Shown here: positions 1-64,000 of the stretch, in pieces | How the letters are laid out: each line of letters begins with the position of its first letter | Numbering within the stretch: the first letter of the stretch is position 1 | Assembly (NCBI RefSeq): GCF_022808935.1 | Contig: NZ_JAKZFR010000002.1 | Coordinates: 434,001-498,000, forward strand | DNA from: Geothrix sp. SG200 | GTDB lineage: Bacteria; Acidobacteriota; Holophagae; Holophagales; Holophagaceae | DNA: 64,000 nucleotides | Reading direction: 5' to 3' | Translations under genes and position numbers: made by a program | Notes under the pieces: generated by a model | The model's database searches: none | What the model was told of the DNA's origin: nothing | The model's input: only the letters and a program-made list of their open reading frames with translations

Positions 1-602
1 ACTCGCCCTGGATCCGGATCCGCGAGGACCGCTTCCGCCACCGCCGGGGCGCCGAGGGGCGCTACGCCGTCTGCGGTTTCCATCGCACTGCCTGCGGCGT
101 GCTGGCCCTGGACGATCAGGACCGCGTGGTGCTCGTAGGCCAGTGGCGCTATCCGCTGGAGGCCTATTCCTGGGAGATCCCCGAGGGCGGCGGCGACATC
201 TCCGAGAGCCCCTTCGAGGCCATGCGACGCGAACTGGCGGAGGAGGCCGGGCTCGCGGCCCAGGTGTGGGAACCCCTGGCCTTCTTCCACACCAGCAATT
301 CCTCCACGGAGGAGGAGGCCTTCCTCTTCCTGGCCACGGGTCTCAGTCCTGCGGAGGGTCACCACCCCGAGGACGACGAAGAGCTGATGCTCCACCGCGA
401 GCCCTTCCAGGACTGCCTCCTGCGCGTGCTGGCCGGCGAGATCACGGACAGCCTCACGGTGGTGGCGCTGCTGGCCCTGCAGGGGCGGCGGACCGGCGTG
501 GCCGCGACCTTGGATCCCGCGCTGGCGGACCGCTTCTTCCAGCGGCCCCAGGAGCATCCTTCGGCCGGTCGCGCCCGCTGGCGGGAGCTGGACACGCCAT
601 GA
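1..602 (+). CDS. NUDIX hydrolase, ADP-ribose pyrophosphatase-like (5' end outside window)
   Basis: The reading frame is open from base 3 to a TGA at 600-602, so the true start lies left of the window; a GTG at 99 is in frame but leaves upstream coding-like sequence. The protein carries a complete Nudix box, GGGDISESPFEAMRRELAEE followed by AGL, matching GX5EX7REUXEEXGU. The flanking text (VGQWRYPLEAYSWEIPEGG) is typical of ADP-sugar pyrophosphatases, which hydrolyse ADP-ribose to AMP and ribose 5-phosphate. The substrate is inferred from this pattern only. Its stop overlaps the start of the next gene (ATGA), suggesting translational coupling. Confidence 0.85.
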   Translation, partial: SPWIRIREDRFRHRRGAEGRYAVCGFHRTACGVLALDDQDRVVLVGQWRYPLEAYSWEIPEGGGDISESPFEAMRRELAEEAGLAAQVWEPLAFFHTSNSSTEEEAFLFLATGLSPAEGHHPEDDEELMLHREPFQDCLLRVLAGEITDSLTVVALLALQGRRTGVAATLDPALADRFFQRPQEHPSAGRARWRELDTP

Positions 603-1201
603 TCCTCACCCTGCACCCCGAGACACCCCAGGTGCGCCATCTCGAGCGCCTCGCGGAGCTGCTGAGGAAGGACGGTGTCATCGCCTACCCCACGGACACG
701 CTGTTCGGGCTGGGCTGCCTGGTATCCCACAAGAAGGCCGTGGACCGGATCCACCAGCTCAAGGGCCGCGACCCGAAGAAGCCCATGTCGATCATGTGCT
801 CGGACATGGAGATGCTCTGCCGCTACGCCCGTCACCTGGACACGCCCACCTTCCGCATTCTCAAGCAGCTGCTGCCCGGGCCCTACACCGTGCTCCTGCC
901 CGCCAGCCGCGAAGTGCCGCGCTACCTCCAGAACAAGCAGGTGGTGGGTCTCCGCATCCCGGACCAACCCTTCTGCCAGGCGCTGGTGGCGATGCTCGGC
1001 GAGCCCATCATCACCACCAGCGTCGCGCTGCCGGACCAGCCCATCCTGAACACGGCCTGGGAGATCGAGGAGGAGCTGGGTCACGCCCTGGACATGGTGG
1101 TGGACTGCGGCCAGCCCCTGGGCATCCCCAGCACCATCCTGGACCTCAGCGGCGAGGAGCCCGTCCTCCTGCGCGAAGGCGCGGGGGCCTGGCCTATCTA
1201 A
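599..1201 (+). CDS. YciO-type Sua5/YrdC family protein
   Basis: A 200-residue single-domain protein of the Sua5/YciO/YrdC fold. The motifs VIAYPTDTLFGLGC, KGRDPKKPMSIMC and LPGPYTVLLP form the nucleotide/threonylcarbamoyl pocket. Its length, the opening ILTLHPETPQ, and the PSTILDLSGEEPVLLREG ending resemble E. coli YciO more than YrdC/TsaC, and there is no C-terminal SUA5 domain. It may make threonylcarbamoyl-AMP for tRNA t6A, but YciO-type members are poorly defined, so the activity is inferred. The ATG overlaps the NUDIX stop. The 3' end overlaps the convergent gene by 8 bases. Confidence 0.85.
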   Translation: MILTLHPETPQVRHLERLAELLRKDGVIAYPTDTLFGLGCLVSHKKAVDRIHQLKGRDPKKPMSIMCSDMEMLCRYARHLDTPTFRILKQLLPGPYTVLLPASREVPRYLQNKQVVGLRIPDQPFCQALVAMLGEPIITTSVALPDQPILNTAWEIEEELGHALDMVVDCGQPLGIPSTILDLSGEEPVLLREGAGAWPI

Positions 1202-1985
1202 GCGATCCGGCCTTCTCCTCCGCCTTCTTGCGCAGGGCCTGATATTCCTCGTCGCTGAGAAGGCCGTCGCGCCGGAGACCCTCGATGCGGCTGAGGGCGT
1301 CCTTCAGGTCGAAGGCGGGGTTTGCGGCTGGTACAGGCTTGGCGGTGGCGGGTGCGGGCAGGGCGGGAGGGGCGGGTGCGGGAGCGGGCCCCTGAACGCG
1401 TTTGGCCCCTTCCTTCGGTGCCGCGGGGACGGCGAGCAACCGGCCCAGATCCTCGCTCCAAAGCTCGAAGCGGCCCGGGATGTAATCGGGGGCTCCGCTT
1501 TCGAGCGTGTCGTGGAAGGCGCCCAGCAGCTCGCCTGTCTTTCCGTCCACGAGCTTGAGGTCGAAGGACAGGGCGACCCGGCCCGCGGCCATGTAGTCAT
1601 CCGCCTGGCCGATGGCGTCCACGATCCGCCCCACCAGGTGGACGTCGCCGCTGGCGGTCGAGACGGGCACGCTTCCCTTCAGGCCCCGGCGGAGGCCGCG
1701 GTCCAGGGCTGCGGGAAAGGCTCCTTCGACGCGGGTCAGGAAGGTCTGGTCCTTGAGGTCCCGCTTGCCCAGAACCCATGCGGGCGCCTCCCAGGATCCC
1801 AGCTGGACCGCCCTGCCCCGCAAGTCGAGGCCGGGCTTCAGCCACTGGAAGCCCAGGGCTTTCGACGGCTGGAACGCGGCTCCAGGGCCGAACCAGGCGG
1901 GATCGAGCCGCCCCGCGTCCAGACCCCCGGCCTGGGCCGAGAGAAGGGCGGGGACCAGCAACAGCAGGGCGGCGGACGGTCGCAT
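1194..1985 (-). CDS. secreted protein with C-terminal SHOCT-like motif, function unknown
   Basis: About 263 residues with an N-terminal signal peptide (hydrophobic LLLLVPALLSAQA). A middle region (VGRIVDAIGQADDYMAAGRV, then SFDLKLVDGKTGELLGAF) resembles DUF3313-like envelope proteins. A Pro/Ala linker leads to a C-terminal SHOCT-type helix pair (LSRIEGLRRDGLLSDEEYQA). The ATG at 1985 overlaps the stop of the upstream serine dehydratase gene as ATGA, so I prefer it to an in-frame GTG at 1991. I do not recognise a specific function; SHOCT motifs often mediate oligomerisation. Confidence 0.7.
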   Translation of the reverse strand: MRPSAALLLLVPALLSAQAGGLDAGRLDPAWFGPGAAFQPSKALGFQWLKPGLDLRGRAVQLGSWEAPAWVLGKRDLKDQTFLTRVEGAFPAALDRGLRRGLKGSVPVSTASGDVHLVGRIVDAIGQADDYMAAGRVALSFDLKLVDGKTGELLGAFHDTLESGAPDYIPGRFELWSEDLGRLLAVPAAPKEGAKRVQGPAPAPAPPALPAPATAKPVPAANPAFDLKDALSRIEGLRRDGLLSDEEYQALRKKAEEKAGSLR

Positions 1986-3385
1986 CAGCACTCCGGCAGG
2001 TTCACCGTGAAGTCTAGCGGCATTTCGAGCACGTTCACGGCGAGGCCGCCCCGGGCGGTCTCCTTGTACTTGCTCTTCATGTCGGCGCCGGTGTCGCGCA
2101 TGGTCTTGATGACCTTGTCCAGGCTCACGAAGTGGTGGCCGTCGCCATGCAGGGACATGCGGGCGGCGTTGATGGCCTTCACGCTGGCCATGGCGTTGCG
2201 CTCGATGCAGGGCACCTGCACCAGGCCACCGATGGGATCGCAGGTGAGGCCCAGGTTGTGCTCCATGCCGATCTCCGCGGCGTTCTCCACCTGGTCCGGC
2301 GTGCCGCCCATCACCTCGGCCAGGGCCCCGGCGGCCATGGAGCAGGCCACGCCCACCTCGCCCTGGCAGCCCACCTCGGCGCCGCTGATGGAGGCGTTCT
2401 CCTTGTAGAGGGCACCGATGGCCCCGGCCGTCAGGAGGAACCGCGCCACCCCCTCGTCCGTGGCCCCGGGCACGAAGCGCCGGTAGTAGTGCAGGACGGC
2501 GGGGATGATGCCCGCGGCGCCGTTGGTCGGGGCCGTCACCACGCGGCCCCCGGCCGCGTTCTCCTCGTTCACCGCCAGGGCGTAGAGGCTCACGAAATCC
2601 AGGGCCGTGAGGGGATCCTTGAGGCCCGCCTCCGGGGATTCGGTCAGGCGGCGGTAAAGCGCCGGGGCGCGGCGGGGCACCTTCAATCCGCCGGGCAGCA
2701 ATCCCTCGGTGGCGCAGCCCCGCCGCACGCAGGCCTGCATGACCGACCAGAGCTCCTGGAGGCCCGACCGGATGGCCGCCTCGGAGCGCCAGGTCCGCTC
2801 ATTCGCCAGCATGATCTGGCTGACGGGCAGGCCCTGCGCCCGGCAGTGGCCCAGCAGGTCTTTGGCCGTGTGGAAGGGGAAAGCCGGCTCGGGGCCGGTG
2901 GCCACCTGCGCCGGGACGCCCTCCTCCACCACGAATCCTCCGCCCACGGAGTAGTAGACCTGGGCGCGGAGCAGCCCACCGGTGCTGTCCAGGGCCGTGA
3001 AGCGCATGCCGTTCGGATGGAAGGGCAGGCTCTTGTGGAGCAGGTGCAGATGTTCCGCCTCGCGGAACGGGACGTCGCGCTTCCCGAGGAGGGCCAGCCG
3101 CCCGGAATCGCGGACCCTCGCCACCAGGCCCTCTGCGGCCTCAACATCCACGCCTTCCGGCGTCTCTCCCAGCAGGCCGAGAATCACCGCCTTGTCACTG
3201 CCGTGGCCCCTCCCCGTGGCGCCCAGGCTGCCGAACAGCTCCACCTTCACCGCCCCCGTGGCTCCCAGCAGACCCGCGGCCTCCAGCCCGAGGATGAAGC
3301 CGCGGGCCGCCCGCATGGGCCCCACCGTGTGCGAGGAACTGGGCCCGATGCCGATGCGGAAGAGGTCGAAGACGGACAGCACCAT
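1985..3385 (-). CDS. sdaA: L-serine ammonia-lyase (iron-sulfur type)
   Basis: A 466-residue single-chain L-serine dehydratase converting L-serine to pyruvate and ammonia with a [4Fe-4S] cluster. The N-terminus [20 protein letters not shown] is diagnostic of the beta domain. The alpha domain shows [15 protein letters not shown] and cysteine-bearing motifs [12 protein letters not shown] and [15 protein letters not shown], the expected cluster ligands. Length fits the one-chain SdaA/SdaB form. It is followed by the SHOCT protein with a 4-base overlap and preceded 25 bases upstream by nadB, all on the minus strand. Confidence 0.95.
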
Positions 3386-3410
3386 GACCCCATTGTCCTG
3401 CAGAATGGGA

Positions 3411-4985
3411 TCAATCCACTCGGTAATGGCAGCCGCGGCTTTCGGGGTTCTGGAGGGCGGCGTTGAGGATCAGTCTGGCGCAGAGGATGCCGCTGCGCAG
3501 CTCCAGCAGCTCCCGGCTGAGAAACGTCTGGTGGTAGAAGCGCTCGATGCGATGGGCCAGGTAGTGCAGATCCGACCGCGCCCGCTCCAGGCGGGCGCTG
3601 CTGCGGACGATGCCTGCGTAGTTCCAGAGGGTGCTGCGGATGAGGCGCCAGTCCTGGTCGATGAGGAGGGGGTCGGTCTCCTCAGGTTCCTCCGGCATGC
3701 GCCAGGCGGCCAGCTCACCGGGATCCGGATCCGCGGTCTCCCGCAGCTCCCGCACGGCGGTGTCGGCGCTGTGGAAGCCCCACACCAGACCCTCCAGCAG
3801 GCTGGTGGAGGCCAGGCGGTTGGCGCCGTGGAGCCCCGTGCAGGCCACCTCTCCGGCGGCGAAGAGGCCCGGCAGGCTGGTGCGGCCCTCCAGGTCCACC
3901 AGTACGCCGCCGCAGAAATAGTGGGCGGCAGGCACCACGGGAATGGGGTGGCGATGAGGGTTGATGTCCTCGGCCCGGCAGGCCGCCATGATCGTGGGGA
4001 AATGCTCGTCCAGGTCCAGCTTCGCCGCCACTGGGGCCAGATCGAGGTAGGCGCAGGGTTCCCCACTGACCGCCATCTCCTGGAAGATCGCCCGGCTCAC
4101 CACATCGCGAGGCGCCAGTTCCATCTGATCCGGCGCGTACTTGGACATGAACCGCTCGCCCTTGCGGTTGAGCAGCTGCGCCCCCTCGCCCCGGAGGGCC
4201 TCGGTCAGCAGCGTCCGCGGCTTGCCGGGGACGTAGAGGGTGGTGGGATGGAACTGGAGGTACTCGCAGTTCACGATGCGCGCGCTGGCCCGATAGGCGG
4301 CCGCCAGGCCGTCTCCCGTGGCGCCCGGCGGGTTCGTGGTGTGCAGGTAGAGGTAGCCCAGACCGCCGGTGGCCAGGACCGTGCGGCGGGCCAGGAGGCC
4401 TTCGACCCCGCCCGTGGTGGGGTCGAAGAGGTAGGCGCCGTGGACGCGGATGGGCTCGTAGACCTGCACCGGACTGACGCAGTGGTGGGGGCTGGTGATG
4501 AGGTCCACCAGACAGAGCCCCTCCCGCAGGCGGATGTTCGGATGCTTCCGGACGGCCTCGCTGAGCGCCGTCTGGATGGCCAGCCCGGTGGCGTCCTTGG
4601 CGTGGTAGATGCGCCGGGCGCTGTGGGCCGCCTCGGCCGTGGGATCGGGAGTCCCGCCGGTCCCGAGGTCGAAGGGCACGCCCAGCCGCTCCCAGAGGAA
4701 GCTCCGGCAGAGTTTCGGACCCTCCTCGGCCAGCTGGCGCACAGCCTCGGGCCGGCAGAGGCCCGCGCCTGCGGCCTCGATATCCGCGGCCAGCAGGTCC
4801 GCGGAGTCGCCTTCCTCCGGCGGCGGCTGGCCGATGATGCCGCCCTGGGCCCAGGCGGTGTTGCTGCCGCCCAGCTCGTCCTTGGCCACCAGCACCACGG
4901 AGATGCCCTGATCCGCCGCGCGCAGGGCCGCGGAACAGCCCGCGATTCCCGCGCCCAGCACCAGCAGATCGACCCCATCCTTCAT
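3411..4985 (-). CDS. nadB: L-aspartate oxidase
   Basis: A 524-residue FAD enzyme that oxidises L-aspartate to iminoaspartate, the first step of de novo NAD synthesis. It shows the N-terminal dinucleotide-binding motif ([15 protein letters not shown]), the [12 protein letters not shown] active-site segment, [11 protein letters not shown], and [18 protein letters not shown] near the FAD isoalloxazine. The ATG at 4985 overlaps the stop of the DUF309 gene upstream (ATGA); the frame stays open further upstream but that stretch is not NadB-like. nadA and nadC are not in the window. Confidence 0.95.
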
Positions 4986-5758
4986 GCCAGCTCCCAGGTA
5001 GGGCGATCCAGGGCCCACAAGGCCGACAAGTCCCCGCCATCCTTCATGCGCCTCCCATGGTCCAGCCGCCGCATCGTCAGGTCCAGCGCAACCTCGGACC
5101 GCACCTCTCCCCAGGGTGTGGGAACGCGCCCCCCGCAGGCCTCCAGGCGCCCGACGGCCTCCTCCCACAGGGCCACCATGCCCGGCAGGTTGTGCTGCTG
5201 GAGGTGGTGGTACCCGCCCGTCAGCAGGATGAGCCCCTGGAGCTGGCCCTTCAGGTCGCCCTCCGCCGCGTCCCACAGCGGTTCCAGGGCGTCGTGGCAC
5301 TCATGGTAGAGACCATGGTTGAAGAGGGACACGCCGCAGGCCAGCGGGTACCGGGCGCCCAGAGGCAATGGCGTCAGGGCGGCCAGCTGCCAGCCGCTGC
5401 GCAGGCTCACCAGCGGACCCCAGGCGCCCCAGGCGGCGGCCGGACGCCAGCCGGTGGGCCCGGCTTCCGCTGTGTCCGGCCAGGCTGCCAGGTGAGCCTG
5501 CCAGGCGGCCACTGGGTCGTGATGGCCCAGGGCGCTCAGCATGCGGGCGGCATGAGGCAGCAGCTCGGCCTCGGGGAGCCCGTCGGGATGAGCCTTCCGC
5601 AGGCCCGGCGCACCGAGGATCGTGGGCCAGACCAGCACCTGGCGGGCCTCCGGGTCGCCCAGGGCCGCCTCCATGCGGGCCTGGAAGAAGCGCTGGATCG
5701 CCAGGGGAAGCTGGGGCTGACGCTGCCAGAAGGGGGTGCGGTTGCAATCGTCGCTCAT
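4982..5758 (-). CDS. DUF309 family protein
   Basis: A 258-residue protein whose C-terminal half matches the DUF309 helical domain: GVSLFNHGLYHECHDALEPL, then GLILLTGGYHHLQQHN. These regularly spaced His/Glu residues could bind a metal, but the family has no settled function. The N-terminal half (about 110 residues) is not recognised. It overlaps nadB downstream and yaaA upstream by 4 bases each, so it is probably co-translated with both. Confidence 0.8.
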   Translation of the reverse strand: MSDDCNRTPFWQRQPQLPLAIQRFFQARMEAALGDPEARQVLVWPTILGAPGLRKAHPDGLPEAELLPHAARMLSALGHHDPVAAWQAHLAAWPDTAEAGPTGWRPAAAWGAWGPLVSLRSGWQLAALTPLPLGARYPLACGVSLFNHGLYHECHDALEPLWDAAEGDLKGQLQGLILLTGGYHHLQQHNLPGMVALWEEAVGRLEACGGRVPTPWGEVRSEVALDLTMRRLDHGRRMKDGGDLSALWALDRPTWELA

Positions 5759-6477
5759 GGTTCCACCAGAAGCCGGAGGGCCAGCCCGCCCCGGTCGTTC
5801 TCATCCACTCCGGCCCACTGGCACCCGGGGATGCGTCCCCTCAGCACCTTCCGGGGATCGCCCTGCTGGTGCACCAGGAGCCACCGCGCCACCAGTCCCC
5901 GGTACTTCTTCGAGAAATGGCTGACGGCCTTTCCCCGGGCATCGAAAATCTCCACCGTATGCCGCGGGCGGGTCCAGCCCTTGAGCAGGTCGGCCGAATC
6001 GCCCGGGAGCAGCTCCCACACGGGGCCGTCGGGTAGCGCCTCCAACAGTGCCGGCAGCGTTTTCCGCCAGTGGGTCTTCAACCCGGGGATGCCCGCCATC
6101 TTGAGCTTGTAGGGCGGCACAGGTTCGTCACCACGCACCAGGCCCCGGAGGTTGGACAGGATGAACACCTGCCGCCAAGCCTCTGGCGGCAGCGAGCCCG
6201 CGTCCAGGGCCTGGAAGGCCACACCGGTGTACCGGGACAGGGCGGGCAGCAAGGGCACGGGCCGGGCCAGCGCCAGCGCTTCCGTCCGGGCCTTGTCCAA
6301 GGCAAGGTCCTTCACGTCGAAGGCCTTCTTGATGGCCTCCGGCGATCCGGTCCGGGCAAGGGTCACCAATCGCTCCCGCACCCAGCGCTGAGCGGACGTT
6401 TCCGGCAGCTTGCCGCGGACTCCGCCAGAAGCCTTGTCCTCGGAAGGCGCGAGGAGGATGAGCGGCGCAAGACTCAT
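5755..6477 (-). CDS. yaaA: YaaA (DUF328/UPF0246) family protein
   Basis: A 240-residue YaaA-family protein. The signature LLAPSEDKA near residue 8, RYTGVAFQALD in the middle and VSHFSKKYRGLVARWLL near the C-terminus fit the fold. In E. coli YaaA lowers free iron during peroxide stress and has DNA-binding ability; that role is family knowledge, not visible here. The start overlaps the stop of the deacetylase gene upstream (ATGA). Confidence 0.85.
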   Translation of the reverse strand: MSLAPLILLAPSEDKASGGVRGKLPETSAQRWVRERLVTLARTGSPEAIKKAFDVKDLALDKARTEALALARPVPLLPALSRYTGVAFQALDAGSLPPEAWRQVFILSNLRGLVRGDEPVPPYKLKMAGIPGLKTHWRKTLPALLEALPDGPVWELLPGDSADLLKGWTRPRHTVEIFDARGKAVSHFSKKYRGLVARWLLVHQQGDPRKVLRGRIPGCQWAGVDENDRGGLALRLLVEP

Positions 6478-7292
6478 CGCTCCGCCACCCAGGCCTCGAG
6501 GGTTGTCAGGCGGAATCCCGCGAACAGATCGCGAAGGTGCGTCCCGTGCCCCTTCAGGCCCGCGCTATGGGCGAATCGGTGGCCGAAGGGAGCTCCCGGC
6601 AGCTCCGGCTGCCCCTCGTCCAGCTCCCATGGGTGCAGGGTCAGCGGGGTGCCGGCGTCCTCCGAGGCCAGGGCCTCGAGCTCCCGGCGGACCAGGCTGA
6701 AGGGCAGCACCCTGAGGCCCCAACCCCAGAGGGGCGAACGTGGCGGGCCGGACCAGAGGACAGGCGGCGGCAACTCCCAGAGACCCTCCGTCAGCAGATG
6801 GGGTCGCCGGGGCCAGCCGGGATCGCCGATGACGGCGAGGGGCGCACGGCTGGAGTCGTAGCGGAAGCCCAGCTCCGGCAGGTCCCGCCACCAGCCCGCG
6901 GCAGGGCCGCGGAGGCTCCATTCCGGGGCTCGATAGCCCACCACGGGCTGCCCGGTGAGATCCTCGAGCAGGGCCTTGCCGTCGCGCACCGAGGCGCGCC
7001 ACTCCGCCCGATCCATCTCGAAAGCCCGGCGGTGCGCGAGCCCATGCAGGCCGACCGCGTGGCCTTCCGCCGCGATGCGCCGCAGCAGCGCCGGGTGCCG
7101 GCGGGCCTGGTCACCCAGGCAGAACCAGGTGGCCTTGGCGCCCAGATCCGCGCAGAGGACCAGCGACAGCTCCGTGGCCCGCGGCAGGCGGCACTCGAAG
7201 CGGTCCAGGGCCTCGGGCTGGTCGTAGGGCGGGCAGCAGAGCTGGAACCAGTCCTCCCAGTCGAGGGAGAGAGGAAGCCGGGGCTCGATCAG
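6474..7292 (-). CDS. polysaccharide deacetylase family protein (probable CTG start)
   Basis: A carbohydrate esterase 4-type deacetylase, about 272 residues. The N-terminus reads LDWEDWFQ (metal-binding Asp region), then GAKATWFCLGD, EGHAVGLHGLAHR (the HxxxH metal site) and GYRAPEWS, with a C-terminal TLHPWELD motif. The family removes N- or O-acetyl groups from surface polysaccharides or peptidoglycan. The domain clearly begins before the first ATG (7016, internal), yet no ATG, GTG or TTG occurs in frame between the stop at 7335 and that ATG. The best candidate is CTG at 7292, which would overlap the tolQ-like stop as CTGA, mirroring the ATGA overlaps of its neighbours. Confidence 0.75.
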   Translation of the reverse strand: MIEPRLPLSLDWEDWFQLCCPPYDQPEALDRFECRLPRATELSLVLCADLGAKATWFCLGDQARRHPALLRRIAAEGHAVGLHGLAHRRAFEMDRAEWRASVRDGKALLEDLTGQPVVGYRAPEWSLRGPAAGWWRDLPELGFRYDSSRAPLAVIGDPGWPRRPHLLTEGLWELPPPVLWSGPPRSPLWGWGLRVLPFSLVRRELEALASEDAGTPLTLHPWELDEGQPELPGAPFGHRFAHSAGLKGHGTHLRDLFAGFRLTTLEAWVAER

Positions 7293-7984
7293 GTGAAGTT
7301 CCGCTCGGAAAGGCTGATGAACTCGAGGGAGAAGTCATCCAGTTCGGTCTGGAACTGCTTCAGCTGGCCCTGGAAGAAGTTGTAGGCCATGAGCGCCGGG
7401 ATGGCAGCCACCAGACCGATGGCCGTGGCCACCAGGGCCTCGGAGATGCCGGGAGCCACGGTGGCCAGATTCGCGTTCCCCGTTGCGCCGATGCCGCGGA
7501 AGGCGTCGATGATGCCCCACACGGTGCCGAAGAGGCCGATGAAGGGGCTCACCGCGGCCACGGTGGCCAGGCCGCCCAGGGACCGCTCCAGCCGTCCCAT
7601 CTCCACCACGCTGGCCCGCTGGAGGCTGCGCTCCACGGCCTCCATGCTGCGGAGCTGGGGACGTCCGTCCGGGCCCACTTGGCGGAGCTGGTAGGTGACT
7701 TCGCCGTAGCCCGCCACGAAGAGGCCCACGAGGGGGCTCATGGCGAACCGCTCCACTTGCTGTTTCAGGTCGCGCCAGTCCGTGGCCCGCTTGAAGGCGC
7801 CGCGGAATCGCTCGGACACCTCGCGGCTGCGGCGGTAGAGCAGCGCCTTCCGGATGATCACCACCCAGCTCAGGAGCGAGAAGGTGAAGAGGATCGCCAG
7901 CACCGACTTGGAGACGGGACCCGCATGGAGCATCACCTCCAGCAGGTTGACCTCATTGCCCGTGGGTGCCGCCAGGATCGCCAT
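7289..7984 (-). CDS. MotA/TolQ/ExbB proton channel family protein
   Basis: A 231-residue inner-membrane protein with three predicted membrane helices: one near residue 30 (VLAILFTFSLLSWVVIIRKA) and two in the conserved C-terminal block (VAAVSPFIGLFGTVWGIIDA and ISEALVATAIGLVAAIPALM). These form the proton-conducting core of TolQ/ExbB. The ATG at 7984 has a GGAGG six bases upstream, preferred to an in-frame ATG at 8014. No TolR/ExbD follows; the next gene is the deacetylase, so the partner must be encoded elsewhere. TolQ versus ExbB cannot be decided here. Confidence 0.88.
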   Translation of the reverse strand: MAILAAPTGNEVNLLEVMLHAGPVSKSVLAILFTFSLLSWVVIIRKALLYRRSREVSERFRGAFKRATDWRDLKQQVERFAMSPLVGLFVAGYGEVTYQLRQVGPDGRPQLRSMEAVERSLQRASVVEMGRLERSLGGLATVAAVSPFIGLFGTVWGIIDAFRGIGATGNANLATVAPGISEALVATAIGLVAAIPALMAYNFFQGQLKQFQTELDDFSLEFISLSERNFT

Positions 7985-8055
7985 GCTGCTGCCTCCGTCC
8001 CGAAATGATAGCAAGCGGGGATGCGGCTACACTGGATGCTTTGCGCGGAGACGCC

Positions 8056-9411
8056 ATGCAGGTGCTGGTCATTGGATCGGGGTACGTGGGATTGGTGGCT
8101 GCCGCCTGTTTCGCCGAGGCGGGACACCGCGTCCTCGGCGTGGATGTGGATGCCGCCAAGGTCGCCGCCCTCAGCCGAGGCGAATCCCCCATCTTCGAGC
8201 CGGGCCTGGATGACCTGCTGCGGAAGCATCTCGCCTCGGGCGCCCTGCAATTCACCACGGACCTCAAGGAGGGAATCGCGGAGGCAGCCGCGGCCTTCAT
8301 CTGCGTGGGCACCCCCCAAAGCGAGGACGGCAGCGCGGACATGAAGTACGTGCTGGCCGTAGCGGGCCAGATCGGCGGGGCCATGGCCTTGCGCGCCAAG
8401 GATGCCGCTCCGCTCATCGTGGTGGACAAGAGCACGGTGCCGGTGGGAACGGCGGCGCGTGTTCACGCGGAAATCGCCTCCCACACGGATCGCGCCTTCG
8501 AAGTCGTGAGCAATCCCGAGTTCCTCCGCGAAGGCTCGGCCATCGGCGACTTCCTGGAGCCGGACCGCGTGGTGGTGGGTTGCCGCACGGACCACGCCGA
8601 GAAGGTGATGAAGGGGCTCTACCAGTCCTTCCTGGATCGCAGCGGCGGCAAGTGGTTCCGCATGGATCCTCCCAGCGCGGAGCTCACCAAGTACGCCGCC
8701 AACGCCATGCTGGCCCTGCGAATCAGCTTCATCAACGAGATCGCCAACCTGGCCGAGTGCGTGGGCGCGGACATCGACCACGTGAAGACCGCCATCGGCG
8801 CGGACCACCGCATCGGCCCCGCCTTCCTCAACCCGGGCCCCGGCTTCGGAGGTTCCTGCTTCCCCAAGGACCTGCAGGCGCTCCTGAAGGTGGGACGTGA
8901 GCACGGGCATCCCATGATGACTCTGGCCACCACGGTGGAGGCCAACCGGCATCAGAAGCAGGTCCTCCTCCGGAAGGTGAAGGACCACTTCGGCGTGAAG
9001 CCGGGGGTGCCCGCCCCCCTGAAGGGCCGGCGCTTCGCCCTGTGGGGCCTGGCCTTCAAGGCCAACACCGATGACATCCGGGAGAGCATGGCCCTGGAAC
9101 TGATCGATGGCCTGGTGAACCTGGGCGCGGACGTGGTGGTGCACGACTTCGCCGCCATGGAGGTCGTGAAGGCGAAGGTCGGCGACAAGGTCCGCTACGC
9201 CGAGACCCCGTTGGCCGCCTGCGAGGGCGCGGACGCCCTGCTCATCGCCACCGAGTGGGCGGACTACAAGGCGGTCGACCTCGAGGCTGTGGCCAAGGCC
9301 CTCAAGACCCGCTGCATGTTCGATGGCCGCAACCTCTTCCGGCCGGAGGCCATGGAGGCCAAGGGCTGGACGTACCATTCCCTGGGACGCCGTTCCGTGG
9401 AGGTCAAATGA
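8056..9411 (+). CDS. UDP-glucose 6-dehydrogenase
   Basis: A 451-residue nucleotide-sugar dehydrogenase. The N-terminal NAD-binding motif is VIGSGYVGLVAAACFAEAGH. The central domain has EFLREGSAIGDF, and the catalytic cysteine sits in GPGFGGSCFPKDL. The C-terminal domain has the substrate-binding LWGLAFKANTDDIRES. It oxidises UDP-glucose to UDP-glucuronate for capsule, exopolysaccharide or LPS. The ATG at 8056 follows GGAG at good spacing. It is divergent from the tolQ-like gene and overlaps the next gene by 4 bases. Confidence 0.93.
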   Translation: MQVLVIGSGYVGLVAAACFAEAGHRVLGVDVDAAKVAALSRGESPIFEPGLDDLLRKHLASGALQFTTDLKEGIAEAAAAFICVGTPQSEDGSADMKYVLAVAGQIGGAMALRAKDAAPLIVVDKSTVPVGTAARVHAEIASHTDRAFEVVSNPEFLREGSAIGDFLEPDRVVVGCRTDHAEKVMKGLYQSFLDRSGGKWFRMDPPSAELTKYAANAMLALRISFINEIANLAECVGADIDHVKTAIGADHRIGPAFLNPGPGFGGSCFPKDLQALLKVGREHGHPMMTLATTVEANRHQKQVLLRKVKDHFGVKPGVPAPLKGRRFALWGLAFKANTDDIRESMALELIDGLVNLGADVVVHDFAAMEVVKAKVGDKVRYAETPLAACEGADALLIATEWADYKAVDLEAVAKALKTRCMFDGRNLFRPEAMEAKGWTYHSLGRRSVEVK

Positions 9412-9755
9412 CCCGCATCCGACTGGAGGACATCGCCCACGCCCGCAGCGGCGACAAGGGGGACGGATCCAACGTGGGTATCATCGCCTACACGGAGGCC
9501 GGCTATCGCCTGTTGCAACAGGAGCTTACGCCCGAGTGTGTCAAGCATCACTTTTCAACCATATGCAAAGGTAGTGTTGAACGGTTCGAGGTTCCTAACC
9601 TCAAGGCTCTCAACTTTATCCTGCACGACTCCCTGGGCGGGGGCGGCAGCGAAAGTGTGAAAACTGATGCCCAGGGCAAGACCCATGGGCAGGCCCTGCT
9701 TAGAATGGAACTTGACCTTCCGGCCGGCCTGAGGCTGGCGGATCTCAAACCCTGA
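9408..9755 (+). CDS. AtuA-like small protein
   Basis: A 115-residue protein resembling the C-terminal domain found in AtuA (acyclic terpene utilisation) proteins: LEDIAHARSGDKGDGSNVGI near the N-terminus, and a Gly-rich GGGGSESVKTDAQGKTHGQA tract. Stand-alone copies occur in many bacteria without a proven role. The start has GGAGGT just upstream and overlaps the UDP-glucose dehydrogenase stop (ATGA). The coupling to ugd is notable because terpene catabolism genes are absent. Confidence 0.65.
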   Translation: MTRIRLEDIAHARSGDKGDGSNVGIIAYTEAGYRLLQQELTPECVKHHFSTICKGSVERFEVPNLKALNFILHDSLGGGGSESVKTDAQGKTHGQALLRMELDLPAGLRLADLKP

Positions 9756-9787
9756 AGAGCATTCCCACCCCGCCAAGGAGCACCAAC

Positions 9788-9994
9788 ATGGGCAATCTCG
9801 GAATGATGGAAATCCTGCTGATCGGCATCGCGCTGCTGATTTTCTTCGGGCCCTCCCGCCTGCCGGAACTGGGCAAGAGCCTCGGCAAGGGCATCCAGGA
9901 ATTCAAGAAGGCCAGCCGCGAGCTGACGGATTCCGTGAAGGAAGACGTCACCACCCCGCCGGCCGCCTCTTCCTCCGACAAGGACAAGCAGTAG
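9788..9994 (+). CDS. tatA: Sec-independent translocase subunit TatA
   Basis: A 68-residue TatA/E protein: one N-terminal membrane helix (MMEILLIGIALLIFFGPSRL), the conserved FGPxxLPELG hinge, an amphipathic helix (KSLGKGIQEFKKASREL) and a charged tail. TatA forms the pore through which folded twin-arginine proteins cross the inner membrane. tatC lies 63 bases downstream. No tatB-like gene is adjacent, so TatA may serve both roles, as in minimal Tat systems. Confidence 0.92.
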   Translation: MGNLGMMEILLIGIALLIFFGPSRLPELGKSLGKGIQEFKKASRELTDSVKEDVTTPPAASSSDKDKQ

Positions 9995-10009
9995 GCCCCA
10001 GGCCCTCCA

Positions 10010-10042
10010 CCGGCCGGTCTCCGCAGGGGGGCCGGCCTTTTC
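10010..10042 (+). terminator. possible intrinsic terminator or attenuator between tatA and tatC
   Basis: The hexamer GGCCGG at 10012-10017 pairs with CCGGCC at 10032-10037 and is followed by TTTTC. The stem is short and the loop long, so termination may be partial, giving more TatA than TatC. Confidence 0.45.
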
Positions 10043-10057
10043 TCCCCGTTGAGGACC

Positions 10058-10825
10058 ATGGCGCTTCCGGCCACGCCGCCCGACAAGATGAGCTTCTGGG
10101 AGCACCTGCAGGAGCTGCGGGTGCGGATCGTCCGATCTCTCGGCATCGTGGCCGTGGGCTTCACCATCACCTATGCCTACCGCTTCAAGCTCTGGGCCTG
10201 GGCGCAGAAGCCCTTCCTCGAGGCCATGGCGCGCCAGACGGGCAAGCCTGTCGGAAGCCTGGACCCCTTCGCCTTCACGGACCTCACCGAGCCTTTCTTC
10301 AGCATGATGAGGCTCTCGCTGTGGGCCGCGGCCGTGTTCTGCGCCCCCTTCCTCTTCTACCAGCTCTGGGCCTTCATCCGGCCGGGCCTGCTGCCCAAGG
10401 AACGCCGCCTCGTCATCCCCTTCGTCTTCGTCACCTCGGCCTGCTTCCTGGCCGGCTCCGCCTTCGCCTACTTCCAGGCTTTCAAGTTCCTGGGTGACAT
10501 CCTCTTCCAGGAGGCCTCCCAGGCGGGGCTGCGCGCCAACCTGCACGCCTCGGACTACCTCGACCTGTTCATCTCCACCACGCTCATCACCGGGGTGATG
10601 TTCGAGCTGCCGGTCCTGTTCTTCTTCCTGGCGAAGTTCCGCATCGTGACCGCGCGTCTCATGCTGAAGTACTGGCGCCACGCCACCATCGCCATCCTCA
10701 TCTTCAGCGCGTTCTTCACCCCGGGCGACGTGGTGGTGACCACCGTCTTCTTCAGCGTGGTCCTGCTGGGCCTCTACTTCATCTCCGTGCTGGTGGCCTG
10801 GGCCGCGGAACCCCGCGCGAAATAG
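10058..10825 (+). CDS. tatC: Sec-independent translocase subunit TatC
   Basis: A 255-residue six-helix membrane protein that recognises the twin-arginine signal. It shows the cytoplasmic N-terminal motif SFWEHLQELRVRI, the periplasmic segment FALTDLTEPF-like text (FAFTDLTEPFFSMM), RPGLLPKERR, and a late FTPGDVVVTTVFF helix. The ATG at 10058 has GAGG five bases upstream, preferred to TTG at 10049. Its last 52 bases overlap the convergent murG. Confidence 0.93.
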   Translation: MALPATPPDKMSFWEHLQELRVRIVRSLGIVAVGFTITYAYRFKLWAWAQKPFLEAMARQTGKPVGSLDPFAFTDLTEPFFSMMRLSLWAAAVFCAPFLFYQLWAFIRPGLLPKERRLVIPFVFVTSACFLAGSAFAYFQAFKFLGDILFQEASQAGLRANLHASDYLDLFISTTLITGVMFELPVLFFFLAKFRIVTARLMLKYWRHATIAILIFSAFFTPGDVVVTTVFFSVVLLGLYFISVLVAWAAEPRAK

Positions 10826-11895
10826 GCCCCCAGGTCATCCAGACTGAGCCTCACGGCTAGGTTGGGCTCAGGTGGGACGAACATCCGCGCGTCCACGCCG
10901 GTCATGTGGAGCGCGAGGGACGCGCCGAGCCGGGCCGGAAACTCCGGGCCCTGCTCGACCACGGCGGCGCGGCCCTCCGAGGCCAGGGCCAGGGCATTCA
11001 TGCGCTGGTGGTCATTGGCACTGGTCGGCAGGGGCACCAGGATCGCTCCCCGCCCTGCGGCCTTCAGCTCGGCGCAGGTGCTGGCTCCGGACCGGCTCAG
11101 GACGAGGCTGGCCGCCTCCATGGCCTCATCCATGCGGTGGATGAAGGGGACCAGCTCATGGCGGGGGTGGCGCGGCCGGTCCTTCAGCCGCTCGAACTCC
11201 GCGGGGCCGGCCTGGTGGAGCAGTTCCCACTCCGGGGCCTCCTCCAGCAGCGAAGGCGCGAGCTCCAACAGCGCTTCGTTGAGGGCCCGCGCACCGCCGC
11301 TCCCCCCCAAGATCAGCAGGCGGAAAGGCGGCTCCAGCGCCGATGCCGCCCGAAAGTCCCGCAGGAAGGCCTCTCTCACCGGCGTGCCTACCACCAGGCA
11401 GTCCGCCCCGGGAAGCAGGGAGCGCACGCCTTCGAGGCCGCACCAGACCCGCCTGGCCTTCGGAGCGAGGAGCTTCACCAGGGCGCCCGGCGCGGCATTG
11501 CTCTCATGCAGGAAGTAGGGGATGTCCAGGGCGCGGGCGGCGAGCAGGGCCGGAGCCGCGCCGTAGCCGCCGGTGCCGATCACGGCCCAGGGCCGGGCGG
11601 AGCGCCACAGGGTCTTCAGGTGAGCCGTGGCGCGCCAGAGCTTCCAGGCGGATCTCGCGGCCCGCAGGGGCGACCGACCCAGGAAACCCTCCACATCGAG
11701 CAGCACGTGCGGCCAGGGGCTGGCCGGCAGCTCCCGGGCCTCGATGCCCCGGCGGGCCCCCACGAAGGCGACGGGCCGCTGCGGCCACCGGCGGTGCGCG
11801 CCTTCCGCCAAGGCCATGGCCGGGAAGAAATGCCCCCCGGTTCCACCACCGGTGAGGACGAGGGCTCCTTCGAAGCTCGGCGTGCGATCGCTCAT
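10774..11895 (-). CDS. murG: UDP-GlcNAc:lipid I GlcNAc transferase MurG
   Basis: A 373-residue GT28 glycosyltransferase that makes lipid II at the inner membrane. It has the N-terminal GGGTGGHFFPAMALAE loop, IGTGGYGAAP, HESNAAPG, the second G-loop LILGGSGGARALNE, and the UDP-GlcNAc site RSGASTCAEL with NDHQRMNA. The gene stands alone rather than in a dcw cluster. Its 3' end overlaps tatC by 52 bases in convergent orientation. Shine-Dalgarno sequence is weak. Confidence 0.93.
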   Translation of the reverse strand: MSDRTPSFEGALVLTGGGTGGHFFPAMALAEGAHRRWPQRPVAFVGARRGIEARELPASPWPHVLLDVEGFLGRSPLRAARSAWKLWRATAHLKTLWRSARPWAVIGTGGYGAAPALLAARALDIPYFLHESNAAPGALVKLLAPKARRVWCGLEGVRSLLPGADCLVVGTPVREAFLRDFRAASALEPPFRLLILGGSGGARALNEALLELAPSLLEEAPEWELLHQAGPAEFERLKDRPRHPRHELVPFIHRMDEAMEAASLVLSRSGASTCAELKAAGRGAILVPLPTSANDHQRMNALALASEGRAAVVEQGPEFPARLGASLALHMTGVDARMFVPPEPNLAVRLSLDDLGAYFARGSAAQATSTEMK

Positions 11896-12082
11896 GATCC
11901 GACCACCATACCGGAAGGCGCCCTCTTCCTACCCAAAGGCAAGTGCAACTTACCTGAAGACAGATACGTGATTCCAGGCACAAAGATCCTCAAAGGCCGG
12001 TAAAGTGGAAGGTCACGCCGCGCTAGAATCCATTTTTCCGCCGGTTCCCACCGGCCTGTCCATGACGCATCAGGGAGCGCCC
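11896..12082. promoter_or_regulatory. divergent intergenic region murG/etfB
   Basis: A 187-base stretch of lower GC than its surroundings, with no gene. It must hold the promoters of murG (leftward) and etfBA (rightward). A TAGAAT hexamer at 12024-12029 could be the -10 of etfB, but no convincing -35 is seen. Confidence 0.35.
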
Positions 12083-12832
12083 ATGAAGATCCTCGTCGCC
12101 CTCAAACAGGTCCCCGATACTGAGACCAAGATCAAAGTCGCTGCGGATGGCAAGTCCCTCGATCCCGCGGACGTCAAGTGGATCACCAGCCCCTACGACG
12201 AGTACGCGCTGGAGGAGGCCATTCGTCTCAAGGAGGGCAAGGGCGCCGAGGTGGTGGCGCTTTCCGTGGGCGGCGACACCGCCAAGGATGTGCTGAAGAA
12301 CGCCCTGGCGCTCGGCGCCGACAGTGCCGTGCTGCTGAAGGGTGACGGCCAGGGCGATGCCTTCGCCGTGGCCCAGATGATCGCGGCCTACGCCAAGGAC
12401 AAGGGCTTCGACCTGATCCTCTGCGGCAACAAGGGCCTGGGAGGCGACAACGCCGCCATGGGCCCCATGCTGGCGGAGCTGCTTGGCATCGCCCAGGCCA
12501 ACGTCATCGTGAAGCTTGAGCTCGGCGAAGGCACCTTCAAGGCCGAGCGCGAGATCGAAGGCGGCTCGGAAATCGTGGAAGGCGCCCTGCCCGCCGTGAT
12601 CACTGCCCAGAAGGGCCTCAACGAGCCCCGCTATGCCAGCCTCAAGGGCATCATGGCGGCCAAGAAGAAGACCATCGAGGAACTGGATGCCGCCGCCGTC
12701 ACCGCCGGCGCGCAGGTGAGCGCCCTGGCCCTGCCCCCCGAGCGCCCCGCCGGCCGCCTGCTGCAGGGCGACGCCTCCCAGCAGGCCCAGGCTCTGCTCC
12801 AGGCCCTCAAGGATGAAGCCAAGGTCTTCTAG
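12083..12832 (+). CDS. etfB: electron transfer flavoprotein beta subunit
   Basis: A 249-residue EtfB. It starts MKILVALKQVPDTETKIKV, has the AMP-binding DEYALEEAIRLKE and the CGNKGLGGDNAAMGPMLAE region, and the C-terminal AKKKTIEELD contact segment. With EtfA it carries electrons from acyl-CoA and related dehydrogenases to the quinone pool. The ATG at 12083 follows GGGAG at good spacing. etfA begins 47 bases downstream; no dehydrogenase gene is adjacent. Confidence 0.94.
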   Translation: MKILVALKQVPDTETKIKVAADGKSLDPADVKWITSPYDEYALEEAIRLKEGKGAEVVALSVGGDTAKDVLKNALALGADSAVLLKGDGQGDAFAVAQMIAAYAKDKGFDLILCGNKGLGGDNAAMGPMLAELLGIAQANVIVKLELGEGTFKAEREIEGGSEIVEGALPAVITAQKGLNEPRYASLKGIMAAKKKTIEELDAAAVTAGAQVSALALPPERPAGRLLQGDASQQAQALLQALKDEAKVF

Positions 12833-12879
12833 CCGGTCCTCCTCCGCTGACTGATCCGATATTCGAAAGGACGACATCC

Positions 12880-13851
12880 ATGATTCTCGTGTTCTGTGAA
12901 CTGAAGGACGGCCAGATCCGCAAGCCCAGCGCCGAGGCTCTCAGCGAAGGCCGCCGCCTGGCTGACGCCTCCGGCAAGAAGGTCGGCGCCCTGTTCGCCG
13001 GCGCCTCCTGCGCCGGCGCCGCGGAAGCCGCCAAGTTCGGCGCGGACGTGATCCTCACCGCCGAGGGCGCCACCCTGGCCTCCTATTCCAGCGATGCCTT
13101 CGCGCAGCTGCTGGCGGACGCCGTGAAGGCCAAGGGCGCCACGGTGCTGCTTGCCGCCGCCACCGCGGTGGGCAAGGACGTGCTGCCCCGCGCCGCCGCG
13201 CGCCTGGGCGCCGGCTATGCCTCCGACGTCACCGGCCTCTCCATGGCGGATGGCAAGCTCCAGGCCGTGCGCCCGGTCTACGCCGGCAAGGCCTTCGCCA
13301 CCACCACCTTCGCCAGCGCCGTGCAGACGGCCACCACCCGTCCCAACGTGTTCCCCGCCGCCGAGAAGGCTGGCGCCGGGGCCGTGGAAACGCTGGCCGC
13401 CCCCGCCGGCGACTTCAAGTCCGTGGTGAAGGAGATCCTCGCCAAGGCCGGCGGCAAGGTGGACCTCAGCGAGGCCAACGTGATCGTCAGCGGCGGCCGC
13501 GGCATGAAGGACGGCGCCAACTTCAAGATCCTGGAAGAGCTGGCGGACGCCCTCGGGGGCGTGGTCGGCGCCTCCCGCGCGGCCGTGGACGCGGGCTGGG
13601 GCCTGCCCCACAGCATGCAGGTGGGCCAGACCGGCAAGGTCGTGAGCCCCACCCTCTACATCGCCTGCGGCATCAGCGGCGCCATCCAGCACATCGCCGG
13701 CATGAGCGGCTCGAAGTTCATCGTCGCCATCAACAAGGACCCCGAGGCGCCCATCTTCAAGCTGGCGAACTACGGCATTGTCGGGGACCTGTTCGAGGTG
13801 GTTCCCGAGCTCACCAAGGCCGCGAAGGCCATGGGAATCGGCTCCAATTGA
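12880..13851 (+). CDS. etfA: electron transfer flavoprotein alpha subunit
   Basis: A 323-residue EtfA, FAD-binding partner of EtfB. The C-terminal FAD domain is clear: [50 protein letters not shown] and [19 protein letters not shown]. The N-terminal domain is shorter and less conserved, as usual. A strong hairpin follows the stop, ending the etfBA operon. Confidence 0.94.
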
Positions 13852-13897
13852 TTCTCCGCGGGGATCCTGCGCCTGCGCGCACACCCCCCACCCCCTC

Positions 13898-13926
13898 GCG
13901 AAGGCCGGGCCGAGCCCGGCCTTCGC
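13898..13926 (+). terminator. etfBA terminator-like hairpin
   Basis: A perfect 13-bp inverted repeat: 13898-13910 pairs with 13914-13926 around a 3-base loop. The following sequence is T-poor, so it may act with the second hairpin just downstream. Confidence 0.55.
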
Positions 13927-13939
13927 TCTGCCTTCCCCC

Positions 13940-13981
13940 ATCTGCAAAATCGCCCGGCGGATGCCGGGCGATTTTGCAGAT
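13940..13981. terminator. bidirectional terminator between convergent etfA and DUF1569 gene
   Basis: A 19-bp perfect stem (13940-13958 with 13963-13981) and a GGAT loop. The stem carries AAAAT on one arm and ATTTT on the other, so a U-tract forms on both strands. It separates two convergent genes. Confidence 0.8.
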
Positions 13982-13993
13982 CGAAGAAGGGAT

Positions 13994-14443
13994 TCAGACC
14001 CCGAACTGCCTCAGATGGTGGTCGAAGTGCTTGTAGATGAGGCGGCCCCACTGGTCGCCGCTGAGCCGGCCGAAGAAGGGGTGGATCCTGCCTTCGGTCT
14101 TCGCGGCGCCGCGCTGGACGACGCGGTCGATGAGGGTGGCCAGCCGGGTGCGCTCGGTCTCGAAGTCCTGGGCGCTCGACACCACGTAGATGGGATCGGT
14201 GGGGGAGTTGCGGCGGAAGGGCTTCTCCCCGAAGACCTGGCTCCGGATGAAGGGCGTGATCAGCTTCCCGAGGAGGAGCTGCTTCACCTGACGGTCGCCG
14301 AGGGGATCGCCCAGGGCGAGGGCGCAGTGCTTCATCATCTGGGCGGGATCCATCTTCCCCCACTGGCGCGCGGCGCCCGGCTCCAGTTCCGCGAACCGCC
14401 GGGCCAGGGCATCCCGGTCGGCCGGGTTGAACAGGGAATTCAT
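13994..14443 (-). CDS. DUF1569 family protein (DinB-like)
   Basis: A 149-residue protein of the DUF1569 family, a helical-bundle relative of DinB/YfiT metal-binding proteins. The block WGKMDPAQMMKHCALALGDP is the family signature, with further His residues in IYKHFDHHLRQFGV at the C-terminus that could complete a metal site. Function is unknown. GGAGG lies about nine bases before the ATG. Confidence 0.75.
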   Translation of the reverse strand: MNSLFNPADRDALARRFAELEPGAARQWGKMDPAQMMKHCALALGDPLGDRQVKQLLLGKLITPFIRSQVFGEKPFRRNSPTDPIYVVSSAQDFETERTRLATLIDRVVQRGAAKTEGRIHPFFGRLSGDQWGRLIYKHFDHHLRQFGV

Positions 14444-14462
14444 CGTCGTTTTCCTCCACCAG

Positions 14463-14515
14463 AGAGCCGTTCGCGGCTCCAGAATGCCGCCCGGTTGCGC
14501 CGGACGGCATTCTGG
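14463..14515 (-). terminator. tandem hairpins downstream of the 75-residue gene
   Basis: Two adjacent stem-loops: AGCCG-TTCG-CGGCT at 14463-14476, and a 13-bp stem pairing 14475-14487 with 14503-14515. They lie between two minus-strand genes. No clear U-tract is seen, so they may end transcription or protect the RNA end. Confidence 0.45.
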
Positions 14516-14527
14516 AGATAGGAAGAG

Positions 14528-14755
14528 CTAAACAGGCTCGAACCCCTCATCGCGCAGGAAGTCCCGCGCGTCCTCGGGATCCCCGAACCGGGCGACGACC
14601 ATGTCCCCCTCGTTCACATCCCCATCCATGGCATCCAGGCTGTTCCGCTCCCGGATGACGCATGCGCCGCCGATCTCGTCCAGGCCGAACTGCACCAGCT
14701 CCCGGATGACGCCGTGCTCATCCCGCCACAATTCGACGTGCAGGTCCGTACCCAT
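14528..14755 (-). CDS. small acidic protein of unknown function
   Basis: A 75-residue acidic protein beginning MGTDLHVELWRDEHGVIREL and ending FGDPEDARDFLRDEGFEPV. The ATG at 14755 has GGAGGT five bases upstream, which decides the start over longer in-frame extensions. I do not recognise a family. It lies 31 bases from the cNMP-FHA gene and is probably co-transcribed with it. Confidence 0.6.
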   Translation of the reverse strand: MGTDLHVELWRDEHGVIRELVQFGLDEIGGACVIRERNSLDAMDGDVNEGDMVVARFGDPEDARDFLRDEGFEPV

Positions 14756-14786
14756 GTCCACCTCCCGCGCTCCGTCCGGTGGAAAG

Positions 14787-15509
14787 TTAGCTCTTTTCGA
14801 AGAAGAGCACCACCATGCCGAAGCCCACGCGGTCCCCGTGCTTGAGCTCCCGGGGCTCGCCGGGCTGGATGCGCTCGCCCCGGACGAAGGTGCCGTTCGC
14901 CACGCCCGGCTCTTCCAGCAGGAAGTAGCGGCCATGTTCGCAGAGGATGCGGGCATGGCGCCGCGACACGCTGAGGTTGTGGTCCTCCTCGGTCAGGTCG
15001 ATGTCGGGATGCACGCCCGTGGTCGGGTCGAAACGGCCGATGAGCGAGCCGTGGGCCAGGATGGGATGGGGCTTGCCGCTGAGCACGGACACCAGGTTCG
15101 CCACAGGCGTGCCCGCGGCCTTGGCCGGACGGCTGGCATCCAGCTCTTCCACCCGCTCGCCTAGCTCGCGATGCCGCTGCGCGAGGCGCTGCATCATCTT
15201 CACGGACACTTCGGGGTTCTGACGGATCATGCGCATGAAGGTGCCGCGGTTGATGGCGATGAGATCGGAATCCTCAAGCGCCAGGGCCGTGTGCTGGCGC
15301 GGCAGGGCCTCCAGCAGGCTTCCCTCTCCGAAGAAGTCTCCCTTGGACAGCTCTTCGGTCCACTCCCCCTTCGGCTCCTCTGAGACGTAGAGCCGGACGC
15401 GGCCCGCGAGGATGATGTACATCTGCTGGGCCATCTCCCCCTTGCGGAAGATGACTTCGCCTTCGCGGAAGCGCAGCTTGCTTTGATCGATGAAGCTGGG
15501 TTCAGCCAT
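14787..15509 (-). CDS. cyclic-nucleotide-binding domain plus FHA domain protein
   Basis: A 240-residue two-domain signalling protein. Residues about 10-120 form a Crp-type cNMP-binding domain (REGEVIFRKGEMAQQMYIIL, then KGDFFGEGSLLEALPRQHTA). Residues about 150-240 form an FHA phosphothreonine-binding domain (GRFDPTTGVHPDIDLTEED, then NLSVSRRHARI and NGTFVRGERI). There is no DNA-binding helix-turn-helix, so it is not a classical Crp regulator. It could link a nucleotide or redox signal to a Ser/Thr-phosphorylated partner; none is encoded nearby. Confidence 0.85.
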   Translation of the reverse strand: MAEPSFIDQSKLRFREGEVIFRKGEMAQQMYIILAGRVRLYVSEEPKGEWTEELSKGDFFGEGSLLEALPRQHTALALEDSDLIAINRGTFMRMIRQNPEVSVKMMQRLAQRHRELGERVEELDASRPAKAAGTPVANLVSVLSGKPHPILAHGSLIGRFDPTTGVHPDIDLTEEDHNLSVSRRHARILCEHGRYFLLEEPGVANGTFVRGERIQPGEPRELKHGDRVGFGMVVLFFEKS

Positions 15510-15533
15510 GCAGATCCCGGGGAGTGCCTTAGG

Positions 15534-16070
15534 TTAACCCAGCCCAGGCGATGGGTGAACCGCATCCGAGAAGACCCGGGCCATCAGATCTTCGAGAATC
15601 CTGGCTTCGTCCTCCGAAAACCCCCCGATGTGGGGTGAATCCAGGTCCAGAACCGCCCGGAGGCGGCCGCTGACCGTGATGGGTATCACGAGCTCGGAGC
15701 GGGTCGCATCGTCGCAGGCGATGTGGCCCGGGAATGCGTGGACGTCAGGCACGAGCTGGGTGGTGCCGGTCCGCGCGCAGGCCCCGCACACACCCCGCTC
15801 AAATGAAATGCGGAGGCAACCCATGCCGCCCTGGTAGGGACCGACCGCCAGCATCCGGTCGGCCACGCGGCGGTAGAACCCGCACCAGTTGGCCTGGGGC
15901 ATCGTCTCCCAGAGGAGGCAGGCCAGGGTCGCCTGGAGGGCCACCTCGTCCGTCTCGCCCTCCAGGGCCGCCAGGATCTGCGGTACGGCCGTCCGGAGGC
16001 GCTCCACCCGCGCCGATTCAGGCAGCAGCGTGCCCCGCACCACCGGCTCCAGCAGGATCCCCTCGCTCAT
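15534..16070 (-). CDS. msrC: free methionine-(R)-sulfoxide reductase (GAF domain)
   Basis: A 178-residue GAF-fold enzyme of the fRMsr family, which reduces free methionine-R-sulfoxide. The catalytic cysteine region GVCGACARTGTTQLVPDVHA and HIACDDATRSELVIPI closely fit the family pattern, along with NWCGFYRR near the N-terminus and LDLDSP near the C-terminus. The N-terminus is longer than in E. coli MsrC. The ATG at 16070 has GGAGGT upstream, and the gene is divergent from lpxK. Confidence 0.85.
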   Translation of the reverse strand: MSEGILLEPVVRGTLLPESARVERLRTAVPQILAALEGETDEVALQATLACLLWETMPQANWCGFYRRVADRMLAVGPYQGGMGCLRISFERGVCGACARTGTTQLVPDVHAFPGHIACDDATRSELVIPITVSGRLRAVLDLDSPHIGGFSEDEARILEDLMARVFSDAVHPSPGLG

Positions 16071-16094
16071 CACCACCTCCGCTACCCTGATGCC

Positions 16095-17210
16095 ATGTCC
16101 ATTCTGCGCTACATGGCCGCTCCGCTGTCCCCCTTGTACGGGATGGTCGTGCGCGCCCGTAACCGCAGCTTCGATGCTCATCCCGAGCGGATCTCCCGTG
16201 TCTCCGTTCCGGTGGTGTCCATCGGCAACCTCAGCGCCGGGGGTACCGGGAAGACGCCCCTCACCCTGCTCCTGGCCGAAGGGCTGGAGGCCGCCGGGTG
16301 GACCAATGCCGTGCTGTCCCGGGGCTACGGCGGGCGGCGGGACGTCGATCCCATGAGCGTGGAGGCGGATTCCGATCCCCGCCAGACCGGCGACGAGCCT
16401 CTGCTCATGGCCCGGCGCCTGGGCCCGGAACGGATGGTGGTGGGGCGGAAGCGGCACGCGGCCGCCCTCCGCGCCCTGGCCCAGCGCCCGAACTTGAGCT
16501 GCCTGCTGCTGGACGACGGTTTCCAGCACCGCGCCCTCCACCGGGACCTGGACCTGCTGGTGCTCGATGGCGTGAGGCTCTGGGGAAACGGACGGATGCT
16601 GCCCCTGGGCGACCTGCGCGAACCTGCGGACAGCGCCCGCCGGGCCCATGCGCTGGTGATCACGAGGGCCGCCCGGGTGAAGGATCGCGCGAGGGTCGAA
16701 GCCTGGTGGGCCCGCCATGGCAGCGGCGGACCTCTCTTCTGGGTGGATTTCAGCCTGGGGGCGCTGCGCCGGTGGGGCACGGGCGACCACAGCCCCCTGC
16801 CCCTTCCCGGGATGGGATCTGCCTTCGCCTGGTGCGGCCTCGGCCACCCGGAAGCGTTCTACGCCGACCTGCTGGTGGCCGGCCAGGCGTGGGCCGGCAC
16901 CCACAGCTACCCGGACCACCAGGGCCCCTCGCCCGCCGGCCTGGCCTGGCTCCAGGCCAAGGCGCGGGATGCGGGCGCGGCCTGGCTCGTCTGCACCGAG
17001 AAGGACGCGGTCAAGCTGGGTCCGGGGCACCTCTCCGCGCTGGAGCTTCCCCTGTACGTGGCGGAGCAGCACGTGGTCGGTGGAGAGCCCCTGCTGGCCT
17101 GGGTGCTGACTGGCCTGGCCCGCCTGGCCGCCCGATCAGCCTCAGCGGATCAGCAGCCGCTCCTTGAGCTGGGGCAGGAACCGGCGGCTGACGGGCACAA
17201 GCTTCCCTGA
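16095..17210 (+). CDS. lpxK: tetraacyldisaccharide 4'-kinase
   Basis: A 371-residue LpxK, which phosphorylates the lipid A precursor at the 4' position on the inner membrane. It has a membrane-associated N-terminus (LRYMAAPLSPLYGMVV), a P-loop SIGNLSAGGTGKTPL, LSRGYGG, the DDGFQHRALHRDLDLLVLDG catalytic block and a CTEKDAVKL motif. It shows that the organism makes lipid A-type LPS. The last 69 bases overlap the convergent response-regulator gene; the extra C-terminal tail is not family-typical. Confidence 0.92.
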   Translation: MSILRYMAAPLSPLYGMVVRARNRSFDAHPERISRVSVPVVSIGNLSAGGTGKTPLTLLLAEGLEAAGWTNAVLSRGYGGRRDVDPMSVEADSDPRQTGDEPLLMARRLGPERMVVGRKRHAAALRALAQRPNLSCLLLDDGFQHRALHRDLDLLVLDGVRLWGNGRMLPLGDLREPADSARRAHALVITRAARVKDRARVEAWWARHGSGGPLFWVDFSLGALRRWGTGDHSPLPLPGMGSAFAWCGLGHPEAFYADLLVAGQAWAGTHSYPDHQGPSPAGLAWLQAKARDAGAAWLVCTEKDAVKLGPGHLSALELPLYVAEQHVVGGEPLLAWVLTGLARLAARSASADQQPLLELGQEPAADGHKLP

Positions 17211-17855
17211 CCGGGTCCGGATGAGGGACGACGCGTCCTGGCGGAGGATCTCGTCGATCTGGCGGAGGTTCACCAGCACCTGCTTGTGGCACCGGGCCAG
17301 GGACGGCACCTTGGCCTCCAGGACCGTCAGGGTGAGTTCCGTGAGGAATTCGCCCTTCTCGGTCACCAGGTGGACGCCGCTTTCGCTGGACCGCACGAAC
17401 TCGATCTCCGCCACATCCACGAGCTTGATGCCGTGCCCTGAAATACACGGGATCCGCTCGATGGACGGGCTGTCGTAGGTCGGCTTGCTCCCCTCCCGGA
17501 GGAACCGCTTCAGCTTCTCGGTGGTGCGGGCGAGCCGGTCCGCCTGGACGGGCTTGAGCAGGTAGTCCAGGGCGCTCTCCTCGAAGGCCTTGAGGGCGTA
17601 CTCGTCGTAGGCCGTCACGAACACGACCAGGGGCATCACGTCCGGGTCGAGCATTCCCAGGAACTGGAAGCCGTCGATCTTGGGCATGTGGATGTCCAGG
17701 AACATCACCTCGGGCCGCATGGACTTCACCGCGCGCAGGGCCTGGATCGCGTTGGAGCAGGTGCCCAGCACCAGGTATTCCCCGGTCTCGGAGAGCAGCG
17801 TCTCCAGCTCCTCCCGCACGTGCATCTCGTCATCGACGATCAGGGTCCGCATCAT
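17142..17855 (-). CDS. LytTR-family response regulator
   Basis: A 237-residue regulator. Residues 1-120 are a receiver domain (LIVDDEMHVREELETLL, phospho-acceptor in VMFLDIHMPKIDGF, and Lys in LLKPVQ). Residues about 140-237 are a LytTR DNA-binding domain (ISGHGIKLVDVAEIEFVRSS, then FLTELTLTVLEAK and RCHKQVLVNLRQI). It resembles BtsR/YpdB regulators. The ATG overlaps the stop of the sensor kinase (ATGA). Confidence 0.9.
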   Translation of the reverse strand: MMRTLIVDDEMHVREELETLLSETGEYLVLGTCSNAIQALRAVKSMRPEVMFLDIHMPKIDGFQFLGMLDPDVMPLVVFVTAYDEYALKAFEESALDYLLKPVQADRLARTTEKLKRFLREGSKPTYDSPSIERIPCISGHGIKLVDVAEIEFVRSSESGVHLVTEKGEFLTELTLTVLEAKVPSLARCHKQVLVNLRQIDEILRQDASSLIRTRSGKLVPVSRRFLPQLKERLLIR

Positions 17856-19534
17856 GATGCCCTGGCCTCCTCCGCGGGGATGCGGATCGACACGCAGGTC
17901 CGCACATGGGGTTCGCAGGTCACGGTCAGGCCGGATCCCCCTTTCAGGAGGTTCCGGATGCGCTTCTCCACGATTCCGAGCCCGAGCCCATCCTTCCCGC
18001 GCTCCTTGCGCTCGAAGTAGGTTCCCGCGTCGTCCTCCACGTCGATCCGCGCGGCACCGTCCTCCCAGAACGCGTGGATGCGCGCCGATCCGGGCTCCAG
18101 CTTGTCGGCGATGCCGTGCTTGATGGCGTTCTCCAGGAGGGGCTGGAGGGTGAAGGTGGGCAGCTTCACCTGGAGGAGGGTGGGATCCACGTCGATCTCC
18201 ACCGTCAGCCGCTCCTGGAAACGGGCCTTCTCGATCTCCAGGTAGGCGTTCACGTGCGTGAGCTCCTCCTCCAGGGTGGAGAACTCGGGGCTGCGCTTGA
18301 GGTTCATCCGGAAGAAGGTGGAGAGGTGGTTCAGCAGCTCCCGGGCCCGGTTCGCGTCGCGGCGCATGATGGCCTGGATGGTGGTGAGCGAGTTGAACAG
18401 GAAGTGGGGATTGATCTGGGCGTGGGCCAGCTTCAGCTCCGCCAGCACCAGCAGGTTCTTCTGCTCCTCGTAGCGCGCCCGGAGCAGCTGCGTAGCCAGG
18501 AGCTGCGCGAGCCCTTCGCCCAGGGTGCGGTTGATGCTCAGGAAGCGCTTGCTGGCGGGCTCGAAGAGCTTGATGGTCCCGATCACCTCGCCGTCCACCT
18601 GCAGCGGGATCACCAGCACCGAACCCAGCGGGCACTGGTCCGAGTACCCGCAGTGATAGGCCTCGTGCGCGCCGTCCATGAACTGGACATCCCGATGGAG
18701 GATGGCGCGGTGGCACTCGGGCGCGAGGGTCATGCCCGGCTTGTGGTGGTCCGATCCGAGGCCGACAAAGGCCAGCACCATCCGGGTGTCCGTGATGGCC
18801 ACGGCCCCGACTCCCGTCTCCTCCAGGATGATCTTCGCGAGCTCCGGGGCCACGTCGGGCGTGAAGCCCTTGGCCAGGGGGCCCAGGGTCCGTCCGGCGA
18901 TGCGGAGGGCCCGGGCCGTCGACGCGGCCCCCACCTGGTCATAGAGATCCCGACGGTCCCGCAGGATGCTCATGAAGATCGCGGCCCCCAGAGAATTGGC
19001 CGCGATCATGGGAAAGGCAATGGCCTGCACGAGCTGGAGGGCATCCGGGAAGGGCCGGGCCACCAGCAGGATGATGATCATCTGCAGGGCCTCCGCCACC
19101 ATCATCGTGACCAGGGCCGTGAGGGGGCTGAGAGGACGTTCGGCCCCGTACCGCCGAGCCAGATAGAGGTGGACGACGCCGCCCAGCGCACCCTCCACCG
19201 TGGTGGACAGGCCGCAGGCGAGGGCCGTGAACCCCCCATAGAAGTACCGGTGCAGCCCTCCGGTGAGCCCCACCGCCAGCCCCAGGTACGGCCCCCCCAC
19301 GAGCCCGGCCAGGACAGGCCCGATGGCGCGGGTGTTGGCCAGGGCCCCATGCACCGGGAGGCCGAGGTAGGTCCCCCCGATGGAGATCACCGAGAAGAAG
19401 AGGTACATGACGGCCTGGTCCCGGCGGGAGGTGGCCTCCAGGCGACGCATCCGGAACATGGGGGAGTTGCAGTAGGCGTAGGCCACGAACAAGAAAAAAG
19501 ACGCCACCTGGATGAGGGAGAACAGCAGCTTCAT
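17852..19534 (-). CDS. LytS/BtsS-type sensor histidine kinase
   Basis: A 560-residue sensor. The N-terminus carries about six membrane helices of the 5TM-5TMR_LYT type, followed by a GAF-like domain (about residues 210-350), a short His-kinase domain with the phospho-His in HAQINPHFLFNSLTTIQAIM, and a HATPase domain with PLLENAIKHG and DGLGLGIVEKRI. The GAF region holds cysteines in HCGYSDQCPLGSV. BtsS in E. coli senses pyruvate; here the ligand is unknown. The ATG has GGAGGG four bases upstream. It is divergent from the ABC transporter, a possible target. Confidence 0.9.
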   Translation of the reverse strand: MKLLFSLIQVASFFLFVAYAYCNSPMFRMRRLEATSRRDQAVMYLFFSVISIGGTYLGLPVHGALANTRAIGPVLAGLVGGPYLGLAVGLTGGLHRYFYGGFTALACGLSTTVEGALGGVVHLYLARRYGAERPLSPLTALVTMMVAEALQMIIILLVARPFPDALQLVQAIAFPMIAANSLGAAIFMSILRDRRDLYDQVGAASTARALRIAGRTLGPLAKGFTPDVAPELAKIILEETGVGAVAITDTRMVLAFVGLGSDHHKPGMTLAPECHRAILHRDVQFMDGAHEAYHCGYSDQCPLGSVLVIPLQVDGEVIGTIKLFEPASKRFLSINRTLGEGLAQLLATQLLRARYEEQKNLLVLAELKLAHAQINPHFLFNSLTTIQAIMRRDANRARELLNHLSTFFRMNLKRSPEFSTLEEELTHVNAYLEIEKARFQERLTVEIDVDPTLLQVKLPTFTLQPLLENAIKHGIADKLEPGSARIHAFWEDGAARIDVEDDAGTYFERKERGKDGLGLGIVEKRIRNLLKGGSGLTVTCEPHVRTCVSIRIPAEEARAS

Positions 19535-19867
19535 GGTCCCTCCTTTCCTGTGGGTGCCCCCTACGATACCGGGTTCCCACCTCCCCCGAGCCAGGCGCGA
19601 ACCACGGTCGGCAGGCCATTCCGACCGCTCCCGGCCGGATTCCGGCCGGACGGGAAGTCCCAGGAGCCGGTGGGCCACCTTTCCATCCCTCGCCCCCTCG
19701 GGCCCGTACGAACATGGGTGGCAGATCACCCCCTCCATCCCCACCTGACCGGCGCCCGGCCCTGTGGAAACCAAGGCGCCACCGCAGGCCGTCCGAGGTC
19801 CCACCCCCTGGCGCAACCTGCCATAATCCGTCCCAATTCCCCACAACCTGCTTCCAAGGAGACTCCC
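19535..19867. promoter_or_regulatory. 333-base divergent intergenic region
   Basis: No gene is seen in this GC-rich stretch between the histidine kinase and the ABC substrate-binding protein. It contains a palindromic GGCCGGATTCCGGCC near 19630-19650 and a CATAAT at 19822-19827 that may be the -10 of the transporter operon. It probably holds both promoters. Confidence 0.35.
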
Positions 19868-21148
19868 ATGCTCAGGCAGACCCTCTATGGATCCCTACTC
19901 TTGGCCGCCTTCGGCCTCCACGCCGGGGACACCGTCAAGCTCGCCATCACGGGCCCCTTCACCGGCGGCTCCGCGCCCATGGGCGCCTCCACGCGGGATG
20001 GTGCCAAGCTGGCCATCGCGGAGATCAACGCCGCCGGCGGCATCCAGGTCGGCGGCAGGAAGATGAAGATCGAGATCATCGAGCGCGATGACGAAGCCAA
20101 GAACGAGCGTGGCGCCCTCATCGCCCAGGAGCTGGCCGCCATGGGCGACCTCTCCGGCGTCATCGGCACCGTGAACACCGGCGTATGCATGGCCGGCGAC
20201 AAGCACCTCCAGGAGAAGGGCGTCACCAAGATCATCTGCCCCGCCGCGGGTTCCGCCTCCATGACCCAGTGGAGCAAGGCCGGCGTGAAGGACAACTCGA
20301 TCTTCCGCTTCGCCGCCCATGACGGCATCCAGGCCGCCATGGTGGTCGAGGAGGCCATCAACCGCCACTTCACCAAGGTGGCCGTGATCTTCGACTCCAC
20401 CAACTACGGCGTGTCCGGCCGCGACGACATGCTGAACCAGATCAAGCTCCAGGGGAACAAGCTCCAGGTCGTGGCCCAGGAGAAGTTCAACATCGGCGAC
20501 AAGGACATGACCGCCCAGCTGCTCCGCGCCAAGGCCGCCGGGGCCCAGGCCGTCCTCATCTGGGCCATCGGCCCCGAGCTGGCCGCCGTGTCCAACGGCA
20601 TGGCCAAGATCGGCATGAAGGCGCCGCTCATCGGCGGGTGGACGCTCTCCATGTCCAACTACATCGACAACGCCGGCAAGAACGGCAACGGCACCCTGAT
20701 GCCCCAGACCTTCATCGAAGAGCCCATCACGCCCAAGGCGAAGGCCTTCATCGACGGCTACCACAAAGCCTACAAGGTGGACCGCATCCCCTCTGCCGTG
20801 GCCGCCGCCCAGGGCTACGACGCCGTGCTCATCTTCGCCGCCGCGGTGAAGCAGGCGGGCAGCACGGACACCCACAAGATCAAGGAGGCCCTGGAGGACC
20901 TGAAAGAGCCCGTGAAGGGCGTCATCGCCACCTGGAACCACCCCTACACCAAGTGGAATCCCGCGGACGTCACCACCCACGAGGCCTTCCGCCGCGAGCA
21001 GGTCGTGATGGGCATGGTGCAGGACGGCCGCGTGGTCTTCGGCAATGCCGCGGACAAGGCCCGCCTCATCAAGGAGGCCGCCGGCACCCCGGCCAAGGCC
21101 CCCGCCAAGCCGGCCCCCAAGGCCAAGGTCAAGGGCAAGACCAAGTAG
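19868..21148 (+). CDS. branched-chain amino-acid-type ABC transporter substrate-binding protein
   Basis: A 426-residue periplasmic type I binding protein of the LivJ/LivK (Peripla_BP_6) family. It has a signal peptide (SLLLAAFGLHA), then VKLAITGPFTGGSAPMGAST, DGAKLAIAEINAAGG and a hinge region with VAVIFDSTNYGVSGRDDM. The C-terminus is an added Ala/Pro/Lys-rich tail (APAKPAPKAKVKGKTK). The first of four transporter genes in a row; the substrate may be branched-chain amino acids or a related organic acid. AAGGAG precedes the ATG. Confidence 0.88.
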   Translation: MLRQTLYGSLLLAAFGLHAGDTVKLAITGPFTGGSAPMGASTRDGAKLAIAEINAAGGIQVGGRKMKIEIIERDDEAKNERGALIAQELAAMGDLSGVIGTVNTGVCMAGDKHLQEKGVTKIICPAAGSASMTQWSKAGVKDNSIFRFAAHDGIQAAMVVEEAINRHFTKVAVIFDSTNYGVSGRDDMLNQIKLQGNKLQVVAQEKFNIGDKDMTAQLLRAKAAGAQAVLIWAIGPELAAVSNGMAKIGMKAPLIGGWTLSMSNYIDNAGKNGNGTLMPQTFIEEPITPKAKAFIDGYHKAYKVDRIPSAVAAAQGYDAVLIFAAAVKQAGSTDTHKIKEALEDLKEPVKGVIATWNHPYTKWNPADVTTHEAFRREQVVMGMVQDGRVVFGNAADKARLIKEAAGTPAKAPAKPAPKAKVKGKTK

Positions 21149-21170
21149 ACCAGCCATCACCGCACATCCC

Positions 21171-21196
21171 GGGGGGCTTCGGCCCCCCGCCTTTTC
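21171..21196 (+). terminator. UUCG-loop hairpin between binding protein and permease genes
   Basis: GGGGGGC (21171-21177), TTCG loop, GCCCCCC (21182-21188), then a GCCTTTT tract. It sits between the binding-protein gene and the permeases and probably causes partial termination, giving excess binding protein. Confidence 0.7.
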
Positions 21197-21220
21197 CGCC
21201 CCGCCCCGAGGGCCCCCGAC

Positions 21221-22099
21221 ATGAATCCTTCGATCATTGGACAGATGGCCGTCAGCGGTGCCCTCATGGGCCTCGTCTACGCTCTCATCGCCTACGGCTT
21301 CCAGCTCACCTACGCCACCAGCAAGAGCATCAACTTCGGCCAGGGCGAGCTGGTGATGGTGTCCGCCTTCTTCAGCCTCACCCTCACCAACCTGGGCCTG
21401 CCCTACTGGCTGATGGTGCCGGGGGGCCTGCTCTTCGGCGCCCTGCTGGGCCTGGTCGTGGAACGGGCCGGCGTGCGGCTGGCCCTGGAGCAGAAGAGCG
21501 AGGGCTGGATCCTGCTCTCCATCATCCTGGGCCTCTTCTTCTTCTCCGCCGCCGAGAACATCTGGGGACGCGACGACCGCCCCTTCCCCACCCCCATCTC
21601 CGCCGATCCCATCCATGTGTTCGGGGTGGATGTCACGCGGCTGGAGCTCTCCGTGGCCGTGGGCGTGCTCGCCATCATGGGCCTCATCGAGCTGTTCAAG
21701 CGCCGCACCCTGCTGGGAAAGGCCTTCGAGGCCGTGTCCGCGGACCGGGATGCGGCCGAGCTCATGGGCATCAGCGCCACGCGGACGGTGATGCTGTCCT
21801 ACGCCTTGTCTGGCGTCGTCGCGGCCCTGGCGGGCATCCTCGTCTCCCCCATCACCACCGTGGGTCCCACCATGGCCTCCGCCCTCATCCTCAAGGCCTT
21901 CTCCGTGGCCGTGGTGGCGGGCCTGGACTCGGGCTTCGGCGTGGTTCTCATCGGCATGGCCCTGGGCGCGCTGGAGAGCCTGGCCAGCTTCTACCTCGGC
22001 AGCGGCTGGCGCGAGGCGCCCGGCCTCACGCTGCTGATCCTCGCGCTGGCCGTGCGCCCCACCGGCGTCTTCGGCAAGGCCGTCATCCGGAAGGTATGA
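21221..22099 (+). CDS. livH: ABC transporter permease, LivH family
   Basis: A 292-residue inner-membrane permease with about eight predicted helices. GLVYALIAYGFQLTYATSKS and INFGQGELVMV are the LivH N-terminal signature. The loop AFEAVSADRDAAELMGISAT is the EAA-type contact with the ATPase. It is followed after one base by the fused LivM-LivG gene. Confidence 0.9.
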   Translation: MNPSIIGQMAVSGALMGLVYALIAYGFQLTYATSKSINFGQGELVMVSAFFSLTLTNLGLPYWLMVPGGLLFGALLGLVVERAGVRLALEQKSEGWILLSIILGLFFFSAAENIWGRDDRPFPTPISADPIHVFGVDVTRLELSVAVGVLAIMGLIELFKRRTLLGKAFEAVSADRDAAELMGISATRTVMLSYALSGVVAALAGILVSPITTVGPTMASALILKAFSVAVVAGLDSGFGVVLIGMALGALESLASFYLGSGWREAPGLTLLILALAVRPTGVFGKAVIRKV

Positions 22100-22100
22100 G

Positions 22101-24056
22101 ATGAAGCGCATCCTCTTCCTCCGCGGCGCGGAGCTCCTCGTCTTCGCCTTCCTCGCCACCATCCCCCTGATGGTGGTCAACCCCTACGCCCTGGGCCTGC
22201 TGACGCTGTTGGCCATCTACGGCATCCTGCTCATCGGCCTCGATGTCACCGTCGGCTACCTGGGCCAGGTGAACCTCGCACACGTGGCCTTCCTGGGCCT
22301 GGGCGCCTACACCGCCGGCCTGGTCGTCACCAAGCTGGGCCTTGGCCTGGTGCCGGCCCTTGGCGCAGCCACAGCCGTGGGCCTGGCCCTGGGCGGCATC
22401 CTCGCGCTGCCCGCCCTGCGCCTCGAAGGCCCCCAGTTCGCCCTGGCCACCCTCAGCTTCGCGGCCCTCAGCACCACGGCCCTCAACGAGCTGGAGAGTC
22501 TCACAGGCGGCGCCCAGGGCCTGAGCCTCACGCGCCCGGCCCTCTTTGGATTCGCGCTCACGCCGCCCATCTTCTTCTGGCTCTGCCTGATCCTGCTGGC
22601 CATGGTCTGGATGGTGATGCGGAACCTGCTGGCCTCCCAGTGGGGCCGGGCCTTCGAGGCGCTGCGCGACAGCCCCATCGCCACGGACGCCATGGGCGTG
22701 GGCACCTACTACCACAAGGTCGCCGCGTTCTCGCTGGGCTCCGGCCTCGGCGGGCTCGCGGGCGGGCTGTACGCCTTCAACTTCCAGTACCTCCAGCCCC
22801 AGAGCTTCGTCTACGAGCTGATGATCATCCTCCTGCTGGGCGTGGTGCTGGGCGGCCGCAAGAGCCTCTGGGGCGCCTTCGTGGGAGCCACCGTGGTGGT
22901 CCTGCTGCCGAACCTGCTCTCCAATGCCCTGCTGTTCCACATCTTCAGCGGAGCCGGGTTCGCCCTGGCCCTGGCGGCGGGTCTGCGGGGCCTCCTCAAG
23001 AAGACCACGCGGCCCTTCCAGGCGCTCGCGCCCGTGGTCGCCATGGGCCTCCTGGCCATCGGCGGCTTCTTCGTGGAGAACACGGAAGATTGGCGCAAGG
23101 GCATCTTCGCCCTGATGCTCTTCTCCGTGGTCGTGGGCCTGCCCGAGGGCCTGATGGGCTTCCTGGCCATCTTCCTCGCCAAGCTGTTCCGCGTGCCCCC
23201 CTCGCCCCTGCCGGAGCCTTCGGACCTGGAGACGGTCCTCCCGCAGCGCACCCAGGGCGACGGCTCCCTGCTCGTCCTGGAGGACCTCAAGCGACACTTC
23301 GGCGGAGTGAAGGCCGTGGACGGGCTGTCCATGCAGGTGCGCGCCGGCACGATCCACGGCCTCATCGGGCCGAACGGCTCGGGCAAGAGCACCGTGGTGA
23401 ACGTGATCTCGGGCCTCTACACGCCCTCCTCGGGCAGCGTGGCCCTCCGCGGCGTCCCGCTGCCCCAGGGGAGCCTCACCCGGGTGGCCCGGGCAGGCGT
23501 GGCCCGCACCTTCCAGAACCTCCAGCTCTTCAGCGAGCTGACGGCGGTCGAGAATGTGATGGTCGCGCTGAAGGACGTTTACAAGATGCCCCTCCCCCTT
23601 GTGCTGCTGGGCTTCGCCCGCGCGCAGGAGCGGCGTGCGCAGGCCGACGCCCTCGCCCTGCTGGACCTCATCGGCCTCAAGGACCAGGCGCGCACCCGGG
23701 CGAAGGATCTCACCTACGGCGCCCAGCGGTTCCTGGAGATCGCCCGGGCCCTGGCCCGAAAGCCCGACCTGCTGATCCTCGACGAGCCCGCGGCGGGGCT
23801 CTCCCATCCGGACGTCCTCCAGCAGATCGAGATCATCAAGCGGGTCCACGCCCGGGGCGTCACCATCATCCTCATCGAGCACCACATGGATGTCGTGAGC
23901 GAGCTCTGCGACCAGGTGACGGTGCTGGACGGCGGCAAGGTCATCGCCGAAGGAGCCCCGGAGGACGTCAAGCGCCATCCCAAAGTCATCGAGGCCTACC
24001 TGGGCCAGGCCAGCGATTCCGCGCCTTCCGGCGGCGCCGAACCCCTGCCCGCGTGA
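22101..24056 (+). CDS. fused LivM permease / LivG ATPase
   Basis: A 651-residue fusion. Residues 1 to about 365 are a LivM-type permease (YGILLIGLDVTVGYLGQVNL, ALRDSPIATDAMGVGTYYHK). Residues about 390-640 are a LivG-type ATPase: Walker A GPNGSGKST near 423, signature LTYGAQRFLEIARAL, Walker B LLILDEPAAGLSHPD, and switch His in IILIEHHMD. It supplies the second permease and first ATPase. Such fusions occur in some lineages; the reading frame is uninterrupted. Confidence 0.92.
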   Translation: MKRILFLRGAELLVFAFLATIPLMVVNPYALGLLTLLAIYGILLIGLDVTVGYLGQVNLAHVAFLGLGAYTAGLVVTKLGLGLVPALGAATAVGLALGGILALPALRLEGPQFALATLSFAALSTTALNELESLTGGAQGLSLTRPALFGFALTPPIFFWLCLILLAMVWMVMRNLLASQWGRAFEALRDSPIATDAMGVGTYYHKVAAFSLGSGLGGLAGGLYAFNFQYLQPQSFVYELMIILLLGVVLGGRKSLWGAFVGATVVVLLPNLLSNALLFHIFSGAGFALALAAGLRGLLKKTTRPFQALAPVVAMGLLAIGGFFVENTEDWRKGIFALMLFSVVVGLPEGLMGFLAIFLAKLFRVPPSPLPEPSDLETVLPQRTQGDGSLLVLEDLKRHFGGVKAVDGLSMQVRAGTIHGLIGPNGSGKSTVVNVISGLYTPSSGSVALRGVPLPQGSLTRVARAGVARTFQNLQLFSELTAVENVMVALKDVYKMPLPLVLLGFARAQERRAQADALALLDLIGLKDQARTRAKDLTYGAQRFLEIARALARKPDLLILDEPAAGLSHPDVLQQIEIIKRVHARGVTIILIEHHMDVVSELCDQVTVLDGGKVIAEGAPEDVKRHPKVIEAYLGQASDSAPSGGAEPLPA

Positions 24057-24067
24057 AGGAGACCGGC

Positions 24068-24784
24068 ATGCTCATCGTGGATGACCTTCATGCAGGCTAC
24101 GGCGCCAGCGAGGTGCTCGTGGGCACCGCCCTCACCGTGAAGCCCGGCGCCGTGGTGGCGCTCATCGGCGCCAACGGCGCGGGCAAGACCACGACCATGC
24201 GCGCCGTCTCCGGCATGCTCCGCCCCTCCCGCGGGCGCGTCGTGCTGGACGGCAAGGACGTGCAGGGACTCGACGCCTCCCGCATCGCTCGGCTGGGCCT
24301 CGCCCACTCCCCGGAAGGCCGCAAGGTCTTCGGCCCCCTCTCGGTGGAGGACAACCTGCTGCTGGGCGCCTACGGCCGGCTGCCCAAGTTCCTTGGGTTC
24401 AAGTCGGGCGCCCAGGCCGATCTGGACCGTGTCTATGGGCTCTTCCCCCGCCTGAAGGACCGGGCCCGCCAGGCCGCCGGCACCCTCTCGGGCGGCGAGC
24501 AGCAGATGCTCGCCATCGGCCGCGCCCTCATGGCCCGGCCCAAGGTGATGCTGCTGGACGAGCCCTCCATGGGCCTCGCCCCGGTCATCGTGCAGGAGGT
24601 CTTCCGCACCATCCGCCGCCTGAAGGAGGAGGGCATCACGCTCCTCCTCGTCGAGCAGTTCGCGAAGAGCGCCCTCGAGGTGGCCGACTACGCCTACGTC
24701 ATGGAGCGCGGCCGCATCGCCGTCGAAGGCACGCCCGAGGAGCTGGGGCGGAACGAGCGCGTCATCGCGGCCTACCTGGGCTGA
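24068..24784 (+). CDS. livF: ABC transporter ATPase, LivF family
   Basis: A 238-residue ATPase, second nucleotide-binding subunit of the transporter. It has Walker A GANGAGKTTT, the LivF-type LAHSPEGRKVFGPLSVEDNL, signature LSGGEQQMLAIGRAL and Walker B VMLLDEPSMGLAP. It ends the operon; tRNA-Gly follows 47 bases later. Confidence 0.92.
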   Translation: MLIVDDLHAGYGASEVLVGTALTVKPGAVVALIGANGAGKTTTMRAVSGMLRPSRGRVVLDGKDVQGLDASRIARLGLAHSPEGRKVFGPLSVEDNLLLGAYGRLPKFLGFKSGAQADLDRVYGLFPRLKDRARQAAGTLSGGEQQMLAIGRALMARPKVMLLDEPSMGLAPVIVQEVFRTIRRLKEEGITLLLVEQFAKSALEVADYAYVMERGRIAVEGTPEELGRNERVIAAYLG

Positions 24785-24831
24785 GCAGGGCTGGCCTCCG
24801 GCCCGTCACTAGGCTAGGATGAATCCCTGCC

Positions 24832-24906
24832 GCGGGCGTAGTTCAGTGGTAGAACGTCAGCTTCCCAAGCTGAATGTCGTCGGTTCAATCCCGATCGCCC
24901 GCTCCA
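24832..24906 (+). tRNA. tRNA-Gly (anticodon CCC)
   Basis: A 75-base cloverleaf. The acceptor stem GCGGGCG (24832-24838) pairs with CGCCCGC (24896-24902). The anticodon stem TCAGC/GCTGA encloses loop TTCCCAA, giving anticodon CCC at 24864-24866, which reads GGG. The T loop TTCAATC and an encoded CCA end are present. Confidence 0.93.
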
Positions 24907-24910
24907 AAAC

Positions 24911-24943
24911 AGAAGGCCCGCCGGATGGCGGGCCTTCTGGTTT
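24911..24943 (+). terminator. terminator after tRNA-Gly
   Basis: A perfect 12-bp stem (24911-24922 with 24927-24938), GGAT loop, followed by GGTTT. The loop resembles that of the terminator at 13940. Confidence 0.75.
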
Positions 24944-24975
24944 GGAGATGGAGAAAGGCGGGAATTGATTTCCTG

Positions 24976-24988
24976 TCACGACATGTGA
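24976..24988. promoter_or_regulatory. short inverted repeat upstream of peroxiredoxin gene
   Basis: TCACGACATGTGA contains TCAC-N5-GTGA dyad symmetry about 45 bases before the peroxiredoxin ATG, in a locally AT-richer stretch. It could be an operator; no regulator is identified. Confidence 0.25.
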
Positions 24989-25033
24989 ATCAGGGAATCC
25001 AAGGGACCGCAAGTTTCCACATGGGAGGTTTCG

Positions 25034-25579
25034 ATGGCCGGTAGGAAACTGTCCACCCTGGCCCTGGTCTCGCTGGTCTCAGCCATCCCGGCCTTCGCGG
25101 CCCTGAAGGTCGGGGACAAGGCGCCCGATTTCCAGGCCCAGGCCTCGCTCGGAGGCCAGGTGTCCTCGTTCTCACTGGCCGCGGCCCTCCAGAAGGGGCC
25201 CGTGGTCCTCTATTTCTATCCGGCGGCCTTCACCCCCGGCTGCACCACCGAGGCCCACCTGTTCGCCGAAGCGGTGGGCACGTTCCACCAGCTCGGCGCC
25301 ACCGTCGTCGGCGTGTCCCACGATGACATCGACAAGCTCAACAAGTTCTCCGTGAGCGAGTGCCGGGGCAAGTTCGCGGTGCTGTCGGATTCCGACCAGG
25401 CCATCATGAAGGCCTACGACGCGGTCCTGGCCGCCAAGCCGCAGCTCGCCAACCGCACCTCCTACGTCATCGCCCCGGATGGCCGGATCCTCCACGCCTT
25501 CACGGACCTCAAGCCCGACCAGCACGTGGCCAAGGCCCTGGCCGCCCTGCGACAGTGGAAGGGCCAGGCCGGCAGGTAG
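25034..25579 (+). CDS. secreted peroxiredoxin (Bcp/AhpC-TSA family)
   Basis: A 181-residue thiol peroxidase with an N-terminal signal peptide (LALVSLVSAIPAFA), so probably periplasmic. The active-site motif is YPAAFTPGCTTEA with the peroxidatic Cys. A second Cys in SVSECRGKFAVLSD could be the resolving residue. VGDKAPDFQAQ is the thioredoxin-fold start. It reduces peroxides with a thiol donor. GGGAGG lies upstream of the ATG. Confidence 0.88.
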   Translation: MAGRKLSTLALVSLVSAIPAFAALKVGDKAPDFQAQASLGGQVSSFSLAAALQKGPVVLYFYPAAFTPGCTTEAHLFAEAVGTFHQLGATVVGVSHDDIDKLNKFSVSECRGKFAVLSDSDQAIMKAYDAVLAAKPQLANRTSYVIAPDGRILHAFTDLKPDQHVAKALAALRQWKGQAGR

Positions 25580-25590
25580 CCCGCGCCCTA

Positions 25591-25860
25591 GGGCCTGTTT
25601 TCAAAGTGGGGCGTGGCCGCGCAAGGGGCGCCGCCCAAGCGAGGCAAGGAAAGCGACGAAGGCGATGGTGGACCCATCGTCGAGGAGCTTGACGCAGCAT
25701 CGCGCCGGGCGCCGCCCCTTGCCCTCCGGGACGCTGCCCAGCCGCACCCCTGGCTGCGTTGCCGGCCTCGAACGATGTCCCGCATCGCCCTTCGGTCGCC
25801 GCCTTGCCATGAGCGCGGCTGGGCAGCGTCGCGGCGGCGTCCCACTTTGAAAACAGTCCC
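25591..25860. mobile_element. MITE with TA target-site duplication (IS630/mariner-like ends)
   Basis: A 270-base non-coding element. Its ends are 22-23-base inverted repeats starting GGG(c/a)CTGTTTTCAAAGTGGG with two mismatches, flanked on both sides by TA (25589-25590 and 25861-25862). Inside are two large stem-loops: 25621-25636 pairs with 25707-25722 (15 of 16), and 25730-25745 pairs perfectly with 25815-25830. There is no transposase. The TA duplication and ends fit a non-autonomous element moved by an IS630/Tc1-type transposase encoded elsewhere. Confidence 0.8.
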
Positions 25861-26969
25861 TAGCCCTTCCCCTGCGACTTCATCTCCAGGAACCGCTTGG
25901 CTTCGCGGCGGAGGAGCTCGGCCACGTTGCGGTCCTTCATGAGCAGCTTCATGTCGCTCTCGAGCAGGCGCTTGAAGTGGGTCATGGCCAGGGGGAGCGG
26001 CGTGCGCGGGTTCAGGACCAGGGCCTTGGTGATGGTGTACTTCTTCATCCACTCACGGTTGCCCGCGATGATCCGGAGCACCTCGTCGTTCACGGTGCGC
26101 ATCTGGGCGATGTAGGCCACCTCTCCTTCCGTGATGCGGCCGTTCCGCATGACGTTCACCTGGATGAGGCGGTTGGCCTCGCGGATGAGGATGGTGCGCT
26201 CCTCCTTGCCACCCTTGATGGCGAGCATGATCTTCTGGTTGGTCCGGAGCCTCGCCACCCGCTGGGAGAGGGTGAGGACGATCTCCTGGCCCTGGTCGTC
26301 CACCAGGGGCTTCTGCGCCAGCAGGCGCCGCTCGGCGGCCATCTCCTCGGATTCGAGCTCTGCCTCTGCCTCCTCCTTGGAGGTCTCCTTCGGCAGGGGC
26401 AGCTCCGCCCAGGCCTTGTCCAGGTGCCCGGCCTCCACCTCGTCGAGGATCTCCAGGCGCTCCTTCTTGACCTCCTCCGGAACCAGGCGCAGCACGTCGA
26501 AGCGGTACTCGTTCACGCGGCGCTTGATGACGTACTCGCCCTCGGGGTGCTCCTCCAGCAGGTCGAGGATCCCCGGCCGCTCCATCCACAGCACCTGGTT
26601 GTTCAGCACGATCTCCAATACCGAGCCCGGCAGGCTGGGCACCGAAGCTTCCACGATGGCCGCGGTCAGAGAGGGGTTCAGCAGGGCCTCTTCCAGAAGG
26701 GTCGGCTCTTTCCGGTGGCAGAGCACCAGCTGCAGGGGCCCAGGCGGCTCGACAGGCCCCAGCAGGACGCCCGCGAGCATGGATTCCGGCATGGAGGCGA
26801 GGCATTCGAGGGCCTTGGCCGTGTAGGGGGATTCCTGAAGCGCGGCATGGGCCAGGGCCTGGAGGAGGTCCTTCGTGGGCACAGGCAGGCTTCCGCCCAC
26901 CAGGGTCATGGCCATGGGCTCGGGCAGGGTGCCCTGGAGGAAGCGTTCAACGATGGGATTCAGGCTCAT
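25860..26969 (-). CDS. conserved hypothetical protein, helical
   Basis: A 369-residue, apparently soluble and largely helical protein. An acidic, Glu-rich linker at about residues 165-225 (KEEAEAELESEEMAAERRLL) separates an N-terminal half with repeat-like helices from a C-terminal half (LSQRVARLRTNQKIMLAIKG, then MRTVNDEVLRIIAGNREWMK). I do not recognise a named family. Its TAG stop (25860-25862) uses the TA duplicated by the adjacent MITE. It overlaps the RodZ-like gene upstream by 4 bases. Confidence 0.75.
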   Translation of the reverse strand: MSLNPIVERFLQGTLPEPMAMTLVGGSLPVPTKDLLQALAHAALQESPYTAKALECLASMPESMLAGVLLGPVEPPGPLQLVLCHRKEPTLLEEALLNPSLTAAIVEASVPSLPGSVLEIVLNNQVLWMERPGILDLLEEHPEGEYVIKRRVNEYRFDVLRLVPEEVKKERLEILDEVEAGHLDKAWAELPLPKETSKEEAEAELESEEMAAERRLLAQKPLVDDQGQEIVLTLSQRVARLRTNQKIMLAIKGGKEERTILIREANRLIQVNVMRNGRITEGEVAYIAQMRTVNDEVLRIIAGNREWMKKYTITKALVLNPRTPLPLAMTHFKRLLESDMKLLMKDRNVAELLRREAKRFLEMKSQGKG

Positions 26970-27784
26970 GGCTCGGTTCCGTCTTCTTCGTCATCGGCCG
27001 GCTGGGGTTCCACCGGCGGGGGGGCGGGCGCTGCAGGCGGGCGCAGCCAGCGGCCCTGGGCATCGAACCGGCCGGACCAGGCCTCGCCCACATTCTGGCC
27101 GTGGGCGATCCGCACCCCGGCCACCTCCACGTTCACCACGCCCGCATTGTCGAGGCTGAGGGTGAAGGGGCCCTTCGCCCGCAGCCGCCAGGGTTCGGAG
27201 ACCCGCAGCGTGTGGATCTGGACCTGCCCGCCGGTCTCCGGCGCGGGTTCCAGGCGCACCTCGCAGGTGTCCATGGCGCGCAGGCTGATCAGGATCCCCT
27301 GATCGTTGAGGGGGGCCTCCGGCAGGAGTTCGCCCAGCACCGGATAGGGGGAGTTGGACGGGGGCGGCGGCGGCGGCAGGGTGGCCTTGGGCAGGGTGGT
27401 CAGGTAGCTGGGGGCCAGCTTCCGGCCGAGGCTGGGACCGGGCACCACCAGCCAGGCCGCCACCAGGATCGAGGCGACGGTGAGGAGGCCCATGACGACG
27501 CGCTCCAGCCGCTCCTGCCGGGGGTCCGGCGCCGGCAGTTCCTGGGCCCCCGGTACGATCTGGAAGGCGCTCGTATGGAACTCCAGATCCACCCCCAGGC
27601 GCTCGGCCAGCTGGCGGGCCAGAGGCCGGGGACGTCCCGGCGGCAGGGAGGCCCAGTCGTCGGATTCGATGGCCTCAATGTGGCGCAGGGGCAGCTTCAG
27701 CTCCACCGCCAGGATCTCGCGGGACAGCCCCTTGGCCACACGTGCGTCCCGCAGGATCTGGCCTACGGTCTCGTCCTCTCTCAT
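26966..27784 (-). CDS. RodZ-like protein (HTH, membrane helix, DUF4115)
   Basis: A 272-residue protein. Residues 5-70 are a Cro/C1-type HTH_25 (VGQILRDARVAKGLSREILA, then LPLRHIEAIESDDW). One membrane helix sits at about 97-114 (GLLTVASILVAAWLVV), followed by a Pro-rich stretch and a C-terminal DUF4115-like beta domain (ISLRAMDTCEVRLEPA, SEPWRLRAKGPFTLSLDNAG). RodZ links MreB to the membrane for cell shape. The ATG at 27784 overlaps the MoxR stop. Length and order fit RodZ, though no mre genes are near. Confidence 0.8.
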   Translation of the reverse strand: MREDETVGQILRDARVAKGLSREILAVELKLPLRHIEAIESDDWASLPPGRPRPLARQLAERLGVDLEFHTSAFQIVPGAQELPAPDPRQERLERVVMGLLTVASILVAAWLVVPGPSLGRKLAPSYLTTLPKATLPPPPPPSNSPYPVLGELLPEAPLNDQGILISLRAMDTCEVRLEPAPETGGQVQIHTLRVSEPWRLRAKGPFTLSLDNAGVVNVEVAGVRIAHGQNVGEAWSGRFDAQGRWLRPPAAPAPPPVEPQPADDEEDGTEP

Positions 27785-28764
27785 CCCGCCCATCCCACGG
27801 GCAGTTCCTTCAGCAGGCGGCCCAACTGCTCCCGGCGCTCGGCGCGATTGAGGCGCCGGTCGTCCAGGCTGCCCCGATGGGCCATGGTGTCCGCCAGGGT
27901 GGCCTGCAGGTCATCCGGCGTGATGAAATCGCGCCCCTCAAGCCAGGCTTCGGCCTGGGCCAGGCCAATCCAGTGCTTGACCGCACGGGTCGAGCAGAAG
28001 CCGCCGCCCGTCCGGATGCGCTCCACCATGCGCTCCGCGTAGTCCATCACTGCGTCGGACACCCGCACGGTCCGCACGGCGGCGCGGGCCTGGCGCCAGC
28101 CGTCCAGGTCCAGGGCCGGGCGCAGGGCGTCCAGGCGATCCGAGCCCGCCTCGCCCTTGAGGATCCGGCGTTCGGCCTCCCGGTCGGGGTAGCCCAGGTG
28201 AAGGGAGCAGGAGAATCGGTCCAGCTGGCTTTCCGGCAGGGGGAAGGTGCCGGCGTGATCCATGGGGTTCTGCGTGGCGATGACGAAGAAGGGGTCCGGC
28301 AGGCGATGGGTGCTGCGGTCCAGCGTCACCTGCCCTTCCACCATGGCCTCGAGCATGGCGCTCTGGGTCTTGGGTCCGATGCGGTTCAGCTCGTCCAGGA
28401 GCAGCACCTGGCAGAAGATCGGGCCGGGCTGGAACCGGAAGGTCTGGTCCTTGGCATCCCACAGGTGCACGCCCAGCAGGTCCGAGGGCAGCAGATCATT
28501 GGTTCCCTGCACCCGCTGGAAGCTGCCGCCCAGGATGCGCGAGAGACCCTTGGCCAGCGTGGTCTTCCCCACTCCCGGCAGGTCCTCCAGCAGCACGTGG
28601 CCGCCCGCCAGCAGGGCCGCGAAGGCGCGCCGGACCTGGGCATCCTTCCCCACCACCACGGCCTGGAGCGCGGCCAAGCCGGCCCTCACCGCCGGACGGA
28701 CAGCCTCCGGCGACCGCGCGGGAGGGGCGACGACGGGAGGGGCCTGGGCTGGATCCTGGATCAT
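27781..28764 (-). CDS. MoxR-family AAA+ ATPase
   Basis: A 327-residue AAA+ ATPase. It has Walker A LEDLPGVGKTTLAKGL, Walker B QVLLLDELNRIGPKTQSA, sensor motif FFVIATQNPMDHAGTFPLPE and the arginine-finger context QLDRFSCSLHLGYPDREAE. MoxR proteins act as chaperones that mature or activate other protein complexes, usually with a VWA-domain partner. No VWA or DUF58 gene is present here; it lies between the NtrC-like regulator and the RodZ-like gene with ATGA overlaps on both sides. Confidence 0.9.
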   Translation of the reverse strand: MIQDPAQAPPVVAPPARSPEAVRPAVRAGLAALQAVVVGKDAQVRRAFAALLAGGHVLLEDLPGVGKTTLAKGLSRILGGSFQRVQGTNDLLPSDLLGVHLWDAKDQTFRFQPGPIFCQVLLLDELNRIGPKTQSAMLEAMVEGQVTLDRSTHRLPDPFFVIATQNPMDHAGTFPLPESQLDRFSCSLHLGYPDREAERRILKGEAGSDRLDALRPALDLDGWRQARAAVRTVRVSDAVMDYAERMVERIRTGGGFCSTRAVKHWIGLAQAEAWLEGRDFITPDDLQATLADTMAHRGSLDDRRLNRAERREQLGRLLKELPVGWAG

Positions 28765-30014
28765 GGGGCCTTCCGGGGCACAGAGCTGTCTCTATCTTCC
28801 AGAGGGATGCCATGGTCCCGCAAGCGCTGAGCCAGGCCGCGTAGGGTGAGTCCGAGTCCCTCCGCCGCCCGCGGCAGGTCGCCGTGGGCCTCGGCCAGGG
28901 CGCGCCGCAGCAGCTGGCCCTCGGCGGCGCGCGAGGCGGCCCGCAGCATGGACTCGAGCGGCCCCGGCTCGGGCCAGGGCAGGCTGAGGATGTTCGAGCA
29001 GCCCAGTTCCAGGTCCGGAAAGGCCCGGATGGCAGGTCCGTCCGAGAGGCCCAGGGCCCGGGCCAGCAGCGCCTCCAGCTCTCGCACGTTCCCCGGCCAG
29101 GCATGTCCGAGCAGCTGGCGCTCCGCCGTCCGCTCGAGCCAGGGCGCCGTCCGCCCTTCCAGGCGGGCGGTCCGCTCGAGCAGCGCCCGGGCCAGGGCCA
29201 GGAGGTCCTCGCGGCGCTCCCTCAGCGGGGGCACCCGGAGCTCGAGGGAGCCCAGGCGCTGGGCCAGCTCCGGTGGGAGCCGCGCGCCCTCATCCAGCCC
29301 GGCCATCCAGCGGAACCCCGCGCCGCCGGCATCGATGGCCCGGACCAGGGGCGCCACGGCCTCCGGCGCCAGATGCTCCAGCCCCGCCAGGTAGAGGCTC
29401 CCGCCCCGGACCAGCTCGAGAAGGCTGGGATCCGGGCCCTCCGATCCGAGGGTGGCGGCGGACAGGCTCAGGTAGGGGGCTCCGGGATGGCGGAGGGCGT
29501 GCAGGCGGCGGGCGCAGCGACCCTTCCCCGCCCCGTGCTCCCCCACGAAGAGCACTGGCAACGCCGTGCCAGCGGTCCGTCGCAGGGCCTGGTCCAGGGC
29601 CTGCATGGCCGCGCTGTGGGCGACCCAGGGTTCCGCGGGGTCTGGCGGGGGCGCACCCACCAGGGCCCGGAGGCGGTCCAGAAGAGCCAGGAAGGCATCC
29701 AGGTCGAAGGGCTTGGGCAGGAAGTCCTCCGCCCCCAGGCGCATGGCCTCCACGATGTCCCGGGGTTCCCCGAAAGCGGACATCAGCACCACCCGCAGGG
29801 CGGGATGCAGCTGCCGGGCACGCCGGATCAGCTCCAGTCCACTCATGCCCGGCAGCCGCAGGTCCGTCACCAGGACATGGGACGGCGCGGTCTCCAGGGC
29901 CCGCAGGGCCTCCTGCGGATCCGCCACCGCCCGCACCGACCAGGCCGAGCCCTCCAGGGCCTGGATGAGCAGGCGCCGGAAGCTGTCCTTGTCCTCGACC
30001 AGCAGAAGGTCCAT
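28761..30014 (-). CDS. NtrC-type response regulator with degenerate sigma-54 activator domain
   Basis: A 417-residue protein: receiver (residues 1-115, phospho-Asp 51 in VLVTDLRLPGMSG, Lys in LPKPFD), AAA+ domain (about 135-340) and a Fis-type HTH C-terminus (LAEAHGDLPRAAEGLGLTLR). The Walker A loop is GEHGAGKG. The GAFTGA loop that contacts sigma-54 is missing, and the Walker B site reads GGSLYLAGLEHL instead of GGTLFLDEI. AWPGNVRELEALLARAL is intact. It is probably not a working sigma-54 activator and may act as an ordinary DNA-binding or regulatory protein. Confidence 0.85.
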   Translation of the reverse strand: MDLLLVEDKDSFRRLLIQALEGSAWSVRAVADPQEALRALETAPSHVLVTDLRLPGMSGLELIRRARQLHPALRVVLMSAFGEPRDIVEAMRLGAEDFLPKPFDLDAFLALLDRLRALVGAPPPDPAEPWVAHSAAMQALDQALRRTAGTALPVLFVGEHGAGKGRCARRLHALRHPGAPYLSLSAATLGSEGPDPSLLELVRGGSLYLAGLEHLAPEAVAPLVRAIDAGGAGFRWMAGLDEGARLPPELAQRLGSLELRVPPLRERREDLLALARALLERTARLEGRTAPWLERTAERQLLGHAWPGNVRELEALLARALGLSDGPAIRAFPDLELGCSNILSLPWPEPGPLESMLRAASRAAEGQLLRRALAEAHGDLPRAAEGLGLTLRGLAQRLRDHGIPLEDRDSSVPRKAP

Positions 30015-30022
30015 GGGTAGAA

Positions 30023-30061
30023 GCTATCAGCTGTCGGCTATCAGCTGTCAGCTATCAGTCA
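30023..30061. repeat. 14-bp tandem repeat at the aroDE 3' end
   Basis: Units GCTATCAGCTGTCG (30023-30036) and GCTATCAGCTGTCA (30037-30050), then a partial third copy from 30051. The third copy includes the stop codon of the aroD-aroE gene. Each unit contains the palindrome CAGCTG. Confidence 0.8.
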
Positions 30062-31443
30062 GCTCGGCCGCAGTCCGCGATGAAGCGGCGGCTCTGGGCC
30101 TCGGCTTGGGCCTCGAAGAGGGAGGCGCCGGGCACCAGTGCCAGGCCGGCGTTCCGGGCCCAGGCCACGAACGCGGTGTCCTCCTTGTAGATCCACTCCA
30201 CTGCCCAGCGTGCCGACGGCAGCGCGGCCTCCAGCAGATCGGGGAACGGCACGGGATCCTCGGCCTTCATGCCCAGGCTCGTGGCCTGCACCACGCCCAC
30301 GGGCGCGAAAGCGGCCACCGCAGCGGGGCTGGCCGGCGCCTGGCGGGAGGCCTGCAGCACGGGCCGGCCCGCGGCCTCCAGCACCTGGCGGCTCGATCGC
30401 CCCACTCCGCCTCCGCCGAGCAGGAGCACAGGCCCGGAGGGGAGGTGCGACAGCGCCTGTCCAATCGCCTCCGCGTCCGTGTTGGCCCCGTTCCAGGGGT
30501 CGTCCGGTCCTCGCCGCCACAGCGTGTTCAGCGGGCCCTCCAGGCCGAGGGCCTCGGGCAGGGACAGCTTGAGGGGAGCGGTGATGCTGAGGCCGAGGAC
30601 GCCGAGAGCCTCCAGGGCCTCCACGGCCTCGGCGGCCTCCCCGCACAGGAGCGGGACATACAGCAGGTTCCGGCCCGCCGCCTGGAACCGGGGATTGTGG
30701 AAGGCCGGGCCCCGGGAGTGGAGCACTGGATCCCCGATGACGCCGCAGATGCCGCAGTTGCGGGGCAGGTCCGCGCAGCGCCAGGCGCGGAGGGTGGCGA
30801 GTGGGAGCTGGCCCGGGGCCGCCGCGGGGCCGTCGTCCGGGGCCGCATACGTGAAGGCGCCGCCCCAGGCGGCCTGCAGGGTCCGGGTGGCGAGGCCCTT
30901 GGGGCCCATGAGGAAGGCCGAGAGGACGATGCCGAGCTCCCGGGCCCTGGCGAGGGCAGGCCTGAGCCGGCCGCCATCCCCGAGGCACCCCGCCCAGCCC
31001 ACCCACTTGAAGGCATCGCCTTCGGGGAGGGCCGCCAGCCGCTGGTCCAGGTCGAAGACGCCGGGCGCCACATGCACCGAGCGCAGCAGGCCCACCCCAG
31101 GCCGCGCGGCCTGGAGCTCCGCGGGAACCGGCAGGTCCCACTCCAGGTCCACCCAGGCCGGTCCGGCCGCCACAGCCTCCAGCAGGCGGGCCATCCGTCC
31201 CGCCTCGTCCTCGTCCGCCCAGCGGCCGCCCTCGGATCGCCGTCGGCAGGTCGCGAGGCAGCGGCCCCCGAGCGCCCGGACCAGCTCTCCAGGATCAGCC
31301 TCGGGAAAGAGGTCCAGCCTCAGCTCTGGCAGGGCATTCGGACCCAGGCTGCGGGCGCAGGCAAGGGCCTGGTCCCAGGTGGCGTGGGTCAAAGTCACCA
31401 GATGGAAGGGGAGGGGCATCACCGGGAGGCGCTCACAGCTCAT
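30055..31443 (-). CDS. fused 3-dehydroquinate dehydratase / shikimate dehydrogenase
   Basis: A 462-residue bifunctional shikimate-pathway enzyme. Residues about 10-215 are a type I dehydroquinase (PELRLDLFPEADPGELV, Schiff-base Lys candidate in DAFKWVGWAG, LMGPKGLATRTL, and an APGQ loop). Residues about 225-460 are an AroE-like shikimate dehydrogenase (GVIGDPVLHSRGPAFHN, LSITAPLKLSL, LNTLWRR, NGANTDAEAI, nucleotide loop LLLGGGGVGRSS). It performs steps three and four of chorismate synthesis. The start is uncertain: ATG 31443 or ATG 31419, both with weak ribosome sites. Confidence 0.88.
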   Translation of the reverse strand: MSCERLPVMPLPFHLVTLTHATWDQALACARSLGPNALPELRLDLFPEADPGELVRALGGRCLATCRRRSEGGRWADEDEAGRMARLLEAVAAGPAWVDLEWDLPVPAELQAARPGVGLLRSVHVAPGVFDLDQRLAALPEGDAFKWVGWAGCLGDGGRLRPALARARELGIVLSAFLMGPKGLATRTLQAAWGGAFTYAAPDDGPAAAPGQLPLATLRAWRCADLPRNCGICGVIGDPVLHSRGPAFHNPRFQAAGRNLLYVPLLCGEAAEAVEALEALGVLGLSITAPLKLSLPEALGLEGPLNTLWRRGPDDPWNGANTDAEAIGQALSHLPSGPVLLLGGGGVGRSSRQVLEAAGRPVLQASRQAPASPAAVAAFAPVGVVQATSLGMKAEDPVPFPDLLEAALPSARWAVEWIYKEDTAFVAWARNAGLALVPGASLFEAQAEAQSRRFIADCGRAD

Positions 31444-31545
31444 CGTAGCCTGCCCCGGAGCCGGCGCGGGACGGGCCTGGCGCCCTGCTTCCAGCCCGGG
31501 GGAAGGTTTACCAACTAAAGAAAGTGATGACAGCGACCATTCATT

Positions 31546-31555
31546 ACCGATCGGT
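31546..31555. promoter_or_regulatory. palindrome ACCGATCGGT upstream of the dcu-type gene
   Basis: A perfect 10-base palindrome about 60 bases before the start, in a 173-base intergenic stretch. CCGATCGG-type palindromes are seen in some TetR-family operators. A second leader structure follows: GGGTT-GAAA-AACCC at 31577-31590, just before the ribosome site. Confidence 0.3.
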
Positions 31556-31616
31556 CTGCTACGCTCGCCGGGCGAGGGGTTGAAAAACCCAACCCCCTCG
31601 ATCTCAAGGAGAATGC

Positions 31617-32954
31617 ATGTTGTCCCCCGCGTTGATGTTCTGGATCCAATTCATCCTGGTCCTGGGCGCCATCCTGATCGGCATCCGCAAGGGCGGCGTC
31701 GCCCTGGGCCTCATCGGCGGCCTGGGCGTGGCCGTGCTGGTGCTGCTGTTCCGCGTGGCCCCCGGCACCCCGCCCGTCGACGTGATGCTCATCATCCTGG
31801 CGGTGGTGACGGCCTCGGCCACCCTCCAGGTGGCCGGCGGCCTCGACTACCTGGTGCAGCTGACGGAACGGCTGCTCAGGGCCCACCCCAAGTACGTGAC
31901 CATCCTGGCTCCGCTCTCCACCTTCTTCCTCACGGTCTGCGTGGGCACGGGCCACGCGGTCTACGCGCTGCTGCCGGTCATCTCCGACGTGGCCCTGAAG
32001 ACCCGCATCCGGCCCGAGCGTCCCATGGCCATCTCCAGCGTGGCCTCCCAGATGGGCATCACCGCCAGTCCCGTGGCCGCCGCCGTCACCACCTTCCTGG
32101 CCATGGCCGCCAAGAACGGCCACCCCGTGGGCCTCTTCGACATCGTGCGCATCACCCTGCCCGCGGGCGTCATCGGCGTGCTGGCCGCCGCGGCCTGGAG
32201 CTTCAACCGGGGCAAGGAGCTGGACCAGGACCCCGAGTTCCTCGAGCGCATGAAAGATCCCGAGTTCGCCAAGGGCCTGGAGGGCGACGTCACCACCCTG
32301 GACAAGGTGATCCCCTTCAAGGCCAAGCTCTCCGTGGGGCTCTTCTTCGCCGGCGTGCTCACCATCGTGCTCATCGCCCTCAAGCCCGGCCTGCTCCCCG
32401 TGGCGAACGGCAAGCCCATCCCCATGACCACGGTCGTGCAGGTCATCATGCTGGCCTTCGGCGCCTTCATCCTCTTCGCCACGGAAGTGAAGGCCCCCGA
32501 GATCGCTCGCTCCAGCGTGTTCATCGCGGGCATGATCGCCGTCGTTTCCATCTTCGGCATCGCCTGGATGAGCGAGACCTTCATCAAGGCCAACGAGGGC
32601 TACCTGGTGGCCCACATCAAGGCCATGGTGCAGATGGCCCCCTGGACCTTCGCCATCGCCATGTTCGCCGTGTCCGCCTTCGTGAAGAGCCAGGCCGCCA
32701 CGCTCACGATCATGCTGCCCTTCGGCTACGCCCTGGGCCTGCCCACGCCCCTGCTGCTGGGCCTCATCCCCGCCAGCTACGCCTACTTCTTCTTCGCCTT
32801 CTACCCCAGCGACCTCGCCGCCATCAACATGGACCGCACCGGCACCACGCAGATCGGCAAGTACCTCCTCAACCACAGCTTCATGATCCCCGGCCTCATC
32901 GGCGTCAGCGTCTCCACCTGCGTCGCCTTCGGGTTGTCGAAACTCTTCGCCTGA
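31617..32954 (+). CDS. anaerobic C4-dicarboxylate transporter, DcuA/DcuB family
   Basis: A 445-residue inner-membrane carrier with about ten predicted helices. The N-terminal text (IRKGGVALGLIGGLGVAVLV, VAGGLDYLVQLTERLLRAHP, KYVTILAPLSTFFL) closely follows E. coli DcuA/DcuB. The family exchanges fumarate, malate or aspartate for succinate during anaerobic growth. GGAG lies five bases before the ATG. A strong terminator follows. DcuA versus DcuB is not resolved. Confidence 0.9.
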   Translation: MLSPALMFWIQFILVLGAILIGIRKGGVALGLIGGLGVAVLVLLFRVAPGTPPVDVMLIILAVVTASATLQVAGGLDYLVQLTERLLRAHPKYVTILAPLSTFFLTVCVGTGHAVYALLPVISDVALKTRIRPERPMAISSVASQMGITASPVAAAVTTFLAMAAKNGHPVGLFDIVRITLPAGVIGVLAAAAWSFNRGKELDQDPEFLERMKDPEFAKGLEGDVTTLDKVIPFKAKLSVGLFFAGVLTIVLIALKPGLLPVANGKPIPMTTVVQVIMLAFGAFILFATEVKAPEIARSSVFIAGMIAVVSIFGIAWMSETFIKANEGYLVAHIKAMVQMAPWTFAIAMFAVSAFVKSQAATLTIMLPFGYALGLPTPLLLGLIPASYAYFFFAFYPSDLAAINMDRTGTTQIGKYLLNHSFMIPGLIGVSVSTCVAFGLSKLFA

Positions 32955-32970
32955 ACACCGTTCCCCTACG

Positions 32971-33000
32971 AAAAAAGCCCCGCCGTGGCGGGGCTTTTTC
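32971..33000. terminator. bidirectional terminator between convergent carrier genes
   Basis: AAAAAA, then GCCCCGCC and GGCGGGGC (32977-32994), then TTTTT. The poly-A and poly-T arms give a U-tract on either strand between the convergent Dcu-type and DASS genes. Confidence 0.85.
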
Positions 33001-33013
33001 GCAGGTGGAACAG

Positions 33014-34789
33014 CTACCAGAGGCCCAGGACCTTCCACCACAGGCCGCCGAGGCCCACCCAGATGATGATGTTCACGACGCTCACGATGAGACCCGTCCG
33101 CCACCAGGTGCCGAGCTCCACATAGCCGGTGCCGAAGAGCACCGGCGCCGGACCCGTCCCGTAGTGGGTCATCCCCGCGAAGAGGTTGCTGAAGAAGGCG
33201 AGCACCAGGGCCGCCAGCACGGGCGGCGCGCCGGCCACGATGGACACGCCCAGGAAGGCGGCGTACATCGAGGCAACGTGGGCCGTGTTGCTGGCGAAGA
33301 AGTAGTGGCTGTAGAAGTAGACCAGCGCCAGAACGAGGAAGGCGAGGATCCAGCCCTTGCCCGCCACCATGCCGCCCATGGTCTTGCTGAACCAGGGCAC
33401 CATGCCCAGCTTGTTGAGGAAGCTGGCCATCATCACCAGCGCCGCGAACCACACGAGCGTGTCCCAGGCGCCGGTTTCGGCCTTGATGTCGTCCCAGCTG
33501 AGGATGCCGGTGATCAGGAGCACGGCGAGGCCCGCCAGGGCGGAGGTGGTGGCGTTGAGGTCACCCAGCTGCTTGGCGAAGATCCAGAGGACCAGCAGCA
33601 TCACGAAGACGCCCAGCATCATCCACTCCTGGCGCTTGACGGGTCCGAGCTCCCGCAGGTGGCTCTTGGCCATCTCCACGGCCTCCGGCGTCTCGGTGAT
33701 CTCGGGCCGATGGAGGCGGTAGATGATGAACGGGATCAGCAGCAGCGCCACCACGCCCGGAACCACCGCCGCGAGGGCCCAGCCCACCCAGGTGAGGTTC
33801 ACCTTGAGGTCGCCCGCCAGCTTCTGGGCCAGGGGGTTGGCGGCCATGGCCGTGAGGAACATGGCGCTGGTGATGCAGTTCACCTGGTAGGCCGTGAGTG
33901 TTAGGAAGGAGCCCATCTTGCGGGCAGTGCCGTCGCCGGGGTTACTGCCGTAGGCGCGGGCCAGCGAGGCCATGACGGGCATGACGATGCCGCCTCCCCG
34001 GGCGGTGTTGCTGGGGATGGCCGGCGCGAGCACCAGGTCGGTGGCCGCCAGGCCGTAGCTCAGGCCCAGGGTGCGCTTGCCCAGCAGGGCCATGAAGGTG
34101 TAGGCGATGCGGGCGCCGAGGCCCGTCTTGATGAAGCCCCGCGAGATGAAGAAGGCGAGGACGATGAGCCAGATCACCACATCCGAGAAGCCGCTCATGG
34201 ACTCAGCGATGCTCAGTGTGCCCGTCAGGGCGGTGGCGGCGATGCCGATCATGGCCACGGCGCCCATGGGCAGGGACTTGAGGATGATGCCCACGATGGT
34301 CGTCACGAAGATGGCGAAGAGGTGCAGCCCCTTCACCCAGTCGGCCTTCCGCTTGGCCTCGGCGTCGGCCTTGGCCTTCGCGTCGGCCGCGGCCTTCACC
34401 TGCGCATCGGCTTCCGCCTTGGCTTTGGCCTCGGCTTCGACCTTCGCCTTGGCCTCCGCTTCCGCCTTGACCTTGGCTTCCTGCTGGGCCTTGGTCAGCG
34501 GTTTGGCGGGCGTCGTCGCGACGGCCGTGACCAGCGCGGCGGCCGTGACCGGCGCGACGGCCGGCGCGGCGGGCTTGGCCGCAGGCTTGGGTGTCGCAGC
34601 AGCCGCGGGCTTGGGCGCGGCGGGCTGGCCCGTGAAGACCTTGGCGTCCGGCACCGGCACAAGGGCCGGCAGGCCGAGGTAGAGGATGAGACCGAGGGCG
34701 AGCGTGGCGACGGCTTGGACAGGCTTGGCGCCCTGCCACCCGGACGGGCCGGCGGCCGGGGCTGTTCCGGAATCGGAAGCGTGGCTCAT
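33014..34789 (-). CDS. DASS-family (SLC13-like) dicarboxylate carrier with TolA-like insert
   Basis: A 591-residue membrane protein of the divalent anion:Na+ symporter family (CitT/TtdT/SodiT-like). Conserved segments include [40 protein letters not shown], and a C-terminal [19 protein letters not shown]. Family members carry malate, succinate, tartrate, citrate or 2-oxoglutarate. Unusually, between the first helix (residues 25-45) and the rest lies an about 100-residue Pro/Ala then Lys/Glu/Ala-rich segment ([20 protein letters not shown]) like the TolA stalk. GGAGG precedes the ATG. It is divergent from the dmlA-like gene. Confidence 0.88.
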
Positions 34790-34938
34790 GAGGAGCCTCC
34801 ATGGCTTGGGATGAGGGTGGAATTTCCGGTGCGTAGTCTACCCCCAAGTCGCATAGTTAAAAGAGGTATCTGCCTGGACTTCGGGCCCATTGATCCGCAC
34901 GATTGATACATTTGCATCTTTCTTCACAGGAGGACCCC

Positions 34939-35994
34939 ATGCGAGACCTGAAGATCGCGGTCATTCCCGGCGATGGCATCGGCAAGGAAGTGGTGCCGGA
35001 GGGCATCCGGGTGCTGGAGGCCGCCGGGCGGAAGCACGGGCTCCGTTTCGCCTGGGACACCTTCCCGTGGAGCTGCGAGTACTTCCTCCAGACCGGCCGC
35101 ATGATGCCCGAGGACGGCCTCGACCGGATCCGCCATCACGACGCCATCTTCCTCGGGGCCGTGGGCTTCCCCGGCGTGCCCGACCATGTCTCGCTCTGGG
35201 GCCTGCTCATCCCCATCCGCCGCGGGTTCAAGCAGTACGCCAACGTGCGCCCCGTGAAGCTCATGCCCGGCGTGCCCTGCCCCCTGGCGGGCCGGCAGGT
35301 GGGCGACATCGACTTCATCGTGGTGCGCGAGAACAACGAAGGCGAGTACTCCAGCATCGGCGGTCGGCTCTACGAGGGCACGGACCAGGAGATGGCCACG
35401 CAGCAGACCGTGTTCACCCGGCAGGGCGTCGACCGCATCCTGAAGTACGCCTTCGACCTGGCCCAGAAGCGGTCGAAGAAGCACCTCACCTCGGCGACGA
35501 AATCCAACGGCATCGCCATCACCATGCCCTACTGGGACGAGCGGGTGAAGGCCATGGGCGCGAAGTACCCCGAGGTGAAGGTGGACCAGTTCCACATCGA
35601 CATCCTCTGCGCCCACTTCGTGCGCAACCCGCACTGGTTCGACGTAGTGGTGGGCTCCAACCTCTTCGGCGACATCCTCTCGGACCTGGGCCCCGGCTGC
35701 ACCGGCACCATCGCCATCGCCCCCAGCGCCAACCTGAACCCCGAGCGCGAGTTCCCCTCCATGTTCGAGCCCGTCCACGGCTCGGCCCCGGACATCTACG
35801 GCAAGGGCATCGCCAACCCCGTGGGCCAGATCTGGGCCGGCGCCATGATGCTGGACCACCTGGGCTTCCCCGAAGCCGCCGCCTCCGTGGTGGCCGCCAT
35901 CGAAAAGGTGCTGGCCACGGGCCCCCGCACGCCCGACATGGGCGGCACAGCAAGCACCTCCGACATGGGCAAGGCCATCGCCGACGCGGTGTGA
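34939..35994 (+). CDS. dmlA: D-malate/tartrate dehydrogenase (isopropylmalate dehydrogenase family)
   Basis: A 351-residue decarboxylating beta-hydroxyacid dehydrogenase. It tracks E. coli DmlA closely: IAVIPGDGIGKEVVPEGIRV, GAVGFPGVPDHVSLWG, VRENNEGEYSSIGGR, LTSATKSNGIAITMPYWDER and FEPVHGSAPDIYGKGIANP. It converts D-malate to pyruvate and CO2 with NAD; some relatives act on tartrate. The ATG at 34939 follows AGGAGG. With the two dicarboxylate carriers it suggests uptake and use of malate or tartrate. Confidence 0.88.
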   Translation: MRDLKIAVIPGDGIGKEVVPEGIRVLEAAGRKHGLRFAWDTFPWSCEYFLQTGRMMPEDGLDRIRHHDAIFLGAVGFPGVPDHVSLWGLLIPIRRGFKQYANVRPVKLMPGVPCPLAGRQVGDIDFIVVRENNEGEYSSIGGRLYEGTDQEMATQQTVFTRQGVDRILKYAFDLAQKRSKKHLTSATKSNGIAITMPYWDERVKAMGAKYPEVKVDQFHIDILCAHFVRNPHWFDVVVGSNLFGDILSDLGPGCTGTIAIAPSANLNPEREFPSMFEPVHGSAPDIYGKGIANPVGQIWAGAMMLDHLGFPEAAASVVAAIEKVLATGPRTPDMGGTASTSDMGKAIADAV

Positions 35995-36444
35995 CTCCGA
36001 TTCGCCTTCCATGATGAAAGCTTCACCACAGGAACCCGGAGCCTGGGCGCTCGGGAGGTGCTGTGTCCCAGCGAGAAGCCTGGGCGATTCGTGACCCGCA
36101 TCACCTGACGCAGAACGTGGAGCACCGGTCCAGGCCGCAGGAGTAGACCGCACCCCGCTGAGGCCGAGAGAGGTCTGCGGGAATGTTGTCTACGAAAACC
36201 TGATGCATCGAGATCTGGGCTCGGACAATCCCGTGACCAACTCATGATCGATCCGAGCCGATCCTCCAGCAGATCCTGACCATCCCTCGACCACTCACGC
36301 CGGAAATAACCTAATCCAGACACCTTTTCATGCGCGATACCGCTGCAGAAGGCCACCAGGAAATCTTGGACAGCACAAAGATGACACTAAGATGAGATAT
36401 GCCCATCCCCCCCACTGGGCTCCACATCTGAGACCGCCGACGCC
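35995..36444. other. 450-base intergenic region without a gene
   Basis: Lower GC than its neighbours; no credible coding region on either strand. Near its right end is the promoter listed next. I see no terminator with a clear U-tract after the dmlA-like gene. Confidence 0.5.
36366..36393 (+). promoter_or_regulatory. sigma-70-type promoter of the 42-haem cytochrome gene
   Basis: TTGGAC (36366-36371) and TAAGAT (36388-36393) are spaced by 16 bases, giving a leader of about 45 bases before the ATG. This is one of the better promoter matches in the window. Confidence 0.55.
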
Positions 36445-39400
36445 ATGACCCCCCCACGCCGGACCCTCGCTTTCCTTCTGTTCGCCTTGCTGGTGGGCCT
36501 CGTGCCCTGCAGCGCCGCGGACGCGCCCCGAACCTGCCAGGACTGCCACCCCAAGGTCCGCCAGGCCGCCGCTCCGGCGACAGCTCACAAGCCCCTGCTC
36601 GACGGAAAGTGCCAGTGGTGCCACAAGCCCCACGGCGCGGCGAACGTCAACCTCCTCCACGAGGGCGGCGGCCGGGCCCTCTGCGCCATCTGCCACAAGG
36701 GGTTCAAGCAGGCCGCCAGTGAGCGCCCGGCGCACCGCTTCGAGTCCAAGGGCGAGTGCGGGGCCTGCCACGGCGCCCACGACACGGGACGCAAGCGCCT
36801 GCTCCGGAAGGACGCGCAGGAGCTGTGCCTCTCCTGCCACGCGGACATCAAGGCCCGCACCACCTCGGCCCATCCCCATCCCGCGACGGACGACTGCCTG
36901 GCCTGCCACCAACCCCATCCCTCGGCCACGCGCAATCTGCTGAAAGCGGGCGTCCCGGGCCAGTGCGGCACCTGCCACGACCTGGCCGGTCTCTCGAAGA
37001 CCCACGGCGGCTTCCCGCTGAAGGCCGAAGCCTGCGCCACCTGCCACAACCCCCACGGTGGCGCGGCCAAGGGCCTCCTCCGCGACCGCGTGCACGCACC
37101 TTTCGCCCCGGGCTCCTGCGCCGACTGCCACGCGCCCGCCGCCGGCGGCGCCGTGAAGCTGGCGAAGGCCGTACCCGAACTTTGCCTGGACTGCCACGGC
37201 CCCCTGCCCGGCCCCGGCGTTCAGCACCAGCCGGCGAAGGACGGCGACTGCCTCACCTGCCACCGGCCCCATGCCGGGGACGCCAAGGGCCTCCTCACCG
37301 CCCCTCCCCAGGAGCTGTGCGCCAGCTGCCACACGGACCTCGCCAAGGGGAAGTCCATGCATCCGCCCTTCCGCGATGGCGCCTGCATGGACTGCCACCG
37401 CCCCCACGATTCGAAAGAGAAGGCCCTCCTCACCGCGCCCGCGAAGCAGCTCTGCCTCACCTGCCACGAGGATCTCGTCAAGGGCAAGAGCCAGCACGCG
37501 CCGGCCGCCCAGGGCGACTGCCTCGCCTGCCATGAGGCCCACGCCAGCGCCACGGCTCCCGTCCTGAAGCAGCCCGGAGAGACGCTCTGCGCCACCTGCC
37601 ACACGGGCGTGGCGAAGGGCGAGGTGGCCCATGCTCCGGCGAAGAAGGGCCAGTGCCTCGCCTGCCACACGCCCCACGCCTCCGATTCCGCCAAGCTCAT
37701 CAAGGGCGGCGAGCTGGCCGCCTGCGGCGCCTGCCACGAGAAGATCGTGAAGCGCAAGGTTCTCCATGCCCCGGTGAAGAACGGCCAGTGCAGCGCCTGC
37801 CACACGCCCCACGGCGGCGCGCTCGCGAAGCTCCTGAAGGACGACACGGAGAAGCTCTGCACCACCTGCCACGGCGACCTGATGAAGGGCGACGCCAAGC
37901 ACCAGCCCGCCACCGGCAAGCGCGGCTGCCTCGCCTGCCACGATCCCCACGGCGGCGACCAGGCCAAATTCCTCAAGCGCGACCAGCCCGAGGGCTGCTA
38001 CGCCTGCCACACCCGCAAGGACAGGTTCCAGGTCGTGCACTCCCCCGTGAACGATGGCCAGTGCAGCAGCTGCCACAGCCCCCACTCCGGCAGCGGGCCG
38101 GCCCTGCTGGCCTCCCCGAAGATCCAGGAGACCTGCGCCACCTGCCACGACCTCGCGGACGAGGCCCTGGGCCGCAAGCACCTCACCAGCTCGCTGGCGA
38201 AGGTGGACTGCCTGGGCTGCCACGAGCCCCACACCTCGACGAAGAAGGGCCTGATCCTCAAGGGCGCCCATCCCCCCTTCCTGGAGAGCTGCGGCAACTG
38301 CCACACGACGCCCGATCCCAGCGCCAAGCTCCCCGCCGGCACGCCCCGCCTGGACCAGCCCGTGCCCCAGCTCTGCCAGGGCTGCCACGCGGACCTGGAG
38401 CCCAAGGCCGGCGCCACCCAGCACCAGCCCTTCAAGGGCGGCGAGTGCCTGTCCTGCCACCGGCCCCACGCCTCGAAGAGCGAGTCCCTGCTGGAGAAGC
38501 CCGGCAGCCAGGTCTGCCTCACCTGCCACGAGAAGGCCGAGGCGCCCAAGGGCGGCTGGGCGCACAAACCCTACCTGGACGGCAGCTGCCGCGACTGCCA
38601 TGCGCCCCACCAGACCGAGACCCCCCATCTCCTGCGCCAGAAGACCCTCGACCTCTGCCTCACCTGCCACACGGCCATCGCAGCGGCGGTGAAGTCCAAG
38701 CACGCCCACCAGCCCGCTGCCTCCGGCGAGTGCCTCAGCTGCCACGGGGCCCACACGGGCAAGCTGGCCAAGGGCCTCCTCCAGCCCGTGGAGGAACTCT
38801 GCGTCAGCTGCCACGACGCCGGGGATCTGAGGAAGGCCCACAAGGGCTACCCCGTGTCCGCCAAGGACTGCGCCACCTGCCACGATCCCCACGGCTCCAA
38901 CAACGACGGCATGCTCAAAGCCACGGCCCACCCGCCGGTGGCGGAGGGCGGCTGTTCGACCTGCCATGCAGAACCCACCTCGGCCAAGCCCTTCGGGACC
39001 AGCGAGGCCCTGCCCGGTCTCTGCTTCAACTGCCACGACGGCGTCGCCGCGGCCGCCAAGAAGGCTTTCCCCCACCCCCCGGTGGCCAACGGCGAGTGCA
39101 CCGCCTGCCACACGCCCCACGCCTCCACCCGGCCTTCGCTCCTGGCGGGCAACCCCCGTGACCTCTGCCTCCAGTGCCACGACGGGCTGCGGGACGAGGC
39201 CAACAAGGCGGTCTCCCGTCACAAGCCCGTGATGGACGGCCAGTGCGCCACGTGCCACACGGCCCACGGCGGCGACGCCAAGGGCTTCCCCCGCGGCGAG
39301 GTCCAGACCCTCTGCCTGAGCTGCCACAAGGACAAGAAGGCCGGCCACCCCGTGGCCAACCATCCCACCTCAGGCCGCACCATCAAGGCCACGGGCAAGC

Positions 39401-39489
39401 CCCTCTCCTGCCTGTCCTGCCACCAGCCCCACTTCTCCAAGAGCCCCAAGCTCCTGGCCGTCAGCGGCTGCGACGCCTGCCACGGGTAG
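36445..39489 (+). CDS. 42-haem c-type cytochrome (doubled-CXXCH repeat protein)
   Basis: A 1,014-residue exported protein with a signal peptide (LAFLLFALLVGLVPCSAADA) and 42 CXXCH haem-binding motifs by hand count, about one per 24 residues from residue 30 to the last residues. They alternate between a CXXCHxPH form (as in CLACHTPHAS) and a CXXCHxD form (as in LCLSCHAD), the doubled-CXXCH module repeated about twenty times. Almost no sequence lies outside the modules. It is probably a periplasmic or surface electron wire. It is monocistronic, ends at a strong terminator, and faces the conduit operon. No lipobox or membrane anchor is seen. Confidence 0.93.
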   Translation: MTPPRRTLAFLLFALLVGLVPCSAADAPRTCQDCHPKVRQAAAPATAHKPLLDGKCQWCHKPHGAANVNLLHEGGGRALCAICHKGFKQAASERPAHRFESKGECGACHGAHDTGRKRLLRKDAQELCLSCHADIKARTTSAHPHPATDDCLACHQPHPSATRNLLKAGVPGQCGTCHDLAGLSKTHGGFPLKAEACATCHNPHGGAAKGLLRDRVHAPFAPGSCADCHAPAAGGAVKLAKAVPELCLDCHGPLPGPGVQHQPAKDGDCLTCHRPHAGDAKGLLTAPPQELCASCHTDLAKGKSMHPPFRDGACMDCHRPHDSKEKALLTAPAKQLCLTCHEDLVKGKSQHAPAAQGDCLACHEAHASATAPVLKQPGETLCATCHTGVAKGEVAHAPAKKGQCLACHTPHASDSAKLIKGGELAACGACHEKIVKRKVLHAPVKNGQCSACHTPHGGALAKLLKDDTEKLCTTCHGDLMKGDAKHQPATGKRGCLACHDPHGGDQAKFLKRDQPEGCYACHTRKDRFQVVHSPVNDGQCSSCHSPHSGSGPALLASPKIQETCATCHDLADEALGRKHLTSSLAKVDCLGCHEPHTSTKKGLILKGAHPPFLESCGNCHTTPDPSAKLPAGTPRLDQPVPQLCQGCHADLEPKAGATQHQPFKGGECLSCHRPHASKSESLLEKPGSQVCLTCHEKAEAPKGGWAHKPYLDGSCRDCHAPHQTETPHLLRQKTLDLCLTCHTAIAAAVKSKHAHQPAASGECLSCHGAHTGKLAKGLLQPVEELCVSCHDAGDLRKAHKGYPVSAKDCATCHDPHGSNNDGMLKATAHPPVAEGGCSTCHAEPTSAKPFGTSEALPGLCFNCHDGVAAAAKKAFPHPPVANGECTACHTPHASTRPSLLAGNPRDLCLQCHDGLRDEANKAVSRHKPVMDGQCATCHTAHGGDAKGFPRGEVQTLCLSCHKDKKAGHPVANHPTSGRTIKATGKPLSCLSCHQPHFSKSPKLLAVSGCDACHG

Positions 39490-39544
39490 GATCCCTTCCC
39501 ACATGGAAGCCCTCGTCATCGGGCACCTGGCAAGACCGTTTCTA

Positions 39545-39590
39545 CGCAAAGAAAGGCCCACGGTGTTGCTCCCGTGGGCCTTTCTTTGCG
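39545..39590. terminator. bidirectional terminator after the 42-haem cytochrome gene
   Basis: A 19-bp perfect stem (39545-39563 with 39572-39590) and an 8-base loop, with AAAGAAA on one arm and TTTCTTT on the other. It ends both the cytochrome gene and the convergent isomerase gene. Confidence 0.85.
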
Positions 39591-39620
39591 CTCCGTGCTT
39601 CTGTGAGGATCCCGAAATGG

Positions 39621-41189
39621 TCAGCGCTTGTCCAGTTCCTGCGCCACCAGCTCCGCGCCGTGGACCTTCAGGTAGTCCACCCGCACGGCGTCCCGGCACT
39701 CGGCAAGGGGCATCACGGGGCCCTGACGCCGCTCCAACACGTTGAAGATCATGTAGCCATCAGGGCCCAGCATGGGGCCCAGCGGCTGGTCCACCGGCCC
39801 CTCGAGCATGGGCTGAAGCAACGTGGGGGGCACCAGCTTCCGGAGCGAGGCCACCTCGATCCACTCCGGTTCGGGGCGGTTGACAACCTCGGCATCCCCG
39901 TAGCGCTGCACGGTTTCCCGCCAGCTCAAGCCCGATCGGACCCGAGCCAGGGCCTCATTCACGCGGTCCTCCGAATCCGTCACGAGAACCTGGAGCCGCA
40001 GGGCCCCCACCTGGCGGAAGCGGTCGGGATAGGCCTCGTGGTGGGCCTTCAGATCCGAATCCGCCACCTTCGCCGTGGCCAGATAGGCCTCGGAGAACAG
40101 GGCATAGGCCTGCTGACGCTGGCTGGCCCACAGGGCACCGCGGACGGCGGGTCGGCGGTCCAGCCCCTTCGCTTTGGCTGCCGCGGCAAGGCGGATCGAA
40201 TCCGCGAGGCCTTCCATGAAGGAGGCCTTGGTGGCCGCCCCCAGGGAATGGCTCTGGCCCACGGTCTTCAGGGCTTCCGCGAGGTACTGCTTCGTGTCCC
40301 GCAAGGAGATCATGGCCCCCGCCACTCGGCCCGCGACGGCCTTCTCGTCACCAGGCTTGGGTTCCGTGGTCCGGTCCGACCCCAGGATCTTCAGATCGGC
40401 CTTGAGGGGATAACGCTTCCTCAGGTCCGTCAGGGTGGATTCCCGCTTCTGGGCGGCCAGGGCCTCGGCCATCTGCCGCATCCAGGTGTCCTTCACCGCC
40501 GGGAAGTCCTCGGCCTTGGGAGTCCGCACGGCGAACACCTTGGCCACGTGCCAGCCATACTCGGTCTTCAGCGGGCCGACCAGCGCGTCCACCGGAGCCG
40601 CAAACACTGGATCCCCGAAGGCCTCCACCAGCTGGTTTCGGCGAATCCAGCCCAGGTCGCCACGGTTCTTGGCCGCGCTGGGGTCGATGGAACATTCCGC
40701 GGCCACGGCGTCGAAGGCTTCGCCAGCCTGGATGCGCTTCTTGGCGCCGGCAGCTTCCTCCTCAGTCCGGCAGAGGACGTGCGAAATCTTGCGCTCTTCG
40801 CCCTGGTTCAGGAAGGCCGCACGGACCTGGTCCTCGGTCATGGTGTGGCCCGGCATGGAATCCAACCACGCCTTCCCGAGGACCTCCCTCCGGCTGCGCT
40901 CCAATCTCTCCCGGGCATCGGCCGTTCTCAGTAATCCCATGGCCTGGGCGCGCGACCAGGCCTTCTCCCAGCGGGCGGCCAGGGCCAGGACCTCCTTGGA
41001 GGCCATCGTGGGATTGGCGGCCTGAACGGCCTGCAGCTTTTCAGCCTCGGTCAGATCCTGGCCCGGTGTGGACTTCGGGGCCTTCGTCCTCTGGGGTCCC
41101 GCCTGGGCTACGGACACGAGCAGTAGGGCCGAGAGGCAGGCCGCCGTCCGGTTCGCCGGGCTGGGACACGGGGTGGATTCGGCTATCAC
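39621..41189 (-). CDS. SurA/PpiC-like peptidyl-prolyl cis-trans isomerase
   Basis: A 522-residue periplasmic chaperone-like protein. A signal peptide (LSALLLVSVAQA) precedes a SurA-type helical N-domain, a parvulin domain at about residues 120-250 (KISHVLCRTEEEAAGAKKRI, AKNRGDLGWIRRNQLVEAFG, VGPLKTEYGWHVAKV) and a second, diverged parvulin-like region near the C-terminus. The GTG at 41189 has AAGGAG five bases upstream, which decides the start over an upstream ATG. As last gene of the porin-cytochrome operon it probably helps fold the barrel or cytochromes. Confidence 0.85.
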   Translation of the reverse strand: MIAESTPCPSPANRTAACLSALLLVSVAQAGPQRTKAPKSTPGQDLTEAEKLQAVQAANPTMASKEVLALAARWEKAWSRAQAMGLLRTADARERLERSRREVLGKAWLDSMPGHTMTEDQVRAAFLNQGEERKISHVLCRTEEEAAGAKKRIQAGEAFDAVAAECSIDPSAAKNRGDLGWIRRNQLVEAFGDPVFAAPVDALVGPLKTEYGWHVAKVFAVRTPKAEDFPAVKDTWMRQMAEALAAQKRESTLTDLRKRYPLKADLKILGSDRTTEPKPGDEKAVAGRVAGAMISLRDTKQYLAEALKTVGQSHSLGAATKASFMEGLADSIRLAAAAKAKGLDRRPAVRGALWASQRQQAYALFSEAYLATAKVADSDLKAHHEAYPDRFRQVGALRLQVLVTDSEDRVNEALARVRSGLSWRETVQRYGDAEVVNRPEPEWIEVASLRKLVPPTLLQPMLEGPVDQPLGPMLGPDGYMIFNVLERRQGPVMPLAECRDAVRVDYLKVHGAELVAQELDKR

Positions 41190-41232
41190 GGGAACTCCTT
41201 GGGATGGAGGGCTGGATCCTTCGAGCTCTGGA

Positions 41233-42456
41233 TCAGTAACGGGCCTGGACATGGTCGTAGCCATGACAGGTGAGGGTGCAGGTCCCGTGGCCCATTCCCA
41301 ACCGCTGGAAGTTGGCGCCCCCGACGGAGGAGGCCGTGACCACCGATCGGTCGAACTCTATGAGGGAAGCCTGCCTGGGTGATCCGTGGGAGGCATGGCA
41401 GGTGGCGCAGGCGGTGGGCTCCCCGTAGCCGGGCTGGAGAGCCCCGCTCCGCCCGGGACGGAGATCGCGCGAGGAGCGGATTCCCAACACCGCAGCAGCT
41501 TCAGAAAGACCCGGTACCCGCCTCGGCGCCGCGGGACCGCCGCCCGTGAACCCGTTCAGATGCTGGCTGTGGTAGGGGAAGGACTGGTTCGTCAGGATGG
41601 ACGGCTTGTCGTGGCATAGGAAGCAGAGGTCGTTGACACGGTCCCCCAGCCGTCCGAGATCCTTTTCGTGTCCGAAGGGGGCCTTGAGGATGGCGGGATT
41701 GGCGGACACGTGGGGGCCCCGGGAACCCGAGGCATCGGGATTGTCGTGGCAGGAGGTGCAGTCGAGCCGGCCCTGGAAGACCGAGGAACGCAGGCTCGGC
41801 AGATCGGGGCGGTCCGCCATCGTGGCCCCGATCCGGTGCGAGGAGACGGCCCCCTTGTCGAACTGAGAACCCAGGTCACGGGTCCCGGAGGGGAGCTGGG
41901 CCGCGTCCTGGCCGGCGTGGCAACCAAAGCAGATCTCGGCCACGGCCTGCGGCCGCCGGTCCAGCAGCTGGCCTCGGGCATCGAAGGCGGTGGTTCTCAG
42001 CTTGCCGCGCTCCTTCCCGTGGGCCTCGTGGCAGCCCAGGCAATCCTGGGCCAGGCGTACGGTCCTGGATTGGCCGTCCCGCGCCGTACGGAGGTAGGAC
42101 TCGGCCCGCCTTGAGCTGAACCGCCCCTTCACATGCCCCGAGCCCTGGCCGCTCCAGGGAGACAGTTTGGGTGCGGCCTCCAGGCCAGGAAGGGTGGCCG
42201 AGCCCTCGTGGCAGGACAGGCACAGGGGCTCCGTGGCTGCCCGGACCAGCTTCGACTTGCCCGGCAGCGCACCCTTGCGATGGCTCATGTGGCAGGAGGC
42301 GCAGAGGCCATGAGACGTGGAAGCCCCGCTGCGGGAGGGCGCCTGGCCCGCGGCAGGGGCGGGCCGCCCCTGGGCCGCGAGGAGGCCCATAGCCCACCCC
42401 ACGATCAATCCTGTCTGGATGGCACGCGACCACTGGATGGAGAACGCCTGCCTCAT
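41233..42456 (-). CDS. multihaem c-type cytochrome (7 CXXCH plus one CX3CH)
   Basis: A 407-residue exported cytochrome. A hydrophobic N-terminus (TGLIVGWAMGLLAAQG) precedes seven CXXCH motifs (CASCH, CLSCH, CLGCH, CFGCH, CTSCH, CFLCH, CATCH). A C-terminal GTCTLTCHGYDH is a CX3CH variant that may bind an eighth haem. The count recalls the octahaem OmaB-type periplasmic cytochromes of Geobacter porin-cytochrome conduits. Its ATG overlaps the stop of the beta-barrel gene upstream (ATGA), as expected for subunits of one complex. Confidence 0.88.
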   Translation of the reverse strand: MRQAFSIQWSRAIQTGLIVGWAMGLLAAQGRPAPAAGQAPSRSGASTSHGLCASCHMSHRKGALPGKSKLVRAATEPLCLSCHEGSATLPGLEAAPKLSPWSGQGSGHVKGRFSSRRAESYLRTARDGQSRTVRLAQDCLGCHEAHGKERGKLRTTAFDARGQLLDRRPQAVAEICFGCHAGQDAAQLPSGTRDLGSQFDKGAVSSHRIGATMADRPDLPSLRSSVFQGRLDCTSCHDNPDASGSRGPHVSANPAILKAPFGHEKDLGRLGDRVNDLCFLCHDKPSILTNQSFPYHSQHLNGFTGGGPAAPRRVPGLSEAAAVLGIRSSRDLRPGRSGALQPGYGEPTACATCHASHGSPRQASLIEFDRSVVTASSVGGANFQRLGMGHGTCTLTCHGYDHVQARY

Positions 42457-44234
42457 CGCCAGTTCCTCACGCAGATGGTATCGAACAACCGCAGCAACTC
42501 TAGGTTGAGGTTGTCATTGCGGAACCCTCCTTCCGTGCGGGCCGTCTGGTAGCGGACGCGGAGGGATATCTGGCGGAAGATCAGGTCGGTCCACGCCGAC
42601 AGGGTGGTCATCGCCGGACTCCCCGAGGCCTGGGACCGCAGGGCGAGGGCCCCAATGGGGATTTTCCACAGCCGGCTGGTCACGCCCACGGAGTAGTAGC
42701 GGCTCTGGGTTCCGGTGCCCTCAAACCCCGGCGCGACGGCGTTCCCGGTCGGCGTCAGGGCAGGATCGCGGTGGCTGGTGTTGGCGCCCAGAGAGGCCGT
42801 CAGGGTGGTAGCACCCAGGCGGTAGGACCCCCTCGCGAGGACATCCGTGCTGCGCAGGTCCAGCCCCGGCTGGGCCAACCCCCGGTCGTGCCTCACGTCG
42901 CCCATCAGAAACAGCGTCAGATTGCCGCGGGTCTGGACCTGACCCGTCACCCGGGCCCAGTCCAGCACGCCATTCGTGCTGCTGTCGCTCATGCGCCAGA
43001 GGTCGGCCGTGAAGTCGAAGGTGCCGGACTGGCGCATCCGGCGCTGCAGCATCTCCTGAGCCAGCTCAGAAGGGATATAGTCCGGGGGATACTCGTCGCG
43101 CACCCGGCGGTCGTAGCTCCAATCACTGAGGAAGAACAGGCTGTTCCGGATCAGCTCGGGCACGCTGCCGCCCCGGGCGAAACCCAGGTTCAGTGAGGTC
43201 AGGTTCTTCGACGTGGCCAGGAGCGGGCTGTCCTGGCGGAGGGAGGAGAGCCCCACATCCCCATGGACCCGCCACTCAGGCGTAAGGCGGTAGGAGGCGC
43301 CTGTCAGGAAGGAGCCGATGCGGTTGCTCCACCCCTCGGAGGGCGTGTCGGCCTTGCTGTAGCTGCCCGTGGTGTGGGTGTGCCACTGCTCCCGCTCGTA
43401 AACCAGCGTTTCCGACGCGAAGGCGCTGTTGGTGCGCGTCGTGTCCGAGATGTTGGCGCCGGCGGACACCTCGGTCAGGGAATGCCATGCGCCTCTGATG
43501 GGGCCGTAGAAGGAGGCATTGACGTTCGACCACTGGTTGAGGCCTGAATCCTGGAACTGGGATCGTGTGCGGAGCTTCCAATCATTCGCCAGGAACGTGT
43601 CCGTATCCAGGGTCGCGGTGATGAACCTCCAGGCCTTCAGATCGAGAGGCACGTATTCCTGGCGGATGGCCTGGAAATCCACCTGCGTCGTCCTCGAACG
43701 GTGGTGGTTCTCGAGCTTCCACTCCGACCAACCCTCGCGGTAGGCATTGGGAGCATCACCCCCCTCCAGGTGGGTGTCCCCCTTCCGGTAGGAGAGGGCC
43801 GTGCTCCCCAGGATGCGGCTGCTGCCTTGCAGCCCGGCGCCCCAGGCCTCACCCTTCATGGAGCCCGAACCGAAGAGATCCGGCGACTGAGTGCGCTGGT
43901 AGTCGACGAAGAGCTTGATGGGCCGGTAGGGGAACAGGCTGATCCGGGCGCCGTAGCTCTGGATCCCGGTGATGGTATCCGACTCACTGCCGTAGGCCAG
44001 GCGGTTGTATTCCACGGCGCCGTTCAGGGCCAGGGCGCCTAGGCGGTAGGTGAAGACCGGCAGGCCCGCTTCCACCTCGTAGGTGGCCTGGGTGGCGGAG
44101 GACGAACCCAGCTGGCTGACCTGCCACTGGTCGTACCGCAGCCGGAACCGCTGGTTCAGCACCAGCGGGCAGTCCTCGGACCACGCGGCCACCGCCGCGC
44201 TCGCGAGCATCAAGGTGAGAAGGCGAAACTTCAC
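42453..44234 (-). CDS. outer-membrane beta-barrel, probable porin of a porin-cytochrome conduit
   Basis: A 593-residue exported protein with a signal peptide (LLTLMLASAAVAAWS) and many alternating amphipathic strands rich in Tyr, Trp, Arg and Thr, such as YRLGALALNGAVEYNRLAYG and WRFITATLDTDTFL. The length suits a barrel of twenty or more strands like MtrB or Geobacter OmbB. Cysteines occur near both ends (EDCPLVLNQRF and DTICVRNWR), but there is no MtrB-type CXXC. Start is GTG with GAGGGG upstream. Assignment rests on composition and on its coupling to the 7+1-haem gene. Confidence 0.75.
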   Translation of the reverse strand: MKFRLLTLMLASAAVAAWSEDCPLVLNQRFRLRYDQWQVSQLGSSSATQATYEVEAGLPVFTYRLGALALNGAVEYNRLAYGSESDTITGIQSYGARISLFPYRPIKLFVDYQRTQSPDLFGSGSMKGEAWGAGLQGSSRILGSTALSYRKGDTHLEGGDAPNAYREGWSEWKLENHHRSRTTQVDFQAIRQEYVPLDLKAWRFITATLDTDTFLANDWKLRTRSQFQDSGLNQWSNVNASFYGPIRGAWHSLTEVSAGANISDTTRTNSAFASETLVYEREQWHTHTTGSYSKADTPSEGWSNRIGSFLTGASYRLTPEWRVHGDVGLSSLRQDSPLLATSKNLTSLNLGFARGGSVPELIRNSLFFLSDWSYDRRVRDEYPPDYIPSELAQEMLQRRMRQSGTFDFTADLWRMSDSSTNGVLDWARVTGQVQTRGNLTLFLMGDVRHDRGLAQPGLDLRSTDVLARGSYRLGATTLTASLGANTSHRDPALTPTGNAVAPGFEGTGTQSRYYSVGVTSRLWKIPIGALALRSQASGSPAMTTLSAWTDLIFRQISLRVRYQTARTEGGFRNDNLNLELLRLFDTICVRNWR

Positions 44235-44260
44235 AAAGGCCCCTCAGGAGAGCGCGTCCA

Positions 44261-44296
44261 GAAAAAGGCGGGGGGCGGGTGGAACCCACCCCCCGC
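44261..44296 (-). terminator. hairpin with U-tract between tetrahaem and barrel genes
   Basis: Read on the minus strand, a GC-rich stem (GCGGGGGG pairing with CCCCCCGC, 44269-44296) is followed by TTTTT at 44262-44266. It may cause partial termination and raise the level of the tetrahaem cytochrome over the barrel. Confidence 0.65.
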
Positions 44297-44326
44297 GGGC
44301 CGAGCATGGTGAATCCTGGTGTGAGC

Positions 44327-44992
44327 CTACTTGACGTGGCAGGTCGTGCAGAGCTGCGAGTTGGTCATGGTCATGCGCAGGAAGGGCGCGATCGTGTTGT
44401 CATGCACGCTGTGGCAGCTGGCGCACTCGACCTTGCCGCTGAACAGGGGCAGGCCGCCCACGTTGGCCGTGGTGCCAGTCCCCGTCACGGCATTCAGCTT
44501 GCTCGGCACCATCGCCGCCGAGGTGTCATAGGTGATGGTCACGGGGTGGTCGTTGCTCAGGTCGACGCCGAGGGCCGGAGCATTCAGGAGATGGCCAGTA
44601 GTCGCGTCCACGTTGGTGCTGCCGGTCAGGGTGCCGAGGCCGCCGGTGGGCATGTTGATGAGCTGGCCCACGGAGGAGGTGCCGTCGTGGCAGGTGAAGC
44701 AGGCCAGGCTGGCGCCCGTGGGCTGGCCAGCCACCTGGACCAGGGTGGCGCTGGTGTAGGGGATGAAGGTGGGGGCGGTGGTCGTGTAAGCGTTCCGGTT
44801 CCACAGGGGCTGGTTGGCCAGGACGTTGGTCCCGGTCGCGGCATTGTGCGGAGCGTGGCAGAACACGCAGACCTGGGTGGTCGTGTACTTGGCGCCGGCA
44901 CCGGAGGCACTCAGGTCATGCTTGGTGCCCTTGATGCCCGCGGACAGGCTCAGCGAGCCGGCGGCCAGGAGGACGACGAGAAGGGACTTCAT
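44327..44992 (-). CDS. tetrahaem c-type cytochrome
   Basis: A 221-residue exported cytochrome with a signal peptide (SLLVVLLAAGSLSLSAG) and four CXXCH motifs: CVFCHAPHN, CFTCHDG, CASCHSVHD and CTTCHVK at the C-terminus. The first and third pairs follow the doubled-CXXCH spacing. A Thr/Gly-rich stretch separates the first two. It could be a soluble shuttle feeding the conduit. GAGGTGAACC precedes the ATG. Confidence 0.88.
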   Translation of the reverse strand: MKSLLVVLLAAGSLSLSAGIKGTKHDLSASGAGAKYTTTQVCVFCHAPHNAATGTNVLANQPLWNRNAYTTTAPTFIPYTSATLVQVAGQPTGASLACFTCHDGTSSVGQLINMPTGGLGTLTGSTNVDATTGHLLNAPALGVDLSNDHPVTITYDTSAAMVPSKLNAVTGTGTTANVGGLPLFSGKVECASCHSVHDNTIAPFLRMTMTNSQLCTTCHVK

Positions 44993-45005
44993 GGTTCACC
45001 TCGTA

Positions 45006-45053
45006 GGTGGGTTGGGGGGGGGTGGGGGAAAGAGCGGGCGGCGAGAGCCGCCC
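45006..45053. promoter_or_regulatory. hairpin and G-run tract between NHL and tetrahaem genes
   Basis: GGGCGGC (45036-45042), GAGA loop, GCCGCCC (45047-45053) directly after the NHL gene stop, and a plus-strand tract with GGG, nine G and five G runs at 45009-45028. In the minus-strand transcript this is a stem followed by a C-rich leader before the cytochrome gene. Confidence 0.45.
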
Positions 45054-46114
45054 TATTGCGGGGTTGGAGAGGGGGATGCCTTCTCCTCGCGCAAATACTG
45101 GAACTTCTGGATGCGGCGGTTGATCTGGTCGGCCACGTAGATGCCGTCCGAGGCGTCGATGGCGATGCCGTTCGGCACCTGGAACTGGCCCTTGCGGGCC
45201 CCGCCCGCGCCGACGGGCAGGAGGATCTGGCCCGACTGGTCGAAGATCTGGAAGTTGCCGAAGGCGCCGTCCACCACGTAGAGGTGGCCCTCCGAATCCA
45301 CGGCGATGCCCTTGGGGCGGGCGAACTGACCGGCCATGTCGCCCACCTTGCCGAAGGTGCGGATGAACCGGCCCTTGTAGTCGAAGAGCTGGACGCGGAA
45401 GTTGCCCGAGTCCACCACCGCGAAGCCCAGGCCCGGAACCATGCAGGCGTAGGTCGGGTAGTTGAACTGGCCGTCGTCGGTGCCGCGGCCGCCTAGGGTC
45501 TTGATGAGTCTGAGGTTGCGGTTATAGAGGCGCACGGCATGCTCATCGCCGTTCACCACCACCAGGAGGTCCCGGGATTCGTCCACGGCCAGGCCCACGG
45601 GGCGCTGGATGCCATCCGGCCTGCCCACGGAGCTGAGCTGGTGCCCCTCCTTGTCGAAGACCACCACCTGGCTCGCGTTGGCGCTAGCGGCGTAGACGAA
45701 CTTGGAGTCCGCCGCGAGGCCCGTGGGCGAGGGCAGCACGGCACCAGCGATATCCGAGAACTTCCAGATCTTCTTGTTGGCGGGGTCCATGGCGATGACG
45801 CCCAGGTTGTAGTCGCCGACGAACATCACGCCCTTGTCATCCACGGCCACGCTGAGCGGCCGCTGGAGCCAGATCACGTCCTCGGACTTGCCGGCCAGGC
45901 GGTCGAGGAAGCTGCGCTTCTTCTTGGCGCCCACATCGAAGGCGTTGCGGTACTCGGCCACCCACTTGATGCGGGCGGGAGCGGGCGGCGGGGGCCAGGC
46001 CAGCACCTCGTCCTGCGCCACGGGAGGTGCGGCGGGTTTCTGCGCGGACAGAGGCGCCATCGCGCTCGCGACACACGCGAAGGCAACGGACAGCAGGGTG
46101 GAATGCTTGAACAT
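45053..46114 (-). CDS. NHL-repeat beta-propeller protein, exported
   Basis: A 353-residue protein with a signal peptide (LLSVAFACVASAMAPLSA) and about five to six NHL repeats, for example IQRPVGLAVDESRDLLVV, FARPKGIAVDSEGHLYVVD and FQVPNGIAIDASDGIYVAD, forming a beta-propeller. Such proteins accompany multihaem cytochromes in metal-reducing bacteria and may scaffold the complex. First gene of the leftward porin-cytochrome operon. ATG 46114 is preferred to 46156 because it starts directly before the signal peptide. Confidence 0.85.
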   Translation of the reverse strand: MFKHSTLLSVAFACVASAMAPLSAQKPAAPPVAQDEVLAWPPPPAPARIKWVAEYRNAFDVGAKKKRSFLDRLAGKSEDVIWLQRPLSVAVDDKGVMFVGDYNLGVIAMDPANKKIWKFSDIAGAVLPSPTGLAADSKFVYAASANASQVVVFDKEGHQLSSVGRPDGIQRPVGLAVDESRDLLVVVNGDEHAVRLYNRNLRLIKTLGGRGTDDGQFNYPTYACMVPGLGFAVVDSGNFRVQLFDYKGRFIRTFGKVGDMAGQFARPKGIAVDSEGHLYVVDGAFGNFQIFDQSGQILLPVGAGGARKGQFQVPNGIAIDASDGIYVADQINRRIQKFQYLREEKASPSPTPQ

Positions 46115-46421
46115 GGCTTGTTTGCCTCGTGGATGGCTTGCATCGGACAACGTCACAGGAACCTGTCAGCCGACCCTCGAACCATAGGGCCCATAAGCGA
46201 ACTACGGGTCATCTATTTTTGTGATTTTGATCATCTGGTTTTTTTTTCTTAGGGGCCTTTAAGAAACGATTGCTTTGTTGCAGCTCGCAACTGTTGCGTG
46301 TTACACGGCATAGATCATCTGCTTATCCTTAAACCTCATTCCGCCTTATGCTCCTGGTGTCCCGGACCTTCTTCCGAGGACTCCCCCCCCTCTGCACAGC
46401 CAGTTCCCTGGAGGTCATCCC
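46115..46421. promoter_or_regulatory. divergent control region of the two cytochrome operons
   Basis: A 307-base AT-rich stretch, in sharp contrast to the flanking genes, between two divergent NHL genes. It contains a T9 run at 46239-46247, the CRP-like site listed next, a GTTGC-N5-GCAAC dyad near 46277-46291, and GATCATCTG twice (near 46229 and 46313). It probably controls both operons together. Confidence 0.6.
46220..46235. promoter_or_regulatory. CRP/FNR-family-like site
   Basis: TGTGATTTTGATCATC matches the left half of the CRP consensus TGTGA-N6-TCACA and part of the right half (TCA). It also holds TTGAT as in FNR sites. The call is by eye and unproven. Confidence 0.35.
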
Positions 46422-47783
46422 ATGACCGGCCGGTCCATCCTTCGCCGACGCTGGGCCCTGTCCACGGCCCTCGCCTTCCTGTCCGGCCTCGGCCTGGCGG
46501 CCCAGGCCACGCTTCCCGTCGCCACCCCATTGCGCTCCTATGACAAAGGCTTCCGCGCGCCGGTACGCCTGGCCACGGATTCCGCCGGACGCCTCTTCGT
46601 GGCCGATCCCCGGCTGGGAGTGATCACGGTCCGCGACGAGGCGGGCCGGTTCCTCGGGGCCAAGTGGGGCTTCGCCCAGCCTCTCGGCATCGCCGTGGAT
46701 CCCTCGGGCCGCATCTTCGTCTGCGAGGCGGGCAAGGGGCGAGTTTCCATCTTCACGCCCGGCTGGGTGCCCGCGGGATACCTCGGCCAGGGCGACGGCG
46801 AGTTCCAGATGCCCAACCACCTCCAGATCACGCCGAACGGCCTGGTCTACGTGGTGGACAGCCAGGCCAACCAGGTGAAGGTCTACGGCCCTGGCAACCA
46901 GCTGGTACGCCAGATTGGGACGACCGGGGCCCTGGCTGGCCAGTTCAACTTCCCCACGGGCGTCGCAGTCGCGCCCTCGGGCGAGATCTTCGTCTCCGAC
47001 CAGGGCAACGAGCGCATCCAGGTCTTCGACGCCAACGGCACCTTCCTCCGGAAGTTCGGCGGCCTCCTCGGCATGATCGGAACCAACACCACCTTCGGCC
47101 GCGTGCAGGGGCTGCTCGCGGATGCCCAAGGGCGCATCTACCTGGCGGACTCCTTCCGCGGCGTGGTGGTGGTGGTCACTGCCACAGGCACCGTCCTGGG
47201 GAACCTGGGCAGCTTCGGATCAGATCCTGGCCAGCTTCAGGGCCCCGCCAGCTTGGCCATCGACCGGAACAACCGCCTCCTCGTGGCTGCGCCGGGCAAC
47301 ACCCGGGTGGAGGTCTATGGACTGGATGCCTACACCGATCCCCACATCCTCTCCGCAAGCCTCTCCGTGAAGCCCACCCAGCTGGTGCGGGAGAATCCCG
47401 AGGGCCGAGCCCACGCTCGTCAGTCCACCACCCGAGCCGTCCGCAACTGGCGGGAGCAGGATGACGGGATTCCCGGCGCCACCATGCGCCCCCCCCTGGT
47501 CTCTGTCCTCATCCGGATCCCCGGCGTGGATCCATCCACCATCCAGGGCGGCACCCTCACTGCCAACGGGGTGGCCGCCACCCGCGTCCCCGGAGCCTTC
47601 ATCGGGGACTTCGACCACGACGGATTCCTGGAATACCGGGCCTGGTTCGACCAGAACCGTATGCTGGCCACCCTGCCCGACGGGGACGCCTTCCTGGCGC
47701 TGTCGGGCAGGCTGAACGACGGGCGTACGTTCGAAAGCCTCGCTTTCGTGACCGTAATCAATCCGACCGGGAGCGCCCAATGA
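46422..47783 (+). CDS. NHL-repeat beta-propeller protein, exported
   Basis: A 453-residue protein with signal peptide (ALAFLSGLGLAAQA). Residues about 40-305 hold NHL repeats (FAQPLGIAVDPSGRIFVCEA, FNFPTGVAVAPSGEIFVSDQ, LQGPASLAIDRNNRLLVA). The C-terminal 130 residues form a different domain with an FIGDFDHDGFLEYRAWFDQN segment, resembling a Ca-binding dockerin-like or EF-type loop. It heads the rightward cytochrome operon; its stop overlaps the 13-haem gene (ATGA). GGAGGT precedes the ATG. Confidence 0.85.
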   Translation: MTGRSILRRRWALSTALAFLSGLGLAAQATLPVATPLRSYDKGFRAPVRLATDSAGRLFVADPRLGVITVRDEAGRFLGAKWGFAQPLGIAVDPSGRIFVCEAGKGRVSIFTPGWVPAGYLGQGDGEFQMPNHLQITPNGLVYVVDSQANQVKVYGPGNQLVRQIGTTGALAGQFNFPTGVAVAPSGEIFVSDQGNERIQVFDANGTFLRKFGGLLGMIGTNTTFGRVQGLLADAQGRIYLADSFRGVVVVVTATGTVLGNLGSFGSDPGQLQGPASLAIDRNNRLLVAAPGNTRVEVYGLDAYTDPHILSASLSVKPTQLVRENPEGRAHARQSTTRAVRNWREQDDGIPGATMRPPLVSVLIRIPGVDPSTIQGGTLTANGVAATRVPGAFIGDFDHDGFLEYRAWFDQNRMLATLPDGDAFLALSGRLNDGRTFESLAFVTVINPTGSAQ

Positions 47784-50374
47784 TCCGCCGCCTCGTCCTC
47801 CCCGTTCTCGCCCTTGGGCTCCTGCTCAGGGGTGAAGCTAGGCTCCTCGCCAGCGACCCGCCACACAACTCTGCAAACAACATCCAGTGCGTGAGTTGCC
47901 ACAAACTGCACAAGGCACCCGGCGGTACGCTCACCACCGTGAGCGGCAACGTGAACCTCTGCCTCAGCTGCCATAGCGACGGCGCCAAGGTTTCCAAGGC
48001 TCTTTACAACTCGGACCAATCCGTGCCCGCAAGCGCCAGCCTGGTGGGCTCCGCCGCCGGCGGCACGTCCCACCGCTGGGATTCCAGCGCCGCGGGGCGC
48101 CTCATCAAGACCACCAACAACTCCACCGCGACCATCACGCCTTCCGGCGACTACACCGGCGCCTACCCCGCCACCATCATGATCAAGGTCGATACCACCT
48201 TGGGCGCCACCACGGGCAAGGCGACGGTCACCTGTACGCAGACCATCGATGGCACCACCTGGACAGCCATCGGCACCTCCTTCACCACCAGCACTACTCC
48301 CCAGCTCCTGACGGGGACCGGCGTGTCCCTGGCCTTCTCCAGCACCGGCACCTTCGCGGCCAACGATGTCTTCTACCTCTACGTCCGACCCGACCTAGTG
48401 AACCCCACCTCGATCATGGCCACCCGCCTCGAGGGCGGGAAGATGATGTGCTCCACCTGCCACGACCAGCACCTGCAAGCGAACGCGCCCTTCGACCCGA
48501 CCGCCCCGGGCATCACCAGCGGCACCGGCAGCGCCGGCCGCCACTTCCAGCGGGTGAGGAACGACGACGGCTCCATGTGCGGCGACTGCCACGCCCCCCG
48601 CAACGTGGGCAAGGGTGGCACCTCCCATCCGGTGAACCTGCCCGTGGCAGGTGCGGCGAATACCAAGGCCCCCACCACCGTGCCCCTAACATCCAGCGGC
48701 AACGTCCACTGCCTCAGCTGCCACGACTTCCATGGGGCGCCCACTACCACCACACCCGCGGGCATGCTGCTGCGCGTGAGCAATTCCACGGCCCTCTGCA
48801 CCGATTGCCACACCCTGGCGGACACCACCACCGCCAATACCCACACCAACTCCACCAGCGGCATCCTCTGGCCCGGCGACGGGTACGGCGGGAGCACCTA
48901 CTATCCCTCCCCTGGCATTACGGACACCACGAAGCGTGGTGCATGCATGAACTGCCACACTCCCCACGGTTGGCCCGACGCCAACAACCCCGGTGGCAAG
49001 TACGCGAACGCCCTGGGAGCGGAGCAGGACAACCTCTGCGAGACCTGCCATGACGGCACCCCCGCCAAGGACGTCCGCACCCAGATCATCAAGACCTACC
49101 GCCACCCTGTGGACCGCAACAGCGGCCGCACCGTGGGTTGCGCCGACTGCCACAACCCCCACATGGCCGTCGCCGGCGTTCACGCCTATGGTGTGACCAC
49201 TCCGGCGATGACTGTGGATCGCAACCGCATCCGCACCGCGCCCGTGGCGGGGACGGCACCGACCGTGTACAGCGGAGCCATGAAAGGCGTGGATGGGGTC
49301 AAATTCAACTACTCAACAATCGCCAGCAACTGGGCGGTCCCCGTCGCCACCACCTTTTCTAAGCTTAATAGCGGAAATCCCAAAGGCTTCCTTGGCGCAG
49401 GAGGCACTGGAGAGACTGACCGTGGCGCCGAGTTCGAATACCAGGTCTGCTTCAAGTGCCACACCAGCTATGACTCGATGAATTCCACCACGAGCAGCAC
49501 CATCCTAAGGACGGTGGCCTGGGGCGGAGTCACCGCGCACTACAACGCCGGCACCGCCAAGTTCACCAACGGGAGCACCGCCGTCGTCGGCACCAGCACC
49601 ACCTGGACCACGTTCATGGCCGGCATGTACATCCAGAAGAACATCACCTCCCCGGCTTACCGGATCGCCTCCGCCACGGCCACCTCCATCACCCTGGCCA
49701 CCCCCTACGCGGGCACCACCGATGCTTCCGCGGCTGGTTACACCATCACCAAACAAGAGACCGATCTGGCTCAGGAGTTCAATCCGAAGAACGCCTCCTT
49801 CCACCCAGTGGTTGCGGGGGCGGCCGCCGCGGGAAGCGGCTCCAGCGCCTTGACCGCCGCCCAGATGAAGGCTCCCTGGGCTACCAACCTCGGCACCCAG
49901 ACCATGCTCTGCTCGGACTGCCACAACACGGAAGCCGCCTCACCGGCGGCCCAAGGGCCCCATGGATCGGCAAACAGGTTCATGCTCAGGGGCACCAACG
50001 TTCTTTGGCCGGCGACGACGGCGTTCAATGGCTCAACCCTCTACAACACCACCTTCTGTTCCAATTGCCACACCTATGCCTCAACCAATGTCGTCCACGC
50101 TGAACACACTGGCCGTTCCGCTTCGGGTAAAACCTTCACCTGCACCAGCTGCCACCTGTTGGTGCCGCATGGTGGCAAGCTGGGCCGCCTGATCGCCACG
50201 AATACTGCTGGCCTACCCAAACGGTACGCTGTGGATGGGGACTCGACGAACGTCTTGATTCGCGCTTTCGTTAAGGCGTCAACCCCAGGAGGGTACTCGA
50301 AATCCAATTGCGGATCCGCACAGAGCGGCTGTACCACCCATTCCCTGACTTCGAGCGCCTCGAACTCCTGGTAG
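47780..50374 (+). CDS. 13-haem c-type cytochrome with beta-domain inserts
   Basis: An 864-residue exported cytochrome with 13 CXXCH motifs by hand count, from CVSCHKLHK near residue 40 to CTSCHLLVPHG near 790. The signal peptide is PVLALGLLLRGEARLLA with no lipobox. Two Thr/Ser/Gly-rich beta-type segments without haems interrupt it, at about residues 110-205 and 575-660. A C-terminal SNCGSAQSGCTTHS holds two more Cys and a His. Size and haem number recall the surface OmcB-type cytochromes (12 haems) of Geobacter conduits. Surface location is inferred. Confidence 0.9.
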   Translation: MIRRLVLPVLALGLLLRGEARLLASDPPHNSANNIQCVSCHKLHKAPGGTLTTVSGNVNLCLSCHSDGAKVSKALYNSDQSVPASASLVGSAAGGTSHRWDSSAAGRLIKTTNNSTATITPSGDYTGAYPATIMIKVDTTLGATTGKATVTCTQTIDGTTWTAIGTSFTTSTTPQLLTGTGVSLAFSSTGTFAANDVFYLYVRPDLVNPTSIMATRLEGGKMMCSTCHDQHLQANAPFDPTAPGITSGTGSAGRHFQRVRNDDGSMCGDCHAPRNVGKGGTSHPVNLPVAGAANTKAPTTVPLTSSGNVHCLSCHDFHGAPTTTTPAGMLLRVSNSTALCTDCHTLADTTTANTHTNSTSGILWPGDGYGGSTYYPSPGITDTTKRGACMNCHTPHGWPDANNPGGKYANALGAEQDNLCETCHDGTPAKDVRTQIIKTYRHPVDRNSGRTVGCADCHNPHMAVAGVHAYGVTTPAMTVDRNRIRTAPVAGTAPTVYSGAMKGVDGVKFNYSTIASNWAVPVATTFSKLNSGNPKGFLGAGGTGETDRGAEFEYQVCFKCHTSYDSMNSTTSSTILRTVAWGGVTAHYNAGTAKFTNGSTAVVGTSTTWTTFMAGMYIQKNITSPAYRIASATATSITLATPYAGTTDASAAGYTITKQETDLAQEFNPKNASFHPVVAGAAAAGSGSSALTAAQMKAPWATNLGTQTMLCSDCHNTEAASPAAQGPHGSANRFMLRGTNVLWPATTAFNGSTLYNTTFCSNCHTYASTNVVHAEHTGRSASGKTFTCTSCHLLVPHGGKLGRLIATNTAGLPKRYAVDGDSTNVLIRAFVKASTPGGYSKSNCGSAQSGCTTHSLTSSASNSW

Positions 50375-50387
50375 TACGAGGCCATCC

Positions 50388-51671
50388 TTGAGCGTGACCT
50401 GGCTTCAGCGGCTGAAGCACTTCCTCATCTCCCCGGCGACCATCGTCGGGGATTTGGCCGTTATCACGCTCCTGGGAAGCCTCGGAGCCGCCTTGCCCCA
50501 GGCCGGCGTGGCTGCCGCCGCCGAGGTGGGGTGGCTGCGCCAGCACGGGCCCTTCCTCTCTTTCCTGGCGGATCACCTGGCCCTGGACCATGTATTCACC
50601 AGCCCGCCCTTCCTGGTCGCGCTGGGCTTCGCCACCGTGTCCCTGTCCATCGTGGTGGTCGAGCAGATCCGCCGCCTGGCCGCCCAGTGGAAACTCACCC
50701 CCACGGAGGGTGCCTTCCGCGGCGCCCCCTTCCGCGCGGAATTCACGCGGCCCGCCTCGGGGGCTGCCACGACGCTGCGGACCCGCGGTCGCCTGGGCTT
50801 GGCGGGCTCGCCCCTGTTCCACCTGGGCCTGCTCTGCGTAATCCTCGCCGGCGCCCTCCAGGCTCTCTTCGGCGTGAGCGCGGTGGTGGACCTCTACGAA
50901 GGGGAGGTGCTCCCGCCCGCCGTCGAGGCCTGGGGGGCCCAGTGGCCCGGGCCCCTGGGCTCGCCCTTCCGCCTGGAGACGCCCCTGCGCCTGGTGTCCG
51001 TGGAGAGCACACGCTACGGCGGTGGCGATCTGCGGACCCTCCGCCTGCGGTTGGCGGAGGTGACGTCGAACGGAGACCAGATGCGCGAGATGGGCATCAA
51101 CCAGGACCTGCCCGTGCCGCGGGGTCGCCTCTACGCGGACAACCAGCACGGCCCTGCGGCCCTGGTGGAATGGAGTCTCCCCGCCAAGCCGCCCCAGCGG
51201 ACCGCCATCCTGCTGGAGAAGAAGGAGGCCGCCGCCTTCGGAGCCTACTCTCAGGGGCCGGGTCACCTGCGCGCCCGCATCCGGGTGCCCATGCCCGGGG
51301 ATGGCAGCCGCCCCGGCCTGGCGGAGGTGCGCGTCCTCGACGGCCCCGCCACCCTGGCGGAGGGCCCCCTGCGGCCCGGCGAGAGCCTGCCCCTGCCCGG
51401 GGGTGGCGCGCTGAAGCTGCACGGCCTCCCCTACTGGGCCCGGCTCCACGGCAATCACGACCCTGCCATCGGGCTGGCCTACCTGGGCTTCGCCCTGGCC
51501 CTGACGGGAGCCGCCCTCACCTACGGGATCACGCGAGTGGACGAGCTGGTGGCCGTCACGCCTGAAGGCGAGTTCGAGAGGGTGGTAGTGGCCCTGCGGC
51601 CCCACCGCTTCGCCCCCCTGTTCCGGGAGCGGTTCGAGCGCCTGGTACGGGACCATGGAGGTGAGGTGTGA
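50388..51671 (+). CDS. ResB-like cytochrome c biogenesis protein
   Basis: A 427-residue membrane protein of the ResB/Ccs1 type: N-terminal helices (TIVGDLAVITLLGSLGAALP, PPFLVALGFATVSLSIVVVE), a third helix near residue 145 (LFHLGLLCVILAGALQALFG), a large periplasmic domain and a last helix near 370 (IGLAYLGFALALTGAALTYG). In System II it pairs with CcsA to move haem outward and attach it to CXXCH. A TTG at 50388 has GAGG six bases upstream; GTG at 50394 is an alternative. Similarity is moderate. Confidence 0.8.
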   Translation: MSVTWLQRLKHFLISPATIVGDLAVITLLGSLGAALPQAGVAAAAEVGWLRQHGPFLSFLADHLALDHVFTSPPFLVALGFATVSLSIVVVEQIRRLAAQWKLTPTEGAFRGAPFRAEFTRPASGAATTLRTRGRLGLAGSPLFHLGLLCVILAGALQALFGVSAVVDLYEGEVLPPAVEAWGAQWPGPLGSPFRLETPLRLVSVESTRYGGGDLRTLRLRLAEVTSNGDQMREMGINQDLPVPRGRLYADNQHGPAALVEWSLPAKPPQRTAILLEKKEAAAFGAYSQGPGHLRARIRVPMPGDGSRPGLAEVRVLDGPATLAEGPLRPGESLPLPGGGALKLHGLPYWARLHGNHDPAIGLAYLGFALALTGAALTYGITRVDELVAVTPEGEFERVVVALRPHRFAPLFRERFERLVRDHGGEV

Positions 51672-52213
51672 TCATGCGAATGTTCCTTGCCCTGGCAGTC
51701 CTGGCCCTTCCCCTGGGCCTCGGATGCTCGCGGGTGTCCTCCAGCGAGGCCAGGATGCTGGTGGCCCGCTACAACCAGGTGGTGAGCGAGGCCTACCGGA
51801 AGAACGATGTCCGTCTCATCGACGAGGTGGTGGGACCGGACGCGCCGGATGGCAAGCGCCTCCTCGGCCTCATCGGCGTGCGCATGGACATGGGCCTGAC
51901 CCTGGATGCCCGCCTGGAAGACCTGGAGGTGACGAAGGTCGAGCAGGCCGCCGACAGTCTCCAGGTCCACACCCGGGAGCAGTGGCGCTACCGGGATGTG
52001 CAGACCGCCACGGGCCGGCAGGTGGGCGAAGCCTCCGTGGACCACTACGAGATGCTCTACCGGTTCAGCTACCACAAGGGCACCTGGCTGGTGGAGGAGA
52101 CCAAGTTCACGGCACCACCCCAGGTGGGACGCAAGGAAGTCCCCTGGAACATCGACGCCAAGGATGCCCACGGCATGATCACCGCGCCCGCCACCCAGGG
52201 AGCAAAGCCATGA
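51668..52213 (+). CDS. lipoprotein of unknown function
   Basis: About 181 residues with a lipobox (ALPLGLGCSR) and a soluble alpha/beta domain, including SYHKGTWLVEETKF near the end. This pattern resembles NTF2/SnoaL-like small domains, but I do not recognise a family. It sits between ResB-like and CcsA genes with 4-base overlaps on both sides, so a role in haem delivery or apocytochrome handling is plausible. Starts GTG 51668, ATG 51674 and ATG 51680 are all possible. Confidence 0.7.
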   Translation: MIMRMFLALAVLALPLGLGCSRVSSSEARMLVARYNQVVSEAYRKNDVRLIDEVVGPDAPDGKRLLGLIGVRMDMGLTLDARLEDLEVTKVEQAADSLQVHTREQWRYRDVQTATGRQVGEASVDHYEMLYRFSYHKGTWLVEETKFTAPPQVGRKEVPWNIDAKDAHGMITAPATQGAKP

Positions 52214-53037
52214 GCCCCTTCTTCCAGGAGACTCTCCTCCACTGGACGGCCGTGGGCGTCTACGCCCTGGCCGCCATCCTCTTCGCCCACGCCCTGCTCT
52301 GGGACCACCCCGCGCGGGTCCGCTGGGCTCGCGGGCTCGCGGCCCTGGGCCTCCTGCCCCACGGGGCGGCCCTCGTCATCCGCTGGATCGAAACGGGCCA
52401 CGGCCCCTACATGCTGAAGTACGAAGTGCTGTCCTCCAACGCCTGGATCGCCATCCTCATGCTGCTCATCGTGCTGTGGCGGCGACCCCGCTGGGCGGGG
52501 CTAGCCCTAGTGGTCCTGCCCGCCGCGATCCTGATGATGGGCCTGGGCCTGCTGGCGAGCCCGGAAGCCAAGGAGCTGCCCCCCACGCTGCGGTCCATCT
52601 GGCTCGTCTTCCACATCTTCTTCACCAAGCTGGCGGTGGGGGCGTTCCTCCTCGCCTTCGCGGCCGCGGTGCTCGTGCTCCGCAAGCTCAAGGGCGCCAC
52701 CAGCCCCTTCCTCGCCCGGTTCCCGTCGGCGGAGGTCCTGGATGCCTCGATGATCCGCTTCGTGGGCTTCGGCTTCGTGTTCTGGTCCACCACCATCATC
52801 GCCGGCGCCATCTGGGCTCATCAGTCCTGGGGCCGCTACTGGGGCTGGGATCCCATCGAGACCTGGTCGCTCGTGACCTGGCTCTGCTTCGGCACCTTGC
52901 TGCACCTGCGGCTGTTCTACCGCCTGGGCCCGCGGGCCACGGCCTGGTTCACCATCGGCTGTTTCGGGGTTTCCATCCTCACGGCCTTCATCTTCCCCTT
53001 CCTCCTGCCCTCGCTTCACGCCGCCTACTTCCAGTGA
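52210..53037 (+). CDS. ccsA: cytochrome c biogenesis protein CcsA (System II)
   Basis: A 275-residue membrane protein with eight predicted helices. The tryptophan-rich haem-handling WWD motif is WGRYWGWDPIETWSLVTWL. Conserved His residues lie in VFHIFFTK and in IWAHQSWG. With ResB it forms the haem export and ligation complex, matching the demand of the 13-, 7+1-, 4- and 42-haem proteins next door. The ATG overlaps the lipoprotein stop. Confidence 0.93.
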   Translation: MSPFFQETLLHWTAVGVYALAAILFAHALLWDHPARVRWARGLAALGLLPHGAALVIRWIETGHGPYMLKYEVLSSNAWIAILMLLIVLWRRPRWAGLALVVLPAAILMMGLGLLASPEAKELPPTLRSIWLVFHIFFTKLAVGAFLLAFAAAVLVLRKLKGATSPFLARFPSAEVLDASMIRFVGFGFVFWSTTIIAGAIWAHQSWGRYWGWDPIETWSLVTWLCFGTLLHLRLFYRLGPRATAWFTIGCFGVSILTAFIFPFLLPSLHAAYFQ

Positions 53038-53108
53038 CCGGGGATTGTGACTATTTCCGCCACCTTTGACCCCAGAATGATGTTGCGAAAGGCAATGAGG
53101 GTGACGTC

Positions 53109-54569
53109 GTGAGCAAGGTTCTCTTCGTGGTGCCACCCTACTCCAGCTGGGGGGTGGAGGTCATCGGCACCTGGCCGCCGCTCCAGATCGCCTACCTGGC
53201 GGGGGCCGTCGAGGGGGCGGGGCATGAGGCCCGCATCTACGACGCCATGAACCGGGAGGGCGCCAGCTTCGAGAGCATCCGCGCGGAGGTCGAAGAGTAC
53301 CGCCCGGATATCGTCGTGGCCTACGACTACCTGCCCGTCACCGGCGCCATCAGCACGGCGGTGGTGCCCGCGGCCATGAAGGCCCTGGGACTGGCCAAGG
53401 CGGTGGATCCCGCCATCACCACGCTCATCGGCGGCCCCTTCCCCACCTTCAAATACGCCGAGCTTCTGCGGGATCCCTCCGGGGCCGTGGACATCGTCCT
53501 GCGCGGCGAAGCGGAAGCCACCTTCCCCGAGCTTTTGGCCGCCCTTCCGGGCGGCGCGCTGGACGGGGTCCGCGGCCTCGCCTTCCTGCGCGACGACGAG
53601 ATCATCGTCACCGAGACCCGCCCCCACATCACGGACCTCGACGCAGTCAAGCCCGCCTGGCACCTGCTGGACTGGGACGCCTACCGCTACCGCATCGATC
53701 CGCCGGGCCGCATGGCTTCCATCCTCACCTCCCGCGGCTGCATGATGGGCTGCTCGTTCTGCAGCCACCGGGCCTTCTGGCGGGGCGACTGGCGCGCGCG
53801 GACGCCTGAGGACGTCATCGAGGAGATCCGCCTGCTCGTGGACCGCTACGCCGTCGAATCCATCACGATGATCGACCCGTACCCCACCCACGACCGGGAG
53901 CGCTGGGAGCGGCTCCTCGACCTCATCATCGACGCCAGGCTCGGCATCCGGCTGCTGATGGAGACCCGCGCGGAGGATGTGGTGCGCGACGCGGACCTGC
54001 TGCCCAAGTACCGGGAGGCGGGCGTGGTGCACCTTTACATCGGGGCCGAGGCCGGCACGGACGAGCTGCTGGCCTCCCTCAACAAGGGCAACGACGTGGA
54101 CGCCATCGTCCAGGCCATCCGACTCGCCCGCGAGCACGACATCGTCACCGAAGCCTCCTTCATGATCGGCCACCCCACGGAGACCCAGGCCTCCATCGAC
54201 CGCACCATCGAGGTCGCCATCCGGATGAACCCCGATATCGCGGTGTTCCCCGTCCTGACGCCCATGCCCTTCACGCCCCTCTACGACCAGATGCAGGACC
54301 GGGTGCGCGTCCACGACTACTCCAAATACAACCTGTCCACCCCGATCATCGAGCCGTACGACATGACGATCGAGGAGGTCGCCATCGCTCTGGGGCGCTG
54401 CTACATGACCTTCTACGCCCAGAAGATCCCCCAGATCCGGGCCCTGCCGGACGGCTTCAAGCGCCGCTACCTCCTGAGCGCCTGCAAGGAGATGATGGCC
54501 GCCTACGGCAAGCACTTCAGCCACCTGGGGGCGAAGATGCCGAAGATGCACCCCCATCCGGCCGCCTGA
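53109..54569 (+). CDS. B12-binding domain radical SAM protein
   Basis: A 486-residue protein. The N-terminal 160 residues are a cobalamin-binding-like Rossmann domain (VLFVVPPYSSWGVEVIG, WPPLQIAYLAGAVEGAGHEA). The radical SAM core begins near residue 205 with SRGCMMGCSFCSHR, the CX3CX2C cluster motif. It resembles BchE/HpnJ-like enzymes, which act on tetrapyrroles or lipids, and methyltransferases. The N-domain lacks an obvious DxHxxG motif. The substrate is unknown. GTG start. It follows ccsA by 71 bases and may be co-transcribed. Confidence 0.8.
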   Translation: MSKVLFVVPPYSSWGVEVIGTWPPLQIAYLAGAVEGAGHEARIYDAMNREGASFESIRAEVEEYRPDIVVAYDYLPVTGAISTAVVPAAMKALGLAKAVDPAITTLIGGPFPTFKYAELLRDPSGAVDIVLRGEAEATFPELLAALPGGALDGVRGLAFLRDDEIIVTETRPHITDLDAVKPAWHLLDWDAYRYRIDPPGRMASILTSRGCMMGCSFCSHRAFWRGDWRARTPEDVIEEIRLLVDRYAVESITMIDPYPTHDRERWERLLDLIIDARLGIRLLMETRAEDVVRDADLLPKYREAGVVHLYIGAEAGTDELLASLNKGNDVDAIVQAIRLAREHDIVTEASFMIGHPTETQASIDRTIEVAIRMNPDIAVFPVLTPMPFTPLYDQMQDRVRVHDYSKYNLSTPIIEPYDMTIEEVAIALGRCYMTFYAQKIPQIRALPDGFKRRYLLSACKEMMAAYGKHFSHLGAKMPKMHPHPAA

Positions 54570-54651
54570 TCACCCAGACGCCACGACCCCTCGGGATCAC
54601 TCCGCTCAAGCCCGATAGGTCCTTGCACCTCATCCACCAAAGGAACTCCCC

Positions 54652-55401
54652 ATGTCCAGCGCCCTCTCCCTTCTTCTCTCCGCTTTCGTGATGGCAGGTT
54701 TCAGCCCAGCCGCCACGGCGGCCAACCCGCCTCAGGCTACCTCGCCCGCGCCCCACCCCACGGGAGCCCAGATCCCCAAGGGCGAGGACCTGACAGGCAA
54801 GGTGCTCGAGCGCCTCGAGGCTTCGCCCTACTGCTACCTCCGTCTAAAGACGGCCAAGGGCGAGGTGTGGACCGCCGTCCCCGAGGCCAAGGCCGAGAAG
54901 GGCGCCAACGTCACGGTCGCCAATGCCGTGCTGATGACGAATTTCGAATCCAAGACCTTGAAGCGGACCTTTGCTGAGGTCTACTTCGGCACCCTGGCCA
55001 CCCCGGGCACGGCTCCGGCAACCGGGGCCAATCCCCACGGCCAGGCCGGACGCCCCGCCAAGCCCGTGAAGGTCGGGAAGGTGGCCAAAGCCGCCGGCGC
55101 AGACGCCCGCACTGTGGCCGAGATCTGGGCCCAGAAACAGAACCTGAAGGGGAAGGGCGTCACGCTGCGCGCCAAGGTCGTGAAATACACCAAGGGCATC
55201 ATGGGCAAGAACTGGCTGCATCTCCAGGACGGCAGCGGCGACCCGAAGAAGGGCACGAACGACCTCACCGCCACCAGCCAGGCCGAAGTGGCCGTGGGCG
55301 ATACCGTGACCATCCAAGGCGTGGTCCAGACCGACAAGGACTTCGGCGCCGGCTACACCTACGCGGTGATCATCGAGGATGCCAAGCTGACCGGAAAATA
55401 G
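54652..55401 (+). CDS. secreted NrfJ-like OB-fold protein
   Basis: A 249-residue exported protein: signal peptide (LLLSAFVMAGFSPAATA), then two OB-like beta-barrel domains. The first (GKVLERLEASPYCYLRLKTA, then GEVWTAVPEA) resembles NrfJ-type proteins found near nitrite-reductase cytochromes; the second (LKGKGVTLRAKVVKYTKGIM, GKNWLHLQDGSGDPKKGTND) is a typical secreted OB domain. The ATG follows AAAGGAA. Position next to the cytochrome region fits a periplasmic metal or redox role, but this is inference. Confidence 0.7.
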   Translation: MSSALSLLLSAFVMAGFSPAATAANPPQATSPAPHPTGAQIPKGEDLTGKVLERLEASPYCYLRLKTAKGEVWTAVPEAKAEKGANVTVANAVLMTNFESKTLKRTFAEVYFGTLATPGTAPATGANPHGQAGRPAKPVKVGKVAKAAGADARTVAEIWAQKQNLKGKGVTLRAKVVKYTKGIMGKNWLHLQDGSGDPKKGTNDLTATSQAEVAVGDTVTIQGVVQTDKDFGAGYTYAVIIEDAKLTGK

Positions 55402-55427
55402 CCGCCAGCCCGTCGTTCACCTGGGGT

Positions 55428-55955
55428 TCACCTGGGCCGGATCGCCCCCTGCCCCGGCGGCAGGCCTGTGGCGAAGGCCTGGCCGCCGGCGCCCTGTTTC
55501 TCGAGCACGAGCGCCTGCAGGGTCCGGGCGGCCCTGCCGCGCAGGCGGATCATCCGCCCCTCGGCGCCCAGACGGAACTCGGCGGCGCTCATGAAGGCCC
55601 AGGAGGATCCGCTGGCTTCCTTCTCGAGCCGGATCTGACTCCAAGGGATGCTGGCCGGCCCCTGCCACCAGGCGGGCTGGAAAGGGAAGGGCTGTTTCAT
55701 GTGCAGGCAGCGACGGCCCACTTTCAGGGACATGGGCGAGTGGCCGCGCAGGGCGCCGAACTCCACCTGCTGCCAGCCGAGATTCTTCTCGATGGGGTCG
55801 GTGGGATCGGCGGGGAAGGCCGCATAGAGCGCGGGAATGCCCATGAGCCGGTTGGTGAGCCAGGAGCCCGCCAGGAAGACCACCGGGATCAGCAGCAGAA
55901 TTGCGGGCGGGGGCGGGGATCCGCCGCGTGACGCGAGCAGCGCGAGGACCATCAT
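55428..55955 (-). CDS. membrane-anchored protein of unknown function
   Basis: A 175-residue protein with one or two N-terminal membrane helices (AILLLIPVVFLAGSWLTNRL) and a beta-rich soluble part with IPWSQIRLEKEASGSSWAFM, like a PH-type or photosystem-assembly-like small domain. No family recognised. Start ATG 55955 overlaps the mazG stop (ATGA). Confidence 0.6.
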   Translation of the reverse strand: MMVLALLASRGGSPPPPAILLLIPVVFLAGSWLTNRLMGIPALYAAFPADPTDPIEKNLGWQQVEFGALRGHSPMSLKVGRRCLHMKQPFPFQPAWWQGPASIPWSQIRLEKEASGSSWAFMSAAEFRLGAEGRMIRLRGRAARTLQALVLEKQGAGGQAFATGLPPGQGAIRPR

Positions 55956-56740
55956 GGCTTCTGCCTCCGCTTCGCGGCCTGCCAGGCGGCTTCCATCTCG
56001 TCGAGGGTGCGTCGGTCCCATCCGCCCGCGGCCCGGGCATCATCCTCCACGGACGTGAACCGGCCCTTGAACCGCGTCATCTGGCGGCGCAGGGCCCGGT
56101 CCGGGTCCACCCCCTTCTTCCGTGCCCACTGCATGAGGCTGAACAGCACGTCGCCGAACTCCTCTTCCACGCGCACAGGGTCGGACTCGGCTTGGAGCTC
56201 CGCCACCTCCTCCTTCACCTTGTCGAGGACGCCCTCCAGATCGGGCCACTCGAAGCCCACCTTCGCGCAGCGGCGGCCGATCTCCAGGGCCTCCTCCATG
56301 GGCGACAGCGAGGCCGGGATGCCCTCGAGCAGGCGCGGATCCCGGCCGTGGAGCCCCTTCTCCTCACGCTTGATGGCGGCCCAGTTGGTGAGCACCTCGT
56401 CCGCGCCCTCCACCTCGACCTCCGCGAACACGTGCGGATGCCGGCGCACGAGCTTCTCCACCACCGTCCGCTCCACGTCATGGAGATCCCAGGCGCCCCG
56501 GTCCGCCGCCAGCTGGGCGTGGAAGGCGATCTGCAGCCAGAGGTCGCCCAACTCTTCGCAGAGGTGCGCTTCCGTGACGGGATCGCCGGGTGTGTGCGCC
56601 GCCAGGGCGTCCAGCACCTCCGCCGCCTCCTCGCGAAGGTAGCGGGCCAGCGACACGTGGGTCTGCTTCAGATCCCAGGGGCAGCCCGTCTCCGGCTTGC
56701 GGAGGGCGGCCATGACAGCGCGGAGGGTCGTGGGTTCCAT
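55952..56740 (-). CDS. mazG: nucleoside triphosphate pyrophosphohydrolase MazG
   Basis: A 262-residue two-domain MazG. The N-domain has CPWDLKQTHVSLARYLREEA and EELGDLWLQIAFHAQ; the C-domain has FEWPDLEGVLDKVKEEVAEL and EEEFGDVLFSLMQWAR, the EEXXE-type metal sites. It hydrolyses NTPs and dNTPs to monophosphates and pyrophosphate. It lies 26 bases from the transpeptidase/Mur-ligase gene. Confidence 0.92.
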   Translation of the reverse strand: MEPTTLRAVMAALRKPETGCPWDLKQTHVSLARYLREEAAEVLDALAAHTPGDPVTEAHLCEELGDLWLQIAFHAQLAADRGAWDLHDVERTVVEKLVRRHPHVFAEVEVEGADEVLTNWAAIKREEKGLHGRDPRLLEGIPASLSPMEEALEIGRRCAKVGFEWPDLEGVLDKVKEEVAELQAESDPVRVEEEFGDVLFSLMQWARKKGVDPDRALRRQMTRFKGRFTSVEDDARAAGGWDRRTLDEMEAAWQAAKRRQKP

Positions 56741-56766
56741 GCCCCAGGGTACCCGGAGCGCCCGGT

Positions 56767-58701
56767 TCAGAGGGCGACGAGGATGGCCTTGGCCAGGTCC
56801 GTGAGCGAGGGATCCCGCGCCCCCATCACGAGGATGAGGTCACCCGCCTTCGCTTCGCCAGTCAGACGATCCACGAGCCATTCCCGCGAAGGTGCGGCTT
56901 CGGCGGCGGTACCTTTCGTGGCGATCTCGGCCACCACCTCGGCGCTGGTGATGTCCCGGGCAGCCGTCCCGCCCGCGTAGAACACGTCCAGGAACCAGAG
57001 GCGGTCCTGCGGCCCGAGCTCCGCGGCGAAGGCGTCCACGAACTCCGCCCGCAGGAACTTCAGGGGCCCGAAGCCGTGGGGCTGGAACACCGCCAGCACC
57101 CGTCCGCCAGAGGCCGCCGTGCGCAGGTGGGCAGCCCGGAGGGAGGCCGCCACCTTGGCGGGATTATGCGCAAAGTCGTCCACCACCGTCACGCCGCGGC
57201 ATTCGCCCAGCACCTGGAAGCGCCGGGCCACGCCCTGGAAGACAGCCAGCGGCCCCGCCATGGCTTCAAGCGGCACGCCCACCGCCTGGCAAGCCGCCAT
57301 GGCCGCCAAGGCATTCTCGACATTGTGGAGGCCTGGCACGGGCAGCCTGAAATCCTTTCCCCCTGCGCGGAAGGCGGTGCTTTCCGCGCCAAGCACCAGG
57401 CCCTCGGCCCGCAATCCGGCCCCATCCGCAAACCCGAAGGTGGTGGCGCCCATGGCGAACTCGCGCAGATTCTCCGCCTCGCCCACCACGGCGGCCTCCC
57501 GCACCTGGGCGCGGAAGGCGCGGAACATCTCCGCCACCACGGCCATGTCCTTGTGGTCTTTCTGGAGGTTGAGGATCACGCCCACGGCGGCGTGGTAGCG
57601 CACCACGGACCCGTCGCTCTCGTCGGCCTCGATGACCAGCAGGTCCGACGCACCGGCCCAGGCATTGCCCCAGCGTCCCTCCCGCTGGAGGGCCACCAGC
57701 TCGCCGCCGGTGATGACGGAGGGGTCGCGCCCCGCGCCCCGCAGGATCTCGAAAACCATGGCCGTGGTGGTGGACTTGCCGCTGGTGCCCGTCACCGCCA
57801 CCGTCCGGTACTTCGCCACCACATGCGCCAGCAGCTCCGAGCGATGCAGCACGGGTACCCCCAGGCGCCGGGCCGCGGCCACGTCCGGCACCTCGTCCTC
57901 CACGGCGGTGGACACCACCAGGGCCGCGCAGTCGCCGGTCAGGCCCGAGCCGTCCTGGGGATGGATCGCCACGCCCAGGTCCTCCAGCTGCGCCCGGGCA
58001 TCGGGCCGTTGGCCCCGGTCGAAGCTGCGGTCGCTGCCGCTGGCCCGGCCGCCCTTCATGCACGCGAACTGGGCCAGGGCGCTCATGCCGCTGCCCGCCA
58101 CGCCCGCGAAGTGGAGCCGTCCCAGGCCGAAGCCGTCACCGGGCAGGTCCTCGGCGATGAGCAGGAGATCCCCCTCGGCCATGCGGTCGAAGAGCGCCAC
58201 CACGTCGGTGTTGGACAGGCGCACGCAGCCATGGGACACCGGCGTGCCCAGCTCGTGCTCCTGGTTGGTGCCGTGGAGGTAGATCCAGCGCAGCCGGGAG
58301 TCCCGCCCCGGCCCGCGGTTCCAGCCCTCCTCCAGGCCCTCGAGGGTGAGCACGCGGGTGAGGATGAGGTCCTCGTCGCGCGGCTCGCCGCGCCACACCT
58401 CGCCGGTGGGCTGCTGGGCCCTGAACACCGCGCCGGGCTCGGCCTCCTCGCCGATGCGCGCGAGGATGCGGTGCCAGCCCGTGGGCGTGCGGTACGAGTT
58501 CTCTTCGCAACCCAGGCCGTTCTTCGCCGTGGAGACCACCGCCTCGAAGACCAGCCGTCCGTCCTCCAGCAGGCCCAGGCGCTGGCGGGCCGCGTCCACC
58601 ACCGCCACGCGCGCGCGGGGATCCCAGGCGGGCGCCCCCGGCCGGGCGAGGTTCGCCAGCAGGAGGGCGCGGTAGCGGGCGGCCAGGACCGGATCGATCA
58701 C
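56767..58701 (-). CDS. L,D-transpeptidase (YkuD) fused to a Mur ligase (Mpl/MurC-like)
   Basis: A 644-residue fusion. Residues about 25-190 are a YkuD-type L,D-transpeptidase with IYLHGTNQEHELGTPVSHGC and VRLSN; the catalytic Cys is near residue 155. From about residue 198 a full Mur ligase follows: LHFAGVAGSGMSALAQFACM, P-loop VAVTGTSGKSTTTAM near 303, VIEADESDGSVVRYHA, GLHNVENALAAMAACQAVGV and VTVVDDFAHNPAKVAASL. It is closest to Mpl/MurC, which join amino acids or peptides to UDP-MurNAc in the cytoplasm. There is no signal peptide. GTG start overlapping the aconitase-family stop. Confidence 0.85.
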   Translation of the reverse strand: MIDPVLAARYRALLLANLARPGAPAWDPRARVAVVDAARQRLGLLEDGRLVFEAVVSTAKNGLGCEENSYRTPTGWHRILARIGEEAEPGAVFRAQQPTGEVWRGEPRDEDLILTRVLTLEGLEEGWNRGPGRDSRLRWIYLHGTNQEHELGTPVSHGCVRLSNTDVVALFDRMAEGDLLLIAEDLPGDGFGLGRLHFAGVAGSGMSALAQFACMKGGRASGSDRSFDRGQRPDARAQLEDLGVAIHPQDGSGLTGDCAALVVSTAVEDEVPDVAAARRLGVPVLHRSELLAHVVAKYRTVAVTGTSGKSTTTAMVFEILRGAGRDPSVITGGELVALQREGRWGNAWAGASDLLVIEADESDGSVVRYHAAVGVILNLQKDHKDMAVVAEMFRAFRAQVREAAVVGEAENLREFAMGATTFGFADGAGLRAEGLVLGAESTAFRAGGKDFRLPVPGLHNVENALAAMAACQAVGVPLEAMAGPLAVFQGVARRFQVLGECRGVTVVDDFAHNPAKVAASLRAAHLRTAASGGRVLAVFQPHGFGPLKFLRAEFVDAFAAELGPQDRLWFLDVFYAGGTAARDITSAEVVAEIATKGTAAEAAPSREWLVDRLTGEAKAGDLILVMGARDPSLTDLAKAILVAL

Positions 58702-60650
58702 GCCTCCACCCCCGCGATGCGCCCCGCCAGGGCGCTGGCGGCGACGGTGGCGGGGCTGGCCAGCCACATCTGGCCCGGCCCGCTGCGGCCGGGGAAGTTG
58801 CGGTTAATGGCGCTGATGGTCACCTCGTCGGGTCGCGTGGAGACGCCGGGCCCGGCGTTGATGCAGGCGCCGCAGGAGCTGCCCAGCACCACGGCCCCCA
58901 CGGCCTCGAAGGCCGCGATCCAGCCCTGCGCCTCGGCGTGGCGGCGCACGTCCTCGCTGCCGCACTGCACGAAGAACCGCACGCCCTCGGGGATACGCCG
59001 TCCCTCCGCCGCCGCAGCCCTCACCACCTCGTAGGCCCGGCGCAGGTCCTCGCGCTTGCCGCCGGTGCAGCTGCCCAGGTAGGCGATGTGGATGGGCACC
59101 GTCTCGCCCAGGCCCGACAGGGCCAGGCCGTTCCCCGGATCGCCGGGGCGGGCCAGCATGGGCCCCAGGGCCGCGCAGTCCACGTCGAGGGTCTTGGCGT
59201 ACTCGGCGTCCTCGTCGCCGCGCATCCAGGGCTCCAGCGTGATTTCCGCGCCCCGGCGCTCCTTCACGAAGCGCACGGTCTCGGCATCCGGCGCGATGAG
59301 GCCCGTGAAGCCGCCGATCTCCGCCGCCATGTTGGTGAGCGTGGCCCGCTCGTCCGTGTCCAGGTCGCGCAGGGCCTCGCCCTGGTACTCGACCACGTGG
59401 CCGATGGCGCCGCCCTCGCGGATGAGGGGCTGGGCCAGCAGGTGCAGCACCAGGTCCTTGGCGGACACGCCGGGGCGCAGGCGCCCATTCAGGCGCACCC
59501 GCAGCGTGGGGGGCACGGTGACGCGCGCGTCGCCCGTCACCCAGGCGCAGGCGATGTCCGTGGTGCCGACGCCGAAGGCCAGACAGCCCAGCGCGCCGGC
59601 GTGGGGCGTGTGCGAGTCCGTGCCCACCACCACCTGGCCCGGCAGGGCGTAGCGCTCCGCCATGATGGCGTGGCAGATGCCCTCGCTGCCCGATCCGTCG
59701 GGCAGCTCGCCGTGGAGCCGGATGCCGTGCTTCGCGCAGAAGGCCTCCTGGGCGGGCTTCAGGCCCTCGGCCACCGCCAGTAGGCCCATGGCCCGGTGCT
59801 CAGCCTTCATGCTGTGGCGCAGGAAGGTGAGGTGGTCGCGGAAGGCCAGGATGGAGGACGGATCGCGCAGCTGGACGTCCGGCCCCAGCGCCTTCTCCAG
59901 GAAGCTGGCGGCCATGGGCGTCACGTACTCGTGGCTGAAGCGCCAGTCGGCCTGCACGAAGAGGCCGTCACCGGGCTTCACGACCCGCAGGCCCACCTGC
60001 CCGGCCGCGGCGTCCACCACCGTGTGGCGCGCCAGCAGCTTCTCGGCGTAGGTCATGGGACGCGGCTTGTGGGCGGGCAGCGGCGGTGCCACCTCGCCCG
60101 CTAGGCGCGCAGCGTTGTAGGCAAAGAGACCCCCGCGCCGCACGATCTCCGCCGTGACGGGATCCAGGCCCTCGGTGAATTCGGCCAGGGGGATGCCCTC
60201 GCCGCGCCGCAGCCGGGCGATCAGGCCGAAGTCCGTGCTGGTGAGCAGGCCCAGGTTCTGGCAGTTCTGCCGGTAGATGCGCTCGAAGCTCTCCGCGATC
60301 ACCAGCCGGAGGCCCGCGCACCACTCGGCATAGGGGCTGGCCTCGCGGCTGCTGCCCTTGCCGCGGCGTTTCCCCGCCACGCTCACCGCGAAGCCGCCGG
60401 CCTTCACGGCACCTTCCTTCACCGGGAAGCGATCCCCGCACTTCAGGCCCAGGTAGGGGAAGTCACCCAGCTTCTCGTCGTAGTGGTAGCAGATGAAGGC
60501 CGGCGTGATCTCGTCGGTGCTGATCTGGTCGCGCAGGGGACCGATTGCCGAGGGATCCAGGTCATCGCCCGCGAGTTGGCGATGGATCGGTTCCGGATCC
60601 TCCGTGAGGAACAGGATTCGGCCATCGAAGAAGATCGAGTCGGGCAACAT
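58698..60650 (-). CDS. aconitase/isopropylmalate isomerase superfamily enzyme, swivel domain first
   Basis: About 650 residues. Unlike AcnA, the small swivel domain comes first (residues about 30-180: TDEITPAFICYHYDEKLGDF, GKRRGKGSSREASPYAEW), followed by the three-part catalytic region (VVGTDSHTPHAGALGCLAFG, AIGHVVEYQGEALRDLD). Cluster cysteines lie in YLGSCTGGKRED near 523 and SSCGACINAGPG near 592. It could be an aconitase, isopropylmalate or related dehydratase; substrate not determined. ATG 60650 chosen; TTG 60668 is possible. Its stop overlaps the fusion gene's GTG. Confidence 0.82.
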   Translation of the reverse strand: MLPDSIFFDGRILFLTEDPEPIHRQLAGDDLDPSAIGPLRDQISTDEITPAFICYHYDEKLGDFPYLGLKCGDRFPVKEGAVKAGGFAVSVAGKRRGKGSSREASPYAEWCAGLRLVIAESFERIYRQNCQNLGLLTSTDFGLIARLRRGEGIPLAEFTEGLDPVTAEIVRRGGLFAYNAARLAGEVAPPLPAHKPRPMTYAEKLLARHTVVDAAAGQVGLRVVKPGDGLFVQADWRFSHEYVTPMAASFLEKALGPDVQLRDPSSILAFRDHLTFLRHSMKAEHRAMGLLAVAEGLKPAQEAFCAKHGIRLHGELPDGSGSEGICHAIMAERYALPGQVVVGTDSHTPHAGALGCLAFGVGTTDIACAWVTGDARVTVPPTLRVRLNGRLRPGVSAKDLVLHLLAQPLIREGGAIGHVVEYQGEALRDLDTDERATLTNMAAEIGGFTGLIAPDAETVRFVKERRGAEITLEPWMRGDEDAEYAKTLDVDCAALGPMLARPGDPGNGLALSGLGETVPIHIAYLGSCTGGKREDLRRAYEVVRAAAAEGRRIPEGVRFFVQCGSEDVRRHAEAQGWIAAFEAVGAVVLGSSCGACINAGPGVSTRPDEVTISAINRNFPGRSGPGQMWLASPATVAASALAGRIAGVEA

Positions 60651-60721
60651 CCTTCCAGAGTACGGCAAGGGCAGGCACTCGGGTTTTGAGAGAAGAATGA
60701 CCCCCAGCCTGGGCCCATCGC

Positions 60722-60749
60722 TTGATCAGACGCCAGGGGCTTCTATATT
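60722..60749 (+). promoter_or_regulatory. sigma-70-type promoter of the small Lys-rich secreted protein gene
   Basis: TTGATC (60722-60727) and TATATT (60744-60749) with a 16-base spacer, about 35 bases before the start. The leader contains the hairpin AAGCC-AAAA-GGCTT, then AAGGAGCTGC before the ATG. Confidence 0.65.
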
Positions 60750-60782
60750 GAGCCAAGCCAAAAGGCTTAAAAGGAGCTGCGC

Positions 60783-61052
60783 ATGAACAAGGTGGGCATG
60801 TTTGCCCTAACGATGATCTTGGCCGGATCGACGGCCCTTTCCGCCCAGAGCAAGGAGGACAAGAGCCGGGCGAAAGCCAAGGATACGGTGGACAGGGTCC
60901 GGCAAGCCGATCCGCCCCAGGCGAAGGAACGCAAGAAGGACGACACGGCGGAAAAGCGTTCCAAGGAGGCCAATGCCCAGGAGCAGGCCCACCAGAAGGA
61001 AGTCGCCAAGAAATACCCCGCGAAAGGCAAGGACGTACCCTCACCCAAGTAG
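60783..61052 (+). CDS. small secreted Lys-rich protein, unknown function
   Basis: An 89-residue protein with a signal peptide (FALTMILAGSTALSAQ) and a highly charged, Lys/Glu/Ala-rich remainder that is probably disordered or helical (RKKDDTAEKRSKEANAQEQA). It has a good promoter and ribosome site and its own terminator, so it is likely well expressed. No family recognised. Confidence 0.65.
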   Translation: MNKVGMFALTMILAGSTALSAQSKEDKSRAKAKDTVDRVRQADPPQAKERKKDDTAEKRSKEANAQEQAHQKEVAKKYPAKGKDVPSPK

Positions 61053-61082
61053 CATTGCATCCAAGCTCGATCTACGGATTCA

Positions 61083-61116
61083 CGCAGGAAGGCCCCCAAC
61101 CGGGGGCCTTCCTGCG
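61083..61116. terminator. bidirectional terminator
   Basis: A perfect 15-bp stem (61083-61097 with 61102-61116), AACC loop, between the convergent small secreted protein and DUF1292 genes. No long T run. Confidence 0.7.
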
Positions 61117-61133
61117 AATGACGGAGATTCCGC

Positions 61134-61481
61134 TCAGTCCTTCTCTTCCTCGGCCTTGAGCTTGGCTTCCTGCTCGTCGAGGTGCTTCATGAGGCGCTCG
61201 GCCAGCTCCTCGTCCTCGAGGGGCGTGAACATGTCGTCCTTCACCTCGAAGATCTCCAGGCTCAGGCCCTCTTCGGGGTCCGCGGTGCCGTCCTCCTGGG
61301 CCTGCAGCTCGGCCAGGGGGGCCAGAATGGCGAAGTCGCGGCCTTCGAACTCGAGCTCTTCCAGAATCGCGAACTCTTCCTTCTCGCCATTCTCGTCTTC
61401 GAGTTCAACGACTTCGATCTCGAAGGAATCGTCGTGATCGTGATTGCAGTCCGGTCCGTGCTCGTGACCTTCGTGAGCCAT
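61134..61481 (-). CDS. DUF1292 family protein
   Basis: A 115-residue very acidic protein. It starts with a His/Asp-rich stretch (HEGHEHGPDCNHDHDDS) that could bind metal, followed by a DUF1292 core (IEVVELEDENGEKEEFAILE, then LSLEIFEVKDDMFTPLEDEE). The family has no firm function. The ATG at 61481 has AAGGAGGAG upstream, preferred to an earlier in-frame ATG at 61499. Confidence 0.75.
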   Translation of the reverse strand: MAHEGHEHGPDCNHDHDDSFEIEVVELEDENGEKEEFAILEELEFEGRDFAILAPLAELQAQEDGTADPEEGLSLEIFEVKDDMFTPLEDEELAERLMKHLDEQEAKLKAEEEKD

Positions 61482-61572
61482 GGGCTCCTCCTTGCGCAAG
61501 TGACCAGAATACGGTCGGAGGCCTTTCGGGCCAAGGAAATAAGCTGAGCGGGACCGGCCGCGGCGAAATCCG

Positions 61573-61605
61573 AAAAAGAATCGGCCCCCCGAAGGAGGCC
61601 GATTC
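61573..61605 (-). terminator. terminator of the cold-shock gene
   Basis: Read leftward, GAATCGGCC (61605-61597) pairs with GGCCGATTC (61586-61578) and is followed by TTTTT (61577-61573), a classic intrinsic terminator just after the csp stop. Confidence 0.85.
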
Positions 61606-61621
61606 CGTGTGAACGGTACGG

Positions 61622-61825
61622 TTAGATCTTGGTGACGTTGGTGGCCTGGGGGCCCTTCTGGCCCTGACCCACGTTGAAGCTCACGCGCTGATTCTCGTCC
61701 AGGGTGCGGAAACCCGTGGTCTCGATGGCGGAGTGATGAACGAACAGATCCGCACCACCGTCATCGGGGGTGATGAATCCGAAACCCTTTTCGGCGTTGA
61801 ACCACTTCACGGTTCCCTGAGCCAT
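61622..61825 (-). CDS. cold-shock protein, CspA family
   Basis: A 67-residue single CSD protein with RNP1 ([11 protein letters not shown]) and RNP2 (DLFVHHSAI) motifs, binding single-stranded RNA or DNA as an RNA chaperone. It begins [18 protein letters not shown]. Promoter-like TTGAAA and TTAGAC occur on the minus strand about 100 bases upstream, giving a long leader as usual for csp genes. Confidence 0.95.
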
Positions 61826-62007
61826 GTAACTACCTGCTTTCTTCGTCCTGGATGTAGATGCATTGTTCCTTCCAGGCGAGGCAGCAACGCTTTTTGATAC
61901 CCGCACGACCGGCGGGCGATTTCCAGTCTAAGGCCATTCCGCATCCAATTTTCAAAAAATCGACGAATTTATTTGCGGGCGCATCTTAGGGGTCGCGGCA
62001 AAACCCC
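61826..62007 (-). promoter_or_regulatory. csp leader and promoter region
   Basis: AT-rich 182-base stretch without a gene. On the minus strand it contains TTGAAA, an 18-base spacer and TTAGAC (61923-61952 region), then about 95 bases of leader. The -10 region shares TAGACTGGAAAT-like text (61919-61930) with the PilZ gene upstream region. A weak TAGGGG/CCCCTA stem at 61987-62010 may end the NlpC/P60 transcript. Confidence 0.45.
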
Positions 62008-62790
62008 CTAGAGGTAGCTCCGCGCCCCCATGAAGGCGCGCTGGTAGTAGCGGTCCGAGAGCCGGTCCCGGCGGATGCCCTGCCCCGGCCGCGGCGCGTG
62101 GATGAAGGCCCCATCCCCCAGGTACAGCGCCACATGGCTCACCCGGCCACCCCCGTTCGTCGCGAAGAAGAGCAGGTCCCCCGCCCGGGCGTCATCCAGG
62201 TCCACAGCCCTGCCCACCTCGAACTGGGCCTGGGAGGAGCGCGGCAGCTTCAATCCGTTCAGCCGGTACACGGCGCCCGTGAGGCCGCTGCAGTCGAAGC
62301 CCTTCTCCGTGGTGCCCCCGAACAGGTAGGGCACGCCCAGGTAGCCCGTGGCGGTCTCCACCAGGCTGGCCCGCAGGCCCTTCTCGTCCTCGGGGTGGAC
62401 CTGGAAACGCCCGCCGGCCCCCGGGGCCGATCCGTTCGGAGCCACCACCCAGAATGTCTCGATCACCCCGGCGGCCTTCAGGGCCTCGCCGCGGGCCCGG
62501 GCCTTCTCCTTGGTGGCGAAGTCTCCGAACCGCACCCGGTAGAGGCCGTCCTCCGAGCCGTAATAGGCCGCCTCCAGACCCTGCACCTGCAGCGCCTGGG
62601 CGAAGCGCGCCGCGTTCTCCACCTTGGCGAAGGCTCCGGCCTGCAGGGTGTAGCCCAGCCGGGGAATGACCCGCGCCCCGACCAGGCTGGAGGGGGGCCG
62701 CTCCACGGTTCGGCGCGGCGCACGCGTGCAGGCCGCCAGCGCCAGCAGGGCCGCCGCCACGGATGCGCCCCTCCTGTGCCTGCTGAGCAT
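62008..62790 (-). CDS. SPOR-domain NlpC/P60 lipoprotein (peptidoglycan hydrolase)
   Basis: A 260-residue lipoprotein: lipobox LALAACTR, a SPOR domain at about residues 45-115 (YTLQAGAFAKVENAARFAQA), and an NlpC/P60 cysteine-peptidase domain at 140-260 (GVPYLFGGTTEKGFDCSGLT with the catalytic Cys, then SHVALYLGDGAFIHAP with the His). SPOR domains bind denuded glycan at division sites; the peptidase cuts stem peptides. Probably outer-membrane anchored. Confidence 0.9.
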   Translation of the reverse strand: MLSRHRRGASVAAALLALAACTRAPRRTVERPPSSLVGARVIPRLGYTLQAGAFAKVENAARFAQALQVQGLEAAYYGSEDGLYRVRFGDFATKEKARARGEALKAAGVIETFWVVAPNGSAPGAGGRFQVHPEDEKGLRASLVETATGYLGVPYLFGGTTEKGFDCSGLTGAVYRLNGLKLPRSSQAQFEVGRAVDLDDARAGDLLFFATNGGGRVSHVALYLGDGAFIHAPRPGQGIRRDRLSDRYYQRAFMGARSYL

Positions 62791-62832
62791 GGGACCCCGC
62801 CTGAAGGATGCAGGGATCCTAGCAGGTGCCCG

Positions 62833-63132
62833 TCAGGCGATGAACTTCAGACCGACCCGGATCCCATGCCGCGTGGGCTGGATCCACTTCACCTCGGAGA
62901 GAACCGACCGGGCGGCGTCCTCCACGCCGGTGGGCACGTGGACAGTCAGCACCTCGCCCCGGTGCAGGAGGCAGTTGGTGAGCAGGCTCACGCCCGCGTC
63001 GCTGATGTCGCGGCCAATGCCCGTGGCTCGGATCTCCGCCGGCGGCCCGAGCACCGTGTCCACGCATTCGAATTCCACGATCTGGTTCAGGATCGCCCGG
63101 GGGCAGGACCGCTTTTCCATGGGGTGGCTCAT
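62833..63132 (-). CDS. PilZ domain protein
   Basis: A 99-residue single PilZ domain, binding cyclic di-GMP. It has the RxxxR-type N-terminal motif (KRSCPRAILNQ) and the D/NxSxxG motif (GRDISDAGVSLLTN). No effector domain is attached, so it probably works by protein contact. The minus-strand upstream region has TAGACTGGAAAT (63164-63153), a likely -10 element. Confidence 0.82.
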   Translation of the reverse strand: MSHPMEKRSCPRAILNQIVEFECVDTVLGPPAEIRATGIGRDISDAGVSLLTNCLLHRGEVLTVHVPTGVEDAARSVLSEVKWIQPTRHGIRVGLKFIA

Positions 63133-63311
63133 GGGGATTCACGATAGGGAGAATTTCCAGTCTAGACAATATGAATCCTGCTGCTTTTTCCCTTTTGGCT
63201 CGAGACCCCACAGGCCCCTCTCGATGGCCGTCATCCGTCCCTAGGGTCTGGCGCCGGGCGCGAATCGACCGAAATTGAGTCTCGCAATTCGCCTTCCGGA
63301 GGAGGTGCCCG

Positions 63312-63584
63312 ATGCGAACGCTCCAGCTCCTGACCATGGCGGCCCTGATGGCGAGCCAGCTGGCCGCTCACCCCTATGACAAGCCGAAGGCCGAAGTCGA
63401 AGCCAAGGCCAAGGCCAAGGCCGAGGTCATCGTGGGCTGCAAGGAGACAAAGGTGTACCACAAGGCCAACTGCAAGTGGGTGAAGGAGATCGACAAGGCC
63501 CACACCCGCGTGGACTTCACGTCCGTGGCCGAGGCCAAGAAGGCCGGGATGAAGCCCTGCGAGGACTGCAAGCCCGGCGACTAA
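63312..63584 (+). CDS. small secreted Cys/His protein (Ada-type zinc-like motif)
   Basis: A 90-residue exported protein: signal peptide (LLTMAALMASQLAAHP), a Lys/Ala/Glu linker (EVEAKAKAKAEV), then VYHKANCKWVKEI ... FTSVAEAKKAGMKPCEDCKP. This Cys/His arrangement resembles the metal-binding domain of Ada and related nuclease-linked domains. A stand-alone secreted copy probably binds metal or makes disulfides; function unknown. GGAGGAGGT lies upstream of the ATG. Confidence 0.7.
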   Translation: MRTLQLLTMAALMASQLAAHPYDKPKAEVEAKAKAKAEVIVGCKETKVYHKANCKWVKEIDKAHTRVDFTSVAEAKKAGMKPCEDCKPGD

Positions 63585-63632
63585 GGCGGGTCCGATCCGC
63601 CTGCTTCAGGATGTGGAATCCTCCGATCCCCG

Positions 63633-64000
63633 CTACTTGAGCTTGTCGAGCTCGCGGTGGATGCGGGTGCGCTGGTCCTCCTGCTTCACCTTGTCGAGGG
63701 CCTTCTGGTAGTTCGCGGCGGCCCGGGCCTTGTCGCCCTTGAGGGTGTAGGCCTCGGCGAGGCTGTCGTAGACGTTCCAGGAGTCGGGGTGATCCTTCAC
63801 GTTCCGCTGGAAGAGGGCGATGGCCTCGTCCACCTTCTTCTGGCCCAGCAGCGTGTAGCCCAGCTGGTTGACCTCCGCCTCGGTGGCCCTCGCCAGGGCC
63901 TTCGCCCGCAGGGCCTCGGCGCCCGCGGCGTCGCCCTTCTTGTCCAGCAGCGCGGCCTTGGTGCGCAGGGCCGTGAAGGATTCCCGCATGGCGAGGGAGC
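63633..64000 (-). CDS. TPR-repeat protein, N-terminal part outside window
   Basis: The frame stays open to the right edge; ATG 63989 is in frame but probably internal, as codons before it (reading SLA) continue the helix. The visible 118+ residues hold two to three TPR units (VNQLGYTLLGQKKVDEAIAL, SWNVYDSLAEAYTLKGDKAR). The C-terminus resembles the TPR tail of DUF2911-type acidobacterial proteins, but this cannot be confirmed without the N-terminus. Confidence 0.7.
   Translation of the reverse strand, partial: SLAMRESFTALRTKAALLDKKGDAAGAEALRAKALARATEAEVNQLGYTLLGQKKVDEAIALFQRNVKDHPDSWNVYDSLAEAYTLKGDKARAAANYQKALDKVKQEDQRTRIHRELDKLK

Follow-up and report, generated by a model that had tools for sequence, protein, structure and literature searches.

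A constant 42-haem cytochrome array, found as one chain or as a 26 + 16 pair in sampled Acidobacteriota, and its probable place in an outer-membrane electron conduit

The window analysed here is a stretch of 64,000 nucleotides from Geothrix sp. SG200, and at positions 36445-39489 (+) it holds a single open frame for a c-type cytochrome of 1014 amino acids. A scripted count returns exactly 42 CXXCH motifs, or 24.1 residues per haem (23.5 once the signal peptide is removed), in agreement with the initial annotation, which had claimed 42 motifs in 1,014 residues at about 24 residues per haem. Shuffling the residues of the protein yields a mean of 0.66 CXXCH motifs and a maximum of 4, and the sole cysteine outside a CXXCH is C22, within a Sec signal peptide predicted from the sequence and the orthologue alignment at residues 1-26 (36445-36522, +). 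The Paired_CXXCH_1 model of Pfam (PF09699) matches 22 stretches of the protein at 678 bits against a curated cut-off of 20.6, and the NCBIfam model TIGR01905 scores 632 against a curated 25.2. Neither Pfam nor NCBIfam finds a non-haem domain, the Pfam matches being limited to doubled-CXXCH and related cytochrome models, and the earlier statement that the protein has no other domain stands. Lipoprotein anchoring through C22 was considered and rejected, because the cysteine has no lipobox and is not conserved (Gly at loci L005 and L006). A scan for promoters and terminators gave no signal above chance.

When each CXXCH is written as b and each CXXCHxxH as A, the protein reads bAbAbAbAb/bAbAbAbAbAbAbAbAb/bAbAbAbAb/bAbAbAb, that is, blocks of 9+17+9+7 haems. 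The alternation of motif types along the chain that the initial annotation had described is strict except at three 'bb' joints, and the spacing between motifs is mostly 22-25 residues within blocks and 27-28 residues near joints. Block I (haems 1-9, bAbAbAbAb; 36523-37176, +) is defined by code and spacing, block II (haems 10-26, bAbAbAbAbAbAbAbAb; 37177-38361, +) ends where the 26-haem gene of split relatives ends, block III (haems 27-35; 38362-39015, +) begins where their 16-haem gene begins, and block IV (haems 36-42, bAbAbAb; 39016-39486, +) carries the last haem motif one residue before the C-terminus. Haems 1-9, 18-26, and 27-35 occupy near-equal lengths and align in register, with haems 10-17 lying between, an arrangement from which growth of the protein through duplication of a roughly 9-haem unit is probable. 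With its fixed motif code and no other domain, the protein also answers to the earlier picture of a regular haem array in a pure cytochrome.

Conservation among relatives is concentrated in the haem ligands. In alignments of 37-39 sequences, 84 Cys columns and 82 His columns reach a conservation of at least 95%, compared with 24 columns for all other residues together. For the first 26 haems, proximal and distal His in conserved columns number exactly 26 each, and the last 16 have 16 proximal and 15 distal His in fixed columns; between haems 40 and 41 a second histidine, present in 37 of 37 sequences, is a candidate ligand for the 42nd haem, and no plausible Met, Lys, or Trp column was found among the aligned sequences as an alternative. 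We infer the pairing of distal His to haem, and in the simplest reading all 42 haems would be bis-His and low-spin. Bis-His ligation at every haem would leave no open catalytic site, making the protein a conductor and not an enzyme. The same ligand count bears on the possibility that the protein is an extracellular filament subunit like OmcS, OmcE, or OmcZ, polymerising into a surface nanowire. The signal peptide marks it as secreted, it is haem-rich, and its similarity to OmcS is faint; however, each haem seems to own two His, so that a ligand supplied by a neighbouring subunit is not obviously required, known nanowire subunits carry 4-8 haems as opposed to 42, and the gene is tied to a row of barrel and isomerase genes. 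A filament is thus very unlikely.

In the window, the 42-haem gene has a 450 bp gap upstream and a convergent gene downstream, a SurA/PpiC-type peptidyl-prolyl isomerase (39621-41264, -; Pfam Rotamase) that is a conserved neighbour. There follow on the same strand a 7-haem cytochrome (41233-42456, -), the start of which overlaps the end of the next gene, a predicted outer-membrane beta-barrel of 593 aa (42453-44234, -), a 4-haem cytochrome (44327-44992, -), and an NHL beta-propeller (45053-46156, -; Pfam NHL). A second NHL beta-propeller (46422-47783, +; Pfam NHL) opens a divergent operon, in which it is followed by a large 13-haem cytochrome that is possibly a surface cytochrome (47780-50374, +), a ResB-like cytochrome c maturation protein (50388-51671, +), a small protein, and a CcsA/ResC-like cytochrome c assembly protein (52195-53037, +; Cytochrom_C_asm); System II cytochrome maturation genes lie near the 42-haem gene. 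The 13-haem operon has its own ResB and CcsA (50388-53037), perhaps a dedicated haem-attachment system. Directly 3' of the maturation genes is a B12-binding radical SAM protein (53109-54569), a linkage kept in L005 and L046, and a small lipoprotein-like gene akin to that at 54652-55401 of the window adjoins one group of paralogues of the 42-haem gene (L041:10363-10845, L044:16016-16564, L047:5431-5895, and L048:2166-2729).

The barrel is predicted from its amphipathic-strand score, with z of about 3 in nine barrel candidates against 1.8 or less in controls, and further from C-terminal sequences and weak porin matches. For the 593-aa protein these matches fall below the cut-off, no MtrB match was found by Pfam or PDB profile search, and none of the known conduit porin families is a good match for the barrels. 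A second predicted type, of about 700 aa, appears to contain an F5/8C-like (galactose-binding) insert and lies regularly near giant cytochromes (L053:657-2747, L033:15197-17380, L034:1677-3806, and L037:3178-5349); homology of the two types was considered and set aside, as no alignment joins them at the depth used.

Holophagaceae and Geothrix-type loci repeat the row of 42-haem gene, isomerase, 7-haem, barrel, 4-haem, and NHL genes, and in other families the usual split row is barrel, two LpoB/CsgG-like lipoproteins, isomerase, 26-haem, 16-haem, and NHL genes, often with a 6-haem cytochrome. The initial annotation had suggested that the 42-haem protein may cross the periplasm or extend outward from the cell; a conserved neighbour predicted to be a barrel favours an outer-membrane role for it. 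It could instead be a large periplasmic cytochrome feeding several reductases and unrelated to the outer membrane, and its gene in the window is indeed convergent with the barrel operon and outside it, a separate transcription unit, as would suit such a feeder. Outside Holophagaceae, however, the giant cytochrome genes share an operon-like row with the barrel, and this alternative is improbable.

Relatives were sampled by drawing 396 Acidobacteriota genomes and by two class-level searches. Holophagaceae, where the initial annotation had suggested looking for orthologues, do contain 42-haem orthologues, in Geothrix and in other genera: close ones in Geothrix are 86-93% identical, and those farther removed, whether within the genus or in other genera of the family, are 57-70% identical. 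The gene was found in about 10 of 46 members of Geothrix searched, and is therefore not essential to the genus; G. fermentans DSM 14018, which is in culture, has it. Seventeen single genes encode exactly 42 haems. One other (L013) encodes 43, with the additional CXXCH inside the 26/27 linker, and another (L032) shows 40, the first two being missing at a contig end. Pairs in which a 26-haem gene and a 16-haem gene lie side by side likewise number 17. These are divided between haems 26 and 27, their joined codes equal the code of the single protein, and their 16-haem proteins align from residue ~641 of the 42-haem protein. Haem 40 scores A, from a nearby His, in five members (L033, L034, L035, L090, and L091), with other positions unchanged. 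Contig ends truncate three further loci (L049, L060, and L099), and in genome G380 the 16-haem gene lies apart from a 26-haem gene that appears to be frame-shifted (L058, L059). By the family labels of the search tool, fused and split forms span 15 taxonomic families at 33-93% identity, 33% being the lowest identity to the window protein among code-sharing relatives. The tree requires one or two changes between fused and split forms, with weak support for the placement of L035. In the one scan of genome contigs that reached beyond Acidobacteriota, L007 and L008 were the only matches from other phyla.

Related cytochromes of other sizes were seen in the same material. A 21-haem cytochrome with the constant code bbbAbAbbAbAbAbbAbAbAb is found at six Acidobacteriota loci (L051:1066-2886, L052:3154-4968, L054:7558-9411, L055:5832-7679, L064:7046-8821, and L067:6615-8414), with NHL, 4-haem, isomerase, and 7-haem neighbours resembling those beside the 42-haem gene. 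Another has a constant 13 haems (L062:4916-6256, L063:7252-8559, and L065:7251-8567), and the first ten motifs of a 38-haem paralogue (L039:9245-12250) give the code read for decahaem MtrA.

The constancy of the array must be weighed against the idea of a periplasmic electron store, or capacitor, that would hold up to 42 electrons and buffer respiration, its length being irrelevant. A high haem density suits charge storage, as suggested for PCC3-type proteins (PMC10734462; PMC7399161). However, modules could come and go in a store, and here haem number and order have stayed constant between deeply diverged relatives that differ at most other positions, making a store rather unlikely.

A wire-like function of the 42-haem protein is likely. 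AlphaFold2 gave unreadable models both for the full-length sequence, aligned with four close orthologues (pLDDT 29), and for the 9-haem block of haems 27-35, with the internal blocks as alignment (pLDDT 45); we infer a continuous haem chain through the protein. The favoured reading, which we hold to be reasonably probable, is that the protein is the secreted, fixed-length haem wire of an acidobacterial outer-membrane electron conduit, with MtrA-like modules and a Uet-like organisation. One secreted chain would carry 42 low-spin bis-His c-haems in its four blocks of MtrA-like doubled modules; electrons arriving on the side of the inner membrane or periplasm would enter one end of the row, hop from haem to haem, and exit the opposite end to the outer-membrane barrel and the small cytochromes, with Fe(III), humics, electrodes, or partners as potential final acceptors beyond the barrel. 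The 26- and 16-haem proteins of relatives would dock end to end where they are fused here. Fusion of neighbouring genes at a fixed point without an added linker is a classical sign of docking proteins, and as the fusion in this case lies at one such point, an identical row of 42 haems is expected from the 26+16 form. The scheme presumes bis-His haems throughout, docking of the two proteins end to end, an extended shape, the direction of electron flow, and the location in the envelope.

The layout of OmcS allows about 8 Angstrom per haem, and a 42-haem row spaced in this way would be about 30 nm long. Because this exceeds the length of PCC3 proteins of 21-27 haems, for which a reach across the periplasm has been considered feasible (PMC10734462), the analogy suggests that the 42-haem wire may cross the periplasm and also enter the barrel. 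A more tentative proposal, possible but on balance doubtful, is that of a haem ruler, in which selection would fix the wire to one constant distance from the inner-membrane side to the barrel; the 26-haem part would cross the periplasm, the 16-haem MtrA-like part would enter the barrel, and the full row would be kept as one chain or two.

Geothrix-type bacteria live in soil and sediment. Geothrix reduces Fe(III) through an electron conduit about which little is understood, and the protein is a candidate for it. Very long haem wires known from sequence vary in haem number, from which length seems unimportant. With an exact 42-haem row kept across the phylum, little but the ligands conserved, and one natural cut point, whether the cell envelope sets wire length becomes directly testable. 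Furthermore, the 26+16 split offers biochemists and cryo-EM workers a system that already comes in two parts.

Among known systems, the MtrA/DmsE proteins share with the 42-haem protein the doubled module CXXCH...H..CXXCHxPH, and a 7-haem stretch of block III aligns to Shewanella MtrA (6r2q_A) at 8e-17 (the kinship is also given as 1e-16). MtrA, whose structure is solved, serves as a wire within a barrel of the outer membrane. In contrast to the 42 haems found here, the MtrA/DmsE decahaem family has ten haems per unit of ~260-330 aa; the NCBIfam models for DmsE (TIGR03508) and GSU2203 (NF041028) match only 8-10 partial stretches, and the decahaem model total passes its cut-off only through the summing of 8 stretches. 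Where MtrA systems have an MtrB-type barrel, the barrel-like neighbour here is not recognised as MtrB.

The PCC3 cytochromes (He et al. 2017, PMC5566968) are comparable in haem number and density. With up to 85 haems and a median of 26 residues per haem (range 22-39), they tell in part against the earlier view that very few cytochromes are this haem-dense. They have median haem numbers of 34 and 21, are porin-linked, and have been proposed as wires, and their haem number varies from 10-35 in Gallionellaceae to as many as 85 elsewhere (PMC5566968); other published large cytochromes carry 40, 49, or 51 haems (PMC7399161, PMC6344600). PCC3 consists of an extracellular and a periplasmic giant cytochrome with a porin. 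The split relatives also have two giant cytochromes and a predicted barrel, yet their pair together equals the single fused protein. The five-helix inner-membrane protein of PCC3 (WX3HX13H motifs) was not noticed among the neighbours. PCC3-like pairs lie at L007:7350-12748 (24+39 haems, a Desulfuromonadales MAG) and L008:8046-14056 (23+55, a Bacteroidetes MAG); their 39- and 55-haem homologues lack CXXCHxxH and are 22-24% identical to the 42-haem protein, and this difference in code speaks against PCC3 membership, which was considered on account of these two loci.

The Uet system of Tenderiales and Gallionella (PMC10734462) keeps similar company, with doubled-CXXCH, tetrahaem, peptidyl-prolyl isomerase, barrel, and NHL genes. 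A gene set of this type is present in the window and in relatives, a likeness of gene company only: UetJ has 11-12 haems, against 42, 13, 7, and 4 here, and the window cluster has no trihaem gene as a counterpart of the three trihaem UetDEG. The DFE_0448-0465 clusters of D. ferrophilus likewise place multihaem cytochromes beside NHL propellers, with no porin-cytochrome conduit apparent (PMC9769857). Giant dense cytochromes (PCC3 and others), the MtrA module, and the Uet gene company are thus known; no description of a fixed 42-haem array or a 26+16 split in Acidobacteriota was found in the open-access papers searched, and the constancy of this array across sampled Acidobacteriota, separable as 26+16, is the strongest feature of the system, one that the initial annotation had overlooked and that, as judged against those papers, is new.

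Follow-up and report, generated by a model that had tools for sequence, protein, structure and literature searches.

The window, by which we mean the whole 64 kb stretch of DNA analysed here, from a Geothrix bacterium of soil and sediment, holds only four reading frames with two or more CxxCH motifs, and these are the 42-, 8-, 4- and 13-haem cytochrome genes of a single compact island. Its presumed left operon, read on the minus strand, encodes an exported NHL beta-propeller (NHLa, 45053-46156; Pfam NHL, E 1.6e-23), an OmcE-family tetrahaem cytochrome that is a putative nanowire subunit (44327-44992; four CxxCH), a putative outer-membrane beta-barrel with a signal peptide (42453-44234), an octahaem cytochrome (41233-42456; seven CxxCH and one C-terminal CxxxCH, in the form CxxxCHGxxH) and an exported parvulin-type peptidyl-prolyl isomerase (PPIase; 39621-41264; Pfam Rotamase_2, E 3.5e-20), with a terminator-like hairpin on the same strand between the OmcE and barrel genes (44268-44296). 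The 42-haem cytochrome gene (36445-39489, plus strand) converges on this operon; its product has a signal peptide and 42 CxxCH motifs in about 21 paired repeats, with Pfam Paired_CXXCH_1 matching in 22 stretches, and the gene adjoins the island in most Geothrix copies, at 62-92% identity.

A putative divergent promoter region, so named by its position (46157-46421), separates the two operons; a sigma-70-like promoter sought there gave no match. The right operon, on the plus strand, begins with a second exported NHL beta-propeller (NHLb, 46422-47783; Pfam NHL, E 1.5e-27) and continues with a 13-haem c-type cytochrome (47780-50374; 13 CxxCH, signal peptide), a ResB-like System II haem-attachment protein (50388-51671; Pfam ResB, E 5.6e-15), an NTF2-like lipoprotein (51668-52213; weak TcaA_5th match), the haem-export/ligation protein CcsA (52210-53037; Cytochrom_C_asm, E 1.1e-32), a BchE-related, B12-binding radical SAM protein (53109-54569) and, last, an exported 249-aa protein (54652-55401). 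Beyond the island, at 56767-58767 on the minus strand, an L,D-transpeptidase (YkuD) domain and a complete Mur-ligase (Mpl-like) are encoded together as a single protein.

The original prediction was right about the number of haem motifs, the strands and the order of the genes, as a motif count of the window confirms; Pfam backs its NHL, parvulin, ResB and CcsA assignments, and the lipoprotein that it placed in the right operon indeed carries a lipobox-like LGLGC. Its CcsA start, given as 51655, moves to about 52210, and the right operon, which it had ended at CcsA, runs on to 55401 through the radical SAM and 249-aa protein genes. The order of the island is conserved in congeners, so this is not a chance arrangement. 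Most Geothrix islands also have the 249-aa gene after the radical SAM gene; its product matched nothing in Pfam or NCBIfam. Homologues of it lie near OmcE in 13 of the best 79 OmcE loci, including L016, L019 and L022.

An OmcE-family cytochrome and its neighbourhoods

The original prediction had counted the four haems of the 221-aa tetrahaem protein correctly and had missed its identity: across residues 7-221 it matches the OmcE filament structure PDB 7tfs over the full length (E 3.6e-36), at 42% identity to OmcE. A bis-histidine tetrahaem protein requires eight histidine ligands, and eight histidines (H25, 46, 49, 102, 149, 194, 197 and 219) are invariant among 12 relatives, namely the four haem-motif histidines and four further ones, each of the eight being kept in 49-52 of the 52 sequences of a broader OmcE set. 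In OmcE and OmcS filaments, haem ligation includes a histidine from the neighbouring subunit (PMC12954529). Judged by its sequence, the protein is thus an OmcE-family cytochrome and a putative nanowire subunit, and this homology makes the island an OmcE-type nanowire locus. By analogy with OmcE, the protein would be secreted and polymerise into a conducting filament; what cytochrome filaments do in the physiology of the cell is itself a matter of dispute (PMC11077965; PMC13194489).

Full-length OmcE occurs in 10 of 47 Geothrix genomes, and the barrel and radical SAM genes in nine each, in every case among those ten and in no other, counts that are not independent owing to shared ancestry. This all-or-none pattern supports the inheritance of OmcE, barrel and radical SAM genes as one unit. 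Two congeners carry the barrel and octahaem genes as part of a second set elsewhere instead of between OmcE and the PPIase, indicating that this pair can be uncoupled from OmcE. Among Geothrix copies OmcE is 49-65% identical, and only about 50% identical between congeners whose 42-haem proteins share 87-92%, so that, from these identities, the filament subunit appears to diversify fast while its 42-haem neighbour is constrained. OmcE and the barrel are also far more variable among these copies than CcsA or the radical SAM protein.

Directly 3' of the OmcE stop codon lies a 13-bp GC stem followed by a T run. A strong GC hairpin follows this stop in all nine Geothrix copies examined, in some of them with bases changed yet still paired, and with a T run that is weak in three; a shuffle test on the window's hairpin sequence alone gave a modest z of -1.84. 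The conserved hairpin is in keeping with a surplus of the filament subunit, and it likely sets OmcE above the barrel, octahaem and PPIase.

Relatives of OmcE are widespread, in at least 538 genome stretches. Around the best 79 of these at least 538, an NHL gene and additional multihaem cytochromes recur as neighbours, often joined by a protein of 585-725 aa that usually has an aromatic residue at its C-terminus or close to it; across many phyla, most OmcE loci include an NHL protein. Ten Desulfuromonadia (Geobacter-like) genomes show the order ResB, CcsA, 8-10-haem cytochromes, NHL, OmcE, barrel, and in Geothrix, too, an NHL protein, a barrel, other multihaem cytochromes and ResB/CcsA stand beside OmcE. 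The ten Geobacter-like loci make System II beside OmcE the ordinary state. The joining of System II to the island, offered earlier as a novelty, is therefore already found at omcE loci, together with NHL, large cytochromes and a barrel; likewise, the omb-oma-omc, ext and mtr conduits proposed for comparison give way to the omcE nanowire locus as the nearest known relative, the tetrahaem protein being OmcE.

The Geobacter omcE gene (GSU0618; filament structure PDB 7TFS) encodes an OmcE with the same haem ligands in similar company. Compared with that locus, Geothrix has two divergent operons, an added parvulin, the 13- and 42-haem cytochromes and a lipoprotein, as well as the hairpin after OmcE, the BchE-like radical SAM gene and a separate octahaem protein. 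Likenesses in gene content extend to the OetABI conduit with OmcX/OmcS (PMC10553843), which brings together a barrel, large cytochromes and a putative filament cytochrome, and to a SEEP-SRB operon (PMC12246660), which has these plus a PPIase and a beta-propeller; the cytochrome families of both differ from those of Geothrix. In the osc (OmcS-companion) operon described for Geobacter (Shen 2025, cited in PMC13194489), likened here by description, a filament cytochrome likewise has folding and secretion proteins of its own alongside, although that cytochrome is OmcS, unrelated in sequence to OmcE.

A barrel and a candidate adaptor

An OmcE-NHL-barrel-NHL-11-haem cassette, found in Gammaproteobacteria, Nitrospirota, Bacteroidota and others, shares OmcE, NHL proteins and an octahaem-like domain with the Geothrix island, with the difference that in the cassette the octahaem-like part shares a polypeptide with a second OmcE domain, whereas in Geothrix it is a protein of its own. 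An OmcE profile built from tetrahaem proteins alone, with the 11-haem proteins excluded, covers residues 1-213 in all 61 of the 10-11-haem proteins from OmcE loci, and the Geothrix octahaem profile matches 55 of the 61, mostly at residues 230-500; among 23 control cytochromes taken from those loci the top score was 5.1 bits, and the window's own 42-haem protein reached 5.8. The octahaem protein is thus homologous, by profile comparison, to the C-terminal part of these OmcE fusions, 40 of which also have the C-terminal CxxxCHGxxH. This natural fusion suggests that the octahaem protein and OmcE touch, with the octahaem protein at the barrel. From these sequence relationships we propose the octahaem protein as a filament-to-barrel adaptor: the barrel would hold it, the pair forming an outer-membrane conduit, and it would hand electrons to the filament at its base. 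An AF2 model of it reached a pLDDT of only 52.

The barrel belongs to no catalogued family. Searches of Pfam and NCBIfam gave no match, and among the solved conduit barrels in the PDB, as in both family collections, no homologue of an Omb-Oma-Omc, Ext or Mtr barrel was found. Its N-terminal part resembles the distant barrels of the OmcE cassette in a profile-profile comparison (probability 94.6, E 6.9e-8, over 139 columns only), and the two are probably related; against three other Acidobacteriota candidates the profile found no support (probability 5.5). Copies in Geothrix are 34-64% identical, and an AF2 model built from two sequences had a pLDDT of 26; we infer the barrel fold.

The remaining exported proteins may assist in several ways. 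The PPIase gene adjoins OmcE in other Acidobacteriota and in Nitrospirota as well, and the parvulin is likely a folding helper for cytochromes or the filament; it and the NHL propellers would have a part in folding, in secretion or in docking. The 13-haem gene precedes ResB in all Geothrix islands and also in genomes G095, G207 and G342. We considered its product as an OmcE-domain fusion and rejected this, having found only short repeat-like matches. Along with the 42-haem cytochrome, it could serve as a further electron carrier or a surface terminal.

A BchE-related gene beside the haem-attachment genes

ResB and CcsA, the pair that defines System II, are both present, and the position of the lipoprotein gene linked to them is conserved; CcsA is 76-93% identical among Geothrix copies. 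Second copies of ResB and CcsA lie elsewhere in the genome, on contig C1. The dedicated ResB/lipoprotein/CcsA set would attach haem to the island's cytochrome load, and the original reading of an extracellular electron-transfer island with its own System II genes is well supported.

The radical SAM gene continues this group. BchE, the Mg-protoporphyrin monomethyl ester cyclase of chlorophyll synthesis, is its best NCBIfam model at 366.1 bits, 226 bits ahead of the next family (140). We rejected the protein as a true BchE: the score lies below the equivalog cut-off of 481.35, the genome has no BchH Mg-chelatase subunit, and the protein falls in a separate tree group, a clade sister to BchE and set apart from it, whose unity is moderately supported (89/93). 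The domain layout is that of BchE without the C-terminal extension, and identity to photosynthetic BchE on plasmids is 34-36%, compared with 46% to a Frackibacter relative and 43% to Aromatoleum. A search by sequence alone of 396 Acidobacteriota gave 17 matches. Fifteen, at 611-870 bits, are from non-phototrophs, and all of them adjoin CcsA/ResB/lipoprotein or cytochrome/NHL genes; the other two, at about 474 bits, show no such linkage and are probably the true BchE of Chloracidobacterium-like phototrophs. Among 399 Burkholderiales the clade occurs only in Aromatoleum, and eleven further matches (455-472 bits) have no linkage within 1.5 kb flanks. In 16 of 19 clade loci CcsA lies on the same strand at most 424 bp away, and across three phyla the clade, which includes a Halanaerobial and a betaproteobacterium, keeps company with CcsA/ResB and multihaem cytochromes. 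Geothrix copies are 82-97% identical, except for a 36% version in G008. At the same island position, G008 (L095) and G010 (L103) carry a radical SAM gene of a different subclade, one that other Acidobacteriota families have as well, a pattern that suggests replacement in place.

What the enzyme does can be argued in two directions. A natural guess is that it may act on haem or a porphyrin: encoded in what appears to be the same operon, it could alter haem, a propionate being one conceivable site, ahead of export by CcsA, and a subset of the cytochromes at nanowire loci would then carry an altered haem c. We hold this proposal, extended to the whole non-phototroph clade, to be tentative and on balance rather unlikely. 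The enzyme may instead be a bystander with an unrelated lipid, RNA or peptide substrate, kept in place by operon structure only, an explanation that we regard as a serious contender falling somewhat short of an even chance. B12 radical SAM enzymes act on many substrates, the score is under the BchE equivalog cut-off, and the gene is absent from Geobacter-type omcE loci and from most other OmcE loci, all of which would suit a bystander. Less easily squared with it are the recurrence of the haem-attachment or cytochrome neighbours across all the non-phototroph Acidobacteriota matches and beyond that phylum, the confinement of the gene in Geothrix to genomes with the island, and the wide lead of BchE over any other family. 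Our literature search returned no paper joining BchE, radical SAM and multihaem cytochromes.

Filament locus or classical conduit

The island as a whole could also be read as a classical porin-cytochrome conduit of OmbB-OmaB-OmcB, Ext or Mtr type that makes no filaments, in which the tetrahaem protein would carry electrons as a monomer, with either the 13- or the 42-haem protein as the terminal at the surface. The barrel and octahaem genes are indeed adjacent and co-directional, and the octahaem/11-haem profile partially matches MtrA (6r2q_A, E 1.7e-8). The tetrahaem protein, however, is a full-length OmcE homologue, the barrel resembles no catalogued conduit barrel, and inspection of the 13- and 42-haem proteins revealed no lipobox on either, so that we consider a conduit of this kind improbable. 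We think it probable that the island represents an OmcE-type cytochrome-nanowire locus in a layout specific to Geothrix, furnished with conduit, folding and maturation genes.

Loci of this general kind are known already; new here are the hairpin, the BchE-like enzyme and the case for an adaptor. They bear on two questions: what links cytochrome nanowires with the outer membrane, and by what route the nanowires receive their cofactors. The OmcE-octahaem fusion found across phyla provides a concrete candidate for the adaptor, which in Geothrix is a separate gene of the compact island. With a BchE-like enzyme encoded alongside, cytochromes associated with the filament might contain modified haem.

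Follow-up and report, generated by a model that had tools for sequence, protein, structure and literature searches.

The Holophagaceae bacterium Geothrix sp. SG200 encodes a 644-amino-acid protein in which a YkuD domain is fused to a complete Mur ligase. Judged from its sequence, it is predicted to be a cytoplasmic, bifunctional enzyme of peptidoglycan recycling, equivalent to LdcA plus Mpl on one chain, a reading held at a probability of about 0.72. Recycling with trimming is favoured because the YkuD domain is ElsL-like, a leader is missing, a separate murC is present and canonical Mpl and LdcA are not. The loss of the L-Ala-site residues of MurC and the cell-wall neighbourhoods in some relatives argue in the same direction.

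Gene, domains and distribution

The window, i.e. the whole stretch of 64,000 nucleotides analysed, is part of an assembly of 3.36 Mb in 10 contigs. The original prediction described a single open frame with a YkuD domain and a complete Mur ligase and left its strand unstated. The frame lies on the minus strand, and both parts are confirmed by Pfam, with all four domains above the gathering cut-off. Every motif quoted in the prediction is present: HGT (residues 143-145), SHGC (156-159), GTSGKST (305-311), EADESDGS (358-365) and DDFAHNP (508-514). The features are as follows.

56767..58701, minus strand: YkuD-Mur ligase fusion gene, 644 aa, GTG start, stop included
58698..60668, minus strand: aconitase-family gene, upstream neighbour (context only); its stop overlaps the GTG start of the fusion by 4 nt (GTGA)
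55952..56740, minus strand: MazG nucleotide pyrophosphohydrolase, downstream neighbour, 26 bp from the fusion (context only)
58165..58611, minus strand: YkuD (L,D-transpeptidase-fold) domain, residues 31-179 (Pfam); best NCBIfam match ElsL
58273..58275, minus strand: His143 of the HGT motif, invariant in 48 aligned YkuD domains
58225..58227, minus strand: Cys159 of the SHGC motif, predicted nucleophile, invariant in 48 aligned YkuD domains
58117..58152, minus strand: short inter-domain linker, residues 184-195
57808..58116, minus strand: Mur_ligase (PF01225), N-terminal UDP-MurNAc-binding domain, residues 196-298 (Pfam)
57289..57795, minus strand: Mur_ligase_M (PF08245), central ATPase domain, residues 303-471 (Pfam)
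57769..57789, minus strand: P-loop GTSGKST, residues 305-311, with Ser in place of the His of MurC and Mpl
56815..57225, minus strand: Mur_ligase_C (PF02875), C-terminal peptide-binding domain, residues 493-629 (Pfam)
57160..57180, minus strand: DDFAHNP, residues 508-514; Phe510 at the position of Haemophilus influenzae MurC Tyr346, Asn513 clade-specific
57064..57084, minus strand: QPHGFGP, residues 540-546; Gly543 and Pro546 at the positions of MurC Arg377 and Arg380 (L-Ala site)

AlphaFold2, supplied with an alignment of 55 sequences, models a single confident chain (pLDDT 93.0, pTM 0.91). The linker is longer in the orthologs of two genomes (L122 and L123, from G008 and G035). A plus-strand ORF overlapping the fusion (57076-59034, 652 aa) was taken for a high-GC antisense frame and set aside, given that the recognised domains and the conserved relatives belong to the minus-strand protein. 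No functional link between the fusion and its Geothrix neighbours, aconitase and MazG, was found, and this neighbourhood is uninformative for the recycling reading. Elsewhere in the window, a lipoprotein-like SPOR and NlpC/P60 protein, a probable periplasmic murein endopeptidase, is encoded 3 kb from the fusion (62008-62790, minus strand), and a B12-binding radical SAM protein at 53109-54569 (plus strand).

A frameshift hiding two separate genes, a doubt raised in the original prediction, and an assembly artefact are both ruled out by conserved in-frame, full-length orthologs, which occur in several phyla and reach down to 42% identity. Those of Geothrix fermentans and G. terrae are 87-90% identical to the fusion. 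The full architecture is present in 53 of 65 Holophagaceae genomes; in G207 of this family, the ligase half stands alone at a contig edge. Fusions also occur in Hyphomicrobiaceae, among them Methyloceanibacter, in Candidatus Eisenbacteria, in Syntrophales, in Syntrophus and Syntrophorhabdus, and in Nitrospirota and Fibrobacterota. The two halves are separate, overlapping genes in one lineage (L104 and L106), and lie in two overlapping frames on the Eisenbacteria contig L073. A solo ligase from Eisenbacteria (L093) is probably a fusion split between contigs, because its genome also contains an ElsL-like YkuD gene that is cut off at the end of a contig. The plasmid collection yielded partial MurC-type matches only. 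It had been considered that the architecture might be common and already described. It is indeed widespread, and no description was found in the open-access papers covered by the search. The component parts are of known kinds, and their combination and the ligase clade appear to be undescribed in the literature covered.

The YkuD half and the proposed trimming step

ElsL of Acinetobacter baumannii is a cytoplasmic L,D-carboxypeptidase that strips D-Ala from tetrapeptides. After its loss, Mpl reuses the tetrapeptide, leading to aberrant, toxic tetrapeptide precursors (PMC8649774). The YkuD half of the fusion is ElsL-like, a predicted cytoplasmic recycling L,D-carboxypeptidase. Among the NCBIfam models, ElsL (NF040925) matches best with 138.4 bits, whereas no L,D-transpeptidase model exceeds 27 bits, and the match to ElsL extends to each of the 33 YkuD halves aligned. 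As in ElsL (PMC8649774, PMC8630537), the YkuD domain is leaderless and has the catalytic Cys together with the His; residues 34-184 span nearly the whole ElsL profile, and the predicted step is likewise the conversion of a tetra- into a tripeptide. It differs from ElsL in being joined to a Mur ligase and in scoring below the narrow 270-bit cut-off of the model. An ortholog survey for ElsL dropped proteins longer than 200 aa (PMC8649774), a filter that would also have discarded such fusions.

The His of the SHGC motif is kept in 38 of 48 aligned YkuD domains. In several fusions, the motif reads SCGC or SQGC with the Cys kept (Methyloceanibacter L059; L085). The isolated domain matches the fold of Bacillus subtilis YkuD with a Z-score of 16.1 and also superposes on Csd6, Pgp2 and Bd1075, which are YkuD-fold carboxypeptidases.

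Periplasmic L,D-transpeptidases are expected to possess a signal peptide or a membrane anchor. The fusion has neither, as the original prediction had stated for the signal peptide: the strongest hydrophobicity over 12 N-terminal residues is 1.36, whereas two relatives that do carry a signal reach 2.7 and 3.7. For the ortholog of G. fuzhouensis, a stop directly precedes residue 1 of the frame, so that an upstream leader is impossible, and a stop codon lies immediately 5' of the start in several orthologs. Within a sister family, ElsL-like YkuD proteins of one genus (L112, L115, L116) have a signal-peptide-like N-terminus, and those of another genus (L113, L114, L117) are leaderless; this subfamily apparently serves in different compartments there. 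These three leaderless proteins are encoded by stand-alone genes, outside the Holophagaceae and within the same class, and G039, a genome from there, has a separate Mpl-type gene; thus, both predicted activities also occur unfused nearby.

For the fusion, we infer the substrates, the order of steps and the benefit of the shared chain as follows. A recycled tetrapeptide, L-Ala-D-Glu-DAP-D-Ala, would arrive in the cytoplasm, where the YkuD half (Cys159) would cut off D-Ala. The Mur-ligase half would join the tripeptide to UDP-MurNAc with ATP in an Mpl-like reaction, and MurF would then add D-Ala-D-Ala to the UDP-MurNAc-tripeptide. Trimming on the ligase's own chain would limit the formation of toxic UDP-MurNAc-tetrapeptide. 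Alternatively, the ligase may accept the tetrapeptide as well as the tripeptide, with the YkuD half trimming UDP-MurNAc-tetrapeptide after ligation as a proofreading activity in cis. Psychrobacter Mpl does ligate the tetrapeptide, at a slower rate (5.9 versus 260 per min; PMC3060825), the tetrapeptide product is harmful (PMC8649774), and both sites are held together by fusion or gene overlap. However, the substrate in the cited ElsL assay was a disaccharide-tetrapeptide, and the sequence offers nothing to tell trimming before ligation from trimming after it. Such an editing function is considered unlikely.

The ligase half

The three Pfam domains, the P-loop and the catalytic residues place the C-terminal half in the Mur ligase superfamily. 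The label "Mpl/MurC-like" of the original prediction stands as far as a Mur ligase is concerned; by sequence, the protein is assigned to a third clade, distinct from canonical Mpl and from canonical MurC. It scores 296.2 bits with the murC model (TIGR01082, cut-off 335.1) and 125.6 bits with the mpl model (TIGR01081, cut-off 388.7), below the threshold in both cases. In a tree of 78 ligases, the fusion-type clade was supported by 100/100, Mpl by 100/100 and MurC by 92/40. The fusion ligase did not group with Mpl; a branch with 100/100 support unites its clade with MurC against Mpl. L004, the MurD outgroup of a first tree, had formed a very long branch there and was left out of this one. Among solved structures, the modelled fold of residues 187-644 comes nearest to 1p3d, the MurC product complex (Z 46.4, rmsd 2.1, 439 residues), compared with a Z-score of 31.4 for full-length Mpl (3hn7).

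In H. influenzae MurC, the incoming amino acid is contacted by His376, Arg377, Arg380, Tyr346 and His348 (Das et al., PMC3060825). In the alignment, the Tyr346 position holds Tyr in 21 of 21 MurC, and Phe in all 48 clade members and in 17 of 17 Mpl. Arg380, also conserved in 21 of 21 MurC, is replaced by Pro in 47 of the 48 clade members. Gly occupies the Arg377 position in 47 of 48. This position already varies among MurC (19 Arg, 2 Leu), so that the argument on the L-Ala site is carried by Arg380 and Tyr346. The P-loop Lys and the Mg-binding Glu and His are kept throughout the clade (48/48); His348 and His376 are retained as well. The acceptor is thus probably not free L-Ala, and a peptide would be the simplest alternative. 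The deviating ligase motifs pointed out originally, GTSGKST for GTHGKTT and AHNP for AHHP, proved to be clade-wide: the P-loop His is replaced by Ser, and AHH by AHN, in 48 of 48 members each.

The fusion ligase, a predicted UDP-MurNAc ligase, shares with Mpl (TIGR01081) the Phe at the Tyr346 position and the lack of Arg at positions 377 and 380, and it fills the slot vacated by the missing Mpl. It differs in its separate clade, in its MurC-like ESDGS and in the absence of the Mpl-specific (S/T)AFFDKRSK motif (PMC3060825), the fusion reading DESDGSVVRY without insertion. With MurC (TIGR01082), it has three domains and the catalytic residues in common; it differs by the three replaced residues and by coexisting with a separate murC.

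Another reading takes the ligase half for a second MurC that adds L-Ala de novo, with the YkuD half as a passenger or regulatory domain. MurC is its best HMM match and its closest solved fold, and no other MurC match was found in five of the 44 clade-bearing assemblies (G238, G242, G257, G259, G260), notably in G260, in which the clade member is the sole MurC-type ligase found. However, a separate MurC is present in the other 39 and in the window's own genome, Arg380 and Tyr346 are replaced in nearly all members including the basal one, and the YkuD catalytic pair is invariant. As a general explanation, a second MurC is therefore very improbable. A MurC role may apply to some clade members, especially the basal one from Elusimicrobia. 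Clade members of this phylum lack the YkuD half, and no YkuD gene was found within the loci of these solo ligases. The YkuD proteins encoded elsewhere in four such genomes are not of the ElsL type, with about 29% identity or a short match, and a hydrophobic anchor is present at the N-terminus of at least two of them.

Recycling genes and significance

The check for a separate murC proposed in the original prediction was positive: the window's genome has one, 37% identical to the fusion ligase, and the fusion is its sole other MurC/Mpl-type ligase. The fusion also holds the only YkuD domain of this genome. An AmpG-like permease (435 bits, cut-off 350), a protein of GH3, the family expected of NagZ, and two Amidase_3 proteins were detected; searches of this genome for an LdcA-family protein (PF02016) and for an Amidase_2 (AmpD-type) domain found none. 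Canonical Mpl above cut-off was found in none of the 14 Holophagaceae tested. It is present in 70 of 149 genomes of the phylum and in none of the 44 clade-bearing genomes, counts that ignore kinship and include many incomplete MAGs. This exclusivity would be the pattern expected if a ligase of other ancestry had replaced Mpl.

The gene context of the fusion differs between phyla. In a deltaproteobacterial locus (L083), it follows MurB, Ddl, FtsQ, FtsA and FtsZ, and in a locus from Holophagaceae (L160), it starts 5 bp past MurD, in a cluster that also includes a PBP and MurF. The basal stand-alone ligase of Elusimicrobia (L107, G260) is located after dapA-aspartokinase-asd-dapB with overlapping ends, close to a MurE-like ligase. 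These contexts point to precursors of a DAP-containing wall.

Several findings count against the recycling reading: the ligase is nearer to MurC than to Mpl in bit score and fold, no Amidase_2/AmpD was found in the genome, an LdcA-family gene accompanies the fusion in 10 of 37 genus genomes, five clade-bearing assemblies gave no separate MurC match, and the Elusimicrobia members have no YkuD half. The original proposal of a recycling enzyme whose YkuD domain trims or exchanges the peptide before ligation is well supported by inference as to recycling and trimming; its exchange part found no specific support, and the order of trimming and ligation is left undecided by the sequence. The least probable reading is that of a genuine transpeptidase in the YkuD half, which would replace the fourth residue of peptides or precursors in the cytoplasm, for instance by another D-amino acid, either ahead of ligation or after it: the catalytic pair of Cys and His is intact and some YkuD enzymes carry out such exchanges, but the ElsL score far exceeds that of any L,D-transpeptidase model, and the resulting tetrapeptide would not be extendable by MurF, so that reuse would be defeated.

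The predicted overall reaction of the fusion, trimming followed by ligation, resembles the two-enzyme step of LdcA (peptidase S66) and Mpl, which are two proteins rather than one chain, LdcA having a fold unrelated to YkuD. Joining a Mur ligase to another wall enzyme is known from MurB-MurC and MurC-Ddl fusions (Verrucomicrobium MurB/MurC, PMC4803751; NF011171). These combine de novo steps, whereas the YkuD-Mur ligase is predicted to unite a recycling hydrolase and a ligase. The chances appear even that the family is a previously unrecognised, third clade of UDP-MurNAc:peptide ligases with a cis-acting L,D-carboxypeptidase, by which only the tripeptide re-enters wall synthesis.

Genomes without LdcA and Mpl are commonly taken as incapable of reusing wall peptides. 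A 2026 study on Caulobacter infers the degradation of stem peptides to amino acids in species without both enzymes (PMC13046382). If the prediction is true, several phyla would recycle peptides by an enzyme missed by current searches, and quality control of peptide recycling would be built in, in phyla thought to lack LdcA and Mpl. Trimming and ligation, the imbalance of which is toxic in A. baumannii and Escherichia coli, could then be joined on one chain, and channelling versus editing would become a question about one protein.
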